A stretch of DNA of 64,000 bases from Marinimicrobium koreense (GTDB lineage Bacteria > Pseudomonadota > Gammaproteobacteria > Pseudomonadales > Cellvibrionaceae): positions 2,666,001 through 2,730,000 of the forward strand of contig NZ_RJUK01000001.1 of assembly GCF_003762925.1 (NCBI RefSeq). The letters run 5' to 3'. Every line of letters begins with the position of its first letter. The first letter of the stretch is position 1. The notes below the pieces were generated by a model. That model made no database searches, was not told the DNA's origin, and was given only the letters and a program-made list of their open reading frames with translations. This document shows positions 1 to 64,000 of the stretch, one piece after another. A program made the position numbers and the translations under genes.

Positions 1-901
1 GGGTCAACATGGCGTTGGTACGCTCACGGTGACGATCCGAAACGGAGTAGCGAACATCGTTGGGACGACCATACAATTGGCCATCTTCCGGCGCATTTTC
101 AATCACTGCATCATCGGTGAAGGAGTACAGTTCATCCTCACCCCAGCGACCAATGTTCCAGTCGTTAGAAGTGGCACCCGCAGCTCCGGAATCACGCTCC
201 TGGAAGCTAGCTGCCAAGCTTACCCCAAAGGTGTCGGAGTCATCAGTCCAGCTGAAGATGCCGGACAGCTCGGGGGTCAGGTCATCACCCGTCAGAGTGG
301 TGGTATCGTGAACGGCTTTAAAGCCCACGCTACCTTCGGTTCCGCGATCGAGAGGACGGGCGGTCTTGATGTTAATGGTACCGCCAATACCGCCGGTTGC
401 GATGCTGGCGCGACCGGTTTTGTATACTTCCAGCCCAGAAACGCTTTCTGACGCCAGATTGGCAAAATCAAAGGCGCGCGTGCCGCCACCGCGGGTACCG
501 CTGGCGCCACTACCACCACCGAAGGTGCTGGCGGCAGGAAGCTGGCGACCATTCAGTGTCACCATGTTGTTGTCGCCGCCAAAGCCGCGGATGGTGACCG
601 ACGAACCCTCGCCGTTACGGCGGTCAATGGACACACCGGTAATACGCTGCAGGGATTCAGCCAGGTTGGTGTCGGGGAACTTACCGATATCTTCGGCAGA
701 AATAGCATCGACCACACCTGTGGCGTCACGCTTGATGTCCATCGCCTGCTGCAGTGATCCGCGGATACCGGTGACCACCACCTCTTCCAGCATGGGCTCG
801 CCCTGCTGCGCGAATGCACCGCCGCTGAAGCCAGCCAGGGCCGACGAGGCCACGACTGAGGCGATCAGGCGCTTTTGAAAACTTTTACGATTGGGATTCA
901 T
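1..901 (-). CDS. TonB-dependent receptor, N-terminal part (cut by window edge)
   Basis: The minus strand reads open from an ATG at 901 to base 1, about 300 codons with no stop, so the gene continues left of the window. AAGGAGAG lies just upstream of the ATG. Residues 1-32 form a signal peptide (hydrophobic stretch, then an AFAQQ-type cleavage site). They are followed by LEEVVVTGIRGSLQQAMDIK, the TonB-box/plug start typical of the TIGR01782-type receptors that import oligosaccharides in marine proteobacteria. The plug follows, with the motifs IGKFPDTNLAESLQRITGVS and VTIRGF. There is no STN signalling domain, so it is a transporter rather than a transducer. The substrate is unknown. It is divergent from the nitrate-type ABC operon and need not be linked to it. 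Confidence 0.93.
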   Translation of the reverse strand, partial: MNPNRKSFQKRLIASVVASSALAGFSGGAFAQQGEPMLEEVVVTGIRGSLQQAMDIKRDATGVVDAISAEDIGKFPDTNLAESLQRITGVSIDRRNGEGSSVTIRGFGGDNNMVTLNGRQLPAASTFGGGSGASGTRGGGTRAFDFANLASESVSGLEVYKTGRASIATGGIGGTINIKTARPLDRGTEGSVGFKAVHDTTTLTGDDLTPELSGIFSWTDDSDTFGVSLAASFQERDSGAAGATSNDWNIGRWGEDELYSFTDDAVIENAPEDGQLYGRPNDVRYSVSDRHRERTNAMLT

Positions 902-1263
902 GGAACTCTCCTTACTGAGACCAGGTTATTATTGTCGGCACACAAGGTGCCGCAAATCATTTGCCAGCAATCTGTAACAAGCTGTTGTACGGTTTTTGGT
1001 TGATCACCACCGCTGAGCCAGGGGCAGAGTCCCTTACTGTTGTTGTCATTTCCTGCTTCGGCATCCAGACGCTCTCACTCTCCGAAAACCGATCACCGCA
1101 AACCCAATTCGGCGTCCGCTCACACGACACAGGCACCTAATCGCCATTAGAAATAAACCTGATGATTCTTATAACTTAAAAGAACTTACCAGATCCACTG
1201 ACGTTTAGATAATCCTTTATGTGCCGCCTAAACCCACAATAGGGTAATAGTGACCATAAATAT

Positions 1264-1278
1264 TAGTCTTCTAGACTA
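1264..1278. promoter_or_regulatory. Short perfect inverted repeat (possible operator)
   Basis: TAGTCT-TCT-AGACTA is a perfect 6+6 inverted repeat with a 3-bp spacer, in the AT-rich part of the divergent region about 365 bp from the receptor start. Its size suits a protein-binding site better than a terminator. No regulator is identified. Confidence 0.3.
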
Positions 1279-1305
1279 TTACACTCCCACCCATACCTTG
1301 TCAAC

Positions 1306-1334
1306 AACCAATTGCTTTGACGAAACAATCGGTT
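1306..1334. promoter_or_regulatory. Imperfect inverted repeat AACCAATTG/CAATCGGTT
   Basis: The two 9-bp arms match at 8 of 9 positions and are separated by 11 bp. It lies upstream of the minus-strand TonB receptor. It could be an operator or be chance in AT-rich DNA. Confidence 0.25.
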
Positions 1335-1894
1335 ATGAGCGATTGATGTGTTCTTCATTCAGGTAAGTCGGGACGTCACCAAGGCCCAAATATTTAATCG
1401 TGAATAAGTAGGGGGATGCCCTTAAATATTATAATAATAATATTTTGCTTCGGCTTGAATTATGCGGCTTCACCTGACTGATCACATTAGGCTCCACACC
1501 CTAGAGCTAACTTCATAGCCATGCTTGCCTCATTCTCGCGCACCTCAAACCTCGTCCACCGTACCAACTTGGCGCACTCTTTCTGTCGTCATGCCCGCGC
1601 TTGAGGCAAACACAGCTGGATTATCCTGACCCAGGATGAAGCACCTCTCTGTTTTTCGATCCACTGCTGTGCAAATCGGCCAATCCTCCCCTCATTTACG
1701 GGAAATTTCCTCTATCTGCTCAGTCGTCGTTTCGTTGGCACAGCTTTTGAATACACCAGCTCGTGCACCCGACATTCACTTGTCCCTTTAGTTTGCGATC
1801 GTGAGCCAAGCCATCTGATTGTTCCTGTCGAACAGTCAGCGACACATGACGATCAGTTCCGTCATCCGTGTTTTTCACTTTTCAGGAGTCAACA

Positions 1895-3316
1895 ATGAAC
1901 ACCTTTCTTGACGCGCTTCGCTCTTTGCGTCGCTCATTGCGACGCCCTCTATCATCCTGCTTTTGTCAGATCTCAAAACGGTTGGGATTTGCATTTATTG
2001 CTTTAATGAGCCACTCCACATTGGCCGTTGGGCCACCCGAGAAAGCAGACCTGCGGTTTGGCTTCATCAAGCTGACCGACATGGCCCCTTTGGCCATTGC
2101 ACTGGAAAAAGGCTACTTCGAGGATGAAGGCCTTTTCGTCGAGCTGGAAGCTCAGGCGAACTGGAAAGTGTTATTGGACGGGGTGATCGACGGGCAGTTG
2201 GACGGCGCTCACATGCTGGCCGGTCAACCACTGGCGGCCACCATTGGCTACGGCACCAAAGCCGATATCATCACCCCCTTTTCCATGGACCTGAACGGCA
2301 ATGGCATTACCGTTTCCAATCAGGTTTGGGAGGCGATAAAACCTCATCTACCAACCGGCGAGGACGGAAAAATACAACATCCGATCCATGCCGATGTCCT
2401 GAAGCCGGTCATTGAATCAATGGCCAAAAAAGGTGAAAGCTTCAAAATGGGAATGGTGTTTCCCGTTTCCACACACAACTATGAACTCCGCTACTGGCTC
2501 GCCGCCGGCGGTATACATCCGGGGTTCTACGCTCCCCACAAAGGAGACACCTCCGGCCAGAGGCAGGCCGACGCCTTCTTGAGTGTAACGCCACCACCCC
2601 AGATGCCTTCAACCCTTGAAGCAGGCACTATTCACGGCTATTGCGTGGGGGAACCCTGGAATCAACAGGCCGTTTTCAAAGGCATCGGTGTGCCCGTCAT
2701 CACGGATTACGAAATCTGGAAAAACAATCCCGAAAAAGTGTTTGGGATAACCCGGGAGTTCTCCGAAAAGTACCCCAACACCACCATTCGCCTGACCAAG
2801 GCGCTGATTCGTGCGGCCAAATGGTTGGATGCAGACGATAACGCCAACCGGGAGGAAGCCTCGAAAATTCTCTCTCAGCCCTACTACGTCGGGGCCGACT
2901 ATGAAGTGATTGCCAATTCCATGACCGGCACGTTCGAGTATGAAAAAGGCGATACCCGAGAGGTTCCGGATTTCAATGTATTTTTCCGCCACAACGCGAC
3001 CTATCCTTATTACTCGGACGCCATCTGGTACCTCACGCAGATGCGCCGCTGGGGCCAGATCAGCGAATCCAAACCAGATGAGTGGTACTTCGACATAGCC
3101 CGAAAGGTCTATCGCCCGGACATTTATGCGCAGGCAGCTCAAGCGCTTATTGCAGAGGATTATGCGGTCGCCGACGAGTTCCCCGACTTTGCCAGCGAGT
3201 CCGGCTTCAAGCCCCCGCAGGATGATTTCCTCGATGGCATTACTTACGACGGGACCAAGCCGACCAACTACATCGAATCACTGGAAATCGGTCTGAAACA
3301 GAACGACACCCTGTAG
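1895..3316 (+). CDS. nrtA: ABC transporter substrate-binding protein, nitrate (NrtA/CmpA) type
   Basis: This is the solute-binding component of an ABC importer, 473 residues, probably for nitrate/nitrite. The start is the ATG at 1895 behind CAGGAG; an in-frame GTG at 1868 would include that ribosome site in the coding region. The N-terminus is Arg-rich with a hydrophobic stretch ending near SHSTLAVG, an export or anchor signal. The mature part begins [23 protein letters not shown] and continues with [16 protein letters not shown], the signature of the NrtA/CmpA family (known: bind nitrate or bicarbonate). The length suits NrtA without the extra domains of cyanobacterial NrtC. Permease and ATPase genes follow at short spacing. 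The ligand is inferred from family resemblance; a sulfonate or cyanate ligand is less likely. Confidence 0.85.
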
Positions 3317-3376
3317 TCCCGCATTTAGATATGTTGGGCGCTGCAAATCGCCCAACCTTACCCGGAGGACGTCACC

Positions 3377-4363
3377 ATGACTTCCACAACCTTTCAGAAA
3401 CCCAGGTGGTTTCGCTGGCCTATCAGCGGCGACCGGTTGACGAACATCGTCAGCACCATCACCTTACCCTTGATTGGACTGGCCCTTTTCATTGGCGCCT
3501 GGCACATCGGCGCCCAGCAGGTAAACACCTCGCTGGGCACCTTTCCCGGACCCGCCGCCGTCTTTGAGCAGTGGCAGAACCTGATCGATGAACATCAGTC
3601 GGAGAATCTTCGGGCGCAAGCGTTTTACGAACGACAGGAGAAGCGTCACGAGCGGCAATTGGACAAGAATCCGGATGCACAGCTCACCTTTCGGGACTAT
3701 AACCGTCGTCCGACATTTTTCGATCAGATAGTTACCAGCCTGTTTACCGTGATGACCGGTTTTCTTCTGGCTACTGCGGTGGCTATTCCATTGGGGATAG
3801 TCATCGGCCTGAGTACTACCACCTACAGGGCAATCAATCCGATCATCCAGATATTCAAACCGGTATCCCCTTTGGCGTGGCTACCGCTGGTCACCATGGT
3901 GGTGAGTGCGGTTTACGTCAGCGATGACCCGATGTTTGAAAAGTCCTTTATCACCTCGGTGATTACCGTGGCGCTGTGCAGCATCTGGCCAACCCTGATC
4001 AACACCGCCGTGGGCACCGCCAGCATTAACAGCGACCTGCTAAACGTCAGTCGGGTGCTGAGCCTCAACTGGTTTACTCATGTAAAAACCATTGTACTGC
4101 CCTCGGCCATTCCCATGATGTTCACCGGACTTCGGCTGTCACTGGGTATTGCCTGGATGGTATTGATTGCTGCGGAAATGCTCGCCCAGAACCCGGGGCT
4201 GGGAAAATTTGTCTGGGACGAATTCCAGAACGGATCCTCCAACTCCCTCGGACGCATTTGCGTCGCAGTATTGATGATCGGGTTCATTGGCTTTTTGCTG
4301 GACCGCTGTCTACTGCTGATTCAGAGCCGCGTCAACTGGGATAAAACAGCGATCTCTCGCTAA
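3377..4363 (+). CDS. nrtB: ABC transporter permease, nitrate/sulfonate type
   Basis: This is the inner-membrane permease of the importer, 328 residues. A GGAGG lies just before the ATG. An N-terminal membrane segment (about residues 27-50) is followed by a charged periplasmic loop (about 60-110) and then by the usual BPD_transp_1 block of about five helices. That block includes the cytoplasmic EAA-type loop around INSDLLNVSRVLSLNWFTHV, which docks onto the ATPase. It sits 60 bp after the binding-protein gene and 14 bp before the ATPase gene, so one operon. The extended charged loop before the core is somewhat longer than in SsuC-type permeases and fits NrtB. Confidence 0.87.
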   Translation: MTSTTFQKPRWFRWPISGDRLTNIVSTITLPLIGLALFIGAWHIGAQQVNTSLGTFPGPAAVFEQWQNLIDEHQSENLRAQAFYERQEKRHERQLDKNPDAQLTFRDYNRRPTFFDQIVTSLFTVMTGFLLATAVAIPLGIVIGLSTTTYRAINPIIQIFKPVSPLAWLPLVTMVVSAVYVSDDPMFEKSFITSVITVALCSIWPTLINTAVGTASINSDLLNVSRVLSLNWFTHVKTIVLPSAIPMMFTGLRLSLGIAWMVLIAAEMLAQNPGLGKFVWDEFQNGSSNSLGRICVAVLMIGFIGFLLDRCLLLIQSRVNWDKTAISR

Positions 4364-4377
4364 CCAAGGAGTTTGAT

Positions 4378-5229
4378 ATGAGTCAAGTTCACCTCGAATT
4401 AACCCAGGTCGGAATCGATTTTCCCACTCCCAAGGGTCCGTTCAACGCACTCAGGGATGTAAACTTGAAAATCGGTCAGGGCGAGTTTGTTTCGCTGATC
4501 GGCCATTCCGGCTGCGGTAAATCCACAGTGCTCAATATAGTCGCCGGTCTGTATCAAGCCACCAGTGGCGGCGTGGTGCTCAATGGCAGGGAAGTGAACT
4601 CTCCGGGACCCGAGCGTGCAGTGGTGTTTCAGAATCACTCGCTGCTCCCCTGGCTGACGGTTTACGACAATGTCGCACTCGCGGTCAAACAGGTCTTCAA
4701 GGGCCAGAAGTCCAGGGCGGAAATGCGTGACTGGATCGAACACAACCTGGCACTGGTACAGATGACCCACGCCATGCACAAGCGCCCCGGTGAAATTTCC
4801 GGCGGCATGAAGCAACGGGTCGGCATTGCCAGGGCGCTGGCCATGGAGCCGCAGGTGTTACTGATGGATGAACCCTTCGGCGCGCTCGATGCACTGACCC
4901 GCGCACACCTTCAAGATTCGCTGATGGACATTCAGGCCACCCTGGGCAACACGGTCATCATGATCACCCACGATGTGGATGAGGCGGTTTTGCTGTCCGA
5001 CCGGATCGTGATGATGACCAACGGCCCATCAGCCACCATCGGAGAGGTTCTGCCTGTATCCCTGGAGCGCCCGCGGAACCGACTCGATCTGGTGGACAGC
5101 CCCGAGTACAACGAGTGCCGCAGTGCCGTACTGCGTTTTCTGTACGAGAAGCAGAAGAAGATTGAATCCATTGACGCCAAACGAAAGGCCAAAAAAAGTT
5201 GGGCGCAAAAATTGAAAATTACCGGCTAG
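4378..5229 (+). CDS. nrtD: ABC transporter ATP-binding protein, NrtD/SsuB type
   Basis: This is the cytoplasmic ATPase of the importer, 283 residues. Walker A is GHSGCGKST, the Q-loop is VVFQNHSLLPWLTV, the signature is ISGGMKQRVGIARAL (a normal variant of LSGGQ), Walker B is VLLMDEPFGALDALT, and the switch His is in ITHDVDEA. The Q-loop and the MMTNGP segment are typical of the nitrate/sulfonate/taurine subfamily. The C-terminus is basic (KRKAKKSWAQKLK) with no fused binding-protein domain, so it is NrtD-like rather than NrtC-like. It begins 14 bp after the permease gene behind AAGGAG. Confidence 0.9.
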   Translation: MSQVHLELTQVGIDFPTPKGPFNALRDVNLKIGQGEFVSLIGHSGCGKSTVLNIVAGLYQATSGGVVLNGREVNSPGPERAVVFQNHSLLPWLTVYDNVALAVKQVFKGQKSRAEMRDWIEHNLALVQMTHAMHKRPGEISGGMKQRVGIARALAMEPQVLLMDEPFGALDALTRAHLQDSLMDIQATLGNTVIMITHDVDEAVLLSDRIVMMTNGPSATIGEVLPVSLERPRNRLDLVDSPEYNECRSAVLRFLYEKQKKIESIDAKRKAKKSWAQKLKITG

Positions 5230-5298
5230 CTCCTCTATAGACAAAAACATCTTTTACCAAAAATTCATTACCCGATTACAGAACTGGAGAAACCTGCA

Positions 5299-6483
5299 AT
5301 GCACAGAATGACTTATCCCCTGAGCGCCTCGCTCGCCCTATGCCTGAGCGCCCCGGCCGCTGTTGCTCAAAACGGTATTGTCGAAGCCCTGCAAAGCGGC
5401 GAGACCCAGCTGCATCTGCGCACCCGTTTCGAAGATGTGGACCAGGACGGCGTGGAAGGCGCCAGCGCCTTCACTCAAAAAACCCGCCTGACCTATGCCT
5501 CCGGACGCTATGAAGGCTTCAGCCTGCTGCTGGAGATGGACGACACCACCGCGATCACCGATGTTGACTACAACGACGGCACCGGCATCAACCCGGGCAC
5601 CGCCGTCATCGCCGACCCGGAAGGCACCGAGATCAACCAGTCCTACCTGGCCTATCAGGCCGGCGCCACCCAGGTGAAGTATGGCCGCCAACGCATTCTG
5701 CTGGACAATCAACGCTTTGTCGGTGGCGTCGGCTGGCGCCAGAACGAGCAGACCTACGACGGATTCTCGGTCAGCAGCAAAGCGGTGGATCAATTCGAGC
5801 TGTTCTACGCCTACGTGCACAACGTGAACCGCATTTTTGGTGAGAGTGTGGCCGGTGGCGATGACAAGCATCAGAGCCATCTGCTCAACGGCAAATACAC
5901 CGGGCTTAATGCCGGCACGCTGGTGGCCTACGCCTATCTGCTGGACAACGAGACGGCGCCGGGGCTGGCCAGTGATACCCTGGGGCTGCGCTGGCAGGGC
6001 ACCTTCAACGAGACCTTCAGCTACAACCTGGAGTACGCCACCCAAAGTGAGGCGGGCGACAACCCGACCGACTATTCCGCAAGCTACCTGATGGCCGAAG
6101 GGCTGGCCAAGGTGGAGGGGTTCAGTCTCAAACTGGGCTACGAGGTGCTGGGCTCGGATGACGGCGCCGCGGCGTTCGCCACACCCCTGGCCACGCTGCA
6201 CGCCTTCCAGGGCTGGACGGACAAGTTTCTGGCAACGCCCGCCACCGGGGTAGAGGATATGTACTTCAGTGTACGGCGACCGGTCGGGCCCGTGAACCTG
6301 ACGCTGGTGTATCACGACCTGAGCGCCAATGAGGGGGATGCCGATTATGGCTCCGAGCTCGGGTTGGTAGCTGGCACCAAGGTGGGGCCGGTGGGCCTGA
6401 CCCTGAAGTACGCGGACTACAGCGCCGATGAGTTCGCCACGGATACCCGCAAACTGTGGCTGATGGCGGCGGCCACTTTCTAA
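5299..6483 (+). CDS. Outer-membrane porin (alginate-export-like beta-barrel)
   Basis: The protein has 394 residues and a signal peptide ending APAAVAQ. The rest is alternating beta-strand sequence of a 16- to 18-stranded barrel, ending in an aromatic residue (AAATF), the usual outer-membrane assembly signal. The segments LHLRTRFEDVDQDG, AYQAGATQVKYGRQRILLDNQRFVGGVGWRQNEQTYDGF match the alginate-export/OprD-like porin group. The start is behind CTGGAGAAA, 69 bp after the ATPase gene, so it is probably the last gene of the importer operon. The inferred role is letting nitrate (or the real substrate) cross the outer membrane to the binding protein. The name alginate export should not be taken as its function here. 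Confidence 0.8.
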   Translation: MHRMTYPLSASLALCLSAPAAVAQNGIVEALQSGETQLHLRTRFEDVDQDGVEGASAFTQKTRLTYASGRYEGFSLLLEMDDTTAITDVDYNDGTGINPGTAVIADPEGTEINQSYLAYQAGATQVKYGRQRILLDNQRFVGGVGWRQNEQTYDGFSVSSKAVDQFELFYAYVHNVNRIFGESVAGGDDKHQSHLLNGKYTGLNAGTLVAYAYLLDNETAPGLASDTLGLRWQGTFNETFSYNLEYATQSEAGDNPTDYSASYLMAEGLAKVEGFSLKLGYEVLGSDDGAAAFATPLATLHAFQGWTDKFLATPATGVEDMYFSVRRPVGPVNLTLVYHDLSANEGDADYGSELGLVAGTKVGPVGLTLKYADYSADEFATDTRKLWLMAAATF

Positions 6484-6495
6484 TCGGTCGATTCG

Positions 6496-6729
6496 TCAGG
6501 CGTTATCTACCGGGCCCAGTTCCTCATCAATCAGCCCGATCACGGTGCCCACACCGTTTTCGCGCAACCGCTCCAGGAGCTGGGCCAGGTCGTCAACCCG
6601 CTGCGGGTCAAGCAACCCCGCCTCGTCGGGCGCCAGGCGACCTTTTTCGATCATCCGCTGTACGAAGGCTTCGCTGGCATTCAACCGCTCGGCGGCGGCT
6701 TCTTTCGTCATACCTTGTGTCACATTCAC
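6496..6729 (-). CDS. Small helix-turn-helix protein (excisionase/antitoxin-like fold)
   Basis: A 77-residue product convergent with the porin gene and divergent from gmk. The N-terminal half, MTKEAAAERLNASEAFVQRM, resembles the MerR-like winged HTH of excisionases and antitoxins (HTH_17). The C-terminal half is helical and acidic. The frame opens at GTG 6729; ATG 6711 is an alternative, but AAGG sits only one base before it. There is no toxin-like partner on either side. It could be a free-standing regulator or a domesticated antitoxin; the function is unknown. Confidence 0.6.
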   Translation of the reverse strand: MNVTQGMTKEAAAERLNASEAFVQRMIEKGRLAPDEAGLLDPQRVDDLAQLLERLRENGVGTVIGLIDEELGPVDNA

Positions 6730-6776
6730 CTCATTGGTCGTTTTTCACCGGAGCACGGTCGATGAACCCCGGTTAA

Positions 6777-7513
<737 letters not shown>

Positions 7514-7609
7514 ATCCGGTCCGATTCCCGAATTTCCCGGCGCCGGCACCCGGACCCCTTGAAGGTCCAGGATACCGACGCCATTTCAATACTGTGAGTA
7601 CGAGACACT

Positions 7610-7885
7610 ATGGCACGTATTACCGTTGAAGATTGCTTGGATCACGTCGACAACCGTTTCGAACTGGTGATGGTCAGCGCCAAGCGCGCCCGCCAGCTCG
7701 CCGTGGGCGGTAAAGACCCGCACGTTCCGGAAGAAAACGACAAGCCCACCGTCATCGCGCTGCGCGAAATCGAGGAAGGTTTTGTCGACGCCAGCATCCT
7801 GCTGGAGGCTGATGAGCCGATTCGCCAGGAGGCACCCAGCGCCGAACACATTCAGGAAACTGAGGCCCAGCCCGGCAACGAGTAA
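7610..7885 (+). CDS. rpoZ: RNA polymerase omega subunit
   Basis: The 91-residue product begins [20 protein letters not shown] and contains [33 protein letters not shown], the conserved omega core that clamps the beta-prime C-terminus and helps ppGpp binding. The length is normal. It stands between gmk and spoT as in Escherichia and Pseudomonas. The 58-bp gap to spoT has no terminator, so the two are likely co-transcribed. Confidence 0.97.
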
Positions 7886-7943
7886 GCGCCTCGCCATTTA
7901 ATACCCGGCCGGGTCCGCCCCCGGCCTCGTTTGGAGTAAGGCC

Positions 7944-10052
7944 TTGCAGACGATCGAAGCCTTGAGTCACAGGCTTTCATCTTACCTCGAGTACAGCCAA
8001 ATCAATTTGGTGAAGCGGGCCTACTTTTACGCGGAACAAGCCCACGACGGACAAAAGCGCCGTAGCGGCGAAGCGTACATTACCCACCCCTTGGCCGTCG
8101 CCGACATCCTCGCCAACATGCACATGGACCATCAGAGCCTGATGGCCGCCATGCTGCACGACGTAATCGAAGACACCGGCATCAGCAAAAAGGCCATCGC
8201 CAAGCAGTTCGGCGATACCGTGGCCGAGCTGGTGGACGGGGTAAGCAAGCTGACCCAGATCGAGTTTGAATCCCACGCCGAGAAGCAGGCCGAAAACTTC
8301 CAGAAAATGGCTCTGGCCATGGCCAACGACCTGCGGGTCATTCTGGTCAAACTGGCCGACCGACTGCACAACATGCGCACCCTGGGCGCCATGCCGCCCC
8401 ACAAGAAACGCCGCATCGCCAAGGAAACCCTGGAAATCTACGCCCCTATCGCCCACCGCCTGGGCATGAATGACATCCGCCTCGAGTTCGAGGACCGGGG
8501 CTTCTACGCCATGCACCCGCTGCGGGCCAGCCGCTTGCAGGCGGCCCTGAAAACCGCCCGGGGTAACCGCAAGGAACTGGTCGAGCAGATTCAGACCGCC
8601 ATTGAAAAGCGGCTGGAGCGGGAGGGCCTGATTGCAATCGTGATCGGCCGGGAGAAGCACCTGTACAGCATTTACGAAAAAATGCGGCAGAAAAAGAAGT
8701 ACTTCAAGGAAATCATGGACGTCTACGCCTTCCGCATCATCGTGGACAGCGTGGACACCTGCTACCGGGTACTGGGGGTCATTCACAACCTGTATAAACC
8801 GGTAGCCGGGGAGTTCAAGGACTATATCGCCATTCCCAAGGCCAACGGTTACCAGTCCCTGCACACCGTGCTGCTGGGCATGCATGGCGTCCCGATCGAA
8901 GTGCAGATCCGCACCAAGGAAATGGACGAGATGGCCAACAACGGCATCGCCGCCCACTTCCTGTACAAGAACAGCGGCGATGAAAGCATCAGCCACAGCC
9001 GGGCCCGCCAATGGGTTCAGGGCCTACTGGAAATGCAGCGCCGGGCCGGGGACTCGTTGGAGTTCATCGAGAACGTCAAAATCGACCTGTTCCCCGACGA
9101 AGTCTACGTGTTCACACCAAAAGGACGCATTGTCGAGCTGCCCCACGGGGCCACGCCGATTGACTTCGCCTACGCGGTCCACACCGACATCGGCCACAAC
9201 TGCGTGGCCTGCCGGATCAATGGCCGCCTGGCACCCCTGTCTCAGCCCCTGCAGAGCGGCCAGAAGGTCAACATCATTACCTCACAAGGCGCCCAGCCCA
9301 ACCCCAATTGGCTCAATTTCGCCGTGTCCGGCAAGGCCCGCAGTGCCATCCGCCACTTCCTCAAGCACCAGCGCCATCACCAGTCGGTCGCTCTGGGCAA
9401 GCGGCTGCTGAGCCGCTCGTTGGCGGATGTCGGCCTGAAGCTGGATCAACTGAGCGAAGAGCAGGAAAAGCAGTTGCTCACCGCCACCCAGATGAAGTCC
9501 ATGGAGGACCTGCTCGAAGACATTGGTCTGGGCAACCGGGTCGCGCAGGCGGTAGCCAAACTGCTGCAGCCGGACGCCGACGTCAATCCCCCCAGCGGCA
9601 GCATCTACTCACCGCTAACCATTGATTCCGCCGAAGGCATGATGATCACCTTCGCCCGCTGTTGCCGCCCGATTCCGGGCGACCCGATTATCGGTCACAT
9701 CAGCTCGGGCAAGGGCCTGGTGGTCCACCAGGACACCTGTCGCAACATCACCGAGCTGCGCCACAAGCCGGAGAAAATCAGCTACGTCAATTGGGCGCCC
9801 ACGGTCACCGGCGAGTTCCTGGTGGATGTGCGGGTGGAAGTGGAGTCCGAGCGGGGCATCATCGCCACCCTGGCCACCCGGGTGACCGAGCAGGGCGGCT
9901 CCATTGAGCACATCAAGGTGAACGAACGGGACGCGCACAACAGCGTCATCAACCTCTGTATTGGCGTACACAACCGCATCCATCTGGCCAATATCATGCG
10001 TCGGGTGCGCAATCTCAGTTTTGTGCTGCGAATCAATCGGGCGAAGAACTGA
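7944..10052 (+). CDS. spoT: Bifunctional (p)ppGpp synthetase/hydrolase SpoT
   Basis: A 702-residue stringent-response enzyme that makes and degrades (p)ppGpp. The HD hydrolase domain keeps its metal site (HDVIED, about residues 72-77). The synthetase domain includes the conserved segment YIAIPKANGYQSLHT, then TGS (about 385-450, VYVFTPKGRIVELPHGA) and a C-terminal ACT domain (about 630-700). The intact HD site marks it as SpoT rather than RelA. The start is TTG 7944, placed behind GGAGTAAGG; no ATG gives as good a fit to family N-termini. It is the last conserved gene before the accessory block. Confidence 0.96.
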   Translation: MQTIEALSHRLSSYLEYSQINLVKRAYFYAEQAHDGQKRRSGEAYITHPLAVADILANMHMDHQSLMAAMLHDVIEDTGISKKAIAKQFGDTVAELVDGVSKLTQIEFESHAEKQAENFQKMALAMANDLRVILVKLADRLHNMRTLGAMPPHKKRRIAKETLEIYAPIAHRLGMNDIRLEFEDRGFYAMHPLRASRLQAALKTARGNRKELVEQIQTAIEKRLEREGLIAIVIGREKHLYSIYEKMRQKKKYFKEIMDVYAFRIIVDSVDTCYRVLGVIHNLYKPVAGEFKDYIAIPKANGYQSLHTVLLGMHGVPIEVQIRTKEMDEMANNGIAAHFLYKNSGDESISHSRARQWVQGLLEMQRRAGDSLEFIENVKIDLFPDEVYVFTPKGRIVELPHGATPIDFAYAVHTDIGHNCVACRINGRLAPLSQPLQSGQKVNIITSQGAQPNPNWLNFAVSGKARSAIRHFLKHQRHHQSVALGKRLLSRSLADVGLKLDQLSEEQEKQLLTATQMKSMEDLLEDIGLGNRVAQAVAKLLQPDADVNPPSGSIYSPLTIDSAEGMMITFARCCRPIPGDPIIGHISSGKGLVVHQDTCRNITELRHKPEKISYVNWAPTVTGEFLVDVRVEVESERGIIATLATRVTEQGGSIEHIKVNERDAHNSVINLCIGVHNRIHLANIMRRVRNLSFVLRINRAKN

Positions 10053-10380
10053 CCCCGTCAATAGACTCCGCGCCCCTCAATTGTAAAAAGGCGTAGCCCG
10101 TCGATTTCGCTCAACGACCATCGACGATATGCTTAGCAGCCTCGCTTGGCCGACAAAACTTTGTGCAGTAGTTAAGCGATGGCATCGGTGCGAAGTTTCC
10201 TAGGTCCTCCCTAGCCGAAGTTGAACACCGCGGGCTCGGCTACCTCTTCGAAACGCCCAACGTCACTCCAATTGGCACCCAACTCATTTTCCATCCTGTG
10301 CATTAGAAACTAGTTCGGATTCTCACTTTAAATCCGTCCTTTTCTAAGTGAAGCCACCCTTATAAAAACTGAGTGCTTTT
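10053..10380. other. Junction between spoT and the accessory block
   Basis: This is 328 bp with no credible gene, and the base composition becomes more AT-rich toward its right end. I see no tRNA, integrase, direct repeat or attachment site marking an insertion. A weak inverted repeat CGGATT/AATCCG lies near 10316-10336, where the promoter of the first sulfatase gene should be. Confidence 0.5.
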
Positions 10381-11799
10381 ATGAAAACAATTGCCCTGTT
10401 ATCTCTCGTTTTTCTGTGTTTCCACGCTAAGGCGCAGGAGAGCCCCAACATCTTACTCTTCATCGCTGACGATCTCGGCTACTTAGACACAGAGATTGCC
10501 AATTCGCCGGATGCAAAAACGCCAAACATCAAACAACTTGCCTCCGAAGGCATGGTATTTGAACGCGCTTACGTCAACAGCCCTACTTGCGCTCCAAGCC
10601 GAGCGGCGCTATTCACCGGATTGCGATCACAGCGCAACGGAATTGAAGCTAACCACGATAAAACCCGCCTTGAGGGCGTCAAGCATATACTGACGGGATT
10701 CCAGGATCTTGGATACGAAATAGCTGCCTTTGGCAAAATCCGCCACGGCAAAAAGGGACAAGACCCGTGGGATCACGGGGTCGAACACTACGGGGCCGAC
10801 AGTATCGACATCCAAGAGATTGCAACTTTCCTCAAGAAACGCGACCCAAACCGTCCTTTGCTACTGCTGGTGGGGTCCAACCCACCACATGTTCCTTGGC
10901 CCAGGAAATCCTCTTTCGATCCTAAGGACGTTACGCTACCCATTAAGTCAATAGATACCCCGAAAACCCGAATAAGCTGGTCTCAGTACTTGGAGGACGT
11001 CAGAACAATGGATGAGCTATTTGGTCAGACCAAAACGTTGTTTGAGCAATATTCAGGAAAAAACAGCATTGTCGCTTTCACGTCGGACCATGGTGCACAG
11101 TGGCCCTTCGCCAAGTGGAACCTCTACGAGGCCGGAACACGAGTACCCTTGGTTCTCAAGTGGCCTGAAAAAGTACCCGCCGGAAGCGATACTCAAGCTC
11201 TGGTAAGCTGGATTGATATTTTCCCGACACTGACAGAGCTGGCCGGTGGCACTCTAAAAGTCGACATCGACGGAACAAGTTTTGCCAATGTTCTTCGCCA
11301 TGGCAAAAAAGATCATAGAGAAAAGGTTTTCACTACCCATACAGGGGACGGTGTTGGTCCTAACGCCGCCAACAGCTATCCAATGCGGGCCGTGGTGCAG
11401 GAGCGATTTAAGTACATACGAAATATGCACCCGGAGTTTCTCTACACCAATCATTTAACCAAAAATGTGCATATGGACCACAACAAGCATTGGCCAGAAT
11501 GGGAGAAGCGTGCGAAACACGACCCTCATTCTGCGGCGATCGTGGGTGCCTACCTCGCACGACCGGCAGAGGAGCTGTATGACCTTAAGCTAGATCCTCA
11601 CGAACAAAATAATCTAGCACAAGACCCCGATCATGTTGATGCTCTATTAACACTCAGGAACGAACTAAATCAATTTATGCACGAAAGTCGGGATAGGGTT
11701 ATCGTTACCGGTCAACCTATTAGGCTCATCGACTGCTGGCTGATTGGCTGTCCCCTTCAAAATTCGGAGCCTAGCTCCAGAGAGTTTAATGAAAACTGA
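10381..11799 (+). CDS. Exported sulfatase, family S1 (sulfamidase/iduronate-sulfatase-like)
   Basis: This 472-residue sulfate-ester hydrolase has a signal peptide of about 19 residues (ends FHAKAQ). The metal-site start is ILLFIADDLGY. The catalytic consensus is C-A-P-S-R with Cys70 (SPTCAPSRAALFTGLRSQR), the Cys that is converted to formylglycine. The second metal/substrate region is VAFTSDHG. Overall it resembles the S1 branch holding heparan N-sulfatase-like and iduronate-2-sulfatase-like proteins, but in this setting a galactan sulfate is the likelier substrate (inferred). It is the first gene of the accessory block, and its stop overlaps the next sulfatase gene, which suggests translational coupling. 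Confidence 0.9.
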   Translation: MKTIALLSLVFLCFHAKAQESPNILLFIADDLGYLDTEIANSPDAKTPNIKQLASEGMVFERAYVNSPTCAPSRAALFTGLRSQRNGIEANHDKTRLEGVKHILTGFQDLGYEIAAFGKIRHGKKGQDPWDHGVEHYGADSIDIQEIATFLKKRDPNRPLLLLVGSNPPHVPWPRKSSFDPKDVTLPIKSIDTPKTRISWSQYLEDVRTMDELFGQTKTLFEQYSGKNSIVAFTSDHGAQWPFAKWNLYEAGTRVPLVLKWPEKVPAGSDTQALVSWIDIFPTLTELAGGTLKVDIDGTSFANVLRHGKKDHREKVFTTHTGDGVGPNAANSYPMRAVVQERFKYIRNMHPEFLYTNHLTKNVHMDHNKHWPEWEKRAKHDPHSAAIVGAYLARPAEELYDLKLDPHEQNNLAQDPDHVDALLTLRNELNQFMHESRDRVIVTGQPIRLIDCWLIGCPLQNSEPSSREFNEN

Positions 11800-13291
11800 A
11801 CGTTATAGCTGGGAACCCAACTGGCGCCGATTACATCACGTTAGTACAGGAAATTATACTTTGGAAAAATTAAAGCTTTATCTGCGGTGCAGCCTTTTGA
11901 TTGTTGTTCTACCAGCAATAGTCGGATGTGGCAGCTACACAGCTACCACCAATCAAAAGCCGAATATACTATTCATTTTAGTTGATGACATGGGCTTCGG
12001 TGACTTAAGTCTTACAGGGAACAAACAAGTCGAGACACCCAATATCGACCAGCTGGCCGCTAACGGCTTATTACAGCGCAACTTCTATGTAGCTTCTCCC
12101 ATTTGCTCCCCCTCCAGAGTTGCTTTCTTTACTGGTCAACACCCGTCTCGATACAAAATACACTCCTTTATCAACACCAAGGATCATAACCACCGTAGGG
12201 GCATGGCTCACTACTTGCCGGAAGACGCGTTCACTCTAGCAGATTTAACGAAGCGAGCTGGATATGCCACTGCTCATATCGGGAAATGGCATATGGGTGG
12301 TGGGCGCGATGTCGGAGATGCGCCGCTGCCCACTGACTATGGTTTCGATGAATCCTATGTATCGTTCGAAGGATTAGGCAATAGATTATTATTCTCAGAT
12401 CATCAAAACAGGCTTTCGGAGCGCAGTTCGGAGCTTGCCCAAGGCAACATTGACTGGCGACCAAAGCATGAAACAACTGAGATTTATTTTGATAAAACTA
12501 TTGATTTCATTAACCGGAAAAAATCCCAACCCTTTTACGTCCAACTATGGCTCAATGATGTCCACACTCCTAACATGCCCTCAGATGCCATGTTATCCAG
12601 AATCGAAGATAATGGGCTATCGATCAATCAAAGGAAATTCAATGCTATTCTCGTCAACATGGACAAGCAGCTTGGGCGCCTCTTTAGCCATATAGAAAAC
12701 CAAGGTCTGGCCAACAATACCTTGATAATTCTAACCAGCGATAATGGCCCAGAAAGCAAAAAGCAATACTACCAGAATGGAGAAATACCGCCTGGCAGTA
12801 CGGCTGGTTTGCGTGGACGGAAGTGGAGCCTGTATGAAGGCGGTATTCGTATGCCGCTTCTGGTGCAGTGGCCAGAAAAGATCATAGCGGGTCGACAGGA
12901 CGACACCACTTTAATCACTGCGGTTGATTTCTTGCCGACCGTCGCTGCACTTTTGGGCGAACCTCCACCTCAGTCTGACGGGCATAACCTGCTTCCTAGC
13001 TGGACAGAGGCCCCCATTCGTCATCGGCCAAAGCCAATATTCTGGGAATTTGGCAGCACTGGTGATCCAGACGCACACCCTAGATCTCATCTAGCATCGG
13101 ACCGAAGCCCAAAACTGGCTATTCGTGACAACCAGTGGAAACTGCTGGTAAATCCGGACGGTACGGGGGTAGAACTTTACAATATTGCAACCGATCCACA
13201 TGAAAAAAATGAAGTTTCAGGGCAGCATCCAAGTATTACTGAGCGTCTAACTAAGGAGGTGACATCATGGCGAGCGGGGTTTAAACACTAA
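11789..13291 (+). CDS. Lipoprotein sulfatase, family S1 (arylsulfatase A-like)
   Basis: A second Cys-type sulfatase. ILFILVDDMGFGD gives the metal-site Asp pair and SPICSPSRVAFFTGQ the formylglycine Cys (C-S-P-S-R); later ILTSDNGPE is the second metal motif. The ATG at 11789 overlaps the previous stop. A TTG at 11861 behind CAGGA would give a more usual lipoprotein signal ending in the lipobox AIVGC, so the true start may be there. The lipobox suggests anchoring in the outer membrane or facing the periplasm. It ends 55 bp before a convergent gene, with a bidirectional terminator between them. The substrate is not readable from sequence. Confidence 0.88.
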   Translation: MKTERYSWEPNWRRLHHVSTGNYTLEKLKLYLRCSLLIVVLPAIVGCGSYTATTNQKPNILFILVDDMGFGDLSLTGNKQVETPNIDQLAANGLLQRNFYVASPICSPSRVAFFTGQHPSRYKIHSFINTKDHNHRRGMAHYLPEDAFTLADLTKRAGYATAHIGKWHMGGGRDVGDAPLPTDYGFDESYVSFEGLGNRLLFSDHQNRLSERSSELAQGNIDWRPKHETTEIYFDKTIDFINRKKSQPFYVQLWLNDVHTPNMPSDAMLSRIEDNGLSINQRKFNAILVNMDKQLGRLFSHIENQGLANNTLIILTSDNGPESKKQYYQNGEIPPGSTAGLRGRKWSLYEGGIRMPLLVQWPEKIIAGRQDDTTLITAVDFLPTVAALLGEPPPQSDGHNLLPSWTEAPIRHRPKPIFWEFGSTGDPDAHPRSHLASDRSPKLAIRDNQWKLLVNPDGTGVELYNIATDPHEKNEVSGQHPSITERLTKEVTSWRAGFKH

Positions 13292-13302
13292 GCAGATATT
13301 TT

Positions 13303-13330
13303 TAAGCCCGGCCACTACCAACCGGGCTTA
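13303..13330. terminator. Bidirectional rho-independent terminator
   Basis: TAAGCCCGG and CCGGGCTTA form a perfect 9-bp stem with a 10-base loop. T-rich sequence follows on the right and A-rich sequence precedes on the left, so it can end both the sulfatase pair (+) and the convergent 13346-16447 gene (-). Confidence 0.85.
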
Positions 13331-13345
13331 ATTTTAAGTTTGGCT

Positions 13346-16300
13346 CTAAAATCGAACACGCTCAAAATGAGTTATAGAGTCAAATTCGAGATCGACATTT
13401 TCGGCATAAAGCCCTACACGGCCAGGCTCTCCGGCAAGAGGGTCGACAACATCAAACTGTAGTTCATTATTGACCCAAACCATGACACGCCCTCCCTCTT
13501 TCGCAACGCGATAGAAGTTCTGAGCACTGACTTCCTCACGCACAACAAAGCTGAACGGACGGTTTTCTCCCTCCGGCACATTGAGACGAACCCTATCCGC
13601 TGTAACATCGGCATTGAACGTTGCGTCATGGAAGCGGCCTCGGCCATTGAAATCGTACGCTACTGGTGCAACTGTCCACTGGCCTCCATCGAAGTACTCA
13701 ATTCCAAAATTTTCAGACTCTACATTCGGTAGCCGGTACGTGACCGACAAATAATTATTGAAACCGGAGTGCCAAAGGATCCGCGCCATGGATAATCGAG
13801 ACTCTGCACGTAAGTCATACTCGTACTGCGTTTGCGTATCGCCCTTGTGGTTACTGTGCCCATAAGTTACGTCGCGATACGCTGAGGATTCCGTAATAAC
13901 AGTCGACTTGCCATCTTTCACGTGAACCAACTCGTGCGTTTCCTCTCTAAAGTTAGTCCGAGCCAACATGTAGTTTTTTTCATCGACCCAATGCACCACT
14001 ACTCCTGCATAACCCCTGGATGGTAAAGTACTGCTAGAGGCGTTCACTGAAAACTCGTAGTTCAACAAGCCATCACCTTTGATAGAAATTTGTCTTCCAT
14101 CGGTCGGCGGCTTTAAACCTGTCTCTGTCACGCTCCAGGTCTTATCCCAGCCGTTAATGTAGGCGTCATTTTCTTCGAATCCACGAGTCATGGAGACATT
14201 GTCCATCAGCACATCTGTATCCGTGCGGGAAACAAGCCCCATTCTTCCAGCGGAGTCAATGCGGTCGTCGATAAAAATCGGCTGGTCATTATTGACCTTG
14301 TAGTGGCCAACTTCGGCGAATAGACTATTTCCGTTTCGATACACTCTAAGTGGGTGAAAAGGTTCCTTGAAATTTGCTATTCGTGAATCGTCATCAAGAA
14401 AAGCGAACGAATCTGGTAGCGCGTACGTCGTGCGTTTCTCAATCCCTTCTAATCGATCTACAACGACGACAGAATCATTTACCCTGTCGAGTAAAACCTC
14501 TACCCAGCTATCATCATCCTGATACCAAGCGATGATACCGGCCAACATCTCTAAACCAGTCCGACTGGCTTCAGAAGCCTGCGCCAAATCATCTTGTCCC
14601 ACGCCAGCGAACTGCACATGAGATTCAACGTAACCGTTAGCAATAGGGGAAGTACTGAACAGGATGTGTTTGGCGCTCTCTCCAGACATCGAGAGCTCAC
14701 CATTCTTCGAAAAACCTATTGTTCTTCGGGCTTCCATTTTCGATTTGTCGGTATTGTTAAAATCCAGGGTCAGTGAAGGCGCAGACGATTCCAGAGGTTT
14801 AACCGGCGAGCTTTTTGCTGTAGGGCCTTCAGTAACCATTTCATCGTCCCAAAAATAGATGCGATCCTTTCCTTGTCCATTGTCATTATTCCATAGCGCC
14901 TTGTATACAACCCAGGTTTCGAAGCCGTTTAACCCTTTTAATATATTGGGCTGGGAAGGAATGACAATGTCAGGCTCATAGGGCTCTCCGTTGGTATCAT
15001 AAACCCCAAAATCCACCTGATGGAATTTCTTCTCATCCATGGTACGCGCTGCGACGGCCACAACATTTTCTCCTTTTCGCAGCATGTGTTGTGGAATCTC
15101 AGTATTCTGGAAACCACGTTCAGGGGAATTGTCATTACGGCGATCAATGAGTACATGCCCATTTACCGACAGTGTTCCGAGAGCTTCGAAATGGTGACGT
15201 AAAATAATTCGCTCTGGAACTGTGTCTAGATTGAAAGAGCGCCGTAGCCAGATAGCCGCCGGCCCCTCCTCGTGCCCCCATTTCTTTCCATTATTCTTTT
15301 CATAATTGTTGACGATACTGGGAATTACGGTGCTCTGCTCTATCTCCGGATACCCGAAACCACCTTCCGCTAGCGTCCAATTACTATCGTCATAGGCGGG
15401 ATTGTCCCAGTTGGAATCCGGCTTAGAGAACGTTAATCGGTATTCTTGTGCGCCATGCTCCGAAGTGGGAAGGATAGGCGTGTATTTGAGCAATAGACGT
15501 TCGAGGTTCCTAGTCAGAAGCTTACCCGGATATTTATCGGCGTTACTCATCGTTTTGTAATCGGCGTTTTGCGCGACGCCGGTATCGTACAGACCGGTTC
15601 GCGGACTAAAGTGGTTCCCGACGAAGAGCAAGTAATACTGCCCATTTCGGTAATACATTTCAGGCCCTTCAAAATTGAATTTGTTGAAGGCCTCCCAGCG
15701 ACCTTTTTCACCGGACAGGACTTCGTGGCCGTGGGTGGCGTCAATCTCCCCCGGCTTGTATGGTGCGTTAAGAAATGAATCACCCACTTTCCAAAACCAT
15801 GCTTCGCCGATACCCTCAGCTCGGGGGAACTCAAATGGTTGAACTTTGCGAATGTAGAGTAATGTTCCGTCATGAGCAACGAAGAACTGTGGATCAATGC
15901 CACGCCCGTAAGGATGCTCCGGTAAGCTGTGGAAGAATTCAGGTTCATCATAGATAGTTTCGGGCTTACCATGTATGAGACCAACACCATTGAAGACGTG
16001 AAAGAAGACACCGTTGTGGAAAACGACGTCACCTGCCCCGTACGCCTTGTATCGAGAACCTACATATTGATCATTGTTTTCAAAAGCCGGGTCTGATACC
16101 CACTCAGGCAGAGTGGACTCAGAGGATGAAATAAGCTCGTAAGGCTCGCTCCAATAACGCAGATCCTTGGAAAAATAGCCATTTCCGTTTGAGGGATACC
16201 CCGTGAGAAGATACTTTCCTTGATACTTCTCGATGGTTCCATCAAGTATCATGACTTTTTGATTGTCGATATGCTCTGGTGTCCAGTAGAACGGATTAGC

Positions 16301-16447
16301 CGTCAGGATGGGCGCATCGTTCTCTTCCGCCACCTGACCAGAATCGCTCCGAACTCCCGTAGTAGTTTCTTTTGCGCCCTCCTGGCTGACGCAAGATGTC
16401 AGCCCAATAATGAAAACCAGCGAAAATTCTTTGAATCTCTTAAACAT
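13346..16447 (-). CDS. Multimodular lipoprotein: GH43-like propeller + GH2-type jelly roll + C-terminal LamG-like modules
   Basis: A 1,033-residue lipoprotein. ATG 16447 is preferred over 16480 because MFKRFKEFSLVFIIGLTSCV is a clean lipoprotein signal. About residues 50-325 look like a five-bladed propeller with three acids placed as in GH43-type enzymes (MILDGTIEKY, GRGIDPQFF, FEGPEMYYRNGQYYLLF). About 335-500 resemble a GH2-type sugar-binding jelly roll (LRHHFEALGTLSVNGHVL, GENVVAVAARTMD). The remaining 500 residues form one or two concanavalin/LamG-like sandwiches as in 3-keto-disaccharide hydrolase domains (MGLVSRTDTDVLMDNVSM; GRVMVWVNNELQFDVVDPLAGEPGRVGLYAENV). The combination is unusual. 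It probably acts on the polymer outside the cell; specificity is unknown. Confidence 0.75.
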   Translation of the reverse strand: MFKRFKEFSLVFIIGLTSCVSQEGAKETTTGVRSDSGQVAEENDAPILTANPFYWTPEHIDNQKVMILDGTIEKYQGKYLLTGYPSNGNGYFSKDLRYWSEPYELISSSESTLPEWVSDPAFENNDQYVGSRYKAYGAGDVVFHNGVFFHVFNGVGLIHGKPETIYDEPEFFHSLPEHPYGRGIDPQFFVAHDGTLLYIRKVQPFEFPRAEGIGEAWFWKVGDSFLNAPYKPGEIDATHGHEVLSGEKGRWEAFNKFNFEGPEMYYRNGQYYLLFVGNHFSPRTGLYDTGVAQNADYKTMSNADKYPGKLLTRNLERLLLKYTPILPTSEHGAQEYRLTFSKPDSNWDNPAYDDSNWTLAEGGFGYPEIEQSTVIPSIVNNYEKNNGKKWGHEEGPAAIWLRRSFNLDTVPERIILRHHFEALGTLSVNGHVLIDRRNDNSPERGFQNTEIPQHMLRKGENVVAVAARTMDEKKFHQVDFGVYDTNGEPYEPDIVIPSQPNILKGLNGFETWVVYKALWNNDNGQGKDRIYFWDDEMVTEGPTAKSSPVKPLESSAPSLTLDFNNTDKSKMEARRTIGFSKNGELSMSGESAKHILFSTSPIANGYVESHVQFAGVGQDDLAQASEASRTGLEMLAGIIAWYQDDDSWVEVLLDRVNDSVVVVDRLEGIEKRTTYALPDSFAFLDDDSRIANFKEPFHPLRVYRNGNSLFAEVGHYKVNNDQPIFIDDRIDSAGRMGLVSRTDTDVLMDNVSMTRGFEENDAYINGWDKTWSVTETGLKPPTDGRQISIKGDGLLNYEFSVNASSSTLPSRGYAGVVVHWVDEKNYMLARTNFREETHELVHVKDGKSTVITESSAYRDVTYGHSNHKGDTQTQYEYDLRAESRLSMARILWHSGFNNYLSVTYRLPNVESENFGIEYFDGGQWTVAPVAYDFNGRGRFHDATFNADVTADRVRLNVPEGENRPFSFVVREEVSAQNFYRVAKEGGRVMVWVNNELQFDVVDPLAGEPGRVGLYAENVDLEFDSITHFERVRF

Positions 16448-16603
16448 AGGTATGTTTCCGATCGAAGGGTATGGCTCCAACAGAGCTTGGGTTCCGTGGC
16501 GCTAGGGCATGACCGATCGACCAAACCACTAGCACTTTCGCGACCGTCTCCCCCAAGACCACGGTGGAATTGAGGTGTGGAACGAAACCCGTCTCCGTAG
16601 CGC

Positions 16604-18304
16604 TTATTCCTCGTTGTCTCGGGTGGGAATGATTAAACCCGGCTTGTGCTCATAAAGGCGCTCCTTCACGCTCCAAAGTCCTCCCGAGTCAGGGCGGCGC
16701 TTCCCTATCCATTGGTCAACAAAATCGCGCTGCGCCCACTTTTCATACTGTAATATCATTGATTGGGCAATATCGGGGTGTTTTTGGAAAAGGTCGACAG
16801 TCTCGGTGCGGTCTGCATCCATATCATACAAACGCCAAGAACCCAACAGTCGAGAAACTAGCTTCCATCTCCCGTCACGCACCGCACGGTTACCCTCGTG
16901 TTCAAAGAAAATTGGCTCTGGTCGGCTTAGCCTCTTCCCTTCAAATAGGGGAACTAGGCTTACTCCGTTCATGGGTAGTATGTCAGTATCCCTGTACCGT
17001 GCCGGATATGTAGCATCGCTAACGTCGATTAAGGTGGGAAGTATGTCTATAACATGGGCGGGCGTGTCCAGGAACTCTTTTTCCGGACGCTTTGAAATAC
17101 CAGTTGGCCAGTGAGCAATAAAAGGCGTTGCGATGCCACCTTCAGTAGAGAAGTGCTTGTAAAGCTTGAATGGTGTGTTTTGCAGCTCCGCCCAGCTCTG
17201 TCCGACGAACACTCTCGACGTGGGGCCTCCCAATGGACTCCCCAGCGACATACCGTTAGGGCCACTTTCCGCAGAACCGCCATTATCTGACAAAAACAGG
17301 ATTAATGTATTGTCGAGTTGCCCTTGTTCCTTCAAGTATTGCGTCAATCGCCCAACACTCGCATCCACATGTTCCATAGCGGCTGCATAAACCGCCATTA
17401 TATGGTCGTAGCGAATCTTATCCTCGCGGCTTAGGCTGTCCCAATCCGGAACGTCCGGTGACATCTCGGGCAAAAGCCAGTTTTCATCCAATAATCCAAG
17501 CTCAATCTGGCGCTGATAACGCTCCCGACGAAGAACTTCCCAGCCTTTCATGTAGCGGCCTCGGTATTTCTCTATGGTCTCCTGTGGTGCCATTACCGGA
17601 AAATGCGGAGCAACGTGAGACAGATATAAGAAGAACGGTTTGTTAGTAGCCTCGGCTTCCTGGATAAACTTAATTCCCCAGTCTGTCCATAGATCAGTTC
17701 CGTACCAGTATTCGTCTGATACCCGATTATCGTCCAGTTGCAGCTTCTTACCATTTAAAAAAATGGGGGAAACAACCTTTTGTCCTTTTTTAAAAGAAGC
17801 CTGATCCGGGAAATAAACGCCACCAGCGGGTAAAGCCAGCGAAGCCTGAAAGCCACGTTTATGCGGGGGCGTTTCATTATGTCCTAAATGCCACTTACCG
17901 GTCATCGCCGTAAAGTAACCGGCATCAGACAGTACATCGGCGGCCGTAACGGCTCGATCATGAAGGTAGCCAAGCGTCCCCCTCGATCCTTGACGCTCGA
18001 ATCCTGCCAAATAGCCCATTCCTGCTTTATGCGGGTACATCCCTGTTAGCAAAGACGCCCGCGTCGGACTGCAACGAGCCGTATTATAGAACTGACTCAA
18101 TTTGACACCGTTGCTAGCCAATTTATCTATATTGGGAGTTGGGATCTCCCCTCCATAGCTACTTATATCGGAGAATCCCATATCATCTAAAAGTATAACG
18201 ACAATATTTGGCTTTTTATCAAGACTTTCCGTTGAAGCGTTGGCCACGAAAGAAACGTAGGTAAATACCAAGATAATATACAAACCACATATTATTTTCG
18301 CCAT
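16604..18304 (-). CDS. Exported sulfatase, family S1 (arylsulfatase)
   Basis: The product has 566 residues with a signal peptide ending near VANAS. IVVILLDDMGFSDISSYGG is the N-terminal metal site. ARCSPTRASLLTGMYPHKAG is the catalytic motif, with Cys78 the formylglycine precursor. LFLSDNGGS supplies further metal ligands. The length and the KWHLGHNE segment suit the large arylsulfatase S1_4-like group. AGGAGC precedes the ATG. It lies upstream of, and on the same strand as, the multimodular propeller gene, 156 bp apart, so co-transcription is plausible. The preferred sulfate position on the galactose unit cannot be told from sequence. Confidence 0.9.
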   Translation of the reverse strand: MAKIICGLYIILVFTYVSFVANASTESLDKKPNIVVILLDDMGFSDISSYGGEIPTPNIDKLASNGVKLSQFYNTARCSPTRASLLTGMYPHKAGMGYLAGFERQGSRGTLGYLHDRAVTAADVLSDAGYFTAMTGKWHLGHNETPPHKRGFQASLALPAGGVYFPDQASFKKGQKVVSPIFLNGKKLQLDDNRVSDEYWYGTDLWTDWGIKFIQEAEATNKPFFLYLSHVAPHFPVMAPQETIEKYRGRYMKGWEVLRRERYQRQIELGLLDENWLLPEMSPDVPDWDSLSREDKIRYDHIMAVYAAAMEHVDASVGRLTQYLKEQGQLDNTLILFLSDNGGSAESGPNGMSLGSPLGGPTSRVFVGQSWAELQNTPFKLYKHFSTEGGIATPFIAHWPTGISKRPEKEFLDTPAHVIDILPTLIDVSDATYPARYRDTDILPMNGVSLVPLFEGKRLSRPEPIFFEHEGNRAVRDGRWKLVSRLLGSWRLYDMDADRTETVDLFQKHPDIAQSMILQYEKWAQRDFVDQWIGKRRPDSGGLWSVKERLYEHKPGLIIPTRDNEE

Positions 18305-18491
18305 TCAACGCTCCTAGAAGCTATTTTATATCATTCAAAACGTTAATATTTTTGGATTTCTACTCGATGTAGTGAACATTGAAATAGTTTTGACAAACTT
18401 CTATAGCTATTTTTACCACCAACTTTGATCGCTGCGCACAACTTAAACAAGTTAAGCGCAGCGACATAAAACACAGCTTTGTTATTGTTTA

Positions 18492-19664
18492 CTACCTCAA
18501 GGTTCTAGAAAAGTCAGGGTAGAATCTTTCACCAACCATACGCATTGGAATAATTGCCGGACGAGTAAGAAACTTCCGCTCCAAAAGATCTCCACGGGGA
18601 TTTCCAAACATGGTTGCCCACCAATTCCCTTCCTTATCCTTGAATAAATTATTGTGACCGGCCCCAATAACGGATGTGTATCTATCACCGTAAGGTCCGT
18701 AAACATTATCGGCCGTTGATATCACCACGTCGTAGCTGTAACGATTGGCAGCCCAATCCTTTCGGTCTTCGTAAACGCGAGTCGGATCATTGGGCTCGCC
18801 CGGATCATAGGCATAGCTTCCATCAGGCATACGAAAGCTCCAAATTGCTTGGACGAGATGATACTTTCCCTTTGCCTTGAAAATGTAAGCCCCCTCAATG
18901 TAGGGCTTTCTGCCATACTCCTTTTCATCCAACTTTCGCATAGGCTCAGCCAACCCACTCATATCTTCTTTCATTCGTGCAATTTCATGATTGTGTCCCA
19001 CGAAATACACAGTGCCATCATCATCCTCGAACAAGCTTCCATCAATTCGAGGAAAGATTGGGCCATCACTATTTCCTTCTACGTTTTCATAGGGTCCCGC
19101 CGCTTCTCCTGTCTTACTACGTAGAATAAAGCTCCCTTTTCCGTTAGGATTTTCAGGAATAGTTGCGACAATAAAGTAATTTTTCTGACTTTCAATATAG
19201 TGAATTTCCGGCGCCCAGAGAGTACGACGCTTGCTGCTTATTGGGTTACCATTGAGATCCACAGTACGATTATCGTCAGCATAGAAGTACTCTTTCTGCC
19301 AAGTTCCATGCTTATCGAAATCCCATACAACGCCCATCGACTCCCAGTCTTTTAAATCTTTAGAGCGCCACAGCTTAATTCCTGGACTGCGATCATAGGC
19401 CGTTAACCTACCCGGCATCCCTACCGTTCCGGTCATATAGTAGTAGCCGTCGTTTCCTAGGTTAACGTATGTATCCCTGAGCCAATGATCAAATAAGGGC
19501 TCTACAGAATCTGGGATTTGTAATACGGGATCTTCTACATTTACCTCCCCATAGCGGGAAGGCTCATCGGCCGAAAGCTCACTCTCGTGCGTCTCTACCC
19601 CTTGGCATGCACATAGCAATGCCGATAGACCGAAAGTAATAATGGGATATGTGATACGTTTCAT
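18492..19664 (-). CDS. GH43-type five-bladed propeller lipoprotein
   Basis: About 390 residues starting at ATG 19664, where MKRITYPIITFGLSALLCAC gives a lipobox; ATG 19682 is also possible. FDHWLRDTYVNLGNDGYYYM is the first blade with the candidate base Asp. LWAPEIHYIE holds a Glu where most GH43 enzymes have WAPD. DGSLFEDDDGTVYFVGH and IEGAYIFKAKGKYHLV supply the other acidic positions. GH43 is known for arabinosidases, xylosidases and exo-beta-1,3-galactanases; an exo-galactanase or anhydrogalactosidase-like role is inferred from the locus only. It ends WWATMFGNPRGD, as does the second half of the 32015 protein. Confidence 0.8.
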   Translation of the reverse strand: MKRITYPIITFGLSALLCACQGVETHESELSADEPSRYGEVNVEDPVLQIPDSVEPLFDHWLRDTYVNLGNDGYYYMTGTVGMPGRLTAYDRSPGIKLWRSKDLKDWESMGVVWDFDKHGTWQKEYFYADDNRTVDLNGNPISSKRRTLWAPEIHYIESQKNYFIVATIPENPNGKGSFILRSKTGEAAGPYENVEGNSDGPIFPRIDGSLFEDDDGTVYFVGHNHEIARMKEDMSGLAEPMRKLDEKEYGRKPYIEGAYIFKAKGKYHLVQAIWSFRMPDGSYAYDPGEPNDPTRVYEDRKDWAANRYSYDVVISTADNVYGPYGDRYTSVIGAGHNNLFKDKEGNWWATMFGNPRGDLLERKFLTRPAIIPMRMVGERFYPDFSRTLR

Positions 19665-19831
19665 ATAGTTTATACTCGCCATTGTTTTAACCGAATTGTA
19701 TCCTAGTGTTGTTCTCCGGTCATAGAGAACATTCACATGGTACCTAGAAATTTGTAACATTCAGCCCATTTCGAATGGGTTATACGGTCGAGGCAGACAT
19801 CCTTGAAGCCACCTCGACTCAAAACATTACG

Positions 19832-20977
19832 CTACTGCTTGGGAAGGTCTCTAAAATCATCTAGCCACTGAAATCCTTCGTCCTCTGAATTACAAGTACT
19901 GAAGCAGAACAACCCATTGTATATCCATGCATCCGAGTTGCTCGAATAGTTTGGAAACGAATTCTGACGCAACGCAAAAGTGGCAACTCGAATTTTATTA
20001 CTATTTACGCTAAAATAATCTCTGTGGACATTTCTCAAGTAGTGTCTACGCGAATTAGTAAAATTATGCATTGCATTAAAGTCCAACCAACGCGACGTAC
20101 TTTGTATATTCTGCAACGTTACCAACTCCTCCCAAACTTTCTTGTTTGTACCTCCAGGATAGTATTGGTTAGCGTAAGAGCTTGAAAGCGAGTTTCCATT
20201 ATTACTTTTATACCAACGCATCAACGAAAACTCTGTTATTATAATACCTTGATTACTACGAATCTCACCCAACGTGAAATTTAATGCATCACTCCACTCT
20301 TCAATCAGATTGTGATGCATGTGAAGGTCTACACCTGAAATCCAGCTTTTGTCCTTTGCAAACTGCATCAAATCATTGAACACCGCTGTTCTTTCAGACG
20401 TTTTGTGGACATTGTTGAAGGATCCCATGTAGATATCATATGCATAATTGTTATTATTTTTGAAGTTATTGATTTCAATCGCCATTCTTTCATACCAATC
20501 CGTCATATCTCCATCCCTAAATGTCAGATCAGTTTCACGGAAAGGCTCATTGCCAACAACGACAATGTCAATATTTCCTGCTCCTGCACCCCGTATGACT
20601 TTACGCATAATATCAAAATCGTCTAGTCGTCCCTGCGTTCCAGGACCAGGAAAATCGCGTCCATTAGTAGCCCACTTCAAATTGAGAATCGTTTTATATC
20701 CCGCGTTGTGCAGTGCCCTGAAGTTAGTAATGCTCGGGTCAGCATCGACTTCCGCCTGACTCTTTCCGCGTAGATTCGACATATCGACAAACATCCTCAC
20801 CCATACTGTTCCTGAGCGCTGCAGCATGCCGTTTTCACTAAGATCGGAAAGTTGGACTCCCAGACCGTTTACATTTACACCCATTGCCTTATCAGCCTTC
20901 GCAGGTAAAATAGCCAAGCAGGAAACTGTAAGGGCCACCCACAGTACATCTGTTAAAAATCGACTAGTCGCAAACAT
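19832..20977 (-). CDS. Putative secreted TIM-barrel glycosidase, unassigned family (clan GH-A-like)
   Basis: The product has 381 residues with a signal peptide ending about AKADK (residue 30). VVVGNEPF places a Glu at 144 after a beta-strand, and IIITEFSLMRWYK places a Glu at 249. This is the acid/base (NEP) and nucleophile (TEF) arrangement of clan GH-A retaining hydrolases, about 105 residues apart. Other shared marks are MGVNVNGLG, NAGYKTILNLKW and GVDLHMHHN. The same set recurs in the protein at 29855-31435 and in the remnant at 31457-32005, so these are one family. I cannot match it to a named GH family by eye. It is divergent from the TonB receptor gene, which fits an enzyme that prepares that receptor's ligand. 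Confidence 0.6.
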   Translation of the reverse strand: MFATSRFLTDVLWVALTVSCLAILPAKADKAMGVNVNGLGVQLSDLSENGMLQRSGTVWVRMFVDMSNLRGKSQAEVDADPSITNFRALHNAGYKTILNLKWATNGRDFPGPGTQGRLDDFDIMRKVIRGAGAGNIDIVVVGNEPFRETDLTFRDGDMTDWYERMAIEINNFKNNNNYAYDIYMGSFNNVHKTSERTAVFNDLMQFAKDKSWISGVDLHMHHNLIEEWSDALNFTLGEIRSNQGIIITEFSLMRWYKSNNGNSLSSSYANQYYPGGTNKKVWEELVTLQNIQSTSRWLDFNAMHNFTNSRRHYLRNVHRDYFSVNSNKIRVATFALRQNSFPNYSSNSDAWIYNGLFCFSTCNSEDEGFQWLDDFRDLPKQ

Positions 20978-21423
20978 TTAACACATCCTCTTATTTGACA
21001 TTATTGGATCGACTGGAATAGTCCCTCATCTAGCAAGTAGCTTCGGAGTCTTTTCTACAGCCGCCTAGTATCTTTACTCTTACTTCATGAAGAAAAGACG
21101 TGTAGAAAAGCATAAGCCGAATTGAAATAATGAGATTTACATTACTTTATAATGTATTTTTATAATACATTTGGTTTCATAATAGTTCCTAATCTCCCCT
21201 GTTAACCAAATAAATTTCAGCCTGTACCGCAATTAAGCTAAAACTTGGCATTTTCTGGACATTAGGCTAAAACACGCCTTCGAGTAATCACAACCAACAC
21301 ATCCAGTTCGGTTTTTTCGGACTTACGCGTCTTTAATAGATAAGGGCGCAAGTTCTACCTGCCGATCATGCGCCTCATATGAAGAAAGACTCACTAACAA
21401 ATAACAATGGGTGAATTAGCACT
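20978..21423. promoter_or_regulatory. Divergent promoter region between the GH-A-like gene and the TonB receptor
   Basis: This is a 446-bp AT-rich gap with promoters for both directions. A perfect inverted repeat AATGTATT-TTTAT-AATACATT lies at 21151-21171 and could be an operator. The GalR-type motif found elsewhere in the block is not present here, so these two genes may depend on the ECF sigma factor or another regulator instead. Confidence 0.45.
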
Positions 21424-24336
21424 ATGACTACCAAAGCGACTAACTTGTCCCCCAAACGCCTTGCGCAAGCCATCGCACTTGGCGCTGCGTCGGCTGGCGC
21501 AGCCTACCCCTCGCTAGCCCAAGAGGAAGCGGTGCTTGAGGAAATTATTGTCTCCGGCGTCCGCTCTTCTATTGAGGGCGCTGTAGACATCAAGCGGCGG
21601 GCGACTAACATTGTAGACGGCATTACCGCTGAGGATATCGGCCAAATGCCAGATGTATCCATCGCTGACGCCATCAGCCGTATTCCCGGGGTTAACTACA
21701 CTACAAACAATGGCCGTGCTGAATTTGCGACAATCCGAGGACTGACTCCTGATTTGACGCTGACAACCTTCAACGGTCGTATCTTGACAACCACCGCTCC
21801 GGGCACGCGTCGCGTTGCGATGGGCCGATTGCCATCGGAGCTTCTTAATCGAGTTACAGTGGCCAAAAGTCCTGAAGCAAAGATGATCGAGGGCGGCGTT
21901 GCCGGAACGGTTCAGCTCGAAACCGTAAAACCTCTTGATCGGAAGCGTCGCAGTGTTGTCGGCGTGGTGCGGGGCCTTCATAACGAAAATGCCGACGACA
22001 TCGAAACCGCTGACGGTATGGGCTGGAGAGGTAGCTTATCTTATATCGATCAATTAATGGACAACAAGCTCGGTATCGCTCTCGGCTGGGCTGGACTTGA
22101 TGAAGACACGCCTGTCTATGAGAACCGGTTGTCAAACCCTAGGTTCCGGGCGCCAAATAACGGACCATTCGGAAACGCTGATGAGAATCTTACGCCACGG
22201 AATGACCTCGATAACAGTGGTCTTCGAGAGGTATCTCCCGGAGCGGTTAGCTACGATATCGTAGATCAGGATGTTGAGCGAAATAGCTTCTTGGCCGTCG
22301 TTCAATACGAACCAACGGCTGATTTTAGTCTGAACTTTGACGCAGCTTACGTAGAACAAACCACATTTGTTCGCAATAACCGGCTAATTTTTGAGAACTT
22401 GCTGATTCCTGAACTTGGTCCCTCTCCAGGAACTGAGGGTGATGTATCCATCAAAGAGTTTCTTTCCGGCTCCGATGACGCGTTCGAGCTCCTCACTGCG
22501 GTTTCCGATGGATTGGGCAGAATTGTCAACTTTCGAAACCCCAACAACATTGACGAGGAAACCGTAAACCTGGGGCTTAAATCCGAGTACCGTATCGGAG
22601 ACTGGACTCTGGGGGCGAACCTCTCCCACTCAAGCTCGACGCAGGATCGCGACAACCCCACACTGGCCACACAAATGTTGAGCGTCGATGGCCGGCCAGG
22701 GCTTCCGCTAACACGAAATGGCGCATTTGATATCACGGACTCCGGAAATATAATTATTGGATTTGAGGAGGGCGTAGAGAATCCGGAACAATGGGGCATT
22801 CGCAATATACTTACGTTCCAATCGGAATCGGAAGACGAAATTAATTCACTAAGTTTTGACGCAAATTGGAATGTCAATACGGGATTTATTTCGTCTGTTG
22901 ACTTAGGAGTTAGAATCGAACAGCGCGACCTATCCCTGGTAACAGATCGAAACCGTTACTTTTTTGGTCCACCACCGACGTCCGGAAACTGGCCTACTCT
23001 AGACGAATCTGATGTGGCTTTCGATTTCCCATATTCTAGCTACTTCAATAGCTACGGTGATCCTTCACGCGACGGCTCGAACGGCCTGGATTATACGCCC
23101 TACTGGCCACAATGGAATGAAGATGCACTTATTCAACGTGCTTTCGATGAATTTGATCGTCAAGACCGGCCTGCAAGTTACTCGTTTGAGGACCAGCTGA
23201 ACTCCTTCGACCTACCAAACACCTTCGATCTATCCGAGGACACCGCTGCCTTCTATGCTCAACTTAATTTTGATAGCGAAGTCGCGGGCTTAAACTATTT
23301 TGGTAATGCGGGTATTCGTGTTGTATCTACGGATGTTGAAGCCTCTGGATTTAGCGTTTCGCTAGACAACCTTACAGCTCGATTTGATGATGAGACGCAG
23401 TCTTACGCCTTTGGCGGAGTGAGCAATGACTTGCTGTCCAACACTGAAAGTCATTCTTACACCAAAGTATTACCCTCACTTAATCTAACGTTCGAGCTGA
23501 CGGACAACTTGTATTTGAGAACGGCTGCCGCCCGAACTATGTCTCGACCGCTATTAACCGATTTGATTCCCACAGTGGATACAAATGTAGACGCAAATCA
23601 AGCTGAGTCATTACGGTTGACACCTAAATCACCAGACCTCGATCCTTTCTTCGCGGATCAAGCGGATCTATCGCTTGAGTGGTATCTCAGTGAAGATATC
23701 TCAATGACCGCAGGCTATTATTTCAAGAAAGTCGAAGCGTTTTTGACTCGAGAGCTTCAAAATGCCACTACCCCTGCGATTGAAGTTGATGAGAGTGGTA
23801 ACCCAACTGGAGAAACACTTGACGTAGAAACTCTAATTAATAGGCAAGTAAATGCTGACACATCATTCGACTTCCAGGGACTAGAGTTCTCTTACAATCA
23901 TTACTTCGGTATGGGCTTCGGTGTTACCGCTAACGCGTCGTTCAATGATACTGATGCCGTTGAGGACAGCACCGGCGTCGGGACAAGAATAATTCCGGTT
24001 CCGGCTGGAGGCATTAGCGACGAAGTGTATAACGTTATCCCTTACTACGAGCAAGGCCCGCTAGCAATTCGACTTGCGTGGAATAAAAACAGTGGTTTCA
24101 GTCGTCCCGCTCGCGGCTCTTTCCAAGAGACCCCAGATGGTCGTTTGGATATGACATTTCAATATGAAGTGAACAAACATATTAAAATCATCGGGAGCGC
24201 GAGAAATATAACCGACGAAACTCTGGATCAATATACTTACCTTTTTGAAGGTGTCGATCCGGTATCCACCGGATACCCTGAACGTATAGTGTCTCCGGGA
24301 CGATCCTATACTCTGGGGCTTCGGGCGCGCTTCTAA
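21424..24336 (+). CDS. TonB-dependent receptor of the polysaccharide locus
   Basis: A 970-residue outer-membrane transporter taking up oligosaccharides with TonB/ExbBD energy. The signal peptide ends AYPSLAQ. LEEIIVSGVRSSIEGAVDIK is the TonB-box region, and IGQMPDVSIADAISRIPGVN plus FATIRGL mark the plug. The barrel ends GRSYTLGLRARF with a terminal Phe. It belongs to the TIGR01782-type group common in Cellvibrionaceae and Alteromonadales. There is no N-terminal STN domain, so it cannot signal in the classical FecA manner although an ECF sigma factor lies nearby. It is the only uptake receptor in the block and so the likely importer for the locus substrate. A strong terminator follows directly. 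Confidence 0.93.
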   Translation: MTTKATNLSPKRLAQAIALGAASAGAAYPSLAQEEAVLEEIIVSGVRSSIEGAVDIKRRATNIVDGITAEDIGQMPDVSIADAISRIPGVNYTTNNGRAEFATIRGLTPDLTLTTFNGRILTTTAPGTRRVAMGRLPSELLNRVTVAKSPEAKMIEGGVAGTVQLETVKPLDRKRRSVVGVVRGLHNENADDIETADGMGWRGSLSYIDQLMDNKLGIALGWAGLDEDTPVYENRLSNPRFRAPNNGPFGNADENLTPRNDLDNSGLREVSPGAVSYDIVDQDVERNSFLAVVQYEPTADFSLNFDAAYVEQTTFVRNNRLIFENLLIPELGPSPGTEGDVSIKEFLSGSDDAFELLTAVSDGLGRIVNFRNPNNIDEETVNLGLKSEYRIGDWTLGANLSHSSSTQDRDNPTLATQMLSVDGRPGLPLTRNGAFDITDSGNIIIGFEEGVENPEQWGIRNILTFQSESEDEINSLSFDANWNVNTGFISSVDLGVRIEQRDLSLVTDRNRYFFGPPPTSGNWPTLDESDVAFDFPYSSYFNSYGDPSRDGSNGLDYTPYWPQWNEDALIQRAFDEFDRQDRPASYSFEDQLNSFDLPNTFDLSEDTAAFYAQLNFDSEVAGLNYFGNAGIRVVSTDVEASGFSVSLDNLTARFDDETQSYAFGGVSNDLLSNTESHSYTKVLPSLNLTFELTDNLYLRTAAARTMSRPLLTDLIPTVDTNVDANQAESLRLTPKSPDLDPFFADQADLSLEWYLSEDISMTAGYYFKKVEAFLTRELQNATTPAIEVDESGNPTGETLDVETLINRQVNADTSFDFQGLEFSYNHYFGMGFGVTANASFNDTDAVEDSTGVGTRIIPVPAGGISDEVYNVIPYYEQGPLAIRLAWNKNSGFSRPARGSFQETPDGRLDMTFQYEVNKHIKIIGSARNITDETLDQYTYLFEGVDPVSTGYPERIVSPGRSYTLGLRARF

Positions 24337-24352
24337 CTTTTTTACTTAGTTC

Positions 24353-24382
24353 TAGGCCACTGTTGAAACAGTGGCCTATTTT
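24353..24382 (+). terminator. Rho-independent terminator after the TonB receptor
   Basis: TAGGCCACTGT-TGAA-ACAGTGGCCTA is a perfect 11-bp stem with a tetraloop, followed by TTTTCT. It lies 16 bp after the receptor stop and should end that transcript before the small FecR-like gene. Confidence 0.9.
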
Positions 24383-24521
24383 CTAATAAAAAGCCATGAG
24401 AAACGGTTCGTTCGCTAAAGAAAGTAGCTTGATATTATTTGAATACAGCACTTGGATCTTCTACATACTGGCCCCAACAATATGAGCTAATCACTGTATT
24501 TCCAAATAATATGGCAATATT

Positions 24522-24875
24522 ATGGAAGAGCGCCTTAAGGCGATCCAGATTTTACGAAAGAGCTTTCAGAGAGTGGATTCGATGAAGCAAAAAACAAGAG
24601 ACAACAACGTTGAGTTATCCGCACTTCGTTGGCTTGAACGAAATCAACATTCAAACGACGCCAACAACACTCTTAAGGATTATTTGACTTGGATGCGAGA
24701 TCCTGATAACGCTCAAGCGTATGAAAAAGCACTTCATGTTCTTTCACTTGTTAACTTCTTATCCGAAACTAAGCAGATAAATGAAATCAGTGAAGAAACC
24801 AACAAGCGTGTAAGCATAGAAGGACGTTGTAAAGACCACAATTCCCAGAATAGAAAATTGGATCATGAAACCTGA
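24522..24875 (+). CDS. FecR-type cytoplasmic (DUF4880-like) domain protein, stand-alone
   Basis: The product has 117 residues, no signal peptide and no membrane helix. The centre, ALRWLERNQHSNDANNTLKD followed by YLTWMRDPDNAQAYEKALHV, matches the pattern of the N-terminal DUF4880 domain of FecR regulators, which binds ECF sigma region 4. The rest of FecR (membrane span and periplasmic FecR domain) is absent, and the tail is polar. It may be a soluble anti-sigma or pro-sigma factor for the ECF sigma gene at 27895-28440, or a truncated remnant. The open frame is intact with no visible frameshift. It is transcribed away from the sigma gene, separated by the GH36-like gene. The assignment rests on a by-eye pattern only. 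Confidence 0.55.
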   Translation: MEERLKAIQILRKSFQRVDSMKQKTRDNNVELSALRWLERNQHSNDANNTLKDYLTWMRDPDNAQAYEKALHVLSLVNFLSETKQINEISEETNKRVSIEGRCKDHNSQNRKLDHET

Positions 24876-25200
24876 CTGAATTTTCATTTAACCTCCGGCT
24901 CCACACAATCTTTTACCTATTCTAGAATTTCAACGCTTTCTTATTAAAAACGCTTTAAATTCTTCCTCTCCCGGACATGTAGCTTTAGCATCCCAGGTTT
25001 GATCTGACAGTTATAGCTTTTCTGTTGGTTTCTGAGAGATCAGATCTAGACTACCAAACCTTACAACTGTGCGTTTAATATGAAATAGCATTATAAGTGC
25101 CGGAGACTCTTTACGTTTTCTTTAGGAATATCCATGTCATTGAAAGGCCGTTGCTTAGATGAAAAGCAACGACCAATAACGCTAAATTTATCACGCGGGC
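24876..25200. other. Intergenic gap between convergent genes
   Basis: No gene is seen. A hairpin CGTTGCTT/AAGCAACG (25149-25171, 8-bp stem, 7-base loop) lies about 30 bp beyond the stop of the GH36-like gene and may end its transcript, but only a short T stretch follows on the minus strand. The middle is AT-rich without clear motifs. Confidence 0.45.
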
Positions 25201-27288
25201 TTATAGTTTAAGATTAATTGTCACTGCTTCACTTGAGTGGGGCGCTTGGATTTCCCAAAGGTGCGTATCGAGCTGATCGACTTTAAAGCCTTGATTGCTA
25301 ACTGGCTTCTTTTTGTGATAAACAACAACAGGGCCTGATTCAACGAGAGTAAAAACCAGATTTTCCTTGTCATACTCAATCTCCGAAATGGTGGCCGCAC
25401 TTAAGTATTTGTCACTGCGACCAATTACAGCCCAGCCTTTCTGAATAGGAGACAGTTGAATAAGCTTGTCCGAAAAGCCTTTAAGTTCGAAGTCAAAACT
25501 TTCGTTCAGCTTGCCGCCAGCTTTCTCGTACCAATCATAGTAAACCAGTCCTTCTTCGGTTAGCATCCAATCTTTTTTCTCATCCTGAATCATTAGGTCT
25601 GCTTCGAGATAATCTTGCGGTTTAATTGAGGCTCTCACTGCGTTTTTTGGCGTCGGGTGAACTAGGTTATAAGCTATAATAGTAGCCGATCCATTAGCAA
25701 GGGGCGCAATGGTTTTATAGGCTTCGGCGACATTAAGCGCATCTAGCCCCGCAGATTCCACCATTGGTGATGACGGCGCAATTGGACGCAGGAGCCTTCC
25801 ATCATGAAAGCTCAACGGATCAATAAGCTCCGGAACAAAGTCGGCCGGCGCGTCGGAGAGATAAACAGGGGCGCCCGAAACTGCCTTACTAACAGCCATC
25901 ATTCGACCAGAAACTCTATCGCTCGAATGGAACATATCGTGATCTGGCCAAACGACTTGACCAGCCCAAAGCGTATTTTGGTAGCTCTGGTAAAGATGTG
26001 ACTTCGCCTTGGCCTGGTCATTCAACAGGTAGTCGACACTGACGCGACTGACATTGCTGTAGCGTGTATTGAATACCGTTAGCAGGTCGAGCGCGAAGCA
26101 GTTAATCAGTCCCTGAGAAAGATTGTGTACGGACTGCTCTAAAGACTGAGCATTACGTGCGACGGCCTCAACCGGATTTTCAGTGCCGAAATAGAAGGGA
26201 AGCACACGATTTTGATTGTCGATTTTTACAAAGTCAAAACCTTGATCAACCGTTCGTCCTATCATCGTATCGTAGAAAGCATGAGATGCCTCGGGCGTAT
26301 TCTTCGGAATTAGGACCCCCTTTTTTTGCTCGCTTTCGAACAGATGGTTATCTAGGGCCTTTTCAGTGTGATCGACATGCAGTCCCTGCCAATGACCATT
26401 CATCGCGTGCCAAATCGAAATCCAGCGAATCTTATCAGACTTCAACTTCATGAGTGGTTCGAAGCCATTTTTGAACGTTTTTTTATTGGGGTTGAATGAG
26501 AGAAGCTGGCTGTCTGGCATCCTGCTACCGGTTTGGTCCTGATGACCATCATCGACGAGCACCCAGCGTACGGGAACCGAGCTCGCTTCGATTTTCTTGA
26601 TCGCATCAACCAGTAAATCAGAGCTGATGTTTCGACGGTACTGTTCCCAACTGGCCCAGCCCAAGTACTCAAAGGGCTCAGGGTACACTTTGTCTTTGCG
26701 GAGCTTGAAACGGCCCTCTAATGGCTTCTCGGCGGCCGCCTGTTTGTAAATTTTTTCGAAGGCTTCATGAGGTGTGTTGGCCATCGCCCATGCAAGAATC
26801 GGAATGTCGCCACTGGTCGTTGCTGTGCCGAAATTGGAAAGAATCAGGTCCAAGCCATTGTTGTCGTCAATCTGGAGGTAGGACATAGTCTTTGGTCCAG
26901 CCAAACCGTGCACAATCAGATACCTTCCGTCTTTTAATTTGAATTGTGCAATTAGGCCTTTACGCGAAGGGTTAGACGCTGTCGAATCGGGTTTGTAGCC
27001 GTCTTCTACTAAGTTGCCAAGCTTCTCCGCAGGCCAAGCGAAGATTCGATTTGCAGCTCCGTGCAACCTGTCTTTTCCGTCGGTACTGAAATAGACGACC
27101 GAATCATAGGGAGGGAGTTTAATATCCCAACTATCGAGCGTGAAATTTTCCGGTGTTTTTTCGTAGCCGCCAAGGACCTTGATCCCAGAATCATCAAGCG
27201 CAGTAATGTCCAAGGTTTTTGCGAACGCCAATGAGCTTACAGCCCATGATAAAACAAACGTAATGGATGCGGTTAATAGTTTATTCAT
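25201..27288 (-). CDS. Exported GH36/raffinose-synthase (SIP1)-like alpha-galactosidase family protein
   Basis: A 695-residue protein with a signal peptide ending SSLAFA; ATG 27288 follows AGGAAAG, and the frame's earlier start would bury the signal. After a beta-sandwich N-terminus, a TIM barrel carries YLGWASWEQYRR, VLVDDGHQD (about residues 244-251) and DFVKIDNQNR. The Asp of KID (about 357) sits where GH36 enzymes keep the nucleophile, and PVYLSDAP lies where the acid/base Asp is expected. GH36 members hydrolyse or transfer alpha-galactosyl groups (known). Release of alpha-linked galactose from a galactan oligosaccharide is the inferred role. Secretion differs from the cytosolic plant raffinose synthases. 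Confidence 0.75.
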   Translation of the reverse strand: MNKLLTASITFVLSWAVSSLAFAKTLDITALDDSGIKVLGGYEKTPENFTLDSWDIKLPPYDSVVYFSTDGKDRLHGAANRIFAWPAEKLGNLVEDGYKPDSTASNPSRKGLIAQFKLKDGRYLIVHGLAGPKTMSYLQIDDNNGLDLILSNFGTATTSGDIPILAWAMANTPHEAFEKIYKQAAAEKPLEGRFKLRKDKVYPEPFEYLGWASWEQYRRNISSDLLVDAIKKIEASSVPVRWVLVDDGHQDQTGSRMPDSQLLSFNPNKKTFKNGFEPLMKLKSDKIRWISIWHAMNGHWQGLHVDHTEKALDNHLFESEQKKGVLIPKNTPEASHAFYDTMIGRTVDQGFDFVKIDNQNRVLPFYFGTENPVEAVARNAQSLEQSVHNLSQGLINCFALDLLTVFNTRYSNVSRVSVDYLLNDQAKAKSHLYQSYQNTLWAGQVVWPDHDMFHSSDRVSGRMMAVSKAVSGAPVYLSDAPADFVPELIDPLSFHDGRLLRPIAPSSPMVESAGLDALNVAEAYKTIAPLANGSATIIAYNLVHPTPKNAVRASIKPQDYLEADLMIQDEKKDWMLTEEGLVYYDWYEKAGGKLNESFDFELKGFSDKLIQLSPIQKGWAVIGRSDKYLSAATISEIEYDKENLVFTLVESGPVVVYHKKKPVSNQGFKVDQLDTHLWEIQAPHSSEAVTINLKL

Positions 27289-27894
27289 ACTTTCCTCATT
27301 TATTAAATAACCCGTAAACGGGTATGGAAGAGATTGTCGAATCTGGTGTACATAAATTCTAGCGCGACGCTTCTGATGACTTGGATTTATAGAAACCATA
27401 CCTAAACTTAAGTCCCTTAATGAGATCTTCCAATAGCTCCTATTCTTTCATCCTTCGCCACTCTTTATAGGCAATGGTAATGAAATAAAACGCCATGGAC
27501 TGTGGTACTTTTCAGCTATATCACTTTTCCGCATTTTTCCGTTTTCAGTTGAACCAACCCGACTATCGATTTAGTCCTATTGGCTATTATAAAGTTAACT
27601 AAGTAATACCCCGATAAGTCATAAAACAATAACAGATTCTCTTGGACTTCCTGCGGGAACACTATGACCTTCACGTAATTTCCTTCGAACCGATCCATGC
27701 ATGGTCCTTAGGCTAAATTGGCGGCGTTCAGGCCATGCACTAAAAATTACCATAACTCTCGGATACTTTTGGAATTATCAAATTAGGTCCGTTTCAAATT
27801 GGGGAGGGGGGGGATAAGTACCATAACCTGAAAAGCCTTGTCATAATAAAATACGTTGCTACCTAGCAGAGTACCGATTAGTTATTTATTTTAT
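27289..27894. other. Intergenic region upstream of the GH36-like gene
   Basis: This is about 600 bp of AT-rich DNA with no credible gene. It should hold the minus-strand promoter of the GH36-like gene and the 3' end of the sigma-factor transcript. A G-rich run (about 27801-27813, GGGG-A-GGGGGGGG) stands out. The GalR-type motif is not seen here. Confidence 0.5.
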
Positions 27895-28440
27895 CTAAAC
27901 CGCTAACACATCGCCCAATAAACCGATAGCTTTTGCGGTATGCTTTTCAGCAGATCTCGTCGAAATACTCATTAGCTCAGCTATCTCAGCATAGGGGCGA
28001 TTTTGAATCGCCCTCATAACAAAGATGTCTCGAGTACGCTCCGGCAATTTGTAAAGTTCAACTTTCAGCTTGTTCACTGCTTGCTCACCCATAGCGGCAC
28101 GCTCAGCGGAAATTTCCGACCAAGGTTCGGGAGCGTCTTCCAACGAACAGTGTTCGCCTTTCGACCGAACGGCATAGTAGCGAAGATAATCTTTATATGT
28201 ATTGGCAGCAACCCGGAATATATACGAATCAAGATTGTCTATACGGTCACAGCTGTTGCTTTTCAGCAAACGAAGAAATACCTCTTGAACGAGGTCTTCC
28301 GCCTCGTCAACACTGCTGACACACTTTAAGAAGTATTTGTAAAGTGGCAACTTGTATTCAGAAAATCTTTCTGCAGCCGAGCAAACATTCTTGCCTCTGT
28401 CAGCGCAAGTATCGCCTCGGGCATATTTATTAAGCTTCAT
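27895..28440 (-). CDS. ECF-type RNA polymerase sigma factor
   Basis: The product has 181 residues. Region 2 is seen in LYKYFLKCVSSVDEAEDLVQ and EVFLRLL, with the helix that opens the -10 element in YIFRVAANTYKDYLRYY. Region 4 is the HTH around LPERTRDIFVMRAI and YAEIAELMSISTRSAEKH. The layout is that of FecI-like/RpoE-like ECF factors. The N-terminal 25 residues with several Cys are not part of the core. The only FecR-like partner in the window is the short protein at 24522-24875. Two GalR-type operator candidates lie 136 and 191 bp upstream of its ATG, so its synthesis may be repressed until galactose is present. The target promoters are unknown. Confidence 0.88.
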   Translation of the reverse strand: MKLNKYARGDTCADRGKNVCSAAERFSEYKLPLYKYFLKCVSSVDEAEDLVQEVFLRLLKSNSCDRIDNLDSYIFRVAANTYKDYLRYYAVRSKGEHCSLEDAPEPWSEISAERAAMGEQAVNKLKVELYKLPERTRDIFVMRAIQNRPYAEIAELMSISTRSAEKHTAKAIGLLGDVLAV

Positions 28441-28575
28441 GTTAGCTCACCTCAGCTTTGAGCTATCGAGTTCTGCAAATGTGTATGCACAACACTTTTG
28501 GAGCACAGGCGTCACTAATTACAGGGCCGCCACATCACCTTTACGCAGAATTCAGTGCGAGGTTAGCAGCCGATT

Positions 28576-28592
28576 ATGTAAACGTTATACCT
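28576..28592. promoter_or_regulatory. Candidate GalR-type operator 1 (ECF sigma gene)
   Basis: ATGTAAACGTTATACCT is an imperfect palindrome around a central CG, as LacI/GalR-family operators are. It differs from the copy before the FGE-like gene (37156-37172) only at the last base. Confidence 0.65.
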
Positions 28593-28630
28593 ACATTAAC
28601 CCAGAGTTTTATGCCTGTCAAACGATAATA

Positions 28631-28647
28631 ATGTAATCGTTTAACCT
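28631..28647. promoter_or_regulatory. Candidate GalR-type operator 2 (ECF sigma gene)
   Basis: ATGTAATCGTTTAACCT starts exactly 55 bp from operator 1 in the same orientation. Its match to the reverse complement of the galR-proximal site (43653-43669) is 16 of 17. The paired spacing suggests looping or cooperative binding. Confidence 0.65.
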
Positions 28648-28777
28648 TTTTAGACTATTTCGTGATAAAATGGCTCACGCCGCTAGCCGAGATCTGACAG
28701 CAACTAGCAGGTGGGAGGCACACCAAAAAAGTGTTGGCACCTACTCTCTTACGCAGTTTACCCAGAGGGGATTCAAA

Positions 28778-29821
28778 TCATTTCAGTGCTTGCTTTTTCC
28801 TTAAATAATACGCCGATTTTGGTTCAACGACGACAAGATCCTCCCCCCCTCCAACATTCCTAAACTGAGCTTTTACAAGGGCCGTGGCACGTGGATGAAC
28901 GTCTGTTGCGGTTGCATGGGTATGAAACACATAGAAAAGCTGCTTATCGTCTCCAAAGAAGAAATCTCCATGGCCAGTGCCATCTGCGCCCATTGAATCT
29001 CTGTCGATAATTGGGTTCCCAAAGTAACGCTTCCAGGGCCCCAATGGCGAACTTGAGGTTGCATAACCCACTGCGTAGTCATCGCTTTTGAAATGGTTGG
29101 CAGAGTAGAACAGGTAGTATGTCTCGTTATGCTTAATTACCGTAGGGCCCTCAGCTACCACAGCCGACTCGAAGGTCTGAGTATCCTCCCACGTATCGGG
29201 CTGGGGCGTAATGCAATGCCGGAGAGTTTCAGGTTTAATCCCGCTCAAATCATCTTCAAGCTGTGCTACATAAATGTGGTTACCTTTATCCAACCTCACA
29301 TGGTAAAGATACACTTTCCCGTCATCATCCTTGAAAACGAAAGGATCTATCTGTCGGCGACCCTCGCCAAGAGGCATAATCTCTTCCTGTACAAAAGGCC
29401 CCAAGGGCGACTCACTATGCGCAATCGCAATATTCTCATTAGCTGTATATGCGATATAGTAAAGGTTTTTGTGCTGAAACACCTGAGGTGCCCAGAATCC
29501 CCTGTCGCCATAAGTCTGCTGACCTTTATTCAAAACGCGTCTTTTTTCGACGCTGCCCGGTGCATGCCATTGAACTAAGTCGTCTGAAACTAGAACTGGG
29601 AATCCAACTTGCGGCGGTGGTTCCGTTCCGTACAAATAGTATAGCTTTCCGTCATAGTGTATCGTTGGGTCCGCTATACGGACCTTATCGGGCTCGTACA
29701 CCGATGAATGGTCGAGACCGGCTGTCGCTATCTCATTCGGTAGGGAATCGCTTTGAGCGCAGGACGCCGCTATCAGTGACATCAGGATAGTCACGATTGA
29801 TATTTGAATTTTTGAAAACAT
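28778..29821 (-). CDS. GH43 family lipoprotein glycosidase
   Basis: The product has 347 residues with a lipobox at about residue 21 (LIAASC). The three catalytic acids of GH43 are readable: Asp51 in RIADPTIHYDGKLYYLYGT (base), Asp159 in RRQIDPFVFKDDDG (pKa modulator) and Glu224 in VVAEGPTVIKHNETYYLFYS (acid). WAPQVFQHKNLYY gives the usual propeller blade. It is therefore a better match to catalytic GH43 than the other two propeller proteins of the block. Known GH43 activities include beta-xylosidase, alpha-arabinosidase and exo-beta-1,3-galactanase; the locus favours a galactan-side-chain role (inferred). The GH-A-like gene lies 33 bp upstream on the same strand, so the two probably share an operon. 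Confidence 0.87.
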   Translation of the reverse strand: MFSKIQISIVTILMSLIAASCAQSDSLPNEIATAGLDHSSVYEPDKVRIADPTIHYDGKLYYLYGTEPPPQVGFPVLVSDDLVQWHAPGSVEKRRVLNKGQQTYGDRGFWAPQVFQHKNLYYIAYTANENIAIAHSESPLGPFVQEEIMPLGEGRRQIDPFVFKDDDGKVYLYHVRLDKGNHIYVAQLEDDLSGIKPETLRHCITPQPDTWEDTQTFESAVVAEGPTVIKHNETYYLFYSANHFKSDDYAVGYATSSSPLGPWKRYFGNPIIDRDSMGADGTGHGDFFFGDDKQLFYVFHTHATATDVHPRATALVKAQFRNVGGGEDLVVVEPKSAYYLRKKQALK

Positions 29822-29854
29822 ATTAAGTCGTCCTGTTTATCGTTTTTAAAGAGG

Positions 29855-31435
29855 CTAGCGCCACAAGTCAAAATCCTTATGAAGATACTTGTTGAAGGAG
29901 AACGTCCCATCAGCATTTTTTCGTACGGTGCGACTTAAAATGATACCGTTTAGAATCCAAGGACTAGTATTTTCATCGAAGATTTGTTGAGCACCAAACT
30001 GCTGCCATACGCCGTAAGTGGCAAGCTCAAACTGACCAGATGCTGTATCCATGAAAACATCGAACGCCTTCGAGAAATAGTCATTCAGCATGCTGTCATA
30101 CCAAGGATGCGCAGTCACAAAATCGATCCATTGTTGTCGACTGATACCTGCTCCGCTTGCCTGTCTGGCCAGAAGATCGTTTAGATATTCATGTACCTCC
30201 CAGTTTGGGTCAATGCCATAGGCTCCTGCAAATTCCGCATCAATTTGATCGCTCGTATGCTGCTTATAGTAGCGCATAGCTGAGAACTCCGTACTGATGA
30301 TCTTTTGATCAGATCGGATACGATCCAGTGCATACTCAATAGATCGCTTCATTTCGCCAAAATCACTATCTATATGGTGTATGTGCAAATCCACACCCTC
30401 AACCTCGGGCGTAGCTCTGGCGAGCTCAAGAAGCCCGTCAGATGCTGACTGGAACGCAACGTCATCGAGTCTATTGAAAGCACCCAAATAAATAGGCATA
30501 TTCTTTTTTTCACTTCCTGCACGGTACGCTACCGTGGCTTGAAGCATCTGTTCGTAAAAGCGCTCTAGATTTGGTGCATTGCTGGGCGCGTTACCTGGAC
30601 TTTCGATAATGGGCTCATTTCCCACAACGATGATATCAGCGTGCCGCCAAAATCTATCATATAGCTCAGACAAATTGCTTTTGTAAGTATCCATTATAGC
30701 TTCGTCCGGATCGGGCATATTACGATCTGGATTCTTGAAACCCCATTTTATATTGATGATTATCTTATATCCCTGCGCCTTAAGTTCTGCAATGTTACTC
30801 AACTTAGGAGAGTTATTAAGCCGGTATGGTGGCGTTGGGTCATCATCAAAGAAAAAGAAATAATCCAGAAATCCTCTAGCCCATTCGCTGTTGAGCTGAT
30901 CGATCGTCTCTTTCGTTTTACCCGTATAGTTTTGAATGGCGCCGTTTAGATTCACACCGATTTGCGGAAGCTTCGTCACGGTTTTAAAAACAGTGCTATA
31001 ATCCCCTACCGTTAATGCAGCCTTGTCGGTCCAGTTTCTCTTGGAACTCGCGATGAGTCGAACTTGCAAAGAATCGCCGTTTTCTACAGTCGAGGAAGTA
31101 TCGGTAAATGTACCTTCATTAATAGCGTACTCACCGCCCTCAATACTTATAGGTAAAGTGGTATCAATACCGGAGATTGTCACTAGCTCAGAGGTAACAA
31201 AAGAACCCGGCGCCACGTCATGTTTCGGATTAAAAAGGAACACATCGGGCGCATCAACCATTTCTTGGTTCGGTTCCGGCGCTGGATCCTGGGATCCGCA
31301 CTCATCAATGATTGACGATTTGCAGTCTCCTTCCGTACTACTAACCGAACTGCTTCCACCACAAGCACTGACGACCAGCACTAAAAAAATAAGTGTAAAA
31401 CTCAAACAAATATTATTTTTATACTGAATAAACAT
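29855..31435 (-). CDS. Lipoprotein with Ig-like domain + TIM-barrel glycosidase domain, unassigned family
   Basis: The product has 526 residues with a lipobox at Cys25 (LVVSACGG). About residues 63-155 form a bacterial Ig-like beta-sandwich (GSFVTSELVTISGID, LPISIEGGEYAINEG) seen as an accessory module in marine secreted proteins. About 158-526 are homologous to the 19832-20977 protein: IGVNLNGAI, AQGYKIIINIKW, IIVVGNEPI (Glu274), GVDLHIHHID and IISTEFSAMRYYK (Glu383). The barrel is longer here, with an insert near 395-450. The two Glu again sit about 109 residues apart, as in clan GH-A. Probably an endo- or exo-acting hydrolase of the sulfated galactan; I cannot assign a family. It lies 33 bp upstream of the GH43 gene. 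Confidence 0.62.
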   Translation of the reverse strand: MFIQYKNNICLSFTLIFLVLVVSACGGSSSVSSTEGDCKSSIIDECGSQDPAPEPNQEMVDAPDVFLFNPKHDVAPGSFVTSELVTISGIDTTLPISIEGGEYAINEGTFTDTSSTVENGDSLQVRLIASSKRNWTDKAALTVGDYSTVFKTVTKLPQIGVNLNGAIQNYTGKTKETIDQLNSEWARGFLDYFFFFDDDPTPPYRLNNSPKLSNIAELKAQGYKIIINIKWGFKNPDRNMPDPDEAIMDTYKSNLSELYDRFWRHADIIVVGNEPIIESPGNAPSNAPNLERFYEQMLQATVAYRAGSEKKNMPIYLGAFNRLDDVAFQSASDGLLELARATPEVEGVDLHIHHIDSDFGEMKRSIEYALDRIRSDQKIISTEFSAMRYYKQHTSDQIDAEFAGAYGIDPNWEVHEYLNDLLARQASGAGISRQQWIDFVTAHPWYDSMLNDYFSKAFDVFMDTASGQFELATYGVWQQFGAQQIFDENTSPWILNGIILSRTVRKNADGTFSFNKYLHKDFDLWR

Positions 31436-31456
31436 GAATTAGCCTCGCTGATCTCA

Positions 31457-32005
31457 AGTCCACTTTAGCCTATCAAAGGCCCGGCGATAGTCTCTGTTAA
31501 GGTCATAGCTACCAGTTTGTCTAAACTGTACAGTTCGATTGACGAAAATTCCGTTAAGAATCCGGGGACCCTGGGTTTTGTCAAAACTCCCTCACAACCC
31601 TGTTTGAAGGCTTAGTTCGCCAAAAGAAACTGTGGATATTTCGTAAAAATTTCATAAGCATCTGTCAGGCACCAAAGTCGGTATTGCAATGGTGGACATG
31701 TAGGTCTATTCCATAGACTTCTGGAGTTGACTTCGCTAGCGCAAGCATTGCCTCCGGTGCCTCCTGAAACCGGGGGAGCGACAGCCGACTCAAGATGTAT
31801 TCGCCCCCTCAATATCGATCGCTTTAGCAACATCGAGCCTAACCCGGACTGACAAAATTTCAGTTCTAAATAGAACATCGCGAAACTGTGCGAGAACAAC
31901 TTGGTCTTGGGTGCTTCCGGCAACTGCCGAGTTGGCGATGGCTGAAAACATCAGCACAGCCAAGACAGCATCAGAAAGTCCATTTTTTTTGACTACTTAT
32001 ATCAG
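31457..32005 (-). pseudogene. Decayed third copy of the Ig-like/TIM-barrel glycosidase
   Basis: Minus-strand fragments match the neighbour at 29855-31435 in order but in different frames. Near 31980-31930 is a signal-peptide-like stretch (VLAVLMFSAIANSAVAG). Near 31850-31815 is a piece of the Ig-like domain ending IEGG, followed by a frame change in a run of G. Near 31775-31670 is ALAKSTPEVYGIDLHVHHCN, matching ALARATPEVEGVDLHIHH, then a stop. Near 31560-31460 is the C-terminal piece RILNGIFVNRTV, matching WILNGIILSRTV. Both catalytic Glu regions are missing. This is a gene destroyed by deletions and frameshifts; the 103-codon open frame within it is not a gene. Confidence 0.85.
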
Positions 32006-32014
32006 GGAACATCA

Positions 32015-33892
32015 TTATATCCCTTCAGCCTCACCCGCCGCCTCCCCATGTTGCCGCACAGGCTTAAGCTGCATGTGGTTGCTTATGACAATGGGCACAA
32101 GACCGAAGTGCATTCGGAAAGGCGCAGTGATGTCGTTACCAAACATAGTGGTCCACCAGTTTCCGGACTTGTCCTTGAACACTGTGCCGTGTCCTGCGTG
32201 GGGAACGCCCATTCGCGCCTTGGTGTAAGGACCCCAGATGGTATCGGAAACACCATACATCATGTCGTAGGTACCGTTAGTGCGCAGAGGACCATGCCAC
32301 TCTGCCCCTGTAAGAACATACTTACCATTTATTTTGGCCAGCGCGTTTCCTTCGTAGCCTACGTGGTGGTTTTCGATCGTCTGCAGTTTGCGTGGTGGCG
32401 CCACAAAACCAGATCGGTCTGCATTAAGCTCACCGAGGCGTCCCCCGCCCCAAAGAAAGTACAACTTGCCGTTACTATCCTCAAAGATATAGCCATCAAT
32501 GCCGTCAACGAATTTTCCCTCCGTGACATTGGTATAGGGGCCTTCAGGTCTTCCTGTAGCGCTTTTGAACAAGTAAGTCACGCCCTTACAGCACAGACTG
32601 AAGGTCAAATAGTACGTATCGTCGCTTTTAACATATTTAAATTCGGGGGCCCAGAGCTGCATTCTCGAGAAGTCACCAGGACCTAGCTCGCTCCAACTCC
32701 AAATGGTTGCCACATCCTCCCACTTCTCAAGATCCTTGGACCGAAATAGCGTAATTCCGCCATCGCCATAGAGATATCCATAGCCATTCTGTGTTCCGAC
32801 AAGATAGTAATAACCATCACCGCCTAGTGTCACAGATGGGTCACGAAGGGTCTCGCTGGAAAGACGAGGCTCTTGCTCAGAAACAATAGAGTCCTCCAAG
32901 ATAACATCAGAAACTGGCCTAAGTCGCTCTCGTTTGGAGAATTCCAAAGGAACTATCGCAGGTCTCGTACGCAACGCCGCATAGCGATCGGCTTCGGGCG
33001 CGGCGTAAGTAGCGTAAAGCTGCCCATATTCATCTTTGAAAATAGTCGTTTGTCCGGCATGGGGTACCGCAAGGTAGCGACCCGAATATGGTCCTAGCAA
33101 GTTTTCTGACTCAGCGACATAGACATCATCCGTCGCCGTCTTCATGCGGCCGCTTACTTCGTTGGCGAATCCGTAGTACTTACCGTCAATTTTCTTGATG
33201 AAAATCCCCCGATCGCCTATTCGATCACGTGCGGGCCAATCTTTTTGCGCCGAGAAGTCTGTTCTCGGGTAACCATCGTTTGCCGGTTTGATGAATTTTG
33301 ATTCACCTATGACTGATGTGAGAGATTCATCTAAGGGAGCGATGAAACCATGCCCATAGAGAAGATAGCTTTTTCCATCTTCATCGTGAAAGAGGGAGGG
33401 GTCCGACTGGTGACGAATGAGGCAGTCAGATTCTTTGTATGGACCCGAAGCATCGCCTGTAATGCTTTTCGCCGTTCGGATACAACCCAGTACATCAACA
33501 AAAACGATATAAAATTGGCTATCAATGTAGTGGATTTCTGGCGCCTCATAACGCTCGCCCTTTGCGTCGTATACAGCGCCCAGTGGAATCCATTTTCGTA
33601 GGTCTTCAGAGTGCCATACGTAGATTCCGTTATTCGGTTTTTTGAGATTGGTTCCGGTCATATAGTAACCATCTTCAGCGCGGGTTATACTGACATCCTT
33701 CAATAAGTTATCGCTGAAAAGGGGTTTCAATAATTCGGCGCTCGAACCAGGCTCGTTAACTGCATTTAACTGATTTGAAGGGTGATCCCTAAATAATAGG
33801 TCGCGCTCACCCTCTTCTTCCTTCCTATCAAGTGGCGAGGCAGAGACAACCATCGAAACTGCGAACGCAAAAAATACAAACCAGCATTTCAT
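32015..33892 (-). CDS. Secreted protein with two tandem GH43-type propellers
   Basis: About 625 residues; ATG 33892 is chosen because MKCWFVFFAFAVSMVVSAS is a signal peptide. The first propeller (about 40-320) starts LLKDVSITRAEDGYYMTGTN and contains YEAPEIHYIDSQFYIVF. The second (about 330-600) starts LRDPSVTLGGDGYYYLVGTQ and contains LWAPEFKYVKSDDTYYLTF and VDGIDGYIFEDSNGKLYFLW. The candidate base Asp is visible in each (LKD, LRD), while the second-blade acid is Glu rather than Asp in both. A two-propeller chain suggests two linked exo-activities, or one catalytic and one binding unit. The sulfatase gene upstream is on the same strand, about 105 bp away. The substrate is unknown. Confidence 0.8.
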   Translation of the reverse strand: MKCWFVFFAFAVSMVVSASPLDRKEEEGERDLLFRDHPSNQLNAVNEPGSSAELLKPLFSDNLLKDVSITRAEDGYYMTGTNLKKPNNGIYVWHSEDLRKWIPLGAVYDAKGERYEAPEIHYIDSQFYIVFVDVLGCIRTAKSITGDASGPYKESDCLIRHQSDPSLFHDEDGKSYLLYGHGFIAPLDESLTSVIGESKFIKPANDGYPRTDFSAQKDWPARDRIGDRGIFIKKIDGKYYGFANEVSGRMKTATDDVYVAESENLLGPYSGRYLAVPHAGQTTIFKDEYGQLYATYAAPEADRYAALRTRPAIVPLEFSKRERLRPVSDVILEDSIVSEQEPRLSSETLRDPSVTLGGDGYYYLVGTQNGYGYLYGDGGITLFRSKDLEKWEDVATIWSWSELGPGDFSRMQLWAPEFKYVKSDDTYYLTFSLCCKGVTYLFKSATGRPEGPYTNVTEGKFVDGIDGYIFEDSNGKLYFLWGGGRLGELNADRSGFVAPPRKLQTIENHHVGYEGNALAKINGKYVLTGAEWHGPLRTNGTYDMMYGVSDTIWGPYTKARMGVPHAGHGTVFKDKSGNWWTTMFGNDITAPFRMHFGLVPIVISNHMQLKPVRQHGEAAGEAEGI

Positions 33893-33962
33893 AGGGAGCC
33901 TATTTGCATATTTTGACCAGCACATATGGTTCGTGCTCCTTAATTTTGGCGAACGAACCACT

Positions 33963-33983
33963 AGGTTTATTTAGAAATAACCT
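33963..33983. promoter_or_regulatory. Inverted repeat between sulfatase and tandem-GH43 genes
   Basis: AGGTTTATTT-AG-AAATAACCT is a near-perfect inverted repeat in the short gap. It lacks a T tail and is AT-rich, so an operator or a processing hairpin is likelier than a terminator. Confidence 0.3.
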
Positions 33984-33996
33984 GGTTACAGCGCGG

Positions 33997-35553
33997 TCAC
34001 TGAGTGGATTTTATTTCGTCAAGCTTGCTCTGGAGTTCTTTTAGAATCTTAGGATGTCGCTCGGCAAGATTGACTTTTTCCTCAGGATCCTCTGATAAAT
34101 TGAAAAGTTGAGGGTGGCCTTTCAGGCCGGCATCCACCGCTTTGTTCTTCATCCAATCGGGCAACGTACCTGTGAACGGTTCAATATATTTCCAGTCCCC
34201 GCGGCGCAATGCCAGAGTATATGCTTCCTCCAGCATGTATGTACGTCCATCCTCATTAGCATCCATAAGTGCGGGCAAAATATTTTCGCTATCTTTTGCT
34301 TCCTTTCCGTTTAGTTCTACACCAATTAGTGATGCCAAAGATGCATAGAAGTCAATGTGGCTGAACAGTGCGTCGCTAACACCTGGCTGAATTTTCTTCG
34401 GGTAGTAAGCAATCATAGGAACTCGGGTTCCCGCCTCTAGAATGCTGTATTTACCGCCTGAGAATGGACCACTGGGCTTATGATTACCAAGCATCTCCAC
34501 TGCAAAGTCCTCGTAGCCGTCATCCAACACCGGTCCATTATCACTACTGAATAAAATCAGCGTATTATCCAGGAGATTATGACGCTCAAGCTGTGACACT
34601 ATTTCTCCCACAAACCAATCCAGTTCGACGATATGATCCCCACGGGGACCCATATCGGTCGCACCAACGAATTGCTCATTGGGTACACGCGGCACATGAA
34701 TATTATTGGTGGGCAAGAAGAGGAAGAATGGTTCGCTTTTATTCTTTTCTATAAAATCTTCTGACTTCTTAGCGAAGTCTTTTGCAAACTCTTCATCTCT
34801 ATACTCTGCTGACTTTCCACCTTTCATATAGCCAATGCGACTAATTCCGTTTACGATGCTGTCGCTATGCTGGTCATCAGCCTGCTGTTTGAGTAGATCC
34901 GGCCGTTCGCGCCCCACCGGGCGGTCTCCGATTTTCTCCTTGTAACTAACGGTAATTGGATCTTCCGGATCCAGGTTATAAATTCGCTGATTTTCCAAGT
35001 ATGCAGTCGGTACACGATCACCGGTTGCCGGGATCAAAAAGCTATAGTCAAAACCAAGCTCCGCAGGTCCCGGACTTACATAGTCATTCCAATCAATGTT
35101 TCCACTGCCAAGTCCTAGATGCCACTTTCCAATTACGGCCGTGTTGTAACCAGCACGCTTGAACATGTCGGCAAGGGTTGGCTCTTCAGGGTCTATTACT
35201 AGCGGGGCATCGCCCGGTATGATTTCTGCCTCTGCGCGAAACGCGTATTGACCCGTTAGCATGGAAAAACGAGAAGGTGTACACGTAGCTGCTGGACTAT
35301 GAGCATCAGTAAAGCGAATGCCTTCGTCAGCCAATTTATCTACATGAGGCGTTTTGACAGCCGTTGCGCCATAGCTACTGAGGTCGCCATAACCTAAATC
35401 ATCAGCATAAATAAGGACAACGTTAGGCTTACTTTCATTGTAACTTGATGATGCAACATCGCTGATTGGCCCCGATGAAGTTTGGTTTTTTCCGCATCCG
35501 GATATGACTAATAAACTCATGCTAATTAGGAAAATTTTATTTACGGACATCAT
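33997..35553 (-). CDS. Lipoprotein sulfatase, family S1
   Basis: The product has 518 residues with a lipobox at Cys20 (LLVISGC). VVLIYADDLGYGDLSSYGA is the metal-binding start. SPAATCTPSRFSMLTGQYAFR is the catalytic motif, with Cys91 the formylglycine precursor (C-T-P-S-R). KWHLGLGSG and LILFSSDNGPV provide the remaining active-site segments. The start is one of two adjacent ATG codons behind AGGAGATACA. The next gene upstream on this strand is the FGE-like gene that should activate it, and the tandem-GH43 gene follows. It acts in the periplasm or at the outer membrane; the sulfate position attacked is not readable. Confidence 0.9.
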   Translation of the reverse strand: MMSVNKIFLISMSLLVISGCGKNQTSSGPISDVASSSYNESKPNVVLIYADDLGYGDLSSYGATAVKTPHVDKLADEGIRFTDAHSPAATCTPSRFSMLTGQYAFRAEAEIIPGDAPLVIDPEEPTLADMFKRAGYNTAVIGKWHLGLGSGNIDWNDYVSPGPAELGFDYSFLIPATGDRVPTAYLENQRIYNLDPEDPITVSYKEKIGDRPVGRERPDLLKQQADDQHSDSIVNGISRIGYMKGGKSAEYRDEEFAKDFAKKSEDFIEKNKSEPFFLFLPTNNIHVPRVPNEQFVGATDMGPRGDHIVELDWFVGEIVSQLERHNLLDNTLILFSSDNGPVLDDGYEDFAVEMLGNHKPSGPFSGGKYSILEAGTRVPMIAYYPKKIQPGVSDALFSHIDFYASLASLIGVELNGKEAKDSENILPALMDANEDGRTYMLEEAYTLALRRGDWKYIEPFTGTLPDWMKNKAVDAGLKGHPQLFNLSEDPEEKVNLAERHPKILKELQSKLDEIKSTQ

Positions 35554-35800
35554 GATTGTATCTCCTATGTGTATTTTTCTTCGAACCTTACCGTGGAAGA
35601 TTCCCGGCCATCAAAGCCTATAGCAGGATGGGCCATTATCAGAGAGGTTTCGCTTCCGTACTAGACCAAGTTCTATGCTTGTCACCACTGGCGTCTTTCT
35701 ATGAATAATATCCTTATAAACAAGTTTCGTAACACTCTATTATGACTACTGCTGGATGGTCGCCGAATTCTTTGTTCTCCTAGCTCGGTCGTTTGGCAGG

Positions 35801-36973
35801 CTAATCTTCATCCTTTACAAGCCTGAACCCGACGTGGGCATGTCCCGAATCGGGACTAGACTTCATCCGAGCGGACACGCGATAACTTTCACAGTAGGTC
35901 TCATGACATAAGAAGGACCCTCCTCGAAGAACACGCTTCGGTACCCTAGGTTCCTGCGGATCATGGCTCTTTTCCGGCCCCGTAGGATTGGTAATGTGGC
36001 CCTGTCGTTTTGCTTGAGAGTAATATTCCGAGTGATACCAGTCGGCCGTCCACTCCCACACATTTCCCGCCATGTCATACAACCCATAGCCATTGCTGGG
36101 GAAAGACTTTACAGGTGCTGTTCTGTAAAAGGAGTCCTCTTTTGTATTGTTATCCGGAAAGCGTCCTTGCCAAATGTTCGCCTTATGCTGCCCTGTATCA
36201 ACCCCCTCGTTGCCCCAAGGAAACATATTATTCTCTAAACCGCCTCGAGCAGCCCACTCCCACTCTGCCTCCGTAGGCAACCGCTTCCCTGCCCAACGGG
36301 CGAAAGCCTGAGCGTCGTCCCAGGATACATGGACCACTGGATGATTCTCTCGACCTTCAATGTCACTGTCAGGTCCCTCAGGATGACGCCAGTTGGCCCC
36401 GGGAACCCAACGCCACCAATTCGCGGGGTTGCTCAGAGATACAGGTTGGCCTGATGGAAAAAATACGAGTGAGCTGGGGACCATTACATCATCTGGTGGG
36501 CGAGGAGTACCCGGCGGGAGCTGCTTTTTAATATCTTCCCAATTCGGTTGGCGCTCCGCTGTGGTAACATAGCCAGTCTCTTCGACAAATTGACGAAACT
36601 GGGAATTAGTAACCTCTGTTTTGTCCATCCAAAAGCTAGACACAGTGACTTCATGTATGGGCGACTCATCTGGCCTTGCGTGATGGGAATCAGAGCCCAT
36701 TAAATATGTACCACCCGGAATCAGTACCATTTCTGAGCGGGAAGGTGTTACCTCAGACTTAATCACTTCCTTGTCTTCAGCTAAAGCAAAACGCTCAGAC
36801 AATGTACCACTACAATGAGTTGAGGAACCATTCCCCCCCTCCCTATTCTGGTTCAAAACCTGATCTCGGTTACCACTTGTGTCTAATGTGTTTGCATAGG
36901 TGGAAAAACATTGAACCAACAACAACATTAATGTCGGCAAAGTAAGGGCAGTTTTAGTTCGAGGCTGTTTCAT
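35801..36973 (-). CDS. Exported formylglycine-generating enzyme homologue (sulfatase-modifying factor)
   Basis: The product has 390 residues. From about residue 80 the FGE-sulfatase fold runs MVLIPGGTYLMGSDSHHARP, LPTEAEWEWAARGG, YDMAGNVWEWTADW and RVLRGGSFLCHETYCESYRV. Cys356 and Cys361 match the spacing of the two copper-binding cysteines of true oxygen-dependent FGE, so this should be an active enzyme, unlike EgtB or PvdO relatives that lack them. It oxidises the Cys of C-x-P-x-R sulfatases to formylglycine (known). The N-terminus (MKQPRTKTALTLPTLMLLLV, ending FSTYAN) is a signal peptide, so it would work in the periplasm, which is unusual. A GalR-type operator candidate lies 183 bp upstream. 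No anaerobic radical-SAM maturase is present in the window. Confidence 0.9.
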   Translation of the reverse strand: MKQPRTKTALTLPTLMLLLVQCFSTYANTLDTSGNRDQVLNQNREGGNGSSTHCSGTLSERFALAEDKEVIKSEVTPSRSEMVLIPGGTYLMGSDSHHARPDESPIHEVTVSSFWMDKTEVTNSQFRQFVEETGYVTTAERQPNWEDIKKQLPPGTPRPPDDVMVPSSLVFFPSGQPVSLSNPANWWRWVPGANWRHPEGPDSDIEGRENHPVVHVSWDDAQAFARWAGKRLPTEAEWEWAARGGLENNMFPWGNEGVDTGQHKANIWQGRFPDNNTKEDSFYRTAPVKSFPSNGYGLYDMAGNVWEWTADWYHSEYYSQAKRQGHITNPTGPEKSHDPQEPRVPKRVLRGGSFLCHETYCESYRVSARMKSSPDSGHAHVGFRLVKDED

Positions 36974-37155
36974 AAGGCAATCACGCTAAGTAGTCAGATT
37001 TGTCATTATTTTGAAGTACAAACGAACCGTATGCTTTATTACCGTAGTCGAACTTCAAAAAAATCTACGTGCCACATTCGAACACCGAAAGTCGGCCAAA
37101 GAAGACAAACACATCAGTGACATCTTGCTATTGATGCGTCGCTAATGCCGTGTCA

Positions 37156-37172
37156 ATGTAAACGTTATACCC
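37156..37172. promoter_or_regulatory. Candidate GalR-type operator 3 (FGE-like gene)
   Basis: ATGTAAACGTTATACCC is identical over 16 of 17 bases to operator 1 before the ECF sigma gene, 8.6 kb away. It stands in a non-coding gap 183 bp upstream of the FGE-like start. Confidence 0.65.
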
Positions 37173-37219
37173 TCGCCATCCCCAGCCGTCAAGCGCTCCT
37201 TGACGCACTTTATGTCAAT

Positions 37220-37249
37220 CGCGGCGGAGGGCTTAAACCCTCCGCCGCG
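37220..37249 (-). terminator. Strong hairpin after the gal/symporter operon
   Basis: CGCGGCGGAGGG-CTTAAA-CCCTCCGCCGCG is a perfect 12-bp GC-rich stem with a 6-base loop, 66 bp beyond the symporter stop. No long T run follows on either strand, so it may be a weak terminator or an RNA-stabilising 3' end. Confidence 0.6.
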
Positions 37250-37314
37250 TAGCTTTCTAAAGAAGCCAAAATTTTCAGAAAAACCTATCTCAAATACCAA
37301 CTAAGTAGAGCAAG

Positions 37315-38877
37315 TTACCACCAGGCGACATAAAACGCCGCAAGAATGACAATGACAGCCAGAGCCGACACATCGAAACCCGGGCGGGTAGCAAATGTGA
37401 TATCTCCGAGCTGCACCGGCCTCTCATGCTCCGGCGTTCGCCCAAGCAGTGATACGACGACCGCCACCAGAACGCACATCAAGAACACCATACCCACCCG
37501 GTCGATAAAGGGCAGTTCGGGCCAGAACAGCTTCAGAGCCACGCTGAATATCGCCGACCCCAGGGCTGCCGCCAATCCGCCGTTTGCCGTCGTCCGCCTC
37601 CAGAACATACCCAGTAGAAATAACGTGACAATCCCTGGCGTGAAGAAACCCGTGAACTCCTGGATGTACTGGAAGGCTTGATCAAACTGGCCCAACAATG
37701 GCTGCGCGACCAGCATGGCAACCACCAAGGCGGATAGGCTGGCGACACGCCCTATCAACACATAATGACGCTGGCTCAGACCCGGGCGGTATTTGGCATA
37801 AAGATCCATGGTAAATATGGTCGAAATGCTGTTGGTCATCGATGCCAAGGACGAAACAATCGCGGCGATCAATGCGGCAATGATCAGGCCTTTGAGACCC
37901 GAGGGCGCGAAAGTCAGCAATGAGGGGTAGGCTTGATCCGGTCGCTCCAGATTCGGCACTAACAGCACGGCAGCGATACCGGGCAGTACCACTATCAAAG
38001 GCATCAGCAACTTCAGGAATGCGGCTAACGCAATACCTTTTTGAGCCTCGTGAATGCTCTTGGCTGCCAGCGCACGCTGAATGATGTACTGGTTAAAGCC
38101 CCAGTATGACAGGTTCATGATCCACAAGCCTCCTACCAGTACAGACAGGCCGGGCAAGTCCTTGTAGTGGGGACTCGAGGGTGCCAGGATCATATCGAAC
38201 TTCTCAGGCAACTCCCTAGTCAGAGTGACAAATCCGGATAGGGCCCCTCCTCCGTCGCCAATCAGGGTCAAAACGGTATAGGTGAGAAACAATCCGCCCA
38301 ACACTAGCAATACCACTTGGATAATGTCGGTCATGGCAACCGCTTTCAAACCGCCGTAAAGGGAGTAGGTAATGGAAAACAGTGCCAAAAACAACATTCC
38401 GTACAGGATCTCAATGCCGCTAATGGTGTTAATCGCCAAAGCTCCCAACCAAAGCACTGCGGTAAGATTCACGAACACATACACACCGAGCCAGAACAAA
38501 GCCATTACCGAGCGAACCCGATGATCGTAACGCTGCTCCAGAAACTGAGGCATAGTGTAAATTTTTCGCTTCAGAAAAATTGGCAGGAAAAACTTACCTA
38601 CGATAATCAAAGTCAACGCCGCCATCCACTCGTAGGACGCAATTGCCAAACCTATATGGTATCCGGAGCCGGACATCCCGATAATCTGTTCAGCAGATAT
38701 ATTGGCGGCAATTAGCGAGGCACCAATGGCCCACCAGGGTAAGCTGTTACCCGCGAGAAAGTAGTCATTGGTGTCCTTTTGATGACCGGTTTTCTCCCGA
38801 GACACCCACCAGGCAATACCAATAATGCATAACACGTAAGCGACAAATATCCCGATATCAAAAGTGCTAATCTGCAT
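37315..38877 (-). CDS. sglT: Na+/galactose (glucose) symporter, SGLT type
   Basis: A 520-residue inner-membrane solute:sodium symporter. About 14 hydrophobic segments are visible. The block ISAEQIIGMSGSGYHIGLAI followed by ASYEW closely resembles the sodium/galactose transporter vSGLT of Vibrio parahaemolyticus. The first helix begins IGIFVAYVLCIIGIAWW, and RKIYTMPQFLEQRYDHRVR is the usual cytoplasmic loop of the family. It is last in the minus-strand order galE-galM-galT-galK-symporter, 32 bp after galK, so it should bring in the galactose that the Leloir enzymes use. Galactose as substrate is inferred from the operon and the vSGLT likeness. Confidence 0.9.
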   Translation of the reverse strand: MQISTFDIGIFVAYVLCIIGIAWWVSREKTGHQKDTNDYFLAGNSLPWWAIGASLIAANISAEQIIGMSGSGYHIGLAIASYEWMAALTLIIVGKFFLPIFLKRKIYTMPQFLEQRYDHRVRSVMALFWLGVYVFVNLTAVLWLGALAINTISGIEILYGMLFLALFSITYSLYGGLKAVAMTDIIQVVLLVLGGLFLTYTVLTLIGDGGGALSGFVTLTRELPEKFDMILAPSSPHYKDLPGLSVLVGGLWIMNLSYWGFNQYIIQRALAAKSIHEAQKGIALAAFLKLLMPLIVVLPGIAAVLLVPNLERPDQAYPSLLTFAPSGLKGLIIAALIAAIVSSLASMTNSISTIFTMDLYAKYRPGLSQRHYVLIGRVASLSALVVAMLVAQPLLGQFDQAFQYIQEFTGFFTPGIVTLFLLGMFWRRTTANGGLAAALGSAIFSVALKLFWPELPFIDRVGMVFLMCVLVAVVVSLLGRTPEHERPVQLGDITFATRPGFDVSALAVIVILAAFYVAWW

Positions 38878-38909
38878 AAGTAAACCTTTTTATTATTACG
38901 GTGATTGAG

Positions 38910-40073
38910 TTAACAATTTTCGTCTAAAGAGGTTTCACTGAATGCCCCTTGCTCTGCCGTACAAATATAAAGACTTTCTCGAATACCCGTGCGGGCGTGA
39001 TACTCAACCGATACCGCATTCTCCACCGAAGGAACCAGTTCCTTGGGCACCAGGGCCACAACACAGCCACCGAATCCGCCTCCGGTCATGCGCACCCCGC
39101 CTTGGGTACCAATGACCTCGTCGATAATGGCAACCAGGGTATCTACCGGTTCGATTGTGATTTCAAAGTCTTCCCGCATAGAGCGATGGGACTCCGCCAT
39201 CAGTTGACTGACGATTCGGTAATCCGACTCCTCCAGCGCTCGGCCCATGGCGAGAGTCCGATCATTCTCGGATATAACGTGGCGGGCACGTCGGAATACC
39301 GGATCAGACATTCGTTCTCGCCCGGCGTAAAGTTGGTCCATAGTCGCCGCACGCAAAGACTCTACCCCCAGAAGACTTGCCGCCTCTTCACACTGTTCTC
39401 GGCGTAGGTTGTACTCGCTGTCCACTAATCCCCGTTTAACGTTGGAGTTGACGATGACGACCTGATAATCGGGATTAATAGGATGGTATTCATAAGCGAG
39501 CGACTGGCAATCGAGTAGCAGCGCATTTCCCGCTTTGCCTAGTGCCGAGATGAGTTGATCCATAATCCCGCAAGAACAACCGACGAACTCATTCTCGGCC
39601 CGCTGCCCGATTAGAGCAGCTTCGACGCCACTGAGCGGCAACTTATACAAACTGGCCACCGCCTTGAGTACCGCTATTTCCAATGAGGCGGATGAACTCA
39701 GTCCTGCCCCCTGGGGTACATTGCCGGTAATTATCATGTTCACGCCGTTAAAATCGTACGTTTCACTCAGAACTTTCAAGACCCCCCGGACATAATTGCT
39801 CCAGGGTTGCGCCTGATCAAATCGAATGTCATCCATGCTGAAGTAACTGGTTGCACCAGAGTAATCCATAGCAACTGCAGAGATAATGCGATCGTCTCGC
39901 CGGCCGACAGCAACATCAGTACCGAAATTGATCGCGGCCGGAAATACGAAGCCTTGATTGTAATCCGTATGTTCACCAATTAGGTTGACACGACCGGGCG
40001 CGCGAGTCATCACATCGGGGGCACACTGAAAGTAATACTCAAAGGCTTGCGCCAGCTTGTTGAATTCAGCCAT
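38910..40073 (-). CDS. galK: Galactokinase
   Basis: It phosphorylates alpha-D-galactose at C1, the first step of the Leloir pathway. The product has 387 residues of the GHMP kinase family. The galactokinase signature is [20 protein letters not shown], the ATP-binding motif is [18 protein letters not shown], the catalytic Asp is in [12 protein letters not shown], and the third GHMP motif is [16 protein letters not shown]. Its ATG overlaps the galT stop by 8 bp, so translation is coupled. The length is normal and all motifs are intact. Confidence 0.97.
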
Positions 40074-41118
40074 GGTTCTGCTCCCGTTTGTAATGAATCG
40101 CCGAAAGAGATCGTAATCTCTCGGCGGCTTGCTCAGGCGTCAAGTCACGCTGAGCTTCCGTCAACATTTCGTATCCCACCATGAACTTACGCACCGTGGC
40201 CGAACGTAGCAGGGGAGGATAGAAATGGGCATGAACACGCCACTCAGGATGAGCACTTTGATCAAAGGGGGCGCCATGCCAGCCCATTGAGTAGGGAAAA
40301 GACACCTGGAAAAGATTGTCGTACAACGTCGTCAGACGCTGGATAGCTTCAGCCAGCGATTCGCGCTGGTCTGAATTCAGATCTGACAGACGGGCCAGTT
40401 CAAAACGCGGCAACAACAATGTTTCAAACGGCCAGGCGGCCCAATAGGGAACCATTACCAACCAATCCCGATTTTCAAAAACCAGGCGTTCTCGCTGTTC
40501 AACTTCACGTTCAGCATAATCCGCCAACATGGATCGACCATTCGCCTGATAATAGGCCCTGAAACGCTCAAGTTTGCGCGCCGCCATGGTCGGTATTTGC
40601 TGCTGTGCCCACACTTGCCCATGAGGATGGGGATTGGAGCACCCCATCATCGCCCCTTTGTTCTCGAACACCTGTACCCAGCGATACTCACGCCCCAGCT
40701 CTCGAGTCTGCTCCTGCCAACAATTGATGACGGCCATGAGCTCCGAAATACTCAATTCAGGAAGTGTTTTTCTATGATCAGGCGAGAAGCAGATGACTCG
40801 ACTGCGCCCCTGCTCGGCGGCCATAGTGAACAGGGGGTCGTTGGTACTCACAGATGGCGTATCGGGTTTGAGCGCGGCAAAATCATTCTCAAAAACATAC
40901 GTAGATTCGTAGCACGGATTCTGCTCACCATTTACTCGCCGATTGCCCGGGCACAGATAACAGTCCGGATCGTAGGGTGGCCGCCTTTCGGTGTCCGGTA
41001 GCTCAGACTGGCCCTGCCACGGCCGTTTGGCCCGATGCGGAGAAACCAGCACCCAGTCGCCTGTCATGGGGTTAAGACGGCGATGTGGATGCTCAGTCGG
41101 ATCAAAGGTGTTGTTCAT
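40066..41118 (-). CDS. galT: Galactose-1-phosphate uridylyltransferase
   Basis: It exchanges UMP between UDP-glucose and galactose-1-phosphate. The product has 350 residues from ATG 41118. A GTG at 41163 overlapping the galM stop is possible, but the extra residues are not family-like. The zinc-site cysteines are in [10 protein letters not shown], and the nucleophilic His is in [13 protein letters not shown] (H-P-H-G-Q). [19 protein letters not shown] is the classic N-terminal signature, and the second zinc/iron region is in [17 protein letters not shown]. This is family 1 GalT. It lies between galM and galK. Confidence 0.96.
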
Positions 41119-41162
41119 TTCCAATGCTCTGCTGTGTTTCAGTTTAACGTCTGCCAAAATCA

Positions 41163-42317
41163 CTATCGCGCGGAGAAGCGGTAGATGATCTGCTGTTTAT
41201 AGGTGTCCCCCGGACGCAGGATGGTGTCAGGGAAATTGGGATTATTGGGTGAATCAGGAAAGTACTGGGGCTCCAGACACAGAGCCGTTCGGTGCTCATA
41301 AGCGAGCCCATTTTTACCCCGAGTCGAGCCGTCAAGAAAGTTACCCGAATAGAACTGCAAGCCCGGACTGTCAGTGACTAAGGTCATTCTTCTGCCCGAT
41401 GCCGGGTCACTGAGAACTGCCGCCACCTGCAAGTCATTGGGCGATTCCTCTGACAAGACCCAGTTGTGATCGTAGCCGTGGCCGAAAGTCAGTTGTCGGT
41501 TATTTTCCCCAATACTTTCGCCAATTGCCTTGGGCTTAGTAAAGTCAAACGGCGTTTCAGAAACCGAACGAATCTCACCCGTTGGAATCAATCCTTCGCC
41601 TACCGGTGTAAAATGATCGGCGCGGATTTGTAAACGATGGTCGGCGATGGATCCCGAACCAGCCAGATTAAAGTAGGCATGATTAGTCAGGCTTACAGGA
41701 GTCGGCATGTCAGTCTTCGCCTCTAGGGTCAAGCGCAACTCGTTCTCTTGGTTGAGCTCATAGACCGCCGTAGTGGTCAGCGTTCCGGGGTAACCACCTT
41801 CTCCATCTGGACTGACCAGTCGTAGCCGAACTCCTGCGGTCTCTTGGGTATTATAAGGTTCAGCCTGCCATACTTGCTTGTGGAATCCGGTGCTTCCGCT
41901 GTGCAGGTGATTACCGTTATTGTTTTTCTCAAGCTCATAGGTTTCCCCATTCAGCTGAAAATGACCTCCGGCTATTCTATTACCGTATCGCCCGATTATA
42001 GCGCCAAAATACTTGGTATCATTGACGTACTCATCAAAGCTTTCATACCCAAGTACGACATCGTCGATATTGCCCTGTTCATCCGGAACCTCGATTGACC
42101 GGATGATGCCACCATAGTTCAAAATGCGAACCGTCATTCCCTGGTCGTTGCTCAGAGTAAATTCGGAAACATCCTCACCCTTAGGAGTTTTACCGAAATC
42201 TGTGACGGTGACGTCCACTACCGAATCACCATCGCTGCACGCGGCCATCGAGAGTAGCCCGACAGAGGCTAAAATAGGCCTCCAACATAAGCTAAAATCG
42301 CGTTTTAGAATTATCAT
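41163..42317 (-). CDS. galM: Aldose 1-epimerase (mutarotase), lipoprotein form
   Basis: It interconverts alpha- and beta-galactose. The product has 384 residues. The N-terminus has a hydrophobic stretch ending in the lipobox LLSMAAC, so the enzyme should be a periplasm-facing lipoprotein, unlike cytosolic Escherichia coli GalM. Catalytic-site segments are [30 protein letters not shown] (His) and [19 protein letters not shown] (Glu). DHNWVL is also typical. It could supply the anomer preferred by the symporter before uptake. It lies 51 bp after galE on the same strand. Confidence 0.93.
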
Positions 42318-42368
42318 TATTAAATCCTCACAGGTTAATTACGCAAGTAATTGATTCCCCGAGTTCCA

Positions 42369-43379
42369 TTATTGAAAGCCATTCGGGTTCGTAGACTGCC
42401 AGCGCCAAACATCCTCTGCCATGAGATCAATGCCAAGCTCCGCCCGCCAGTGCAATTCTCGCTCAGCTTTGGCAGGATCGGCCCAGCACTCTGCGATATC
42501 GCCTGCGCGACGGGGAGCCAACTCATAGGGAATAGGGCGACCAGTCGCCCGCTCGAATGCGTCCACGATGTCGAGAACGCTGTAACCACGTCCGGTACCC
42601 AGGTTATAGATGTGGACCCCAGCGTCCGTGTGGCAGTGCTCTAGTGCCGCCAGGTGGCCCCGCGCCAGGTCCACCACATGGATGTAGTCGCGTACTCCGG
42701 TGCCATCTTTTGTGGGGTAGTCGTTACCAAATATCGACAATGAAGGCCGTCGTCCCACCGCCACCTGAGCGATGTAGGGCATGAGATTGTTGGGAATGCC
42801 GTTGGGATCTTCCCCGATCAGACCGCTCTCATGGGCACCGCCGGGGTTGAAATAGCGCAACAGAATGACACTCAGATCACGCTCAGCATGCGCCACGTCT
42901 TCGAGCATCTGTTCCGCCAGCCATTTGGTGCGACCATAAGGGTTGGTCGCCGACATAGGGAAGTCTTCCTGAATCGGTACCGACGCCGGATTACCATAGA
43001 CAGTGGCCGACGAGCTGAACACGATGCAAGACACATGGTGCTCCAGCATAACCGACACCAATTGTCGGGTACCATGGACATTGACATCGTAGTAGTCCAA
43101 CGGAATCTGTGTGGACTCGCCAACCGCCTTTAACCCAGCGAAGTGCATAACAGCGTCAAAACGATGGTCGGTGAAAATGCACTCCAAGGCTGCCCGGTTT
43201 CTGATGTCCGCCTCGTAAAAGCTCGGACTCTGACCAGAGATTTGCTTAAGGCGATCCAGTCCCGAGCGTTTGCTGTTAGCCAGATTGTCCAGAATCACTA
43301 CCTGGTGGCCCTGGGAGAGCAGCTCCACACAAGTGTGGAGACCTATATAACCCAAGCCACCGGTTACCAGAATTTTCAT
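42369..43379 (-). CDS. galE: UDP-glucose 4-epimerase
   Basis: It interconverts UDP-galactose and UDP-glucose, closing the Leloir cycle. The product has 336 residues from ATG 43379, with AGAGG seven to eight bases upstream. The NAD-binding Gly motif is TGGLGYIGLHTC, the catalytic Ser region is VFSSSATVYGNP, the catalytic Tyr/Lys is NPYGRTKWLAE (YxxxK), and RYFNPGGAH and NLGTGRGYSVLDI are family motifs. It is the first gene of the minus-strand gal operon, and a weaker GalR-type site lies 34 bp before the start. Confidence 0.97.
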   Translation of the reverse strand: MKILVTGGLGYIGLHTCVELLSQGHQVVILDNLANSKRSGLDRLKQISGQSPSFYEADIRNRAALECIFTDHRFDAVMHFAGLKAVGESTQIPLDYYDVNVHGTRQLVSVMLEHHVSCIVFSSSATVYGNPASVPIQEDFPMSATNPYGRTKWLAEQMLEDVAHAERDLSVILLRYFNPGGAHESGLIGEDPNGIPNNLMPYIAQVAVGRRPSLSIFGNDYPTKDGTGVRDYIHVVDLARGHLAALEHCHTDAGVHIYNLGTGRGYSVLDIVDAFERATGRPIPYELAPRRAGDIAECWADPAKAERELHWRAELGIDLMAEDVWRWQSTNPNGFQ

Positions 43380-43412
43380 GCCCACCCTCTTGTTATCCGG
43401 GAATTTCTGACA

Positions 43413-43429
43413 GGTTATACGTTTTCCCT
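43413..43429. promoter_or_regulatory. Candidate GalR-type operator 4 (galE), weaker
   Basis: GGTTATACGTTTTCCCT shares the central ACGT, the GGT-like half-site and the spacing with the other sites but is more degenerate. It sits where the galE promoter should be, so repression there would make sense. Confidence 0.45.
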
Positions 43430-43652
43430 CCGATTTTAAAGCTGCTTCACAAACAAAAAACTATCTCCCCCTCGCTATTAAATGGCAACAACCGCCAAAA
43501 AATAAAAATATTCTGCCAATTATTCCTGAGAAAAAGCCAATAAGCCGAATATATATTATTTATAATAATTTATAATTGCAATGTTATTCGTTGCCGGTAA
43601 TCCTAAGATTTTTGCCAACAGGTGGCTTGAAAATGCATCATTACGGCCAGGA

Positions 43653-43669
43653 AGGTTAAACGATTACAA
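43653..43669. promoter_or_regulatory. Candidate GalR-type operator 5 (galR)
   Basis: AGGTTAAACGATTACAA, read on the other strand, is TTGTAATCGTTTAACCT, a 16/17 match to operator 2 before the ECF sigma gene. It lies 76 bp before galR and suggests autoregulation. Confidence 0.65.
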
Positions 43670-43744
43670 CGGCTCTCACTCTTAAGCTGCGACACCTTAG
43701 CGGATCTGGTATTGTTACCGCTTATTCTGGAACAGGTTTACTCA

Positions 43745-44746
43745 ATGGCCACCATTAAAGACATTGCCAATGCCGCCGGCGTATCGCTGGCCACGGTTTC
43801 CCGGGTCATCAACGATGGTCCCAAGGTTGGCAAGGCCACCCGTGAACGCATCAAGAAAATCATGGACGAAATGGGCTACCGGCCCAATGCCAACGCCCGA
43901 GCCCTGGTCAACAAACGTAGCGCCTCCTTGGGCGTGGTGCTTGCCGAACTGTCCGATCCATTCTTTGCAACCCTGGCCCATGGCATTGAAGCCACCACGC
44001 GCAAACAAGGCGTCCAGATCCTGATGAGTTCCGGCTCCATCGAACGAGAGACCGAACGCCAGGCGATCGAAACCCTACTGGAGCATCGCTGCGAAGCCAT
44101 GGTGGTACACAGCAAGGCGCTGGATGACGAGACACTGATTGATCTGGCCGGACAGGTGCCCGGCTTTGTGTTGATCAACCGCTACATCCCCGAAATAGCC
44201 AATCGCTGCGTCTGGCTCGACAACGTCGCCGGCGGTCGGGCCATGGCCAAATACATGCTCAGCCAGGGCCACCGGGATATCGCCGTAATCAGCAGTCGCT
44301 ATCAGATTGAAGACCCGGTGCAGCGGATTCAGGGCATCCGGGAGGAGCTGGAGCAAGCGGGTATAGCTCTGCCCGATGCCAATATCGAGTACAGCACGCC
44401 GGATCAGGAGGGAGGGGAGATTGCGGTCCAGAATCTGCTAGCCAAGGGTAAGCAGTTTACCGCCGTTCTCGCCTACAACGACGCCATGGCATCCGGCGCC
44501 ATGACCATTCTGCAGGATCACGGCATTGACGTACCCAACGAAGTTTCGGTAATCGGCTACGACGATGTGTTGCTGGCGAAGTACTGTCGCCCCAAACTCA
44601 CCACCCTACGCTATCCGGTGGAGGTCATGGCGATGCGTGCCGCCGAGCTGGCATTGAGTTACGCCTCGGGAAACCGCCCAGAGCCCGGAGTCACTTTCAA
44701 ATACACTCCGACGATCGTGAAGCGCGAATCGGTGGTCAAGCGCTAG
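43745..44746 (+). CDS. galR: LacI/GalR-family transcriptional regulator of the galactose locus
   Basis: A 333-residue repressor. The start is ATG 43745. The N-terminal HTH is ATIKDIANAAGVSLATVSRV, and the hinge helix includes PNANARALVNKRS. The periplasmic-binding-protein-like sensor domain runs from about residue 60 (LGVVLAELSDPFFATLAHGI) to the end (VIGYDDVLLAKYCRPKLTTL). It is divergent from the gal operon, which usually marks the local regulator. The inferred ligand is galactose or a derivative. The five candidate operators in the window share a LacI-type central CG. Its stop overlaps the convergent MFS gene by 11 bp. Confidence 0.9.
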   Translation: MATIKDIANAAGVSLATVSRVINDGPKVGKATRERIKKIMDEMGYRPNANARALVNKRSASLGVVLAELSDPFFATLAHGIEATTRKQGVQILMSSGSIERETERQAIETLLEHRCEAMVVHSKALDDETLIDLAGQVPGFVLINRYIPEIANRCVWLDNVAGGRAMAKYMLSQGHRDIAVISSRYQIEDPVQRIQGIREELEQAGIALPDANIEYSTPDQEGGEIAVQNLLAKGKQFTAVLAYNDAMASGAMTILQDHGIDVPNEVSVIGYDDVLLAKYCRPKLTTLRYPVEVMAMRAAELALSYASGNRPEPGVTFKYTPTIVKRESVVKR

Positions 44747-45935
44747 CCGGTCGCGGATTGCGCCGCTCCATCCGCCAGGCCAATGCGAAAAACACCAGCC
44801 CCGCCACGGCCGTGGTGGCACCGACATAACCCGTCGAACTCCAACCCAAGCCCGCCGAAATCGCCAGGCCTCCCAGCATAGGGCCAATGGCATTCGCCGT
44901 ATTGAAGGCCGCGTGGTGGGAGGCGGCAGCCAGGGTCTGGGCGCCCACCGCCACATCCATCAGGTGGGTCTGAAGGGGCGGTGATACCGCCGCCACCGTG
45001 CCCACCAGGAAGGTCATCATCAGAATGCTCCACAGCTCACCGGTGGCCGAAGGGAACACCAGATACACCGCCAGGCTCCAGAGCAACGCGCCGCCCACCG
45101 CCTTGAACTGGAATTTGTCGAACAACCAGCCGCCGAGAATATTGCCCAGAAAGCCGCCCGCGCCGAAGGTCGCCATGGCGATGGGAATCCAGCCTTTTTC
45201 CACCTCGGTGACGTACAGCAGGGTAGGGGCCAGATAGCTGAACACGCAGAAGACGCCGGCAAAGCCGGTGGCACCGATCATCAGGGCCAGCCATACCTGA
45301 GGGCGGTGAAACGCCTTGAGTTCGGCCACCGGGCGGTTACGGGGCTGGTTTCGGTCCAGGGGCAGGTAAATGACAATCAGGATCACCGTCAGAAACGACA
45401 CCGCCGCGACCAGGACAAAAGCATAGCGCCAACTGATGGACTGACCCAGCCAGGTTGCCAGCGGGTTGCCGATCAACACCGCCAGGGTCAGCCCGATCAT
45501 CACCCGGCTGACCGCCTTGCCCCGATCACTGGGCGGCGCCAGACTGGCCACCACCAGGGCGGCCACCCCGAAATAGGTACCGTGGGGCAGGCCAGCAATA
45601 AACCGGAATGCCAGCAGCGACTCATAGCTGGGCGCCAGGGCACTGGCGATATTGGCCAGGGTGTAAAAGCCCATCAGACCGATCAGCAAGTGCCGCCGGA
45701 ACAGCCGCGCGCCAAACACCGCCAGCAGCGGTGCCCCCACTACCACACCCAGTGCGTAGCTGCTGATGACATGACCGACCTGAGGCTCGCTCACCCCCAG
45801 ACCCTCGGCGATACCCGGCATCAGGCCCATGGTAGCGAACTCCCCGGTACCGATACCAAAACCGCCCACGGCCAGGGCGATTTCGATCAGCCACATCTGG
45901 GCTTTGGTCAGGGTCGGGCTGGTGGAAGTGGTCAT
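44736..45935 (-). CDS. MFS transporter, DHA1 family (AraJ-like)
   Basis: The product has 399 residues from ATG 45935; the frame is open to 45992 but the extra residues are not membrane-like. Twelve hydrophobic segments are apparent. GFGIGTGEFATMGLMPGIAE is the first-helix signature of the AraJ/YdhP-type DHA1 branch (known: sugar or drug efflux), and RDGAV-like loop sequence DRGKAVSRVMIGLTLA follows helix 4. It is convergent with galR. It may export sugar or belong to the ancestral spoT-ridA surroundings; its GC-rich appearance is closer to the flanks than to the sulfatase genes. Confidence 0.85.
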   Translation of the reverse strand: MTTSTSPTLTKAQMWLIEIALAVGGFGIGTGEFATMGLMPGIAEGLGVSEPQVGHVISSYALGVVVGAPLLAVFGARLFRRHLLIGLMGFYTLANIASALAPSYESLLAFRFIAGLPHGTYFGVAALVVASLAPPSDRGKAVSRVMIGLTLAVLIGNPLATWLGQSISWRYAFVLVAAVSFLTVILIVIYLPLDRNQPRNRPVAELKAFHRPQVWLALMIGATGFAGVFCVFSYLAPTLLYVTEVEKGWIPIAMATFGAGGFLGNILGGWLFDKFQFKAVGGALLWSLAVYLVFPSATGELWSILMMTFLVGTVAAVSPPLQTHLMDVAVGAQTLAAASHHAAFNTANAIGPMLGGLAISAGLGWSSTGYVGATTAVAGLVFFALAWRMERRNPRPASA

Positions 45936-46199
45936 GTGCGGTCCGTAACTGTGAACGACGCCACCGCCGGTATGCCGCCTACTGTGCTGCATACCGTCAT
46001 TCGGAGCGTTGTTGTGATTGTCGTTTGTGGGGAAAGAGGCTTATGGTGGGCTGCACCACAAAGGCGCGCATTGTACCCCATTTCTGGTAGCTCGCGCAGG
46101 GCGTCCCGATGAGGGCGCCGCGCAATATCTGGCCCTGACGCCCGCCAATCACTATACTGAGTGGTTTTCCCACGCAGAGCATTACCGAAGGATTCTGTT

Positions 46200-46583
46200 A
46201 TGACCAACCGCGCCGTGATCCACACCGATAAGGCCCCGGAGGCCATCGGCACTTACTCGCAAGCCGTCAAAGTCGACAATACCGTTTACCTGTCGGGCCA
46301 GATTCCGCTGAACCCGGAAACCATGGAGTTGGTGGACGGAGGCTTTGAAGCCCAGGCCGAGCAGGTCTTTAAAAACCTGGCCGCCGTGTGTGAAGCCGCC
46401 AATGGCAGCCTGAACCACATCGTCAAGCTGAACCTCTATCTGACCGATCTGGACAACTTTACCGTGGTCAATGAAGTCATGGCCCGGCATTTCCGCCAGC
46501 CGTTCCCCGCCCGTGCTGCGGTGGGTATCAACCAGTTGCCCAAGGGCGCGCTGTTCGAAGCCGAAGGCGTCATGGTGTTGTAA
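46200..46583 (+). CDS. ridA: RidA family enamine/imine deaminase
   Basis: The product has 127 residues. The start is ATG 46200 behind GAAGGA. It hydrolyses reactive 2-aminoacrylate-type enamines made by PLP enzymes. Family marks are [46 protein letters not shown] and [15 protein letters not shown], which includes the conserved Arg of the active site. In many gammaproteobacteria this gene follows spoT directly; here it stands 36 kb away, on the other side of the polysaccharide locus. Confidence 0.95.
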
Positions 46584-46639
46584 CCCATGGTCTATACTCC
46601 CCAAGCAGGACATTCATTCACTGTGACGGGAGTCGCGCT

Positions 46640-46843
46640 ATGACAACCAATAAACTGATCGGGCTAATACTGCTGGTCGTCGGCCTTATTCTGTTGTATT
46701 TCGGTTGGCAGTCCTCCCAATCGGTGGGCGACCAGGTGGCGGAGGCGTTCACCGGTCGGTTCACCGACGAGACCCTGTGGTTTCTGATAGGCGGCGCCGC
46801 CGCAGCCGTTGCCGGCGCCTATATGGCTTTCTTCCGAAAGTAG
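46640..46843 (+). CDS. Small membrane protein, DUF3185 family
   Basis: The product has 67 residues with two hydrophobic helices: KLIGLILLVVGLILLYFGWQ, and a second around WFLIGGAAAAVAGAYMAFF, joined by a polar loop with VGDQVAEAFTGRFTDETLW. This is the DUF3185 pattern (known: small inner-membrane proteins of unknown function). It follows ridA by 56 bp on the same strand and ends 3 bp before the convergent cheV stop. Confidence 0.85.
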   Translation: MTTNKLIGLILLVVGLILLYFGWQSSQSVGDQVAEAFTGRFTDETLWFLIGGAAAAVAGAYMAFFRK

Positions 46844-46846
46844 GGG

Positions 46847-47740
46847 TCAGCCCTCGGTCAGTGTTTTGGCGCCGCGAAGCATAGCGTGGACCAGTTCCTC
46901 GGCGTCGAACTTGGTGAGCGCTTCATTGGCGCCAACCTGATGGGCATAGCTCACACTCATTTCGCTGTTCAGTGAGGTGTGCAGAATGATGTAAGCGTGA
47001 CTCAGCGCCTTGTCGTCGCGCACGCTGAAGGCCAGCTCGTAACCGTCGAGCCCCGGCATTTCGATATCACTCACCAGAATATCAATGGCGTTGTTGTCTT
47101 TGGCCGCCTGGCGCATGCGCTGCAGGGCTTTTTCGCCATTGGTCAGTACCTGATAGGGAATATTCAGTCCGTCCAGCGCATCCTGGAGTTGCTTGCGGGC
47201 CACATGGGAGTCGTCCACCAGCAGGATATTCAGCGGTTTGAGCTGCTCCCGCTGGACATCGGTCAGCACCGCCCGGCGGCGGCCCGGCGGGTCGGGGTAA
47301 ACCTGGGCAAAAAGCAGTTCCAGGTCGATCAACTGAACCGCCTGATCCTCGTGCATATACAGGCCGGTGACAAAGGCCCTCTTGCCCAGCATCTGCGGGG
47401 GCGCCTTCACCTCTTTCCAGTTGGCATCCACAATCCGGTCGATACCGCGCACCAGAAAGCCAATGTCCTTGCGCTGGCAGTCGGTTATGATGATCGACCC
47501 CTGACGCATCTCCTCGTCGGACAAGGGTTTGTAGCCTACCGCCGCCGCCATATCGATGACCGGTATGGTTTTGCCCCGCACGGTGGTCGCGCCGAGAATC
47601 GCCGGGTGTTCCTGCAGAATGCGGTTGAAACGGGTATAGGGAATGATCTCACGCACCTTGAGCGTGCCCATCGCAAAGCTCTGAGTAGGCGTGAGCTTGA
47701 AAAGCAGCAGTTTCTGGGCGTGTTGCGCCTTACCGTTCAT
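46847..47740 (-). CDS. cheV: Chemotaxis coupling protein CheV
   Basis: The product has 297 residues. An N-terminal CheW-like domain (about 8-160; KLLLFKLTPTQSFAMGTLKV, TTVRGKTIPVIDMAAAVGY) links receptors to CheA. A C-terminal receiver domain (about 172-295) has LNILLVDDSHVARKQLQ and VSDIEMPGLDGYEL, whose Asp is the phosphorylation site, and Lys in LTKFDAEEL. Phosphorylation tunes adaptation (known). No other chemotaxis gene is in the window. Confidence 0.95.
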   Translation of the reverse strand: MNGKAQHAQKLLLFKLTPTQSFAMGTLKVREIIPYTRFNRILQEHPAILGATTVRGKTIPVIDMAAAVGYKPLSDEEMRQGSIIITDCQRKDIGFLVRGIDRIVDANWKEVKAPPQMLGKRAFVTGLYMHEDQAVQLIDLELLFAQVYPDPPGRRRAVLTDVQREQLKPLNILLVDDSHVARKQLQDALDGLNIPYQVLTNGEKALQRMRQAAKDNNAIDILVSDIEMPGLDGYELAFSVRDDKALSHAYIILHTSLNSEMSVSYAHQVGANEALTKFDAEELVHAMLRGAKTLTEG

Positions 47741-47822
47741 GGGCAGTCTCGGAATTCGAAGTACATCTGATGTCAGGGGGGTACACTAGCGTATCGGCGG
47801 TTTGCGCGTAAACCGAAGGGAA

Positions 47823-48815
47823 TCAGGCAATTTTTTGGGCTGGCCCGGCCGCCGGGTCCTCGGGAATCGCCTCGGCAAAGGCCTTGATCACGTAATCCAC
47901 CCGGGCTTCCGGCGTCTTGTGCAGGCCAGCCTTCAGGGACTCAATATGGCGCAATCGGGGTAGCAGTCCCAAGCCGTTAGCCACCTGGATCGCCAGCCCC
48001 GGACGGGCATTGAGCTCCAGGAGCTGGGGTCCCCGGCTTTTATCGAGCACAATGTCGGTGCCGATGTATCCCAGACCGGTCATTTCATAGCAGCGCGAGG
48101 CGAGCACCAGCATTGAGCGCCAGTCCGGCACCTTGATTTCGTTCAGGGGCTTCTTGGTGTCCGGGTGCAACGAGACGCCCAGACCGAACTGGACCGCCTT
48201 CAGGCAGCGTCCCGTGGCAATATCCAGCCCCACGCCCACGGCGCCCTGGTGGAGATTCGCCTTGCCATCGGAGGCATGGGTGGCCAGGCGCAGCATGGCC
48301 ATCACCGGGTAGCCTTTGAAGACCACCACACGGATATCCGGCACGCCCTCGTAGGAATAGCCCTCAAAAATATCGTCGAACTCAATCAGGTCCTCGACGA
48401 TCACCACATCGGGCTTGCCCCCCAGGGAGTAGAGACCGGCGAGAGTGTTGGACATGTGCCGACGGATTTCTTCAATGTCAATTTCCGCTCCGGAGGCCTT
48501 TACAAACTTGCCTCCATTGCGGCCGGTAATCACCAGAATGCCTTTACCGCCGGAGCCTTTGGCAGGCTTCACCGCGAAGCCATCGAGTTCGTGAAGCTGT
48601 TTCTCGATGTGGCTGATCGCGTGCTGCTCCGACACCACAAAGCGCAGGGCCGGCGTTGCCAAACCAAACTCCTCGGTGAGCAGTTTGGTTTTCAGTTTGT
48701 CATCCACCAGCGGATAGCGCGAGCGGGTATTGTAGCGGCCAATAAACTCCCGGTTGCGGGCATTCATGCCGAGAATACCCAGCTTTTTCAGGCGCCAGGG
48801 GCTGATCCACTTCAT
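47823..48815 (-). CDS. Alpha-L-glutamate ligase-like ATP-grasp protein
   Basis: The product has 330 residues with a RimK-related ATP-grasp fold. FAVKPAKGSGGKGILVITGR is the ATP-binding loop, DIVLDKSRGPQLLELNARPG carries the Mg-binding acid/Asn pair, and WRLKKLGILGMNARNREFI is the N-terminal signature of the group (TIGR02291). It always travels with the 7TM transglutaminase-like and retropepsin-like genes found next to it here; the stop/start overlap is 4 bp. The target of the presumed ligase is unknown. Confidence 0.88.
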   Translation of the reverse strand: MKWISPWRLKKLGILGMNARNREFIGRYNTRSRYPLVDDKLKTKLLTEEFGLATPALRFVVSEQHAISHIEKQLHELDGFAVKPAKGSGGKGILVITGRNGGKFVKASGAEIDIEEIRRHMSNTLAGLYSLGGKPDVVIVEDLIEFDDIFEGYSYEGVPDIRVVVFKGYPVMAMLRLATHASDGKANLHQGAVGVGLDIATGRCLKAVQFGLGVSLHPDTKKPLNEIKVPDWRSMLVLASRCYEMTGLGYIGTDIVLDKSRGPQLLELNARPGLAIQVANGLGLLPRLRHIESLKAGLHKTPEARVDYVIKAFAEAIPEDPAAGPAQKIA

Positions 48816-50371
48816 GATTTGTCCGACCCCGCGGCGGCTTCCTGCTCCAGCGCCATGGCCCGGAACCGGCGCAATTCCGACAATTTATAGCCGGTGTATT
48901 GGCCCATCAGCATGATCAACGCCAGGATCACCAGGTTCAGCTCCGGAAAGTTGAAGCTCAGATGGTTGGCCAGGGGCAGCTGCATCAACAGATAGGCCAT
49001 CACCGCCACCAGCAGACTGCCCCCGCCCTGAATCACCACTTCGTGGGCACCTTCCTCCTCCCAGAGAATCGACATGCGCTCAATGGTCCAGGCGATGATG
49101 ATCATCGGGAAAAAGGTGATGGTCATACCGGTACTGAAACCCAACTGATAGCCGAGCAGGCTCAGCATCGAAATCAGGAAGATCACCAGCACCACCAGCG
49201 TCGCGATCCGAGCCACCAGCAACAGGTTCAGGTGTGACAGGTAGCTGCGCAGCATCAGTCCGAGCGATACCACCACCACAAAACTGATCAGCCCGGGCAG
49301 CAGTGAGGTTTGCAGAAACGCCAGGGAGATCAGTACCGGCATAAAGGTACCGGAGGTTTTCAAGCCCACAATAATACGCATGAAAACCACGACCAATGCA
49401 CCCAGCGGCAACAGGAAAAGCATTTTGAACATGCTCTGCTCTTCAATGGGAAGCTGCTGAACCCCCAGCAGGGCGAAGGCACTGTCACTGAATTGCGCCA
49501 CCGCCAGCTCTTCAGCGGGCACGGTCTGGCGGATCATGGAGAAGCTGACCCCGGAGTTGCGCCCCCCGGTGACATCGAGCAGGGAGGCTCCGCCGCGATG
49601 CCAGAGCACCAGGTTCTCCGGCACGCCCTGTTCACCGGTCTGAGGGTTGAACAGCACCCACTCCTCACCATTGTAGGCTTCCACCATCGGGGTCAATGTC
49701 TGGCGGCGACGGGCGTCTTCCAAAAACAGACCCATGACCTGACGGGCGGGAATATCGGCCTGGTTCAGCAGCCGTTCCAGCAGCAGGGAACGACTGCCCA
49801 CCTCTTCGATCAGCAACGACGCATTCTGATCGCCGGTCGGGTTGTTCAGTCGCTTGATCAGCTCGCGGGTCAGGCTCTCGGGGGTACTGGATGTCTCCAG
49901 CGCCTGGGACAACAACTGATTGGCCGCTGTATCCTGCGGCTCTTCCCAGTACAGGGAGCGGGGCTTCGGCGCTTGTTGCTCATCATCGGGGCTTGGTTGC
50001 GGCCCTACTTCCGACACACCACCGATCAGTTGCGCTTTGTAATACAGCGTTTGAGGCCCCCTCGCTTCGCGTTTGGACCACTCCCCCCGGCGATCACCAC
50101 CCTCTTCGATGATGGAGAAGCCGTACCCGGGGGACGTTGCGTGTTCGGTGTGCAGGCGGAAATCCGGCGGATTATCGGGCAAATCCAGACTGACCAGTAC
50201 CTCGCCCCCGGTGGCCTGAAAATCGACCCGGGCCTCCACCAACCAGACCGGCCGCTGCTCACCGGGCCAGAAGGGCAGCTCCATTTCCACATGCCGGGCC
50301 CAGGCGGTCGCCAACCCGGCCACCACCAGACTCACCACAATCAGGTAGAAGGGGACGCGGGATTGGGTCAT
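48812..50371 (-). CDS. Inactive-transglutaminase/7TM fusion protein
   Basis: The product has 519 residues. One N-terminal membrane helix is followed by a periplasmic domain with a transglutaminase-like core (RSLLLERLLNQADIPARQVM, YNGEEWVLFNPQTGEQG). I see no Cys in that core, as expected for the inactive-transglutaminase group. From about residue 310 seven hydrophobic helices follow (MLFLLPLGALVVVFMRIIVG onward). This matches the 7TM_transglut family. It overlaps its neighbours on both sides by 4 bp, so the trio is one translationally coupled operon. The function is unknown. Confidence 0.87.
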   Translation of the reverse strand: MTQSRVPFYLIVVSLVVAGLATAWARHVEMELPFWPGEQRPVWLVEARVDFQATGGEVLVSLDLPDNPPDFRLHTEHATSPGYGFSIIEEGGDRRGEWSKREARGPQTLYYKAQLIGGVSEVGPQPSPDDEQQAPKPRSLYWEEPQDTAANQLLSQALETSSTPESLTRELIKRLNNPTGDQNASLLIEEVGSRSLLLERLLNQADIPARQVMGLFLEDARRRQTLTPMVEAYNGEEWVLFNPQTGEQGVPENLVLWHRGGASLLDVTGGRNSGVSFSMIRQTVPAEELAVAQFSDSAFALLGVQQLPIEEQSMFKMLFLLPLGALVVVFMRIIVGLKTSGTFMPVLISLAFLQTSLLPGLISFVVVVSLGLMLRSYLSHLNLLLVARIATLVVLVIFLISMLSLLGYQLGFSTGMTITFFPMIIIAWTIERMSILWEEEGAHEVVIQGGGSLLVAVMAYLLMQLPLANHLSFNFPELNLVILALIMLMGQYTGYKLSELRRFRAMALEQEAAAGSDKS

Positions 50372-51159
50372 TCGTCAGTGCTCTTGTCGACATCCGAAGG
50401 TTTGGGCGGTTTGGGTTCGGTAATATTATCCCGGGCGACGTCTACCAACATGACATCGCGCAGGACATTGCGGCCAATTAACAGGGGAAACTCCATATGG
50501 CTGCGATCTGACAGGGTGAATTCCGCCATCTGGGTCAGGGAACCCATGGTGATGCGCATCTCCACCACCGGGCGTTTTTCAACATCTTCGCTGCTGGCCT
50601 GAATAATACGGACTTTGCGCGACCGGGGACGTTCCAGCTCCACCAACTGGTCCAGGTCCGGGTCGTGAATTTTGAACCGCACCCACTCTTCACCGTTGCG
50701 CTCAAAGATCTCAATCTCCCGGGCGTCCATGGAGGAGGTGGTCGCGCCTGTGTCGACCCGTGACTGCAAGACAATTCCCAGGTCCGTCAGCAGTACCCGC
50801 TCTTTGGCACCCACGACCTTTTTGTCCATGGCGTCACCGGGAACCGGCAGTGCCAGGCCCTGCGCACATTCGCTACCAGCGCCCCTGGACTCACGCCCGT
50901 CTCGTTCACTTTCAACCAGATCGCGCAGCGCTTGCTCATCCTGTTGCTGCAGCTCAATGCTCTGGCGCAGCAGCTCCAGCGCCTCGGCAATTTGCTGCTG
51001 TTGTTGCTCAAAAGTCAGATCGCGCTGCTGTTGTGCCAACAGGCACTGATTGGCGGCTTCCATATCCGCTTTTTTGACGAGAACGTGATGGGTGCTGCAC
51101 GCCGAGAGGAGTGTCAATAACGGCAGCAAGGCCACCCATTTCAGGGGACGGTTGTTCAT
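50368..51159 (-). CDS. Retropepsin-like (RimB/ATP-dependent zinc protease family) lipoprotein
   Basis: About 263 residues from ATG 51159, behind GGAAGGG, with the lipobox LTLLSAC. A Gln-rich coiled-coil-like segment (about 30-85) precedes the retropepsin-like domain with the Asp-Thr-Gly motif in SRVDTGATTSSMDAREIEIF and PLLIGRNVLRDVMLVDVARD. The old name zinc protease is doubtful: the motif is that of an aspartic protease. It is the first gene of the trio with the 7TM and ATP-grasp proteins. The C-terminus is acidic and proline-rich. Confidence 0.87.
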   Translation of the reverse strand: MNNRPLKWVALLPLLTLLSACSTHHVLVKKADMEAANQCLLAQQQRDLTFEQQQQQIAEALELLRQSIELQQQDEQALRDLVESERDGRESRGAGSECAQGLALPVPGDAMDKKVVGAKERVLLTDLGIVLQSRVDTGATTSSMDAREIEIFERNGEEWVRFKIHDPDLDQLVELERPRSRKVRIIQASSEDVEKRPVVEMRITMGSLTQMAEFTLSDRSHMEFPLLIGRNVLRDVMLVDVARDNITEPKPPKPSDVDKSTDE

Positions 51160-51260
51160 GTTTCCCTTCCGATTGATGATCATATTCATACAGTGTACCC
51201 CAGTGCGGGGGCTGGCGGCGTCAACGGCCTGCTTTACAAAGGTTAAGGCCTGTAAATTGT

Positions 51261-52136
51261 TCAATAGCGGGGCGCGTAGTCATCCGGTAGCCGGCGAAAC
51301 CGCTTGTATTCCCATTGATACTGGGTCGGCGCTCTGAGCACACAGTCTTCCACGCTGCGGTTCAGGCCGGCGACTGACTCAGCCGCATCCTCTGCGTATA
51401 TCCGTTCGTCTGCGGGCAGAACCACCATTTTGAAACCTTTTGGAACCCGCTGGGCGAACACACTCACCACCTTACAACCGGTGCGCTGAATCAGACCGTA
51501 CACCAGTGTCATGGTAAGCGCCGGTTGTCCGAAGAAGGGCGCCACTTCCGCGCCATTGCCACGCTCGGGCACCTGATCGGGCAGAATCGCGACAATCTCA
51601 CCCCGCTTCAGCGCCTTGAGTAGTTGACTGACCCCTCGGCGATTGGTCGGCGCCATATCGATATTGTCTTTGCTGCGCCCTTGCAGAATCATTTTGTCTA
51701 GGGCGGCCTGACGCGGCGGTTGGTAGAGCGCCGTCAAACGGGCGTAGCTGGCCAGAAACGGGCCAATTGCCTCCCAATTGCCCAGGTGGGGCGCCAATAC
51801 CAGGACGCCCCGTCCCTCGGCCTGGGCCGCCTTGAGCGCCTCGTCGTTTTCCACCTCGACAATATGCCGCTGCAGCCATTCCCAGGAGTGCAGCCAGACC
51901 GCCGCCGCCTCCGCGACGGTTTTGCCGGTCTCGGTGAGGCTCTGGCGCACCAGCCGCTCCCGGGCCCGATCTTTGATATGGGGCTGGCACAGTGCCAGGT
52001 TCTGCCGGGTAATACGGGCCGAGCGGCCACTGCTGAGCCACATCAGCCAGCCGGCAAAGCCGCCGAACACTCGCCCCACAGACAACGGCAGGCGCCCGAG
52101 GAGCTTCAACATCCATACGGCGAACCGTTCTTTCAT
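51261..52136 (-). CDS. Lipid A late acyltransferase (LpxL/HtrB-like)
   Basis: The product has 291 residues from ATG 52136; the frame is open to 52199. It transfers an acyl chain to lipid A at the inner membrane (known for LpxL/LpxM). An N-terminal hydrophobic segment (LPLSVGRVFGGFAGWLMWLS) precedes the conserved HxxxxE motif in VLAPHLGNWEAIGPF. ALYQPPRQAALDKMILQGR and AILPDQVPERGNGAEVAPFF are typical family blocks, and RFRRLP lies near the end. Which position it acylates cannot be decided. Confidence 0.9.
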   Translation of the reverse strand: MKERFAVWMLKLLGRLPLSVGRVFGGFAGWLMWLSSGRSARITRQNLALCQPHIKDRARERLVRQSLTETGKTVAEAAAVWLHSWEWLQRHIVEVENDEALKAAQAEGRGVLVLAPHLGNWEAIGPFLASYARLTALYQPPRQAALDKMILQGRSKDNIDMAPTNRRGVSQLLKALKRGEIVAILPDQVPERGNGAEVAPFFGQPALTMTLVYGLIQRTGCKVVSVFAQRVPKGFKMVVLPADERIYAEDAAESVAGLNRSVEDCVLRAPTQYQWEYKRFRRLPDDYAPRY

Positions 52137-52329
52137 GCCTAAACCACCGTTAAATCGCCAAAGTGCGCGCAGTTTACGGCAACCAGCCGTACCAATCACC
52201 CCCCAACTACCGCTATAATTCGCGGCTGTTTTCGCTCAGGGCCCTGGTGCACCATCAGCGTCCTAGCGACTGGCGCGTTATATAACGCGACTTCAATTTC
52301 TCGACCTCATGCTCGGAGGCAGGTTACCC

Positions 52330-53301
52330 GTGTCAGACAGTCAAACCCCCGCCGGCGCCCACTCGCCCGATGTCAGTACCTTTCAGGGGCTGATTCTCGC
52401 CCTGCAATCCTACTGGGCACGCCAGGGCTGCGTGATCCTGCAACCGCTGGACCTGGAAGTGGGCGCGGGCACCTTTCACCCGGCCACCTTCCTGCGCTCG
52501 ATCGGCCCGGAAACCTGGAACGCCGCCTACGTGCAGCCCTGCCGCCGGCCCACCGACGGCCGCTACGGCGAGAATCCCAATCGGCTGCAGCACTATTACC
52601 AGTTTCAGGTGGTAATGAAGCCCTCCCCGGCCAACATTCAGGAGCTGTACCTGGGTTCGCTGAAGGAGCTGGGCATTGATCCCGCGATCCACGACATCCG
52701 CTTTGTGGAAGATAACTGGGAATCGCCCACCCTCGGGGCCTGGGGCCTGGGCTGGGAAGTCTGGCTGAACGGCATGGAAGTCACCCAGTTCACCTACTTC
52801 CAACAGGTGGGTGGCCTCGAGTGCTACCCGGTCACCGGCGAGATCACCTATGGTCTGGAGCGGATTGCCATGTACCTGCAAGGGGTGGACTCCATTTACG
52901 ATCTGGTCTGGACCGTGAACCCGGCGGGCGACAAGGTCACCTACGGCGATGTGTTCCACCAGAACGAAGTGGAAATGTCCAAATACAACTTCGAGCAGGC
53001 CGACACCGAGTCGCTGTTCAACAGTTTTGATGTCTACGAGCGCGAGAGCGAGCGCCTGATCGGGGAGGGGCTGCCCCTGCCGGCCTATGAAATGGTGATG
53101 AAGGCCTCCCACGCGTTCAACCTGCTGGACGCCCGTCACGCCATTTCCGTGACTGAACGGCAGCGCTTTATTCTGCGGGTGCGCAGCCTGGCCCGGGCCG
53201 TCGCTCAGGCCTACTTCGACGCCCGCAAGGCCCTGGGCTTCCCCCTGGCCCCCGAAGCCCTGCGCAATGAACTTCTCGCGGCAGAGGGAGACGACCAATG
53301 A
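52330..53301 (+). CDS. glyQ: Glycyl-tRNA synthetase alpha subunit
   Basis: The product has 323 residues. The start is GTG 52330, 11 bases after CGGAGG. ATG 52309 would put that ribosome site inside the gene. It carries the class II catalytic core for glycine activation: [53 protein letters not shown] and [20 protein letters not shown]. It functions as an alpha2beta2 complex with GlyS. Its stop overlaps the glyS start (ATGA). Confidence 0.97.
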
Positions 53302-55373
53302 GTGCCGATTTTCTGTTTGAACTGGGCACCGAAGAGCTGCCCCCCAAAGCCCTGAAAACCCTGATGAACGCGTTGCGCGAGGGCATCGCCGGCGGCCTGG
53401 ACACCCAGGATCTGGACTACAATGCCATTCACGCCTACGCCAGCCCGCGCCGCCTGGCGGTATTGGTGAGAGACCTGGCAGAGCAGACCCCGGTCAAAGA
53501 GGTGGTCACCTACGGCCCGCCGGCCAAGATCGCCTTCGATCAGGACGGCAACCCCACCAAGGCCGCCGAGGCCTTTGCCAGCAAAAACGGCCTGAGCGTG
53601 ACCGAGCTGACCACCGAGAATGACGGTAAGGCGGACAAACTGGTGGCCCGCTCCAAGGCCGGCGGCCAGTCGGTGGTGGAGCTGCTCGGCGATATTGTCA
53701 ATGACGCTCTGGCCAAGCTGCCCATCGCCAAACGCATGCGCTGGGGCGCCAGCCGCACCGAATTTGTCCGTCCGGCCCACTGGCTGGTGATGCTCTACGG
53801 CGATGAAATCGTCGACGCCGAGGTGCTCGGCCTGCGCGCCAACCGCTGCACCCGCGGCCACCGCTTCCATTACAACCACGAGCTGGATCTGTTCAACCCG
53901 AGCGACTATCTCGAGAAACTGGCCTCCACCGGCTATGTGCTGGCCGATATGGACGCCCGTCGGGACCTGATTCGCGAGCAGGTGGACGCGGAAGCCAAAA
54001 AAGTCGGCGGTACGGCGGTGATCGACGACGATCTTCTGGATGAAGTGACCGCGCTGGTGGAGTGGCCGGTGGCGCTGCTGGGCAACTTCGAAAAGCGCTT
54101 CCTGAACGTGCCCGCCGAAGCGCTGATTGCCTCCATGAAAGAACACCAGAAGTACTTTCACCTGGTGGACGCTCAGGGCAAGCTGATGCCCCACTTCATC
54201 ACCGTGGCCAATATCGAAAGCGACGATCCGGAACAGGTCATCGACGGCAACGAGCGGGTGATCCGCCCGCGCCTGTCCGATGCTGCCTTCTTCTTCGATA
54301 CCGACCTCAAGCACACTCTGGAAAGTCGCCGTGAGCAGCTCAAGCCCATCGTGTTCCAGAAACAGCTTGGCAGCGTGTTCGAGAAAACCGAGCGCATCGC
54401 CGCCCTGGCCAAACAGATTGCCGCGCAACTGGGCGCCGATGAAGCACTGGCCGAGCGTGCCGGCACCCTGTGCAAGTCGGATCTGGTCACCGAAATGGTG
54501 CTGGAGTTCGACAATATGCAGGGCATCGCCGGTTACTACTACGCCCGCAACGACGGCGAAAACAAAGACGTCGCCCAGGCCATGCAGGAGCAGTACCTGC
54601 CCAAGTTTGCCGGCGACGCACTGCCGGAAACCACCACCGGGGCCATTATCGCCCTGGCGGATCGCCTGGATACCATTACCGGTATTTTCGGCATCGGCCA
54701 GCAGCCCACCGGCTCGAAAGATCCCTTTGCCCTGCGCCGGGCCAGCCTGGGCGTGCTTCGCCTGCTGGTGGACAAGCAACTCGACCTGGACCTGCGCACC
54801 CTGTTGGAACAGGCCGTGGCCCAACACACCGGACTGACCGACACCGATGGTCTGGTGGATCGGATACTGGATTATATGCTCGAGCGCTTCCGCGCCTGGT
54901 ACGAAGACGCCGGCATTCCGGTGGAAGTGTTCCTTGCGGTAAGCGCGCGCAAAGTCAGCAATCCTCTGGATATCGACCAGCGGGTGAAGGCGGTGCACGA
55001 GTTTTATCAGTTGCCCCAGGCCCAGGCGCTCGCCGCCGCCAACAAGCGGGTAGCCAATATTCTGGCCAAGTCCGGCGCGCCGGCCGGTGAGCTCGACCCG
55101 GCCCTGCTGCAGGAGTCCGCCGAGAAAGCCCTGGCCGAAGCCGTACAGGCCAAGGCAACCCTCGTCGAGCCGCTGTTTGCCAAGCGCGCTTACACCGAGG
55201 CGCTGACGCAGCTGGCGGACCTGCAGGAGCCAGTGGATGCCTTCTTTGACCAGGTAATGGTCAACGCGGAGGATGACAAGCTGCGCAATAACCGTCTGGC
55301 ACTGCTGCAGCAACTGGGTGACCTGTTCCTGGCGGTCGCCGATATTTCCCTGCTCGCTCCGGCGAAAGGCTGA
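53298..55373 (+). CDS. glyS: Glycyl-tRNA synthetase beta subunit
   Basis: The product has 691 residues. It binds tRNA(Gly) and completes the tetrameric enzyme. [20 protein letters not shown] is the classic N-terminus. HD-like segments lie around [20 protein letters not shown], then [20 protein letters not shown], and a DALR anticodon-binding domain at the C-terminus ends [20 protein letters not shown]. The length is normal. It overlaps glyQ by 4 bp. Confidence 0.97.
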
Positions 55374-55376
55374 ACC

Positions 55377-55982
55377 ATGAAACTGATCATTCTGGACCGG
55401 GACGGCGTGATCAACGAAGACGCCGGCGATTACATCAAGTCCGTCGAGGAATGGCAGCCCATTCCCGGCAGCATTGAAGCCATTGCCCGGCTCAGTCGGG
55501 CCGGTTTTACACCGGTAGTGGCCACCAACCAGTCCGGCCTCGCCCGGGGCCTTTTCGACCTGGACGACCTGGAGGCCATGCACGCCAAACTTACCGCCCT
55601 GGTGGAAGAAAACGGCGGCAAGCTGGAGGCGATTTTTTACTGCCCCCACCACCCGGACGAGGACTGCAAGTGCCGCAAACCCAAAACCGGCATGCTCGAT
55701 GCCATCGAGGCGGTGTTCAACACCTCGGTGCAGTCGGCCTGGTTTGTGGGCGACACCAGCAAAGATCTGCAAGCAGCCCTGACCAAGGGCTGTCAGCCCT
55801 GCCTGGTGCGCACCGGGCGCGGGCGTGAGACCGAAGCCGAACTGGCTTCGTTCCTGGATGCCGGCGAGCTGGAACAGGTGCGCATTTTCGACCACCTGGA
55901 GGCCGCGGTGACAGCCCTGCTGTCAGAGCCCGAGCAGGCCGGCGCCGCCTCTGATCCGCAAGACCACGAAGGACAGCGTTAA
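55377..55982 (+). CDS. gmhB: D-glycero-beta-D-manno-heptose 1,7-bisphosphate 7-phosphatase
   Basis: The product has 201 residues of the HAD superfamily. The nucleophile is in LIILDRDGVINEDAGDYI (DxD), motif II is VVATNQSG, the zinc loop is YCPHHPDEDCKCRKPKTGML (C-x-H...C-x-C), and motif IV is AWFVGDTSKDLQAAL. It removes the C7 phosphate in LPS heptose synthesis. It starts 3 bp after glyS and is followed by plsC, a common gammaproteobacterial order. Confidence 0.96.
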   Translation: MKLIILDRDGVINEDAGDYIKSVEEWQPIPGSIEAIARLSRAGFTPVVATNQSGLARGLFDLDDLEAMHAKLTALVEENGGKLEAIFYCPHHPDEDCKCRKPKTGMLDAIEAVFNTSVQSAWFVGDTSKDLQAALTKGCQPCLVRTGRGRETEAELASFLDAGELEQVRIFDHLEAAVTALLSEPEQAGAASDPQDHEGQR

Positions 55983-55984
55983 CC

Positions 55985-56758
55985 GTGTTGTACAAAGCCT
56001 TTCTCTACGTCCGCACCACGATTTTCGATATTGGCTACTACGGATCGGGGATTCTGTTTGGTGCCCTGAGCACGCTGATCTGGCCGTTTCTCCCCTACCA
56101 ATGGCGCTACCGGCTGATCAATCAGTGGAACCGCTTCGTGATGTTCTGGCTCTGGTTCTGCTGCAATATCCGCATTGAGGTGCGAGGCGATATCCGCAAC
56201 GATCTGCAACCCTATGTGGTGATGTCCAAGCACCAGGGCGTGTGGGAAACCCTGTACTTACAACTGTTCTTCCAGCCCATCTCCACCATTCTAAAAAAAG
56301 AACTGCTGCGCATCCCGTTTTTCGGTTGGGGCCTGGCGGCACTGAAACCCATCGCCATCGATCGGAGCAATAAAACCCAGGCGCTGCGTGATGTGAAGAA
56401 GAAGGGCGTCCAGGCCATCAAGGATGGCAATAACGTGCTGATTTTCCCGGAGGGTACCCGCACCCGTCCCGGTCAGGTGGTGCCCTACGCCCGCAGCGGC
56501 GCCGATATTGCCTGCACCGCCGGCTGCCCGGTCATCCCGGTGGCCCACAATGGTGCCGAATGCTGGCCCCATAAGGATTACCTGAAGTACCCGGGCACCA
56601 TCACGATGGTGATCGGCGAGCCGATTTCCAGCGAGGGGAAAGATCGCAAGCAGTTGACCGAAGAAGTCCGGGACTGGATCGAGTCCACCGCCAAAACCCT
56701 CCCTGTCGGCCGCAAAGACGGCCGCAGACCCTGGCTTGAATCATCACCAGACCAATAA
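55985..56758 (+). CDS. plsC: 1-acyl-sn-glycerol-3-phosphate acyltransferase (PlsC-like)
   Basis: The product has 257 residues with an N-terminal hydrophobic region (about 15-60). The acyltransferase motif I is MSKHQGVWETL, with Glu at the acidic position, and motif III is LIFPEGTRTRPGQV; CPVIPVAHNGAECWP is motif IV. It makes phosphatidic acid from lysophosphatidic acid at the inner membrane (known). It begins 2 bp after gmhB at the end of the glyQS operon. Confidence 0.92.
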   Translation: MLYKAFLYVRTTIFDIGYYGSGILFGALSTLIWPFLPYQWRYRLINQWNRFVMFWLWFCCNIRIEVRGDIRNDLQPYVVMSKHQGVWETLYLQLFFQPISTILKKELLRIPFFGWGLAALKPIAIDRSNKTQALRDVKKKGVQAIKDGNNVLIFPEGTRTRPGQVVPYARSGADIACTAGCPVIPVAHNGAECWPHKDYLKYPGTITMVIGEPISSEGKDRKQLTEEVRDWIESTAKTLPVGRKDGRRPWLESSPDQ

Positions 56759-56816
56759 ATAACGGACATATCAATTCGTAACGTCCGGCCCGCCATGGGG
56801 AATACCGTTGAGACGG

Positions 56817-56845
56817 ACAAAAAAGGGCCGACACAAAGGTCGGCC
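56817..56845 (-). terminator. Rho-independent terminator of the long pectate lyase gene
   Basis: On the minus strand GGCCGA and TCGGCC (arms 56840-56845 and 56826-56831) form a stem that is followed by a T run (56818-56824 as A on the plus strand). It lies about 40 bp after the stop at 56887. Confidence 0.85.
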
Positions 56846-56886
56846 AGTCAAGCGAGGGGATTCGCCGTCGTTGGAAATCGACGGGT

Positions 56887-59800
56887 TTACTGACAGGGCA
56901 CCTTGCCCAGACTCAAAACGTAGTAAATATCGCCCGCGAGCGGCGAGTTGAACGGCAGCTCGCCGTGCTTGCCGGCGGTCGCGCTCACGTAATCAATCAA
57001 GTCCTGTCCCGCATCCAGCCGGAAATCATTGATCGTATCGCGAGACGCCACGGTGTACTGCTGAGACAGATCACCGACACTGCCCGACGCATCCGTCAGC
57101 GCACGCTGGGTTGAGGCGTTGATATCGCACGCGCTATTACCGAACCATAGGTAAACCCCATCGGCGCGGTAGCTGCCGCCGCTGACATCGCGGGTCAGGT
57201 TGCCCTGCAGCTCGTCCAGCGCGCTGTTGATATCGTCTTTCTCCTGGAAGTCGCCATTGATGACCAGCGCATTGTCCTCCCATAGAAGGTCGGCACCCAC
57301 GCGGACACTGATGATGTCTTTGCGGTAGTTCATGAACAGGTTGTTCCACATATGGGACGTGCCCCGACGGATCAGCGGAACCCGGCGCGCCGTGTTGCCA
57401 AAATCGAAGTACAGATCATCCCGGGTCACAAAGGCATTGTGGTGCATGGTAGTGGTGATGTTTTCGTTGATCTCACGACTATCACTGGATCCGTGCAAAG
57501 CGGCACGTTTGACGTCCACCACCCGGTTGAACGACATGGTGATATCGTAGGCACCGACTTTCACGTCAAACGCCGAGTCACCGGTCAGGTCAAACGTGTT
57601 CTTGTGAATCCAGATATCGTGAGACGCACCGGTAGAGCGAATCATGTCCGGGTCCAGTCCGTGATCTTCGGTGTGGCCGGCGCCGCGGAAATCCAGGTGG
57701 GTCAGAATCACGCTGTTGGCGGTCTGGGTCGGCTGACCGGAGCTGTCCTTCCCGATGGCAAAACCACTGAAGCGGAAGTAGGCATTACTCATGCGACCGT
57801 CGATGGTGGTATTGGAACTGATCACCGGGTTGCGAATGGGAAGGTCTTTATCGTCCAGACGATTGTTGAAGAACTCCTCCAGACACTGATCGTGATCGTT
57901 ATAGCCGCGATTCGAACACCACTGACGGTAATCGACACACTCCGCCTCGGTACCACCGATACGGCTCAGAACATCCGAGTTGCTGCAGTGCAGACGGTAC
58001 ATGGCCACTTCCGTTTCGGGCGCAAAGTCATTCTTGTCGAACACAATCCAGTGATGATCTTCGCTGCTCATGGCATCAAAGATCTGCTGCTCTACCGAGT
58101 CACTGCTACTTTTGGTAATCACAGTCAGCGTGCTGTTGCCATTAGGGTCATAGCCGCCCAGAGCGTTTTCACCATAGCCCACGGCACGGCCCAGAGTCTG
58201 CGCCAGACATTCCACAATCTCCTGATCACTCTGCAGCGATGTATCGCGCCAGTTGACGTTTGGGTTGGTAGCCAACTCCACGCAATCATTACTCAGCGGT
58301 CCAGAGTAATCCGGGAAGCTACTGCTCGACTGACTGCTTGAGCTGCTCGAATTGCTGCTGGAGCTGTCCGACGATGAGGAATCGCTGGACGAACTGTCGC
58401 TGCTGTCAGACGAGCTGGAAGACGAGTCACTGGACGAACTGCTGGAGGACGAGCCGCCGTCAGATACGTCACCGGTCGCGTTGTAGATTTCAAACTCGGC
58501 AATCTGCGGCGCACTGCTGGCGCTGTCGATAACCAGGTTGACTTTGTACAGGTCTCGGTCACCAAAACCGGTGATGATCCGTTCGCTGCCCAGGGTCGAG
58601 CCGGATGCGAGTACTTCATTGGTATCGTGATCTTCCAGACGCCAACTTTCCGTGGCGCCATTGAGCTCACGGATGATCACGGTATTGAAAGTACCACTGA
58701 AATTTTTCACTCCGATGCGTTCACCACTGGTGCCGCTCGGCTGCCAGTAGCTGGCCAGATTGCCGTCATTGACGTTGCCATAGCTGGTACCGCCACCCTT
58801 GCTGGAACCGTCGGCGCCACCACTCAGAGCCAGATTACTGCCCAACTCAACCGGCTCACCGCTATCACTGGAAGAATTACCGGACGACGAACTCTCTGAA
58901 GAGGACTCACTGGAACTGTTCTGACTGCTGGAAGACGAGCTGGATGACTGCTCCCCGCCGCCACTGACCGGCGCATCAAGGCAATCGGTCACGATACCGG
59001 CGCCCGCATTGGCCAACACGTGAGCCTTGGTATCCGCCGCAAACAGACGACTGTAGCTGTACGGGGGCAGATAGCTGGTGGTGGACTGCACATCAGGTCC
59101 GGCAATCACGCCATCGCTGGGGTACTCAACCCAATTGACGTTATTGAAGGTATTATCTTCAACGTCCCAGTAGCCCAGCTCACTGCTGTAGAAGGAGACG
59201 ATCGGGTTCTGAGCGTCTTCGAACACATTGCCCTCAATACGCAGGGTGGCCCCCATACGTGAATTGATCCCGGTGCTGATCACGCCATCGTAGTAGTTAT
59301 TGACGATATGCCCTTCACCAAAGCGGAACAACGGCAAGCGCGAGTTGGCGTTCTCCCAGTGGTTCCCCCAGAAGGTGATCCGGCGGTCGTAATCGTCACC
59401 GTCACTACTTCCCCACAGGGAGGTTTTCCAGCTATCACGCAGGATGTTATAGCTGATGGTGATGTTGTCGATCTCACCTTTACCACTGACCAACTCGTCG
59501 TAGTAGTCCTTGTCCACGTCCAGCGAGTTGTAGAAAGTATTGTGATCGATCCAGATATTGCTGGACGGACCGTCAATGGTAATGTGATCTTTATCGCCAA
59601 TGCGGACGTAGCGCATGGTGATGTTGCGCACGATCACATTATTGGCGCGCCAGATCTTGATGCCAATACCGTCAAACAGGGCGTTATCGCCCACGCCGAT
59701 GATGGACACGTCGTTCATGTCCTTGATATCGAATTTGGTCACGTTGGAATTGTCCGGGGTAATGATGCCATCGACGTAGATGGTCAACGGGGCGCCGCCT

Positions 59801-60585
59801 TTGTTACTGAGTGCCGCGGCCAGCTCGGAGCCGGTGCTCACCGTCACTTCATCCCCGCCCTGACCACCGGTCGTGCCGGCGCCCAGGGACGCAAAACCCT
59901 GAACGGTGTTGGCCTGTTCACAGGACAGCACTTCACCCGGTGTGCCGGGCTGGGAACTCGAAGAACTGCTGGAGGAGCTTTCAGAGGAGCTGCTACTTTC
60001 GGAGGATGAACTATCGGAAGACGTATCCGAGCTGTTGCTTTCGGAACTGGACGACTCCGAGGAGGAGCTACTTGATGATGTCGACGAACTCGAAGACGAT
60101 GAGCTGGCGCTTCCGCTGTCGGTCGCGCTGTACACTTCGAACTCCGCAATCTGCGGTGCGCCACTGGCGCTCTCGATCACCAGATTGATTTTATACAGGC
60201 TCTGGTCACCGAAGCCGGAAATGATCCGCTCGGAGCCAAGCGTTGAACCACTGGCAAACACCTCACCGGTGTCGTGGTCTTCAAGACGCCAGCCCGTCGT
60301 GGCACCGTTCAGCTCACGAATGATGACAGTATTGAAGCTGCTGCCGATGTTTTTCACACCGATCCGTTCATCACTGCTGGAGCCCGGTTGCCAGTAGCTC
60401 GCCATGTCGCCATCAATGGCGTTGCCATAGCTGCTGCCACTGGCTTTACTGGAACCATCGGCCCCGGCATCCAGCGCCAGGTTCGGCCCCAGATCAGCTT
60501 GAGCGATACAGGCAAAAAATAATGAGGAATAAACGACCTTGGAGGCGTATCGGCTGATACGCCCGGATTGGTTGATGATTGTCAT
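56887..60585 (-). CDS. Large secreted pectate lyase with two catalytic (PL1-like) domains and two discoidin-like modules
   Basis: A 1,232-residue exported protein with a signal peptide ending FACIAQA. Order: F5/8-type (CBM32-like) module (about 32-152), poly-Ser linker, PL1 domain (about 220-545; IWIDHNTFYNSLDVDKDYYD and RLPLFRFGEGHIVNNYYDG), poly-Ser linker, a second near-identical F5/8-type module (about 590-710), poly-Ser linker, and a second beta-helix lyase-like domain (about 775-1230; DIWIHKNTFDLTGDSAFDVK, RRVPLIRRGTSHMWNNLF). PL1 enzymes cleave pectate by beta-elimination with Ca2+ and a catalytic Arg. The second domain is only a distant relative of the first, so the two may prefer different pectins. 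Poly-Ser linkers are typical of Cellvibrionaceae. Confidence 0.9.
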   Translation of the reverse strand: MTIINQSGRISRYASKVVYSSLFFACIAQADLGPNLALDAGADGSSKASGSSYGNAIDGDMASYWQPGSSSDERIGVKNIGSSFNTVIIRELNGATTGWRLEDHDTGEVFASGSTLGSERIISGFGDQSLYKINLVIESASGAPQIAEFEVYSATDSGSASSSSSSSSTSSSSSSSESSSSESNSSDTSSDSSSSESSSSSESSSSSSSSSQPGTPGEVLSCEQANTVQGFASLGAGTTGGQGGDEVTVSTGSELAAALSNKGGAPLTIYVDGIITPDNSNVTKFDIKDMNDVSIIGVGDNALFDGIGIKIWRANNVIVRNITMRYVRIGDKDHITIDGPSSNIWIDHNTFYNSLDVDKDYYDELVSGKGEIDNITISYNILRDSWKTSLWGSSDGDDYDRRITFWGNHWENANSRLPLFRFGEGHIVNNYYDGVISTGINSRMGATLRIEGNVFEDAQNPIVSFYSSELGYWDVEDNTFNNVNWVEYPSDGVIAGPDVQSTTSYLPPYSYSRLFAADTKAHVLANAGAGIVTDCLDAPVSGGGEQSSSSSSSSQNSSSESSSESSSSGNSSSDSGEPVELGSNLALSGGADGSSKGGGTSYGNVNDGNLASYWQPSGTSGERIGVKNFSGTFNTVIIRELNGATESWRLEDHDTNEVLASGSTLGSERIITGFGDRDLYKVNLVIDSASSAPQIAEFEIYNATGDVSDGGSSSSSSSSDSSSSSSDSSDSSSSDSSSSDSSSSNSSSSSSQSSSSFPDYSGPLSNDCVELATNPNVNWRDTSLQSDQEIVECLAQTLGRAVGYGENALGGYDPNGNSTLTVITKSSSDSVEQQIFDAMSSEDHHWIVFDKNDFAPETEVAMYRLHCSNSDVLSRIGGTEAECVDYRQWCSNRGYNDHDQCLEEFFNNRLDDKDLPIRNPVISSNTTIDGRMSNAYFRFSGFAIGKDSSGQPTQTANSVILTHLDFRGAGHTEDHGLDPDMIRSTGASHDIWIHKNTFDLTGDSAFDVKVGAYDITMSFNRVVDVKRAALHGSSDSREINENITTTMHHNAFVTRDDLYFDFGNTARRVPLIRRGTSHMWNNLFMNYRKDIISVRVGADLLWEDNALVINGDFQEKDDINSALDELQGNLTRDVSGGSYRADGVYLWFGNSACDINASTQRALTDASGSVGDLSQQYTVASRDTINDFRLDAGQDLIDYVSATAGKHGELPFNSPLAGDIYYVLSLGKVPCQ

Positions 60586-60840
60586 GTGCGTAACCTTGTT
60601 TGACGTTATGGTTTTTTGGTTTGCGTCCGTTCAGCACCGCTCCTGTCTCTCACCGGGGATTCAATCACATTCTCAGCCAGCCAAAATGTGAACCAGGTCA
60701 CACTTATTTAGCCGCAACGAAACCGGTTAGATAAGTTTGAAATAGCGAGAGAGTCGCGATATCAGAGTTTTGAATGAAATACCCGCGGAGCGAACTCCGC
60801 GGGTGTCAGCCTAAACCGGGTTGGGGTCAGTCAGATGGGA
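60586..60840. other. Gap between the two pectate lyase genes, with conserved leader
   Basis: Holds the leader of the downstream lyase gene (60595-60670, matching 62812-62895; see findings) and the terminator of the upstream one. No gene is seen. Confidence 0.6.
60781..60804 (-). terminator. Hairpin terminating the PL1/CBM35 lyase gene
   Basis: ACCCGCGGAG-CGAA-CTCCGCGGGT is a perfect 10-bp stem with a tetraloop, 37 bp after the stop. It is followed on the minus strand by the moderately T-rich ATTTCATTC. Confidence 0.7.
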
Positions 60841-62799
60841 TCAGGGTGCAACGCAATTACTGATCACACCGGCTCCGGCGTTGGCCAGCACATGCCCTTT
60901 GGCATCCGACGCTGGAAGCGCAGAGTAGCTGTAGGGCGGTGTGTAGCTGACTGTTGACTGGACATTGGGGCCGGCAATGATGTCGTCCCCTGATCCTTCT
61001 TCCCAGGTGATATTGGAGAAAATGTTGTCCTGGACATCCCAGTAGCCGATTTCGTCACTGTAGAAAGAGACAATCGGGTTCTGGGAGTTCTCGAACACAT
61101 TGCCTTCAATCCGGATAGTGGCACCCATCCGCGAATTGATGCCGGTGCTGAGTATGCCGTCGTAGTAGTTGTTGATGACATGACCCTCACCAAAACGGAA
61201 CAGCGGCAAGCGGGAGTTGGCGTTTTCCCAGTGGTTGCCCCAGAAGGTCACCCGGCGGTGGGAGTCATCGCCATCACTGCTGCCCCACAGAGAGGTCTTC
61301 CAGCTATCGCGCAGGATGTTGTAGCTGACCGTGATGTTATCAATATCGTTCTTACCACTGACCAATTCGTCGTAGTAGTCCTTGCCCACATCCAGCGAGT
61401 TGTAGAAGGTGTTGTGGTCAATCCAGATGTTGCTGGACGGGCCATCAATGGTGATGTGGTCCTTGTCGCCAATACGGACATAGCGCATGGTGACGTTGCG
61501 GACAATCACATTGTTGGCGCGCCAGATCTTGATGCCGATACCATCAAACAGGGCATTGTTGCCCACACCGATGATGGACACGTCGTTCATGTCCTTGATA
61601 TCGAACTTGCTCACGCTGGAATTTCCGGGCGTGATGGTGCCATCGACATAGATGGTCAGCGGATTGCTGCCTTTGTTATCCAGGGCCGCTTCCAGTTCGG
61701 TGCCCGAGGAAACGGTCACCACATCACCGCCGGCACCGCCCGTGGTGCCGCCACCGAGGGAGGCAAAGCCACGCACCGTGTTGGCCTCCTGACAGGAGAG
61801 CGGGGAACCCGGATCGCTGGGTACCGAGCTGGACGAAGAACTGGACGACGAGCTCGAGGATGAGCTGCTGGAGCTGGAGGAACCATCCCCGCCGCTGACT
61901 TCAATGTAATCGAAGTTCGGCCCACCCGAGGATACCGTGGCATCGGCGCGGATCACATTGCTGCCCGCCGCCAGGTTGACCGTCACGGTCTGGATGTCCC
62001 AACTGGACCAGCCACCGGTGCCCTCGAAGTCAACGCTGGAATGCGCCACCTGGCCATTCACGCTGACCGTCATCGGACGGTTGGCGGTAGTGCCGTTGGC
62101 GTACCGGAACGTCAGGGTCGCGTTGCCGGAATCCGCCTGATTGACCACCCATTCAATGTAGCTGTTACTGTCGTTGAGAAGGTCAACGAAGCCGCTGCCA
62201 CTGTAGCCGGAGTGATTGGTGGCCACCACGCCGTCAAAATCGACCGCGTTTTCCGACTCGTAGCGAACGGTTTCGCCGCCAGAATCCGAGGAGTTGGACG
62301 ACGAACTGCTGGAGCTGCTGGATGAGCTACCGCCGCCGTCGGAATCGTTGTAGATCTCGAATTCGGCAATCTGCGGTGCACTGTTGGCGCTTTCAATAAC
62401 CAGGTTGACCTTGTACATCTGTCGGTCACCAAATCCGCTGATCACCCGCTCGCTGCCCAAAGTAGAGCCTGACGCTAGCACTTCGTTGGTATCGTGATCT
62501 TCAAGACGCCACCCGGTGGTGGCGCCATTGAGTTCACGGATGATCACAGTATTGAACGTGGCATCAAAATTTTTCACGCCGATCCGCTCACCACTGGTGC
62601 CACTGGGCTGCCAGTAACTGTTCAGATCGCCGTCATTGACGTTGCCATAGCTGCTGCCACCGCCTTTACTCGAACCGTCAGCACCGCCGCTGAGGGCAAG
62701 ATTGCTGCCGAGATCGGCGTGGGCGATGGTGGCCAGGGAGCTACACAGAGCCACGGCGAGGCACCGGCGTAAGAACCGGTTGGGGTTGATAGTTTCCAT
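60841..62799 (-). CDS. Secreted pectate lyase: discoidin-like + CBM35-like + PL1
   Basis: A 652-residue exported protein with a signal peptide ending ATIAHA. An F5/8-type module (about 30-148) is followed by a poly-Ser linker, then a CBM35/CBM6-like module (about 175-300; VRYESENAVDFDGVVATNHS, SGSGFVDLLND, GPNFDYIEVSG), a second poly-Ser linker and a PL1 domain (about 335-650; IWIDHNTFYNSLDVGKDYYD, RLPLFRFGEGHVINNYYDG). The PL1 and F5/8 modules are close copies of those in the next gene, so the pair arose by duplication with module swapping. It acts on extracellular pectate. Confidence 0.92.
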   Translation of the reverse strand: METINPNRFLRRCLAVALCSSLATIAHADLGSNLALSGGADGSSKGGGSSYGNVNDGDLNSYWQPSGTSGERIGVKNFDATFNTVIIRELNGATTGWRLEDHDTNEVLASGSTLGSERVISGFGDRQMYKVNLVIESANSAPQIAEFEIYNDSDGGGSSSSSSSSSSSNSSDSGGETVRYESENAVDFDGVVATNHSGYSGSGFVDLLNDSNSYIEWVVNQADSGNATLTFRYANGTTANRPMTVSVNGQVAHSSVDFEGTGGWSSWDIQTVTVNLAAGSNVIRADATVSSGGPNFDYIEVSGGDGSSSSSSSSSSSSSSSSSSSVPSDPGSPLSCQEANTVRGFASLGGGTTGGAGGDVVTVSSGTELEAALDNKGSNPLTIYVDGTITPGNSSVSKFDIKDMNDVSIIGVGNNALFDGIGIKIWRANNVIVRNVTMRYVRIGDKDHITIDGPSSNIWIDHNTFYNSLDVGKDYYDELVSGKNDIDNITVSYNILRDSWKTSLWGSSDGDDSHRRVTFWGNHWENANSRLPLFRFGEGHVINNYYDGILSTGINSRMGATIRIEGNVFENSQNPIVSFYSDEIGYWDVQDNIFSNITWEEGSGDDIIAGPNVQSTVSYTPPYSYSALPASDAKGHVLANAGAGVISNCVAP

Positions 62800-63056
62800 G
62801 ATGCTTGAACCTTTTGATTAACGTTATGGTTGTCGGTTTAGGCTGTACGCATCCTTTCAGCACCGCTCCTCTCTCACGGGGCGATTCAAGCACATCGGGA
62901 AATTTCAAAAACGAGACGTCGTTCGCAGTTCGGGCCAGTCAAGTCCTGGCCCGAAACGACTTTCGTCAGAATCTTTTTTGGTTAGACAGATTTGAAATGC
63001 TGAAGATTTTTTATATTAAAAATGTTTAGATCGATCAACAACCAACGCTGGGTTGA
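62800..63056. other. Upstream region of the PL1/CBM35 lyase gene
   Basis: Holds the conserved pectate-lyase leader at 62812-62895, an AT-rich stretch and, next to the GGDEF gene, a hairpin. No gene is seen. Confidence 0.55.
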
Positions 63057-63058
63057 TC
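63033..63058 (-). terminator. Hairpin at the end of the GGDEF gene
   Basis: GATCAAC (63033-63039) and GTTGATC (63052-63058) with an inner CCA/TGG pairing form a stem that overlaps the GGDEF stop codon. A T- and A-rich stretch follows on the minus strand (63005-63027), so it is a plausible terminator. Confidence 0.55.
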
Positions 63059-64000
63059 AAGCAAAAGCCCGGAAGGTCATCCCGTTTCGACCCGCGGCTT
63101 TGGTTTCATAGAGCGCCTGATCGGCGGCATTGACCAATTTGGTGGCCAACACGCCGGGGCCGGCATTGGCGGCGGTCACCCCGATACTCAGAGTCAGGGG
63201 TATCTCCACGCCCTCTGCCGTCACCGGTCGACCACTGACCCGCTCGACCAACCGCCGCGCCAGAAACTGTCCCATTTCTGCCGGGCACTGAGCGGCAAAC
63301 ACCAGGAACTCATCGCCTCCGTAGCGCGCCACCACATCCTGCGGCCGAACAGCACCCCGGAGCCGCTGCGCCACTTCTCGCAAGACTTCGTCACCGGCGA
63401 CGTGTCCATAACGATCATTGACCTGTTTGTAATAATCCACGTCGACCAGCATCACACAAACATCTGAGCCCGACCGCTGCGCCACCGCCAACTCCCGTTG
63501 CATCAATACGTCCATCCCCTGGCGATTCCAGGCCTTGGTCAGTGGGTCGATCAGGGCGTTCCGCCGGGCTTCATCCAGCTCGTCAAGTAACTGGGTCTGT
63601 TCCGCACTGAGCGCCTCCACCCTTAGCTCGTTCTCCACCCACGCCGCCAGACTGCGCAAGGTATCTTTCTGCTCCTCCGTTAAGGTCCCCGGCGCATAAT
63701 CCACCAGGCACAGAGTGCCGACCAGTTGGCCCTGATATTGAATGGGCTGGCCCGCGTAAAAACGGACATGGGGGTCGTCGGTAACCGCCGGGTGGTCATG
63801 GAAGTCCGGGTGCACTCGCGCGTCTTCGACCAGCAGCAGTTCATCATGGTTGATGGCGTGGGCGCAGAAAGCGACATCTCTCGGAGTTTCCGGCACCCCG
63901 AGTCCCTGCGCGGACTTGAACCACTGTTTGTCCCGGGAGATCAGGGTGACCAGCGAAATCGGTACGTCAAACAGTCTGCACGCCAGTCGGGTGATCCGGT
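63057..64000 (-). CDS. GAF-GGDEF diguanylate cyclase (5' end beyond the window)
   Basis: The minus-strand frame is open from 63057 to the right edge, about 314 codons with no upstream stop, so the start lies outside. An internal GTG at 63896 is not the start because family sequence continues upstream of it (ITRLACRLFDVPISLVTLIS, DKQWFKSAQGLG). The GAF domain includes VAFCAHAINHDELLLVEDAR. The C-terminal GGDEF domain has the intact active-site motif RYGGDEFLVF and DPLTKAWNRQGMD, so it should make cyclic di-GMP. I do not see the RxxD inhibitory-site motif upstream of GGDEF. Confidence 0.9.
   Translation of the reverse strand, partial: RITRLACRLFDVPISLVTLISRDKQWFKSAQGLGVPETPRDVAFCAHAINHDELLLVEDARVHPDFHDHPAVTDDPHVRFYAGQPIQYQGQLVGTLCLVDYAPGTLTEEQKDTLRSLAAWVENELRVEALSAEQTQLLDELDEARRNALIDPLTKAWNRQGMDVLMQRELAVAQRSGSDVCVMLVDVDYYKQVNDRYGHVAGDEVLREVAQRLRGAVRPQDVVARYGGDEFLVFAAQCPAEMGQFLARRLVERVSGRPVTAEGVEIPLTLSIGVTAANAGPGVLATKLVNAADQALYETKAAGRNGMTFRAFA

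Follow-up and report, generated by a model that had tools for sequence, protein, structure and literature searches.

In a 64,000-nucleotide stretch of the Marinimicrobium koreense genome (the window), two genes encode homologous proteins, A and B, that are probably retaining beta-glycosidases of clan GH-A, encoded in an acquired polysaccharide-utilisation island for a seaweed-type galactan carrying galactose-6-sulfate. From the evidence set out below, we infer their hydrolase activity, beta-galactan specificity, endo mode of action and cellular location. The clan is known, and the family that they form is apparently unclassified among Pfam, NCBIfam and PDB sequences, so that the term "new family" is used provisionally.

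Two Homologous Proteins and the Remnant of a Third Gene

Both open reading frames described in an earlier note on this DNA were present on the minus strand. Protein A (19832..20977, 381 aa) has an N-terminal signal peptide followed by a single (beta/alpha)8 barrel, and protein B (29855..31435, 526 aa) has a lipobox-like signal (LVVSAC), an N-terminal beta module and a barrel spanning residues 158-526. The motif blocks said to be shared by the two proteins were all found, and BLASTP aligned A and B over 304 aa with 27% identity and 47% positives (E 7e-28). These common blocks therefore reflect homology, and a chance resemblance was ruled out. The spacing of two glutamates by 105-109 residues was exact, Glu144 (in NEP) and Glu249 (in TEFS) being 105 residues apart in A, and Glu274 and Glu383 being 109 residues apart in B.

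The N-terminal module of B (about residues 62-155, window 30970-31250) also occurs in unrelated proteins, such as the product of a 696-residue open frame on contig C2 of the same genome, and plasmid proteins of Alteromonas, Pseudoalteromonas, Thiothrix and Deinococcus. Matches to the genome itself near 369 kb of contig C2 cover only this module and were rejected as barrel copies.

The decayed third copy reported previously proved to be a genuine remnant, but a smaller one than implied, with ~330 bp recognisable (31463..31790, minus strand). Two pieces, at about 31641-31790 and at 31463-31609, lie in different frames with stop codons and correspond to B residues 321-367 and 478-523, while nothing corresponds to residues 368-477, which contain the strand-7 Glu. 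No family similarity was detectable in 31800-32005, which contains only a signal-peptide-like stretch.

Predicted Fold and Catalytic Residues

AlphaFold2 models of A and B were built with sequences from the window and from the related loci. The model of A was a (beta/alpha)8 barrel (pLDDT 90.9, pTM 0.90) with the same layout as that of B, in which the barrel blocks mostly had a pLDDT of 81-98 and the eight strands covered residues 158-162, 185-191, 224-230, 268-271, 315-321, 347-353, 378-385, and 469-475. Both models thus show the eight strands in order, as in clan GH-A. In B, Glu274 follows strand 4 and belongs to an Asn-Glu-Pro motif found in 40/40 aligned barrels of the family, and Glu383 lies inside strand 7 and is likewise invariant (40/40), in keeping with the Asn-Glu pair and the strand-7 Glu of this clan. 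Comparison with PDB structures gave a GH1 neighbour for B (Z 23.4, rmsd 3.4, 303 residues aligned) and GH1 and GH5 chains for A (Z 22-23), and Foldseek matched A to GH5, GH39, GH53, and beta-galactosidase barrels. The structural neighbours were mostly members of clan GH-A, mostly at 8-14% identity.

The acid/base and nucleophile layout of clan GH-A, which the earlier note had read from the sequence and proposed to check by structure prediction, was thereby corroborated, the models being TIM barrels with a Glu at strands 4 and 7 and with GH-A neighbours. The predicted fold supports an assignment to clan GH-A and to no single listed family. Glu144 and Glu274, at the end of beta4, are most likely the acid/base, and Glu249 and Glu383, in beta7, are the candidate nucleophiles.

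Searches for a Described Family

Neither protein matched a GH family in Pfam (24,736 models, E up to 10, GH53 included) or in NCBIfam (18,950 models, E up to 1), and neither reached the curated HMM cut-off of GH5, GH39, GH53, or any other GH family modelled in these two libraries. No significant GH match was obtained when 31 family members were compared with Pfam, the sole GH-named match being GH18_BT1044-like for one member (E 0.05). For A and B, all PDB sequences were searched with single sequences and with profiles, and nothing significant was returned. A Pfam DIL match on A (E 0.074) and weak PDB sequence matches (HSP83, T-complex protein, TBPIP) were rejected as not significant and unrelated in nature. 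The statement that the two proteins could not be placed in a known GH family was thus upheld in Pfam, NCBIfam and PDB sequences. A full-text literature search found no paper on the family, the nearest papers dealing with lambda-carrageenan and sulfated arabinogalactan.

These results leave a tentative case, somewhat short of an even chance, for a new CAZy family of clan GH-A, thinly spread over three phyla and cleaving the backbone of a 6-sulfated galactan without a described depolymerase. CAZy also contains families without Pfam models, and there is a minor yet appreciable chance that A and B already belong to a CAZy family lacking both a Pfam or NCBIfam model and a solved structure, which would affect only the novelty of the family and is compatible with the function proposed here. 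The absence of any GH match in the two model libraries and of any paper found on the family argues against this, as does the annotation of the Catenovulum and Bacteroides members as "hypothetical protein" in plasmid records.

Distribution and Conservation of the Family

In 84,980 species genomes, scanned with a single peptide pattern, 29 loci with the family were recovered, a number that is therefore a lower bound. These loci fall in Bacteroidota, Alpha- and Gammaproteobacteria, and Actinomycetota, and plasmids contributed further members from Catenovulum, Rhizobium, and Bacteroides finegoldii. The "plasmid" record of the last species (NZ_OY725927.1) contains the housekeeping genes mutS, lgt, and ychF and may be a mislabelled chromosome fragment. 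The barrel family is rare, since the genomes sampled (58 relatives, 369 of the class, and 395 Bacteroidota) yielded no members beyond the query genomes; it was absent from two genomes of the same genus.

The G-N-E-P, H-x-H, and E-F-S motifs, which include the two glutamates, and a late Trp are invariant in the 40 aligned barrels, which represent three phyla and in which identity to B drops to 20-38%. A strand-2 Trp-x-Arg was found in 39 of them, the remaining row being gapped there. The tree joins A to two copies from Alteromonas aestuariivivens and B to Catenovulum (the latter a join with long branches), so that A and B are old paralogues and not the products of a recent duplication.

The A. 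aestuariivivens locus (L028:4407-6779) contains two tandem A-type copies and a third barrel, together with a sulfatase and GH43 set much like that of the window. Two other barrels (L015:15915-16859 and L036:10001-11077) form a divergent subclade with PEFS in place of TEFS and with LGNEPN; these share loci with a typical member, which suggests a second function within the family.

A Low-GC Island with Sulfatase, GH43 and Galactose Genes

GC content is 0.43-0.53 across about 10-44 kb of the window and mostly 0.55-0.63 outside. The low-GC block is sharply delimited: it starts just past a spoT-type gene (7944-10052), and at its far end, near 44 kb, GC rises again to about 0.6. The window contains no tRNA gene. 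The block is best explained as a horizontally acquired island, a low GC content being expected for transfer.

The island contains four sulfatase genes with CxPxR motifs, three GH43 genes, and one GH36-like gene. Two of the sulfatase genes (10381-11799 and 11744-13291, together 10381..13291) are on the plus strand, and the two others, at 16604..18304 (closest PDB chain 7all, next the bacterial arylsulfatase 1hdh) and 33997..35553, are on the minus strand. A GH43 gene directly follows each barrel gene on the minus strand, 71 bp downstream of A (18492..19760, GH43-like, PF04616 E 1.1e-23) and 33 bp downstream of B (28778..29821), and a protein with two GH43 domains is encoded upstream of the remnant and B (32015..33961, minus strand). 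Homologues of the 28778..29821 product with 41-54% identity adjoin barrel genes in many Bacteroidota loci, and homologues of the 32015..33961 protein with 46-48% identity adjoin them in sphingomonads. The nearest PDB chains of the island GH43s carry the depositor labels xylanase or xylosidase.

Also on the minus strand are genes for a GH36-like protein of the Raffinose_syn family, a candidate alpha-galactosidase (25201..27399), a formylglycine-generating (sulfatase-maturing) enzyme homologue (FGE; 35801..36973, PF03781 E 5.2e-91), and a sodium:solute symporter (37315..38877), followed by galK (38910-40073), galT (40066-41163), galM (41163-42317), and galE (42369-43385), which constitute a complete Leloir galactose pathway (38910..43385); galM scored above the PRK11055 subfamily cut-off and the three others above NCBIfam cut-offs. 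A TonB-dependent receptor is encoded on the plus strand (21424..24336).

Two other genes of the island were inspected by eye. The 1044-aa protein encoded at 13346..16480 (minus strand) has a GH43-type propeller-like N-terminal part, followed by beta-rich modules; it gave no Pfam or PDB sequence match and has relatives in Catenovulum (28%) and, weakly, in Marinilabilia. The product of 27895-28440 is a probable ECF-type sigma factor, with a 39% homologue in the A. aestuariivivens cluster.

In the genes of the block that were scanned, no GH16 domain, no GH2, GH35, or GH42 beta-galactosidase and no arabinose genes were recognised. Outside the block, the genome contains four GH16 and three GH2 genes, and a carrageenan-type assignment by way of known endo-enzymes was rejected, GH16 and GH2 being found only outside the block. 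The earlier view that the block otherwise lacks a recognisable endo-galactanase thus held among its scanned genes.

An S1_15-Type Sulfatase Gene Close to the Barrel Genes

In a phmmer search, the sulfatase encoded at 33997-35553 was closest to S1_15A (9bas, E 6.7e-207) and S1_15B (9bau, E 5e-178), and it carries the CxPxR motif as CTPSR at residue 91. Members of S1_15 desulfate galactose or GalNAc at O-6 (PMC10154612, PMC12549532), and a specificity for galactose-6-sulfate is predicted for this S1_15-type enzyme from its closest kin.

Through the loci, 27 genomes were reached, and an S1_15-type gene was found in 21. In 11 of these 21 genomes, no more than 2 kb separate it from a barrel gene (0.08 expected under random placement), and in 16 no more than 20 kb (0.53 expected). 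As polysaccharide genes cluster in general, this proximity shows a common pathway rather than a direct partnership. Homologues of the GH43 genes travel with the barrel gene in many of the loci that hold this coupling. A sulfatase, an FGE homologue, a GH43, and the barrel occur together in Kibdelosporangium, the exception among the six actinobacterial members; the compared flanks of the five others and of the Rhizobium member showed no sulfatase or GH43 like those of the window.

Proposed Function and Alternatives

The most economical reading is that A and B act as retaining beta-glycosidases on a 6-sulfated galactan, galactose being assigned because of the galK, galT, galM, and galE genes and the S1_15-like sulfatase. 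B would be a lipoprotein, probably at the cell surface, with A as a secreted or periplasmic partner, and the two would cleave beta-galactosidic bonds in the polysaccharide chain. Sulfate esters would be taken off by the sulfatases, themselves matured by the FGE homologue, and the oligosaccharides would be trimmed by the GH43s and the GH36-like enzyme. Products would be imported through the TonB receptor and the symporter, and free galactose would enter central metabolism via GalM, GalK, GalT, and GalE. A and B are thus candidates for the chain-cleaving enzymes, as the earlier note had also proposed. The relatives from gut, soil, and marine bacteria need not all share one substrate.

If confirmed, these proteins would represent a GH family that annotation with Pfam and NCBIfam at present overlooks, "hypothetical" proteins of bacteria from the sea, soil, and gut would gain a function, and the enzyme still missing for cutting a sulfated galactan would be found; the close pairing with an S1_15-type gene shortens the list of candidate substrates to a testable few.

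Endo action is favoured because of the lipoprotein-type signal of B, the extra modules of its relatives, several of which have LamG-like and secretion-tail domains, and the fact that no other endo-galactanase was recognised in the genes scanned in the block. Lipoprotein signals and extra modules are commoner in polymer-acting enzymes, and these features, with the extra N-terminal module of B, argue against A and B being clan GH-A enzymes that free galactose or a disaccharide from chain ends, with a GH43 of the block or a GH16 from outside as the chain cutter. We consider such an exo role unlikely, though it gains some probability from the GH16 and GH2 genes found outside the block, which could be the source of endo or exo galactanase activity. 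The scanned genes of the block leave the exo role unfilled as well, and the fold by itself does not separate the two modes, the GH1 neighbours being exo enzymes.

Furanosides or xylan are frequent substrates of GH43 enzymes, so the target glycan may contain arabinose or galactofuranose. The abundance of GH43 genes, and an alpha-L-arabinofuranosidase gene in the B. finegoldii locus, would fit clan GH-A enzymes whose substrate is furanosidic or mixed (with arabinofuranose or galactofuranose, as in a sulfated arabinogalactan), the galactose genes then serving only part of it, and clan GH-A does contain arabinofuranosidase families. The full Leloir set, the lack of recognised arabinose genes among those scanned in the block, and the strong linkage to a galactose-6-sulfate-type sulfatase nevertheless make this doubtful. 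Finally, non-catalytic or decaying barrels serving as carbohydrate-binding pseudo-enzymes, an idea to which the remnant adjoining B lends some weight, are very improbable given the invariance of both Glu, the Asn preceding the first of them, and the late Trp across such divergent members.

Comparison with Known Systems

The reading of A and B as clan GH-A beta-galactan hydrolases can be set beside several described systems. GH1, GH5, GH39 (PslG, BcGH39), and GH53 enzymes share the (beta/alpha)8 barrel, the Asn-Glu ending strand 4 and the strand-7 Glu, with Foldseek E values of 7e-6 to 6e-4 for A, VIA-align Z of about 22-23, and rmsd of 3.0-3.7 A, but differ by an identity of only 8-14% and by the absence of any Pfam or PDB sequence-level match. 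One of them, the GH53 endo-beta-1,4-galactanase, has the same fold and, as an endo-acting enzyme on beta-galactan, a role comparable to the one suggested for A and B; the GH53 structures 6gp5, 4bf7, and 7osk were among the Foldseek matches, whereas identity in the structural alignment was 11-12% and no GH53 Pfam match was obtained.

The lambda-carrageenan cascade of Pseudoalteromonas distincta U2A uses GH150, GH110, GH2, S1_8, and S1_15 enzymes and ends in galactose (PMC12549532), and among solved structures its S1_15A is the nearest to the S1_15-type sulfatase of the island. In contrast to this cascade, the scanned genes of the block contain no GH2 domain or GH110-like match, and the block encodes the barrel family, GH43s, and a GH36-like protein. 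The sulfated arabinogalactan system of Bacteroides plebeius (PMC8406133) also combines a sulfatase and a GH43 on a galactan; in the part of that publication considered here, it employs S1_8, GH43_24, and GH145 enzymes, and a barrel family like that of A and B is not described.
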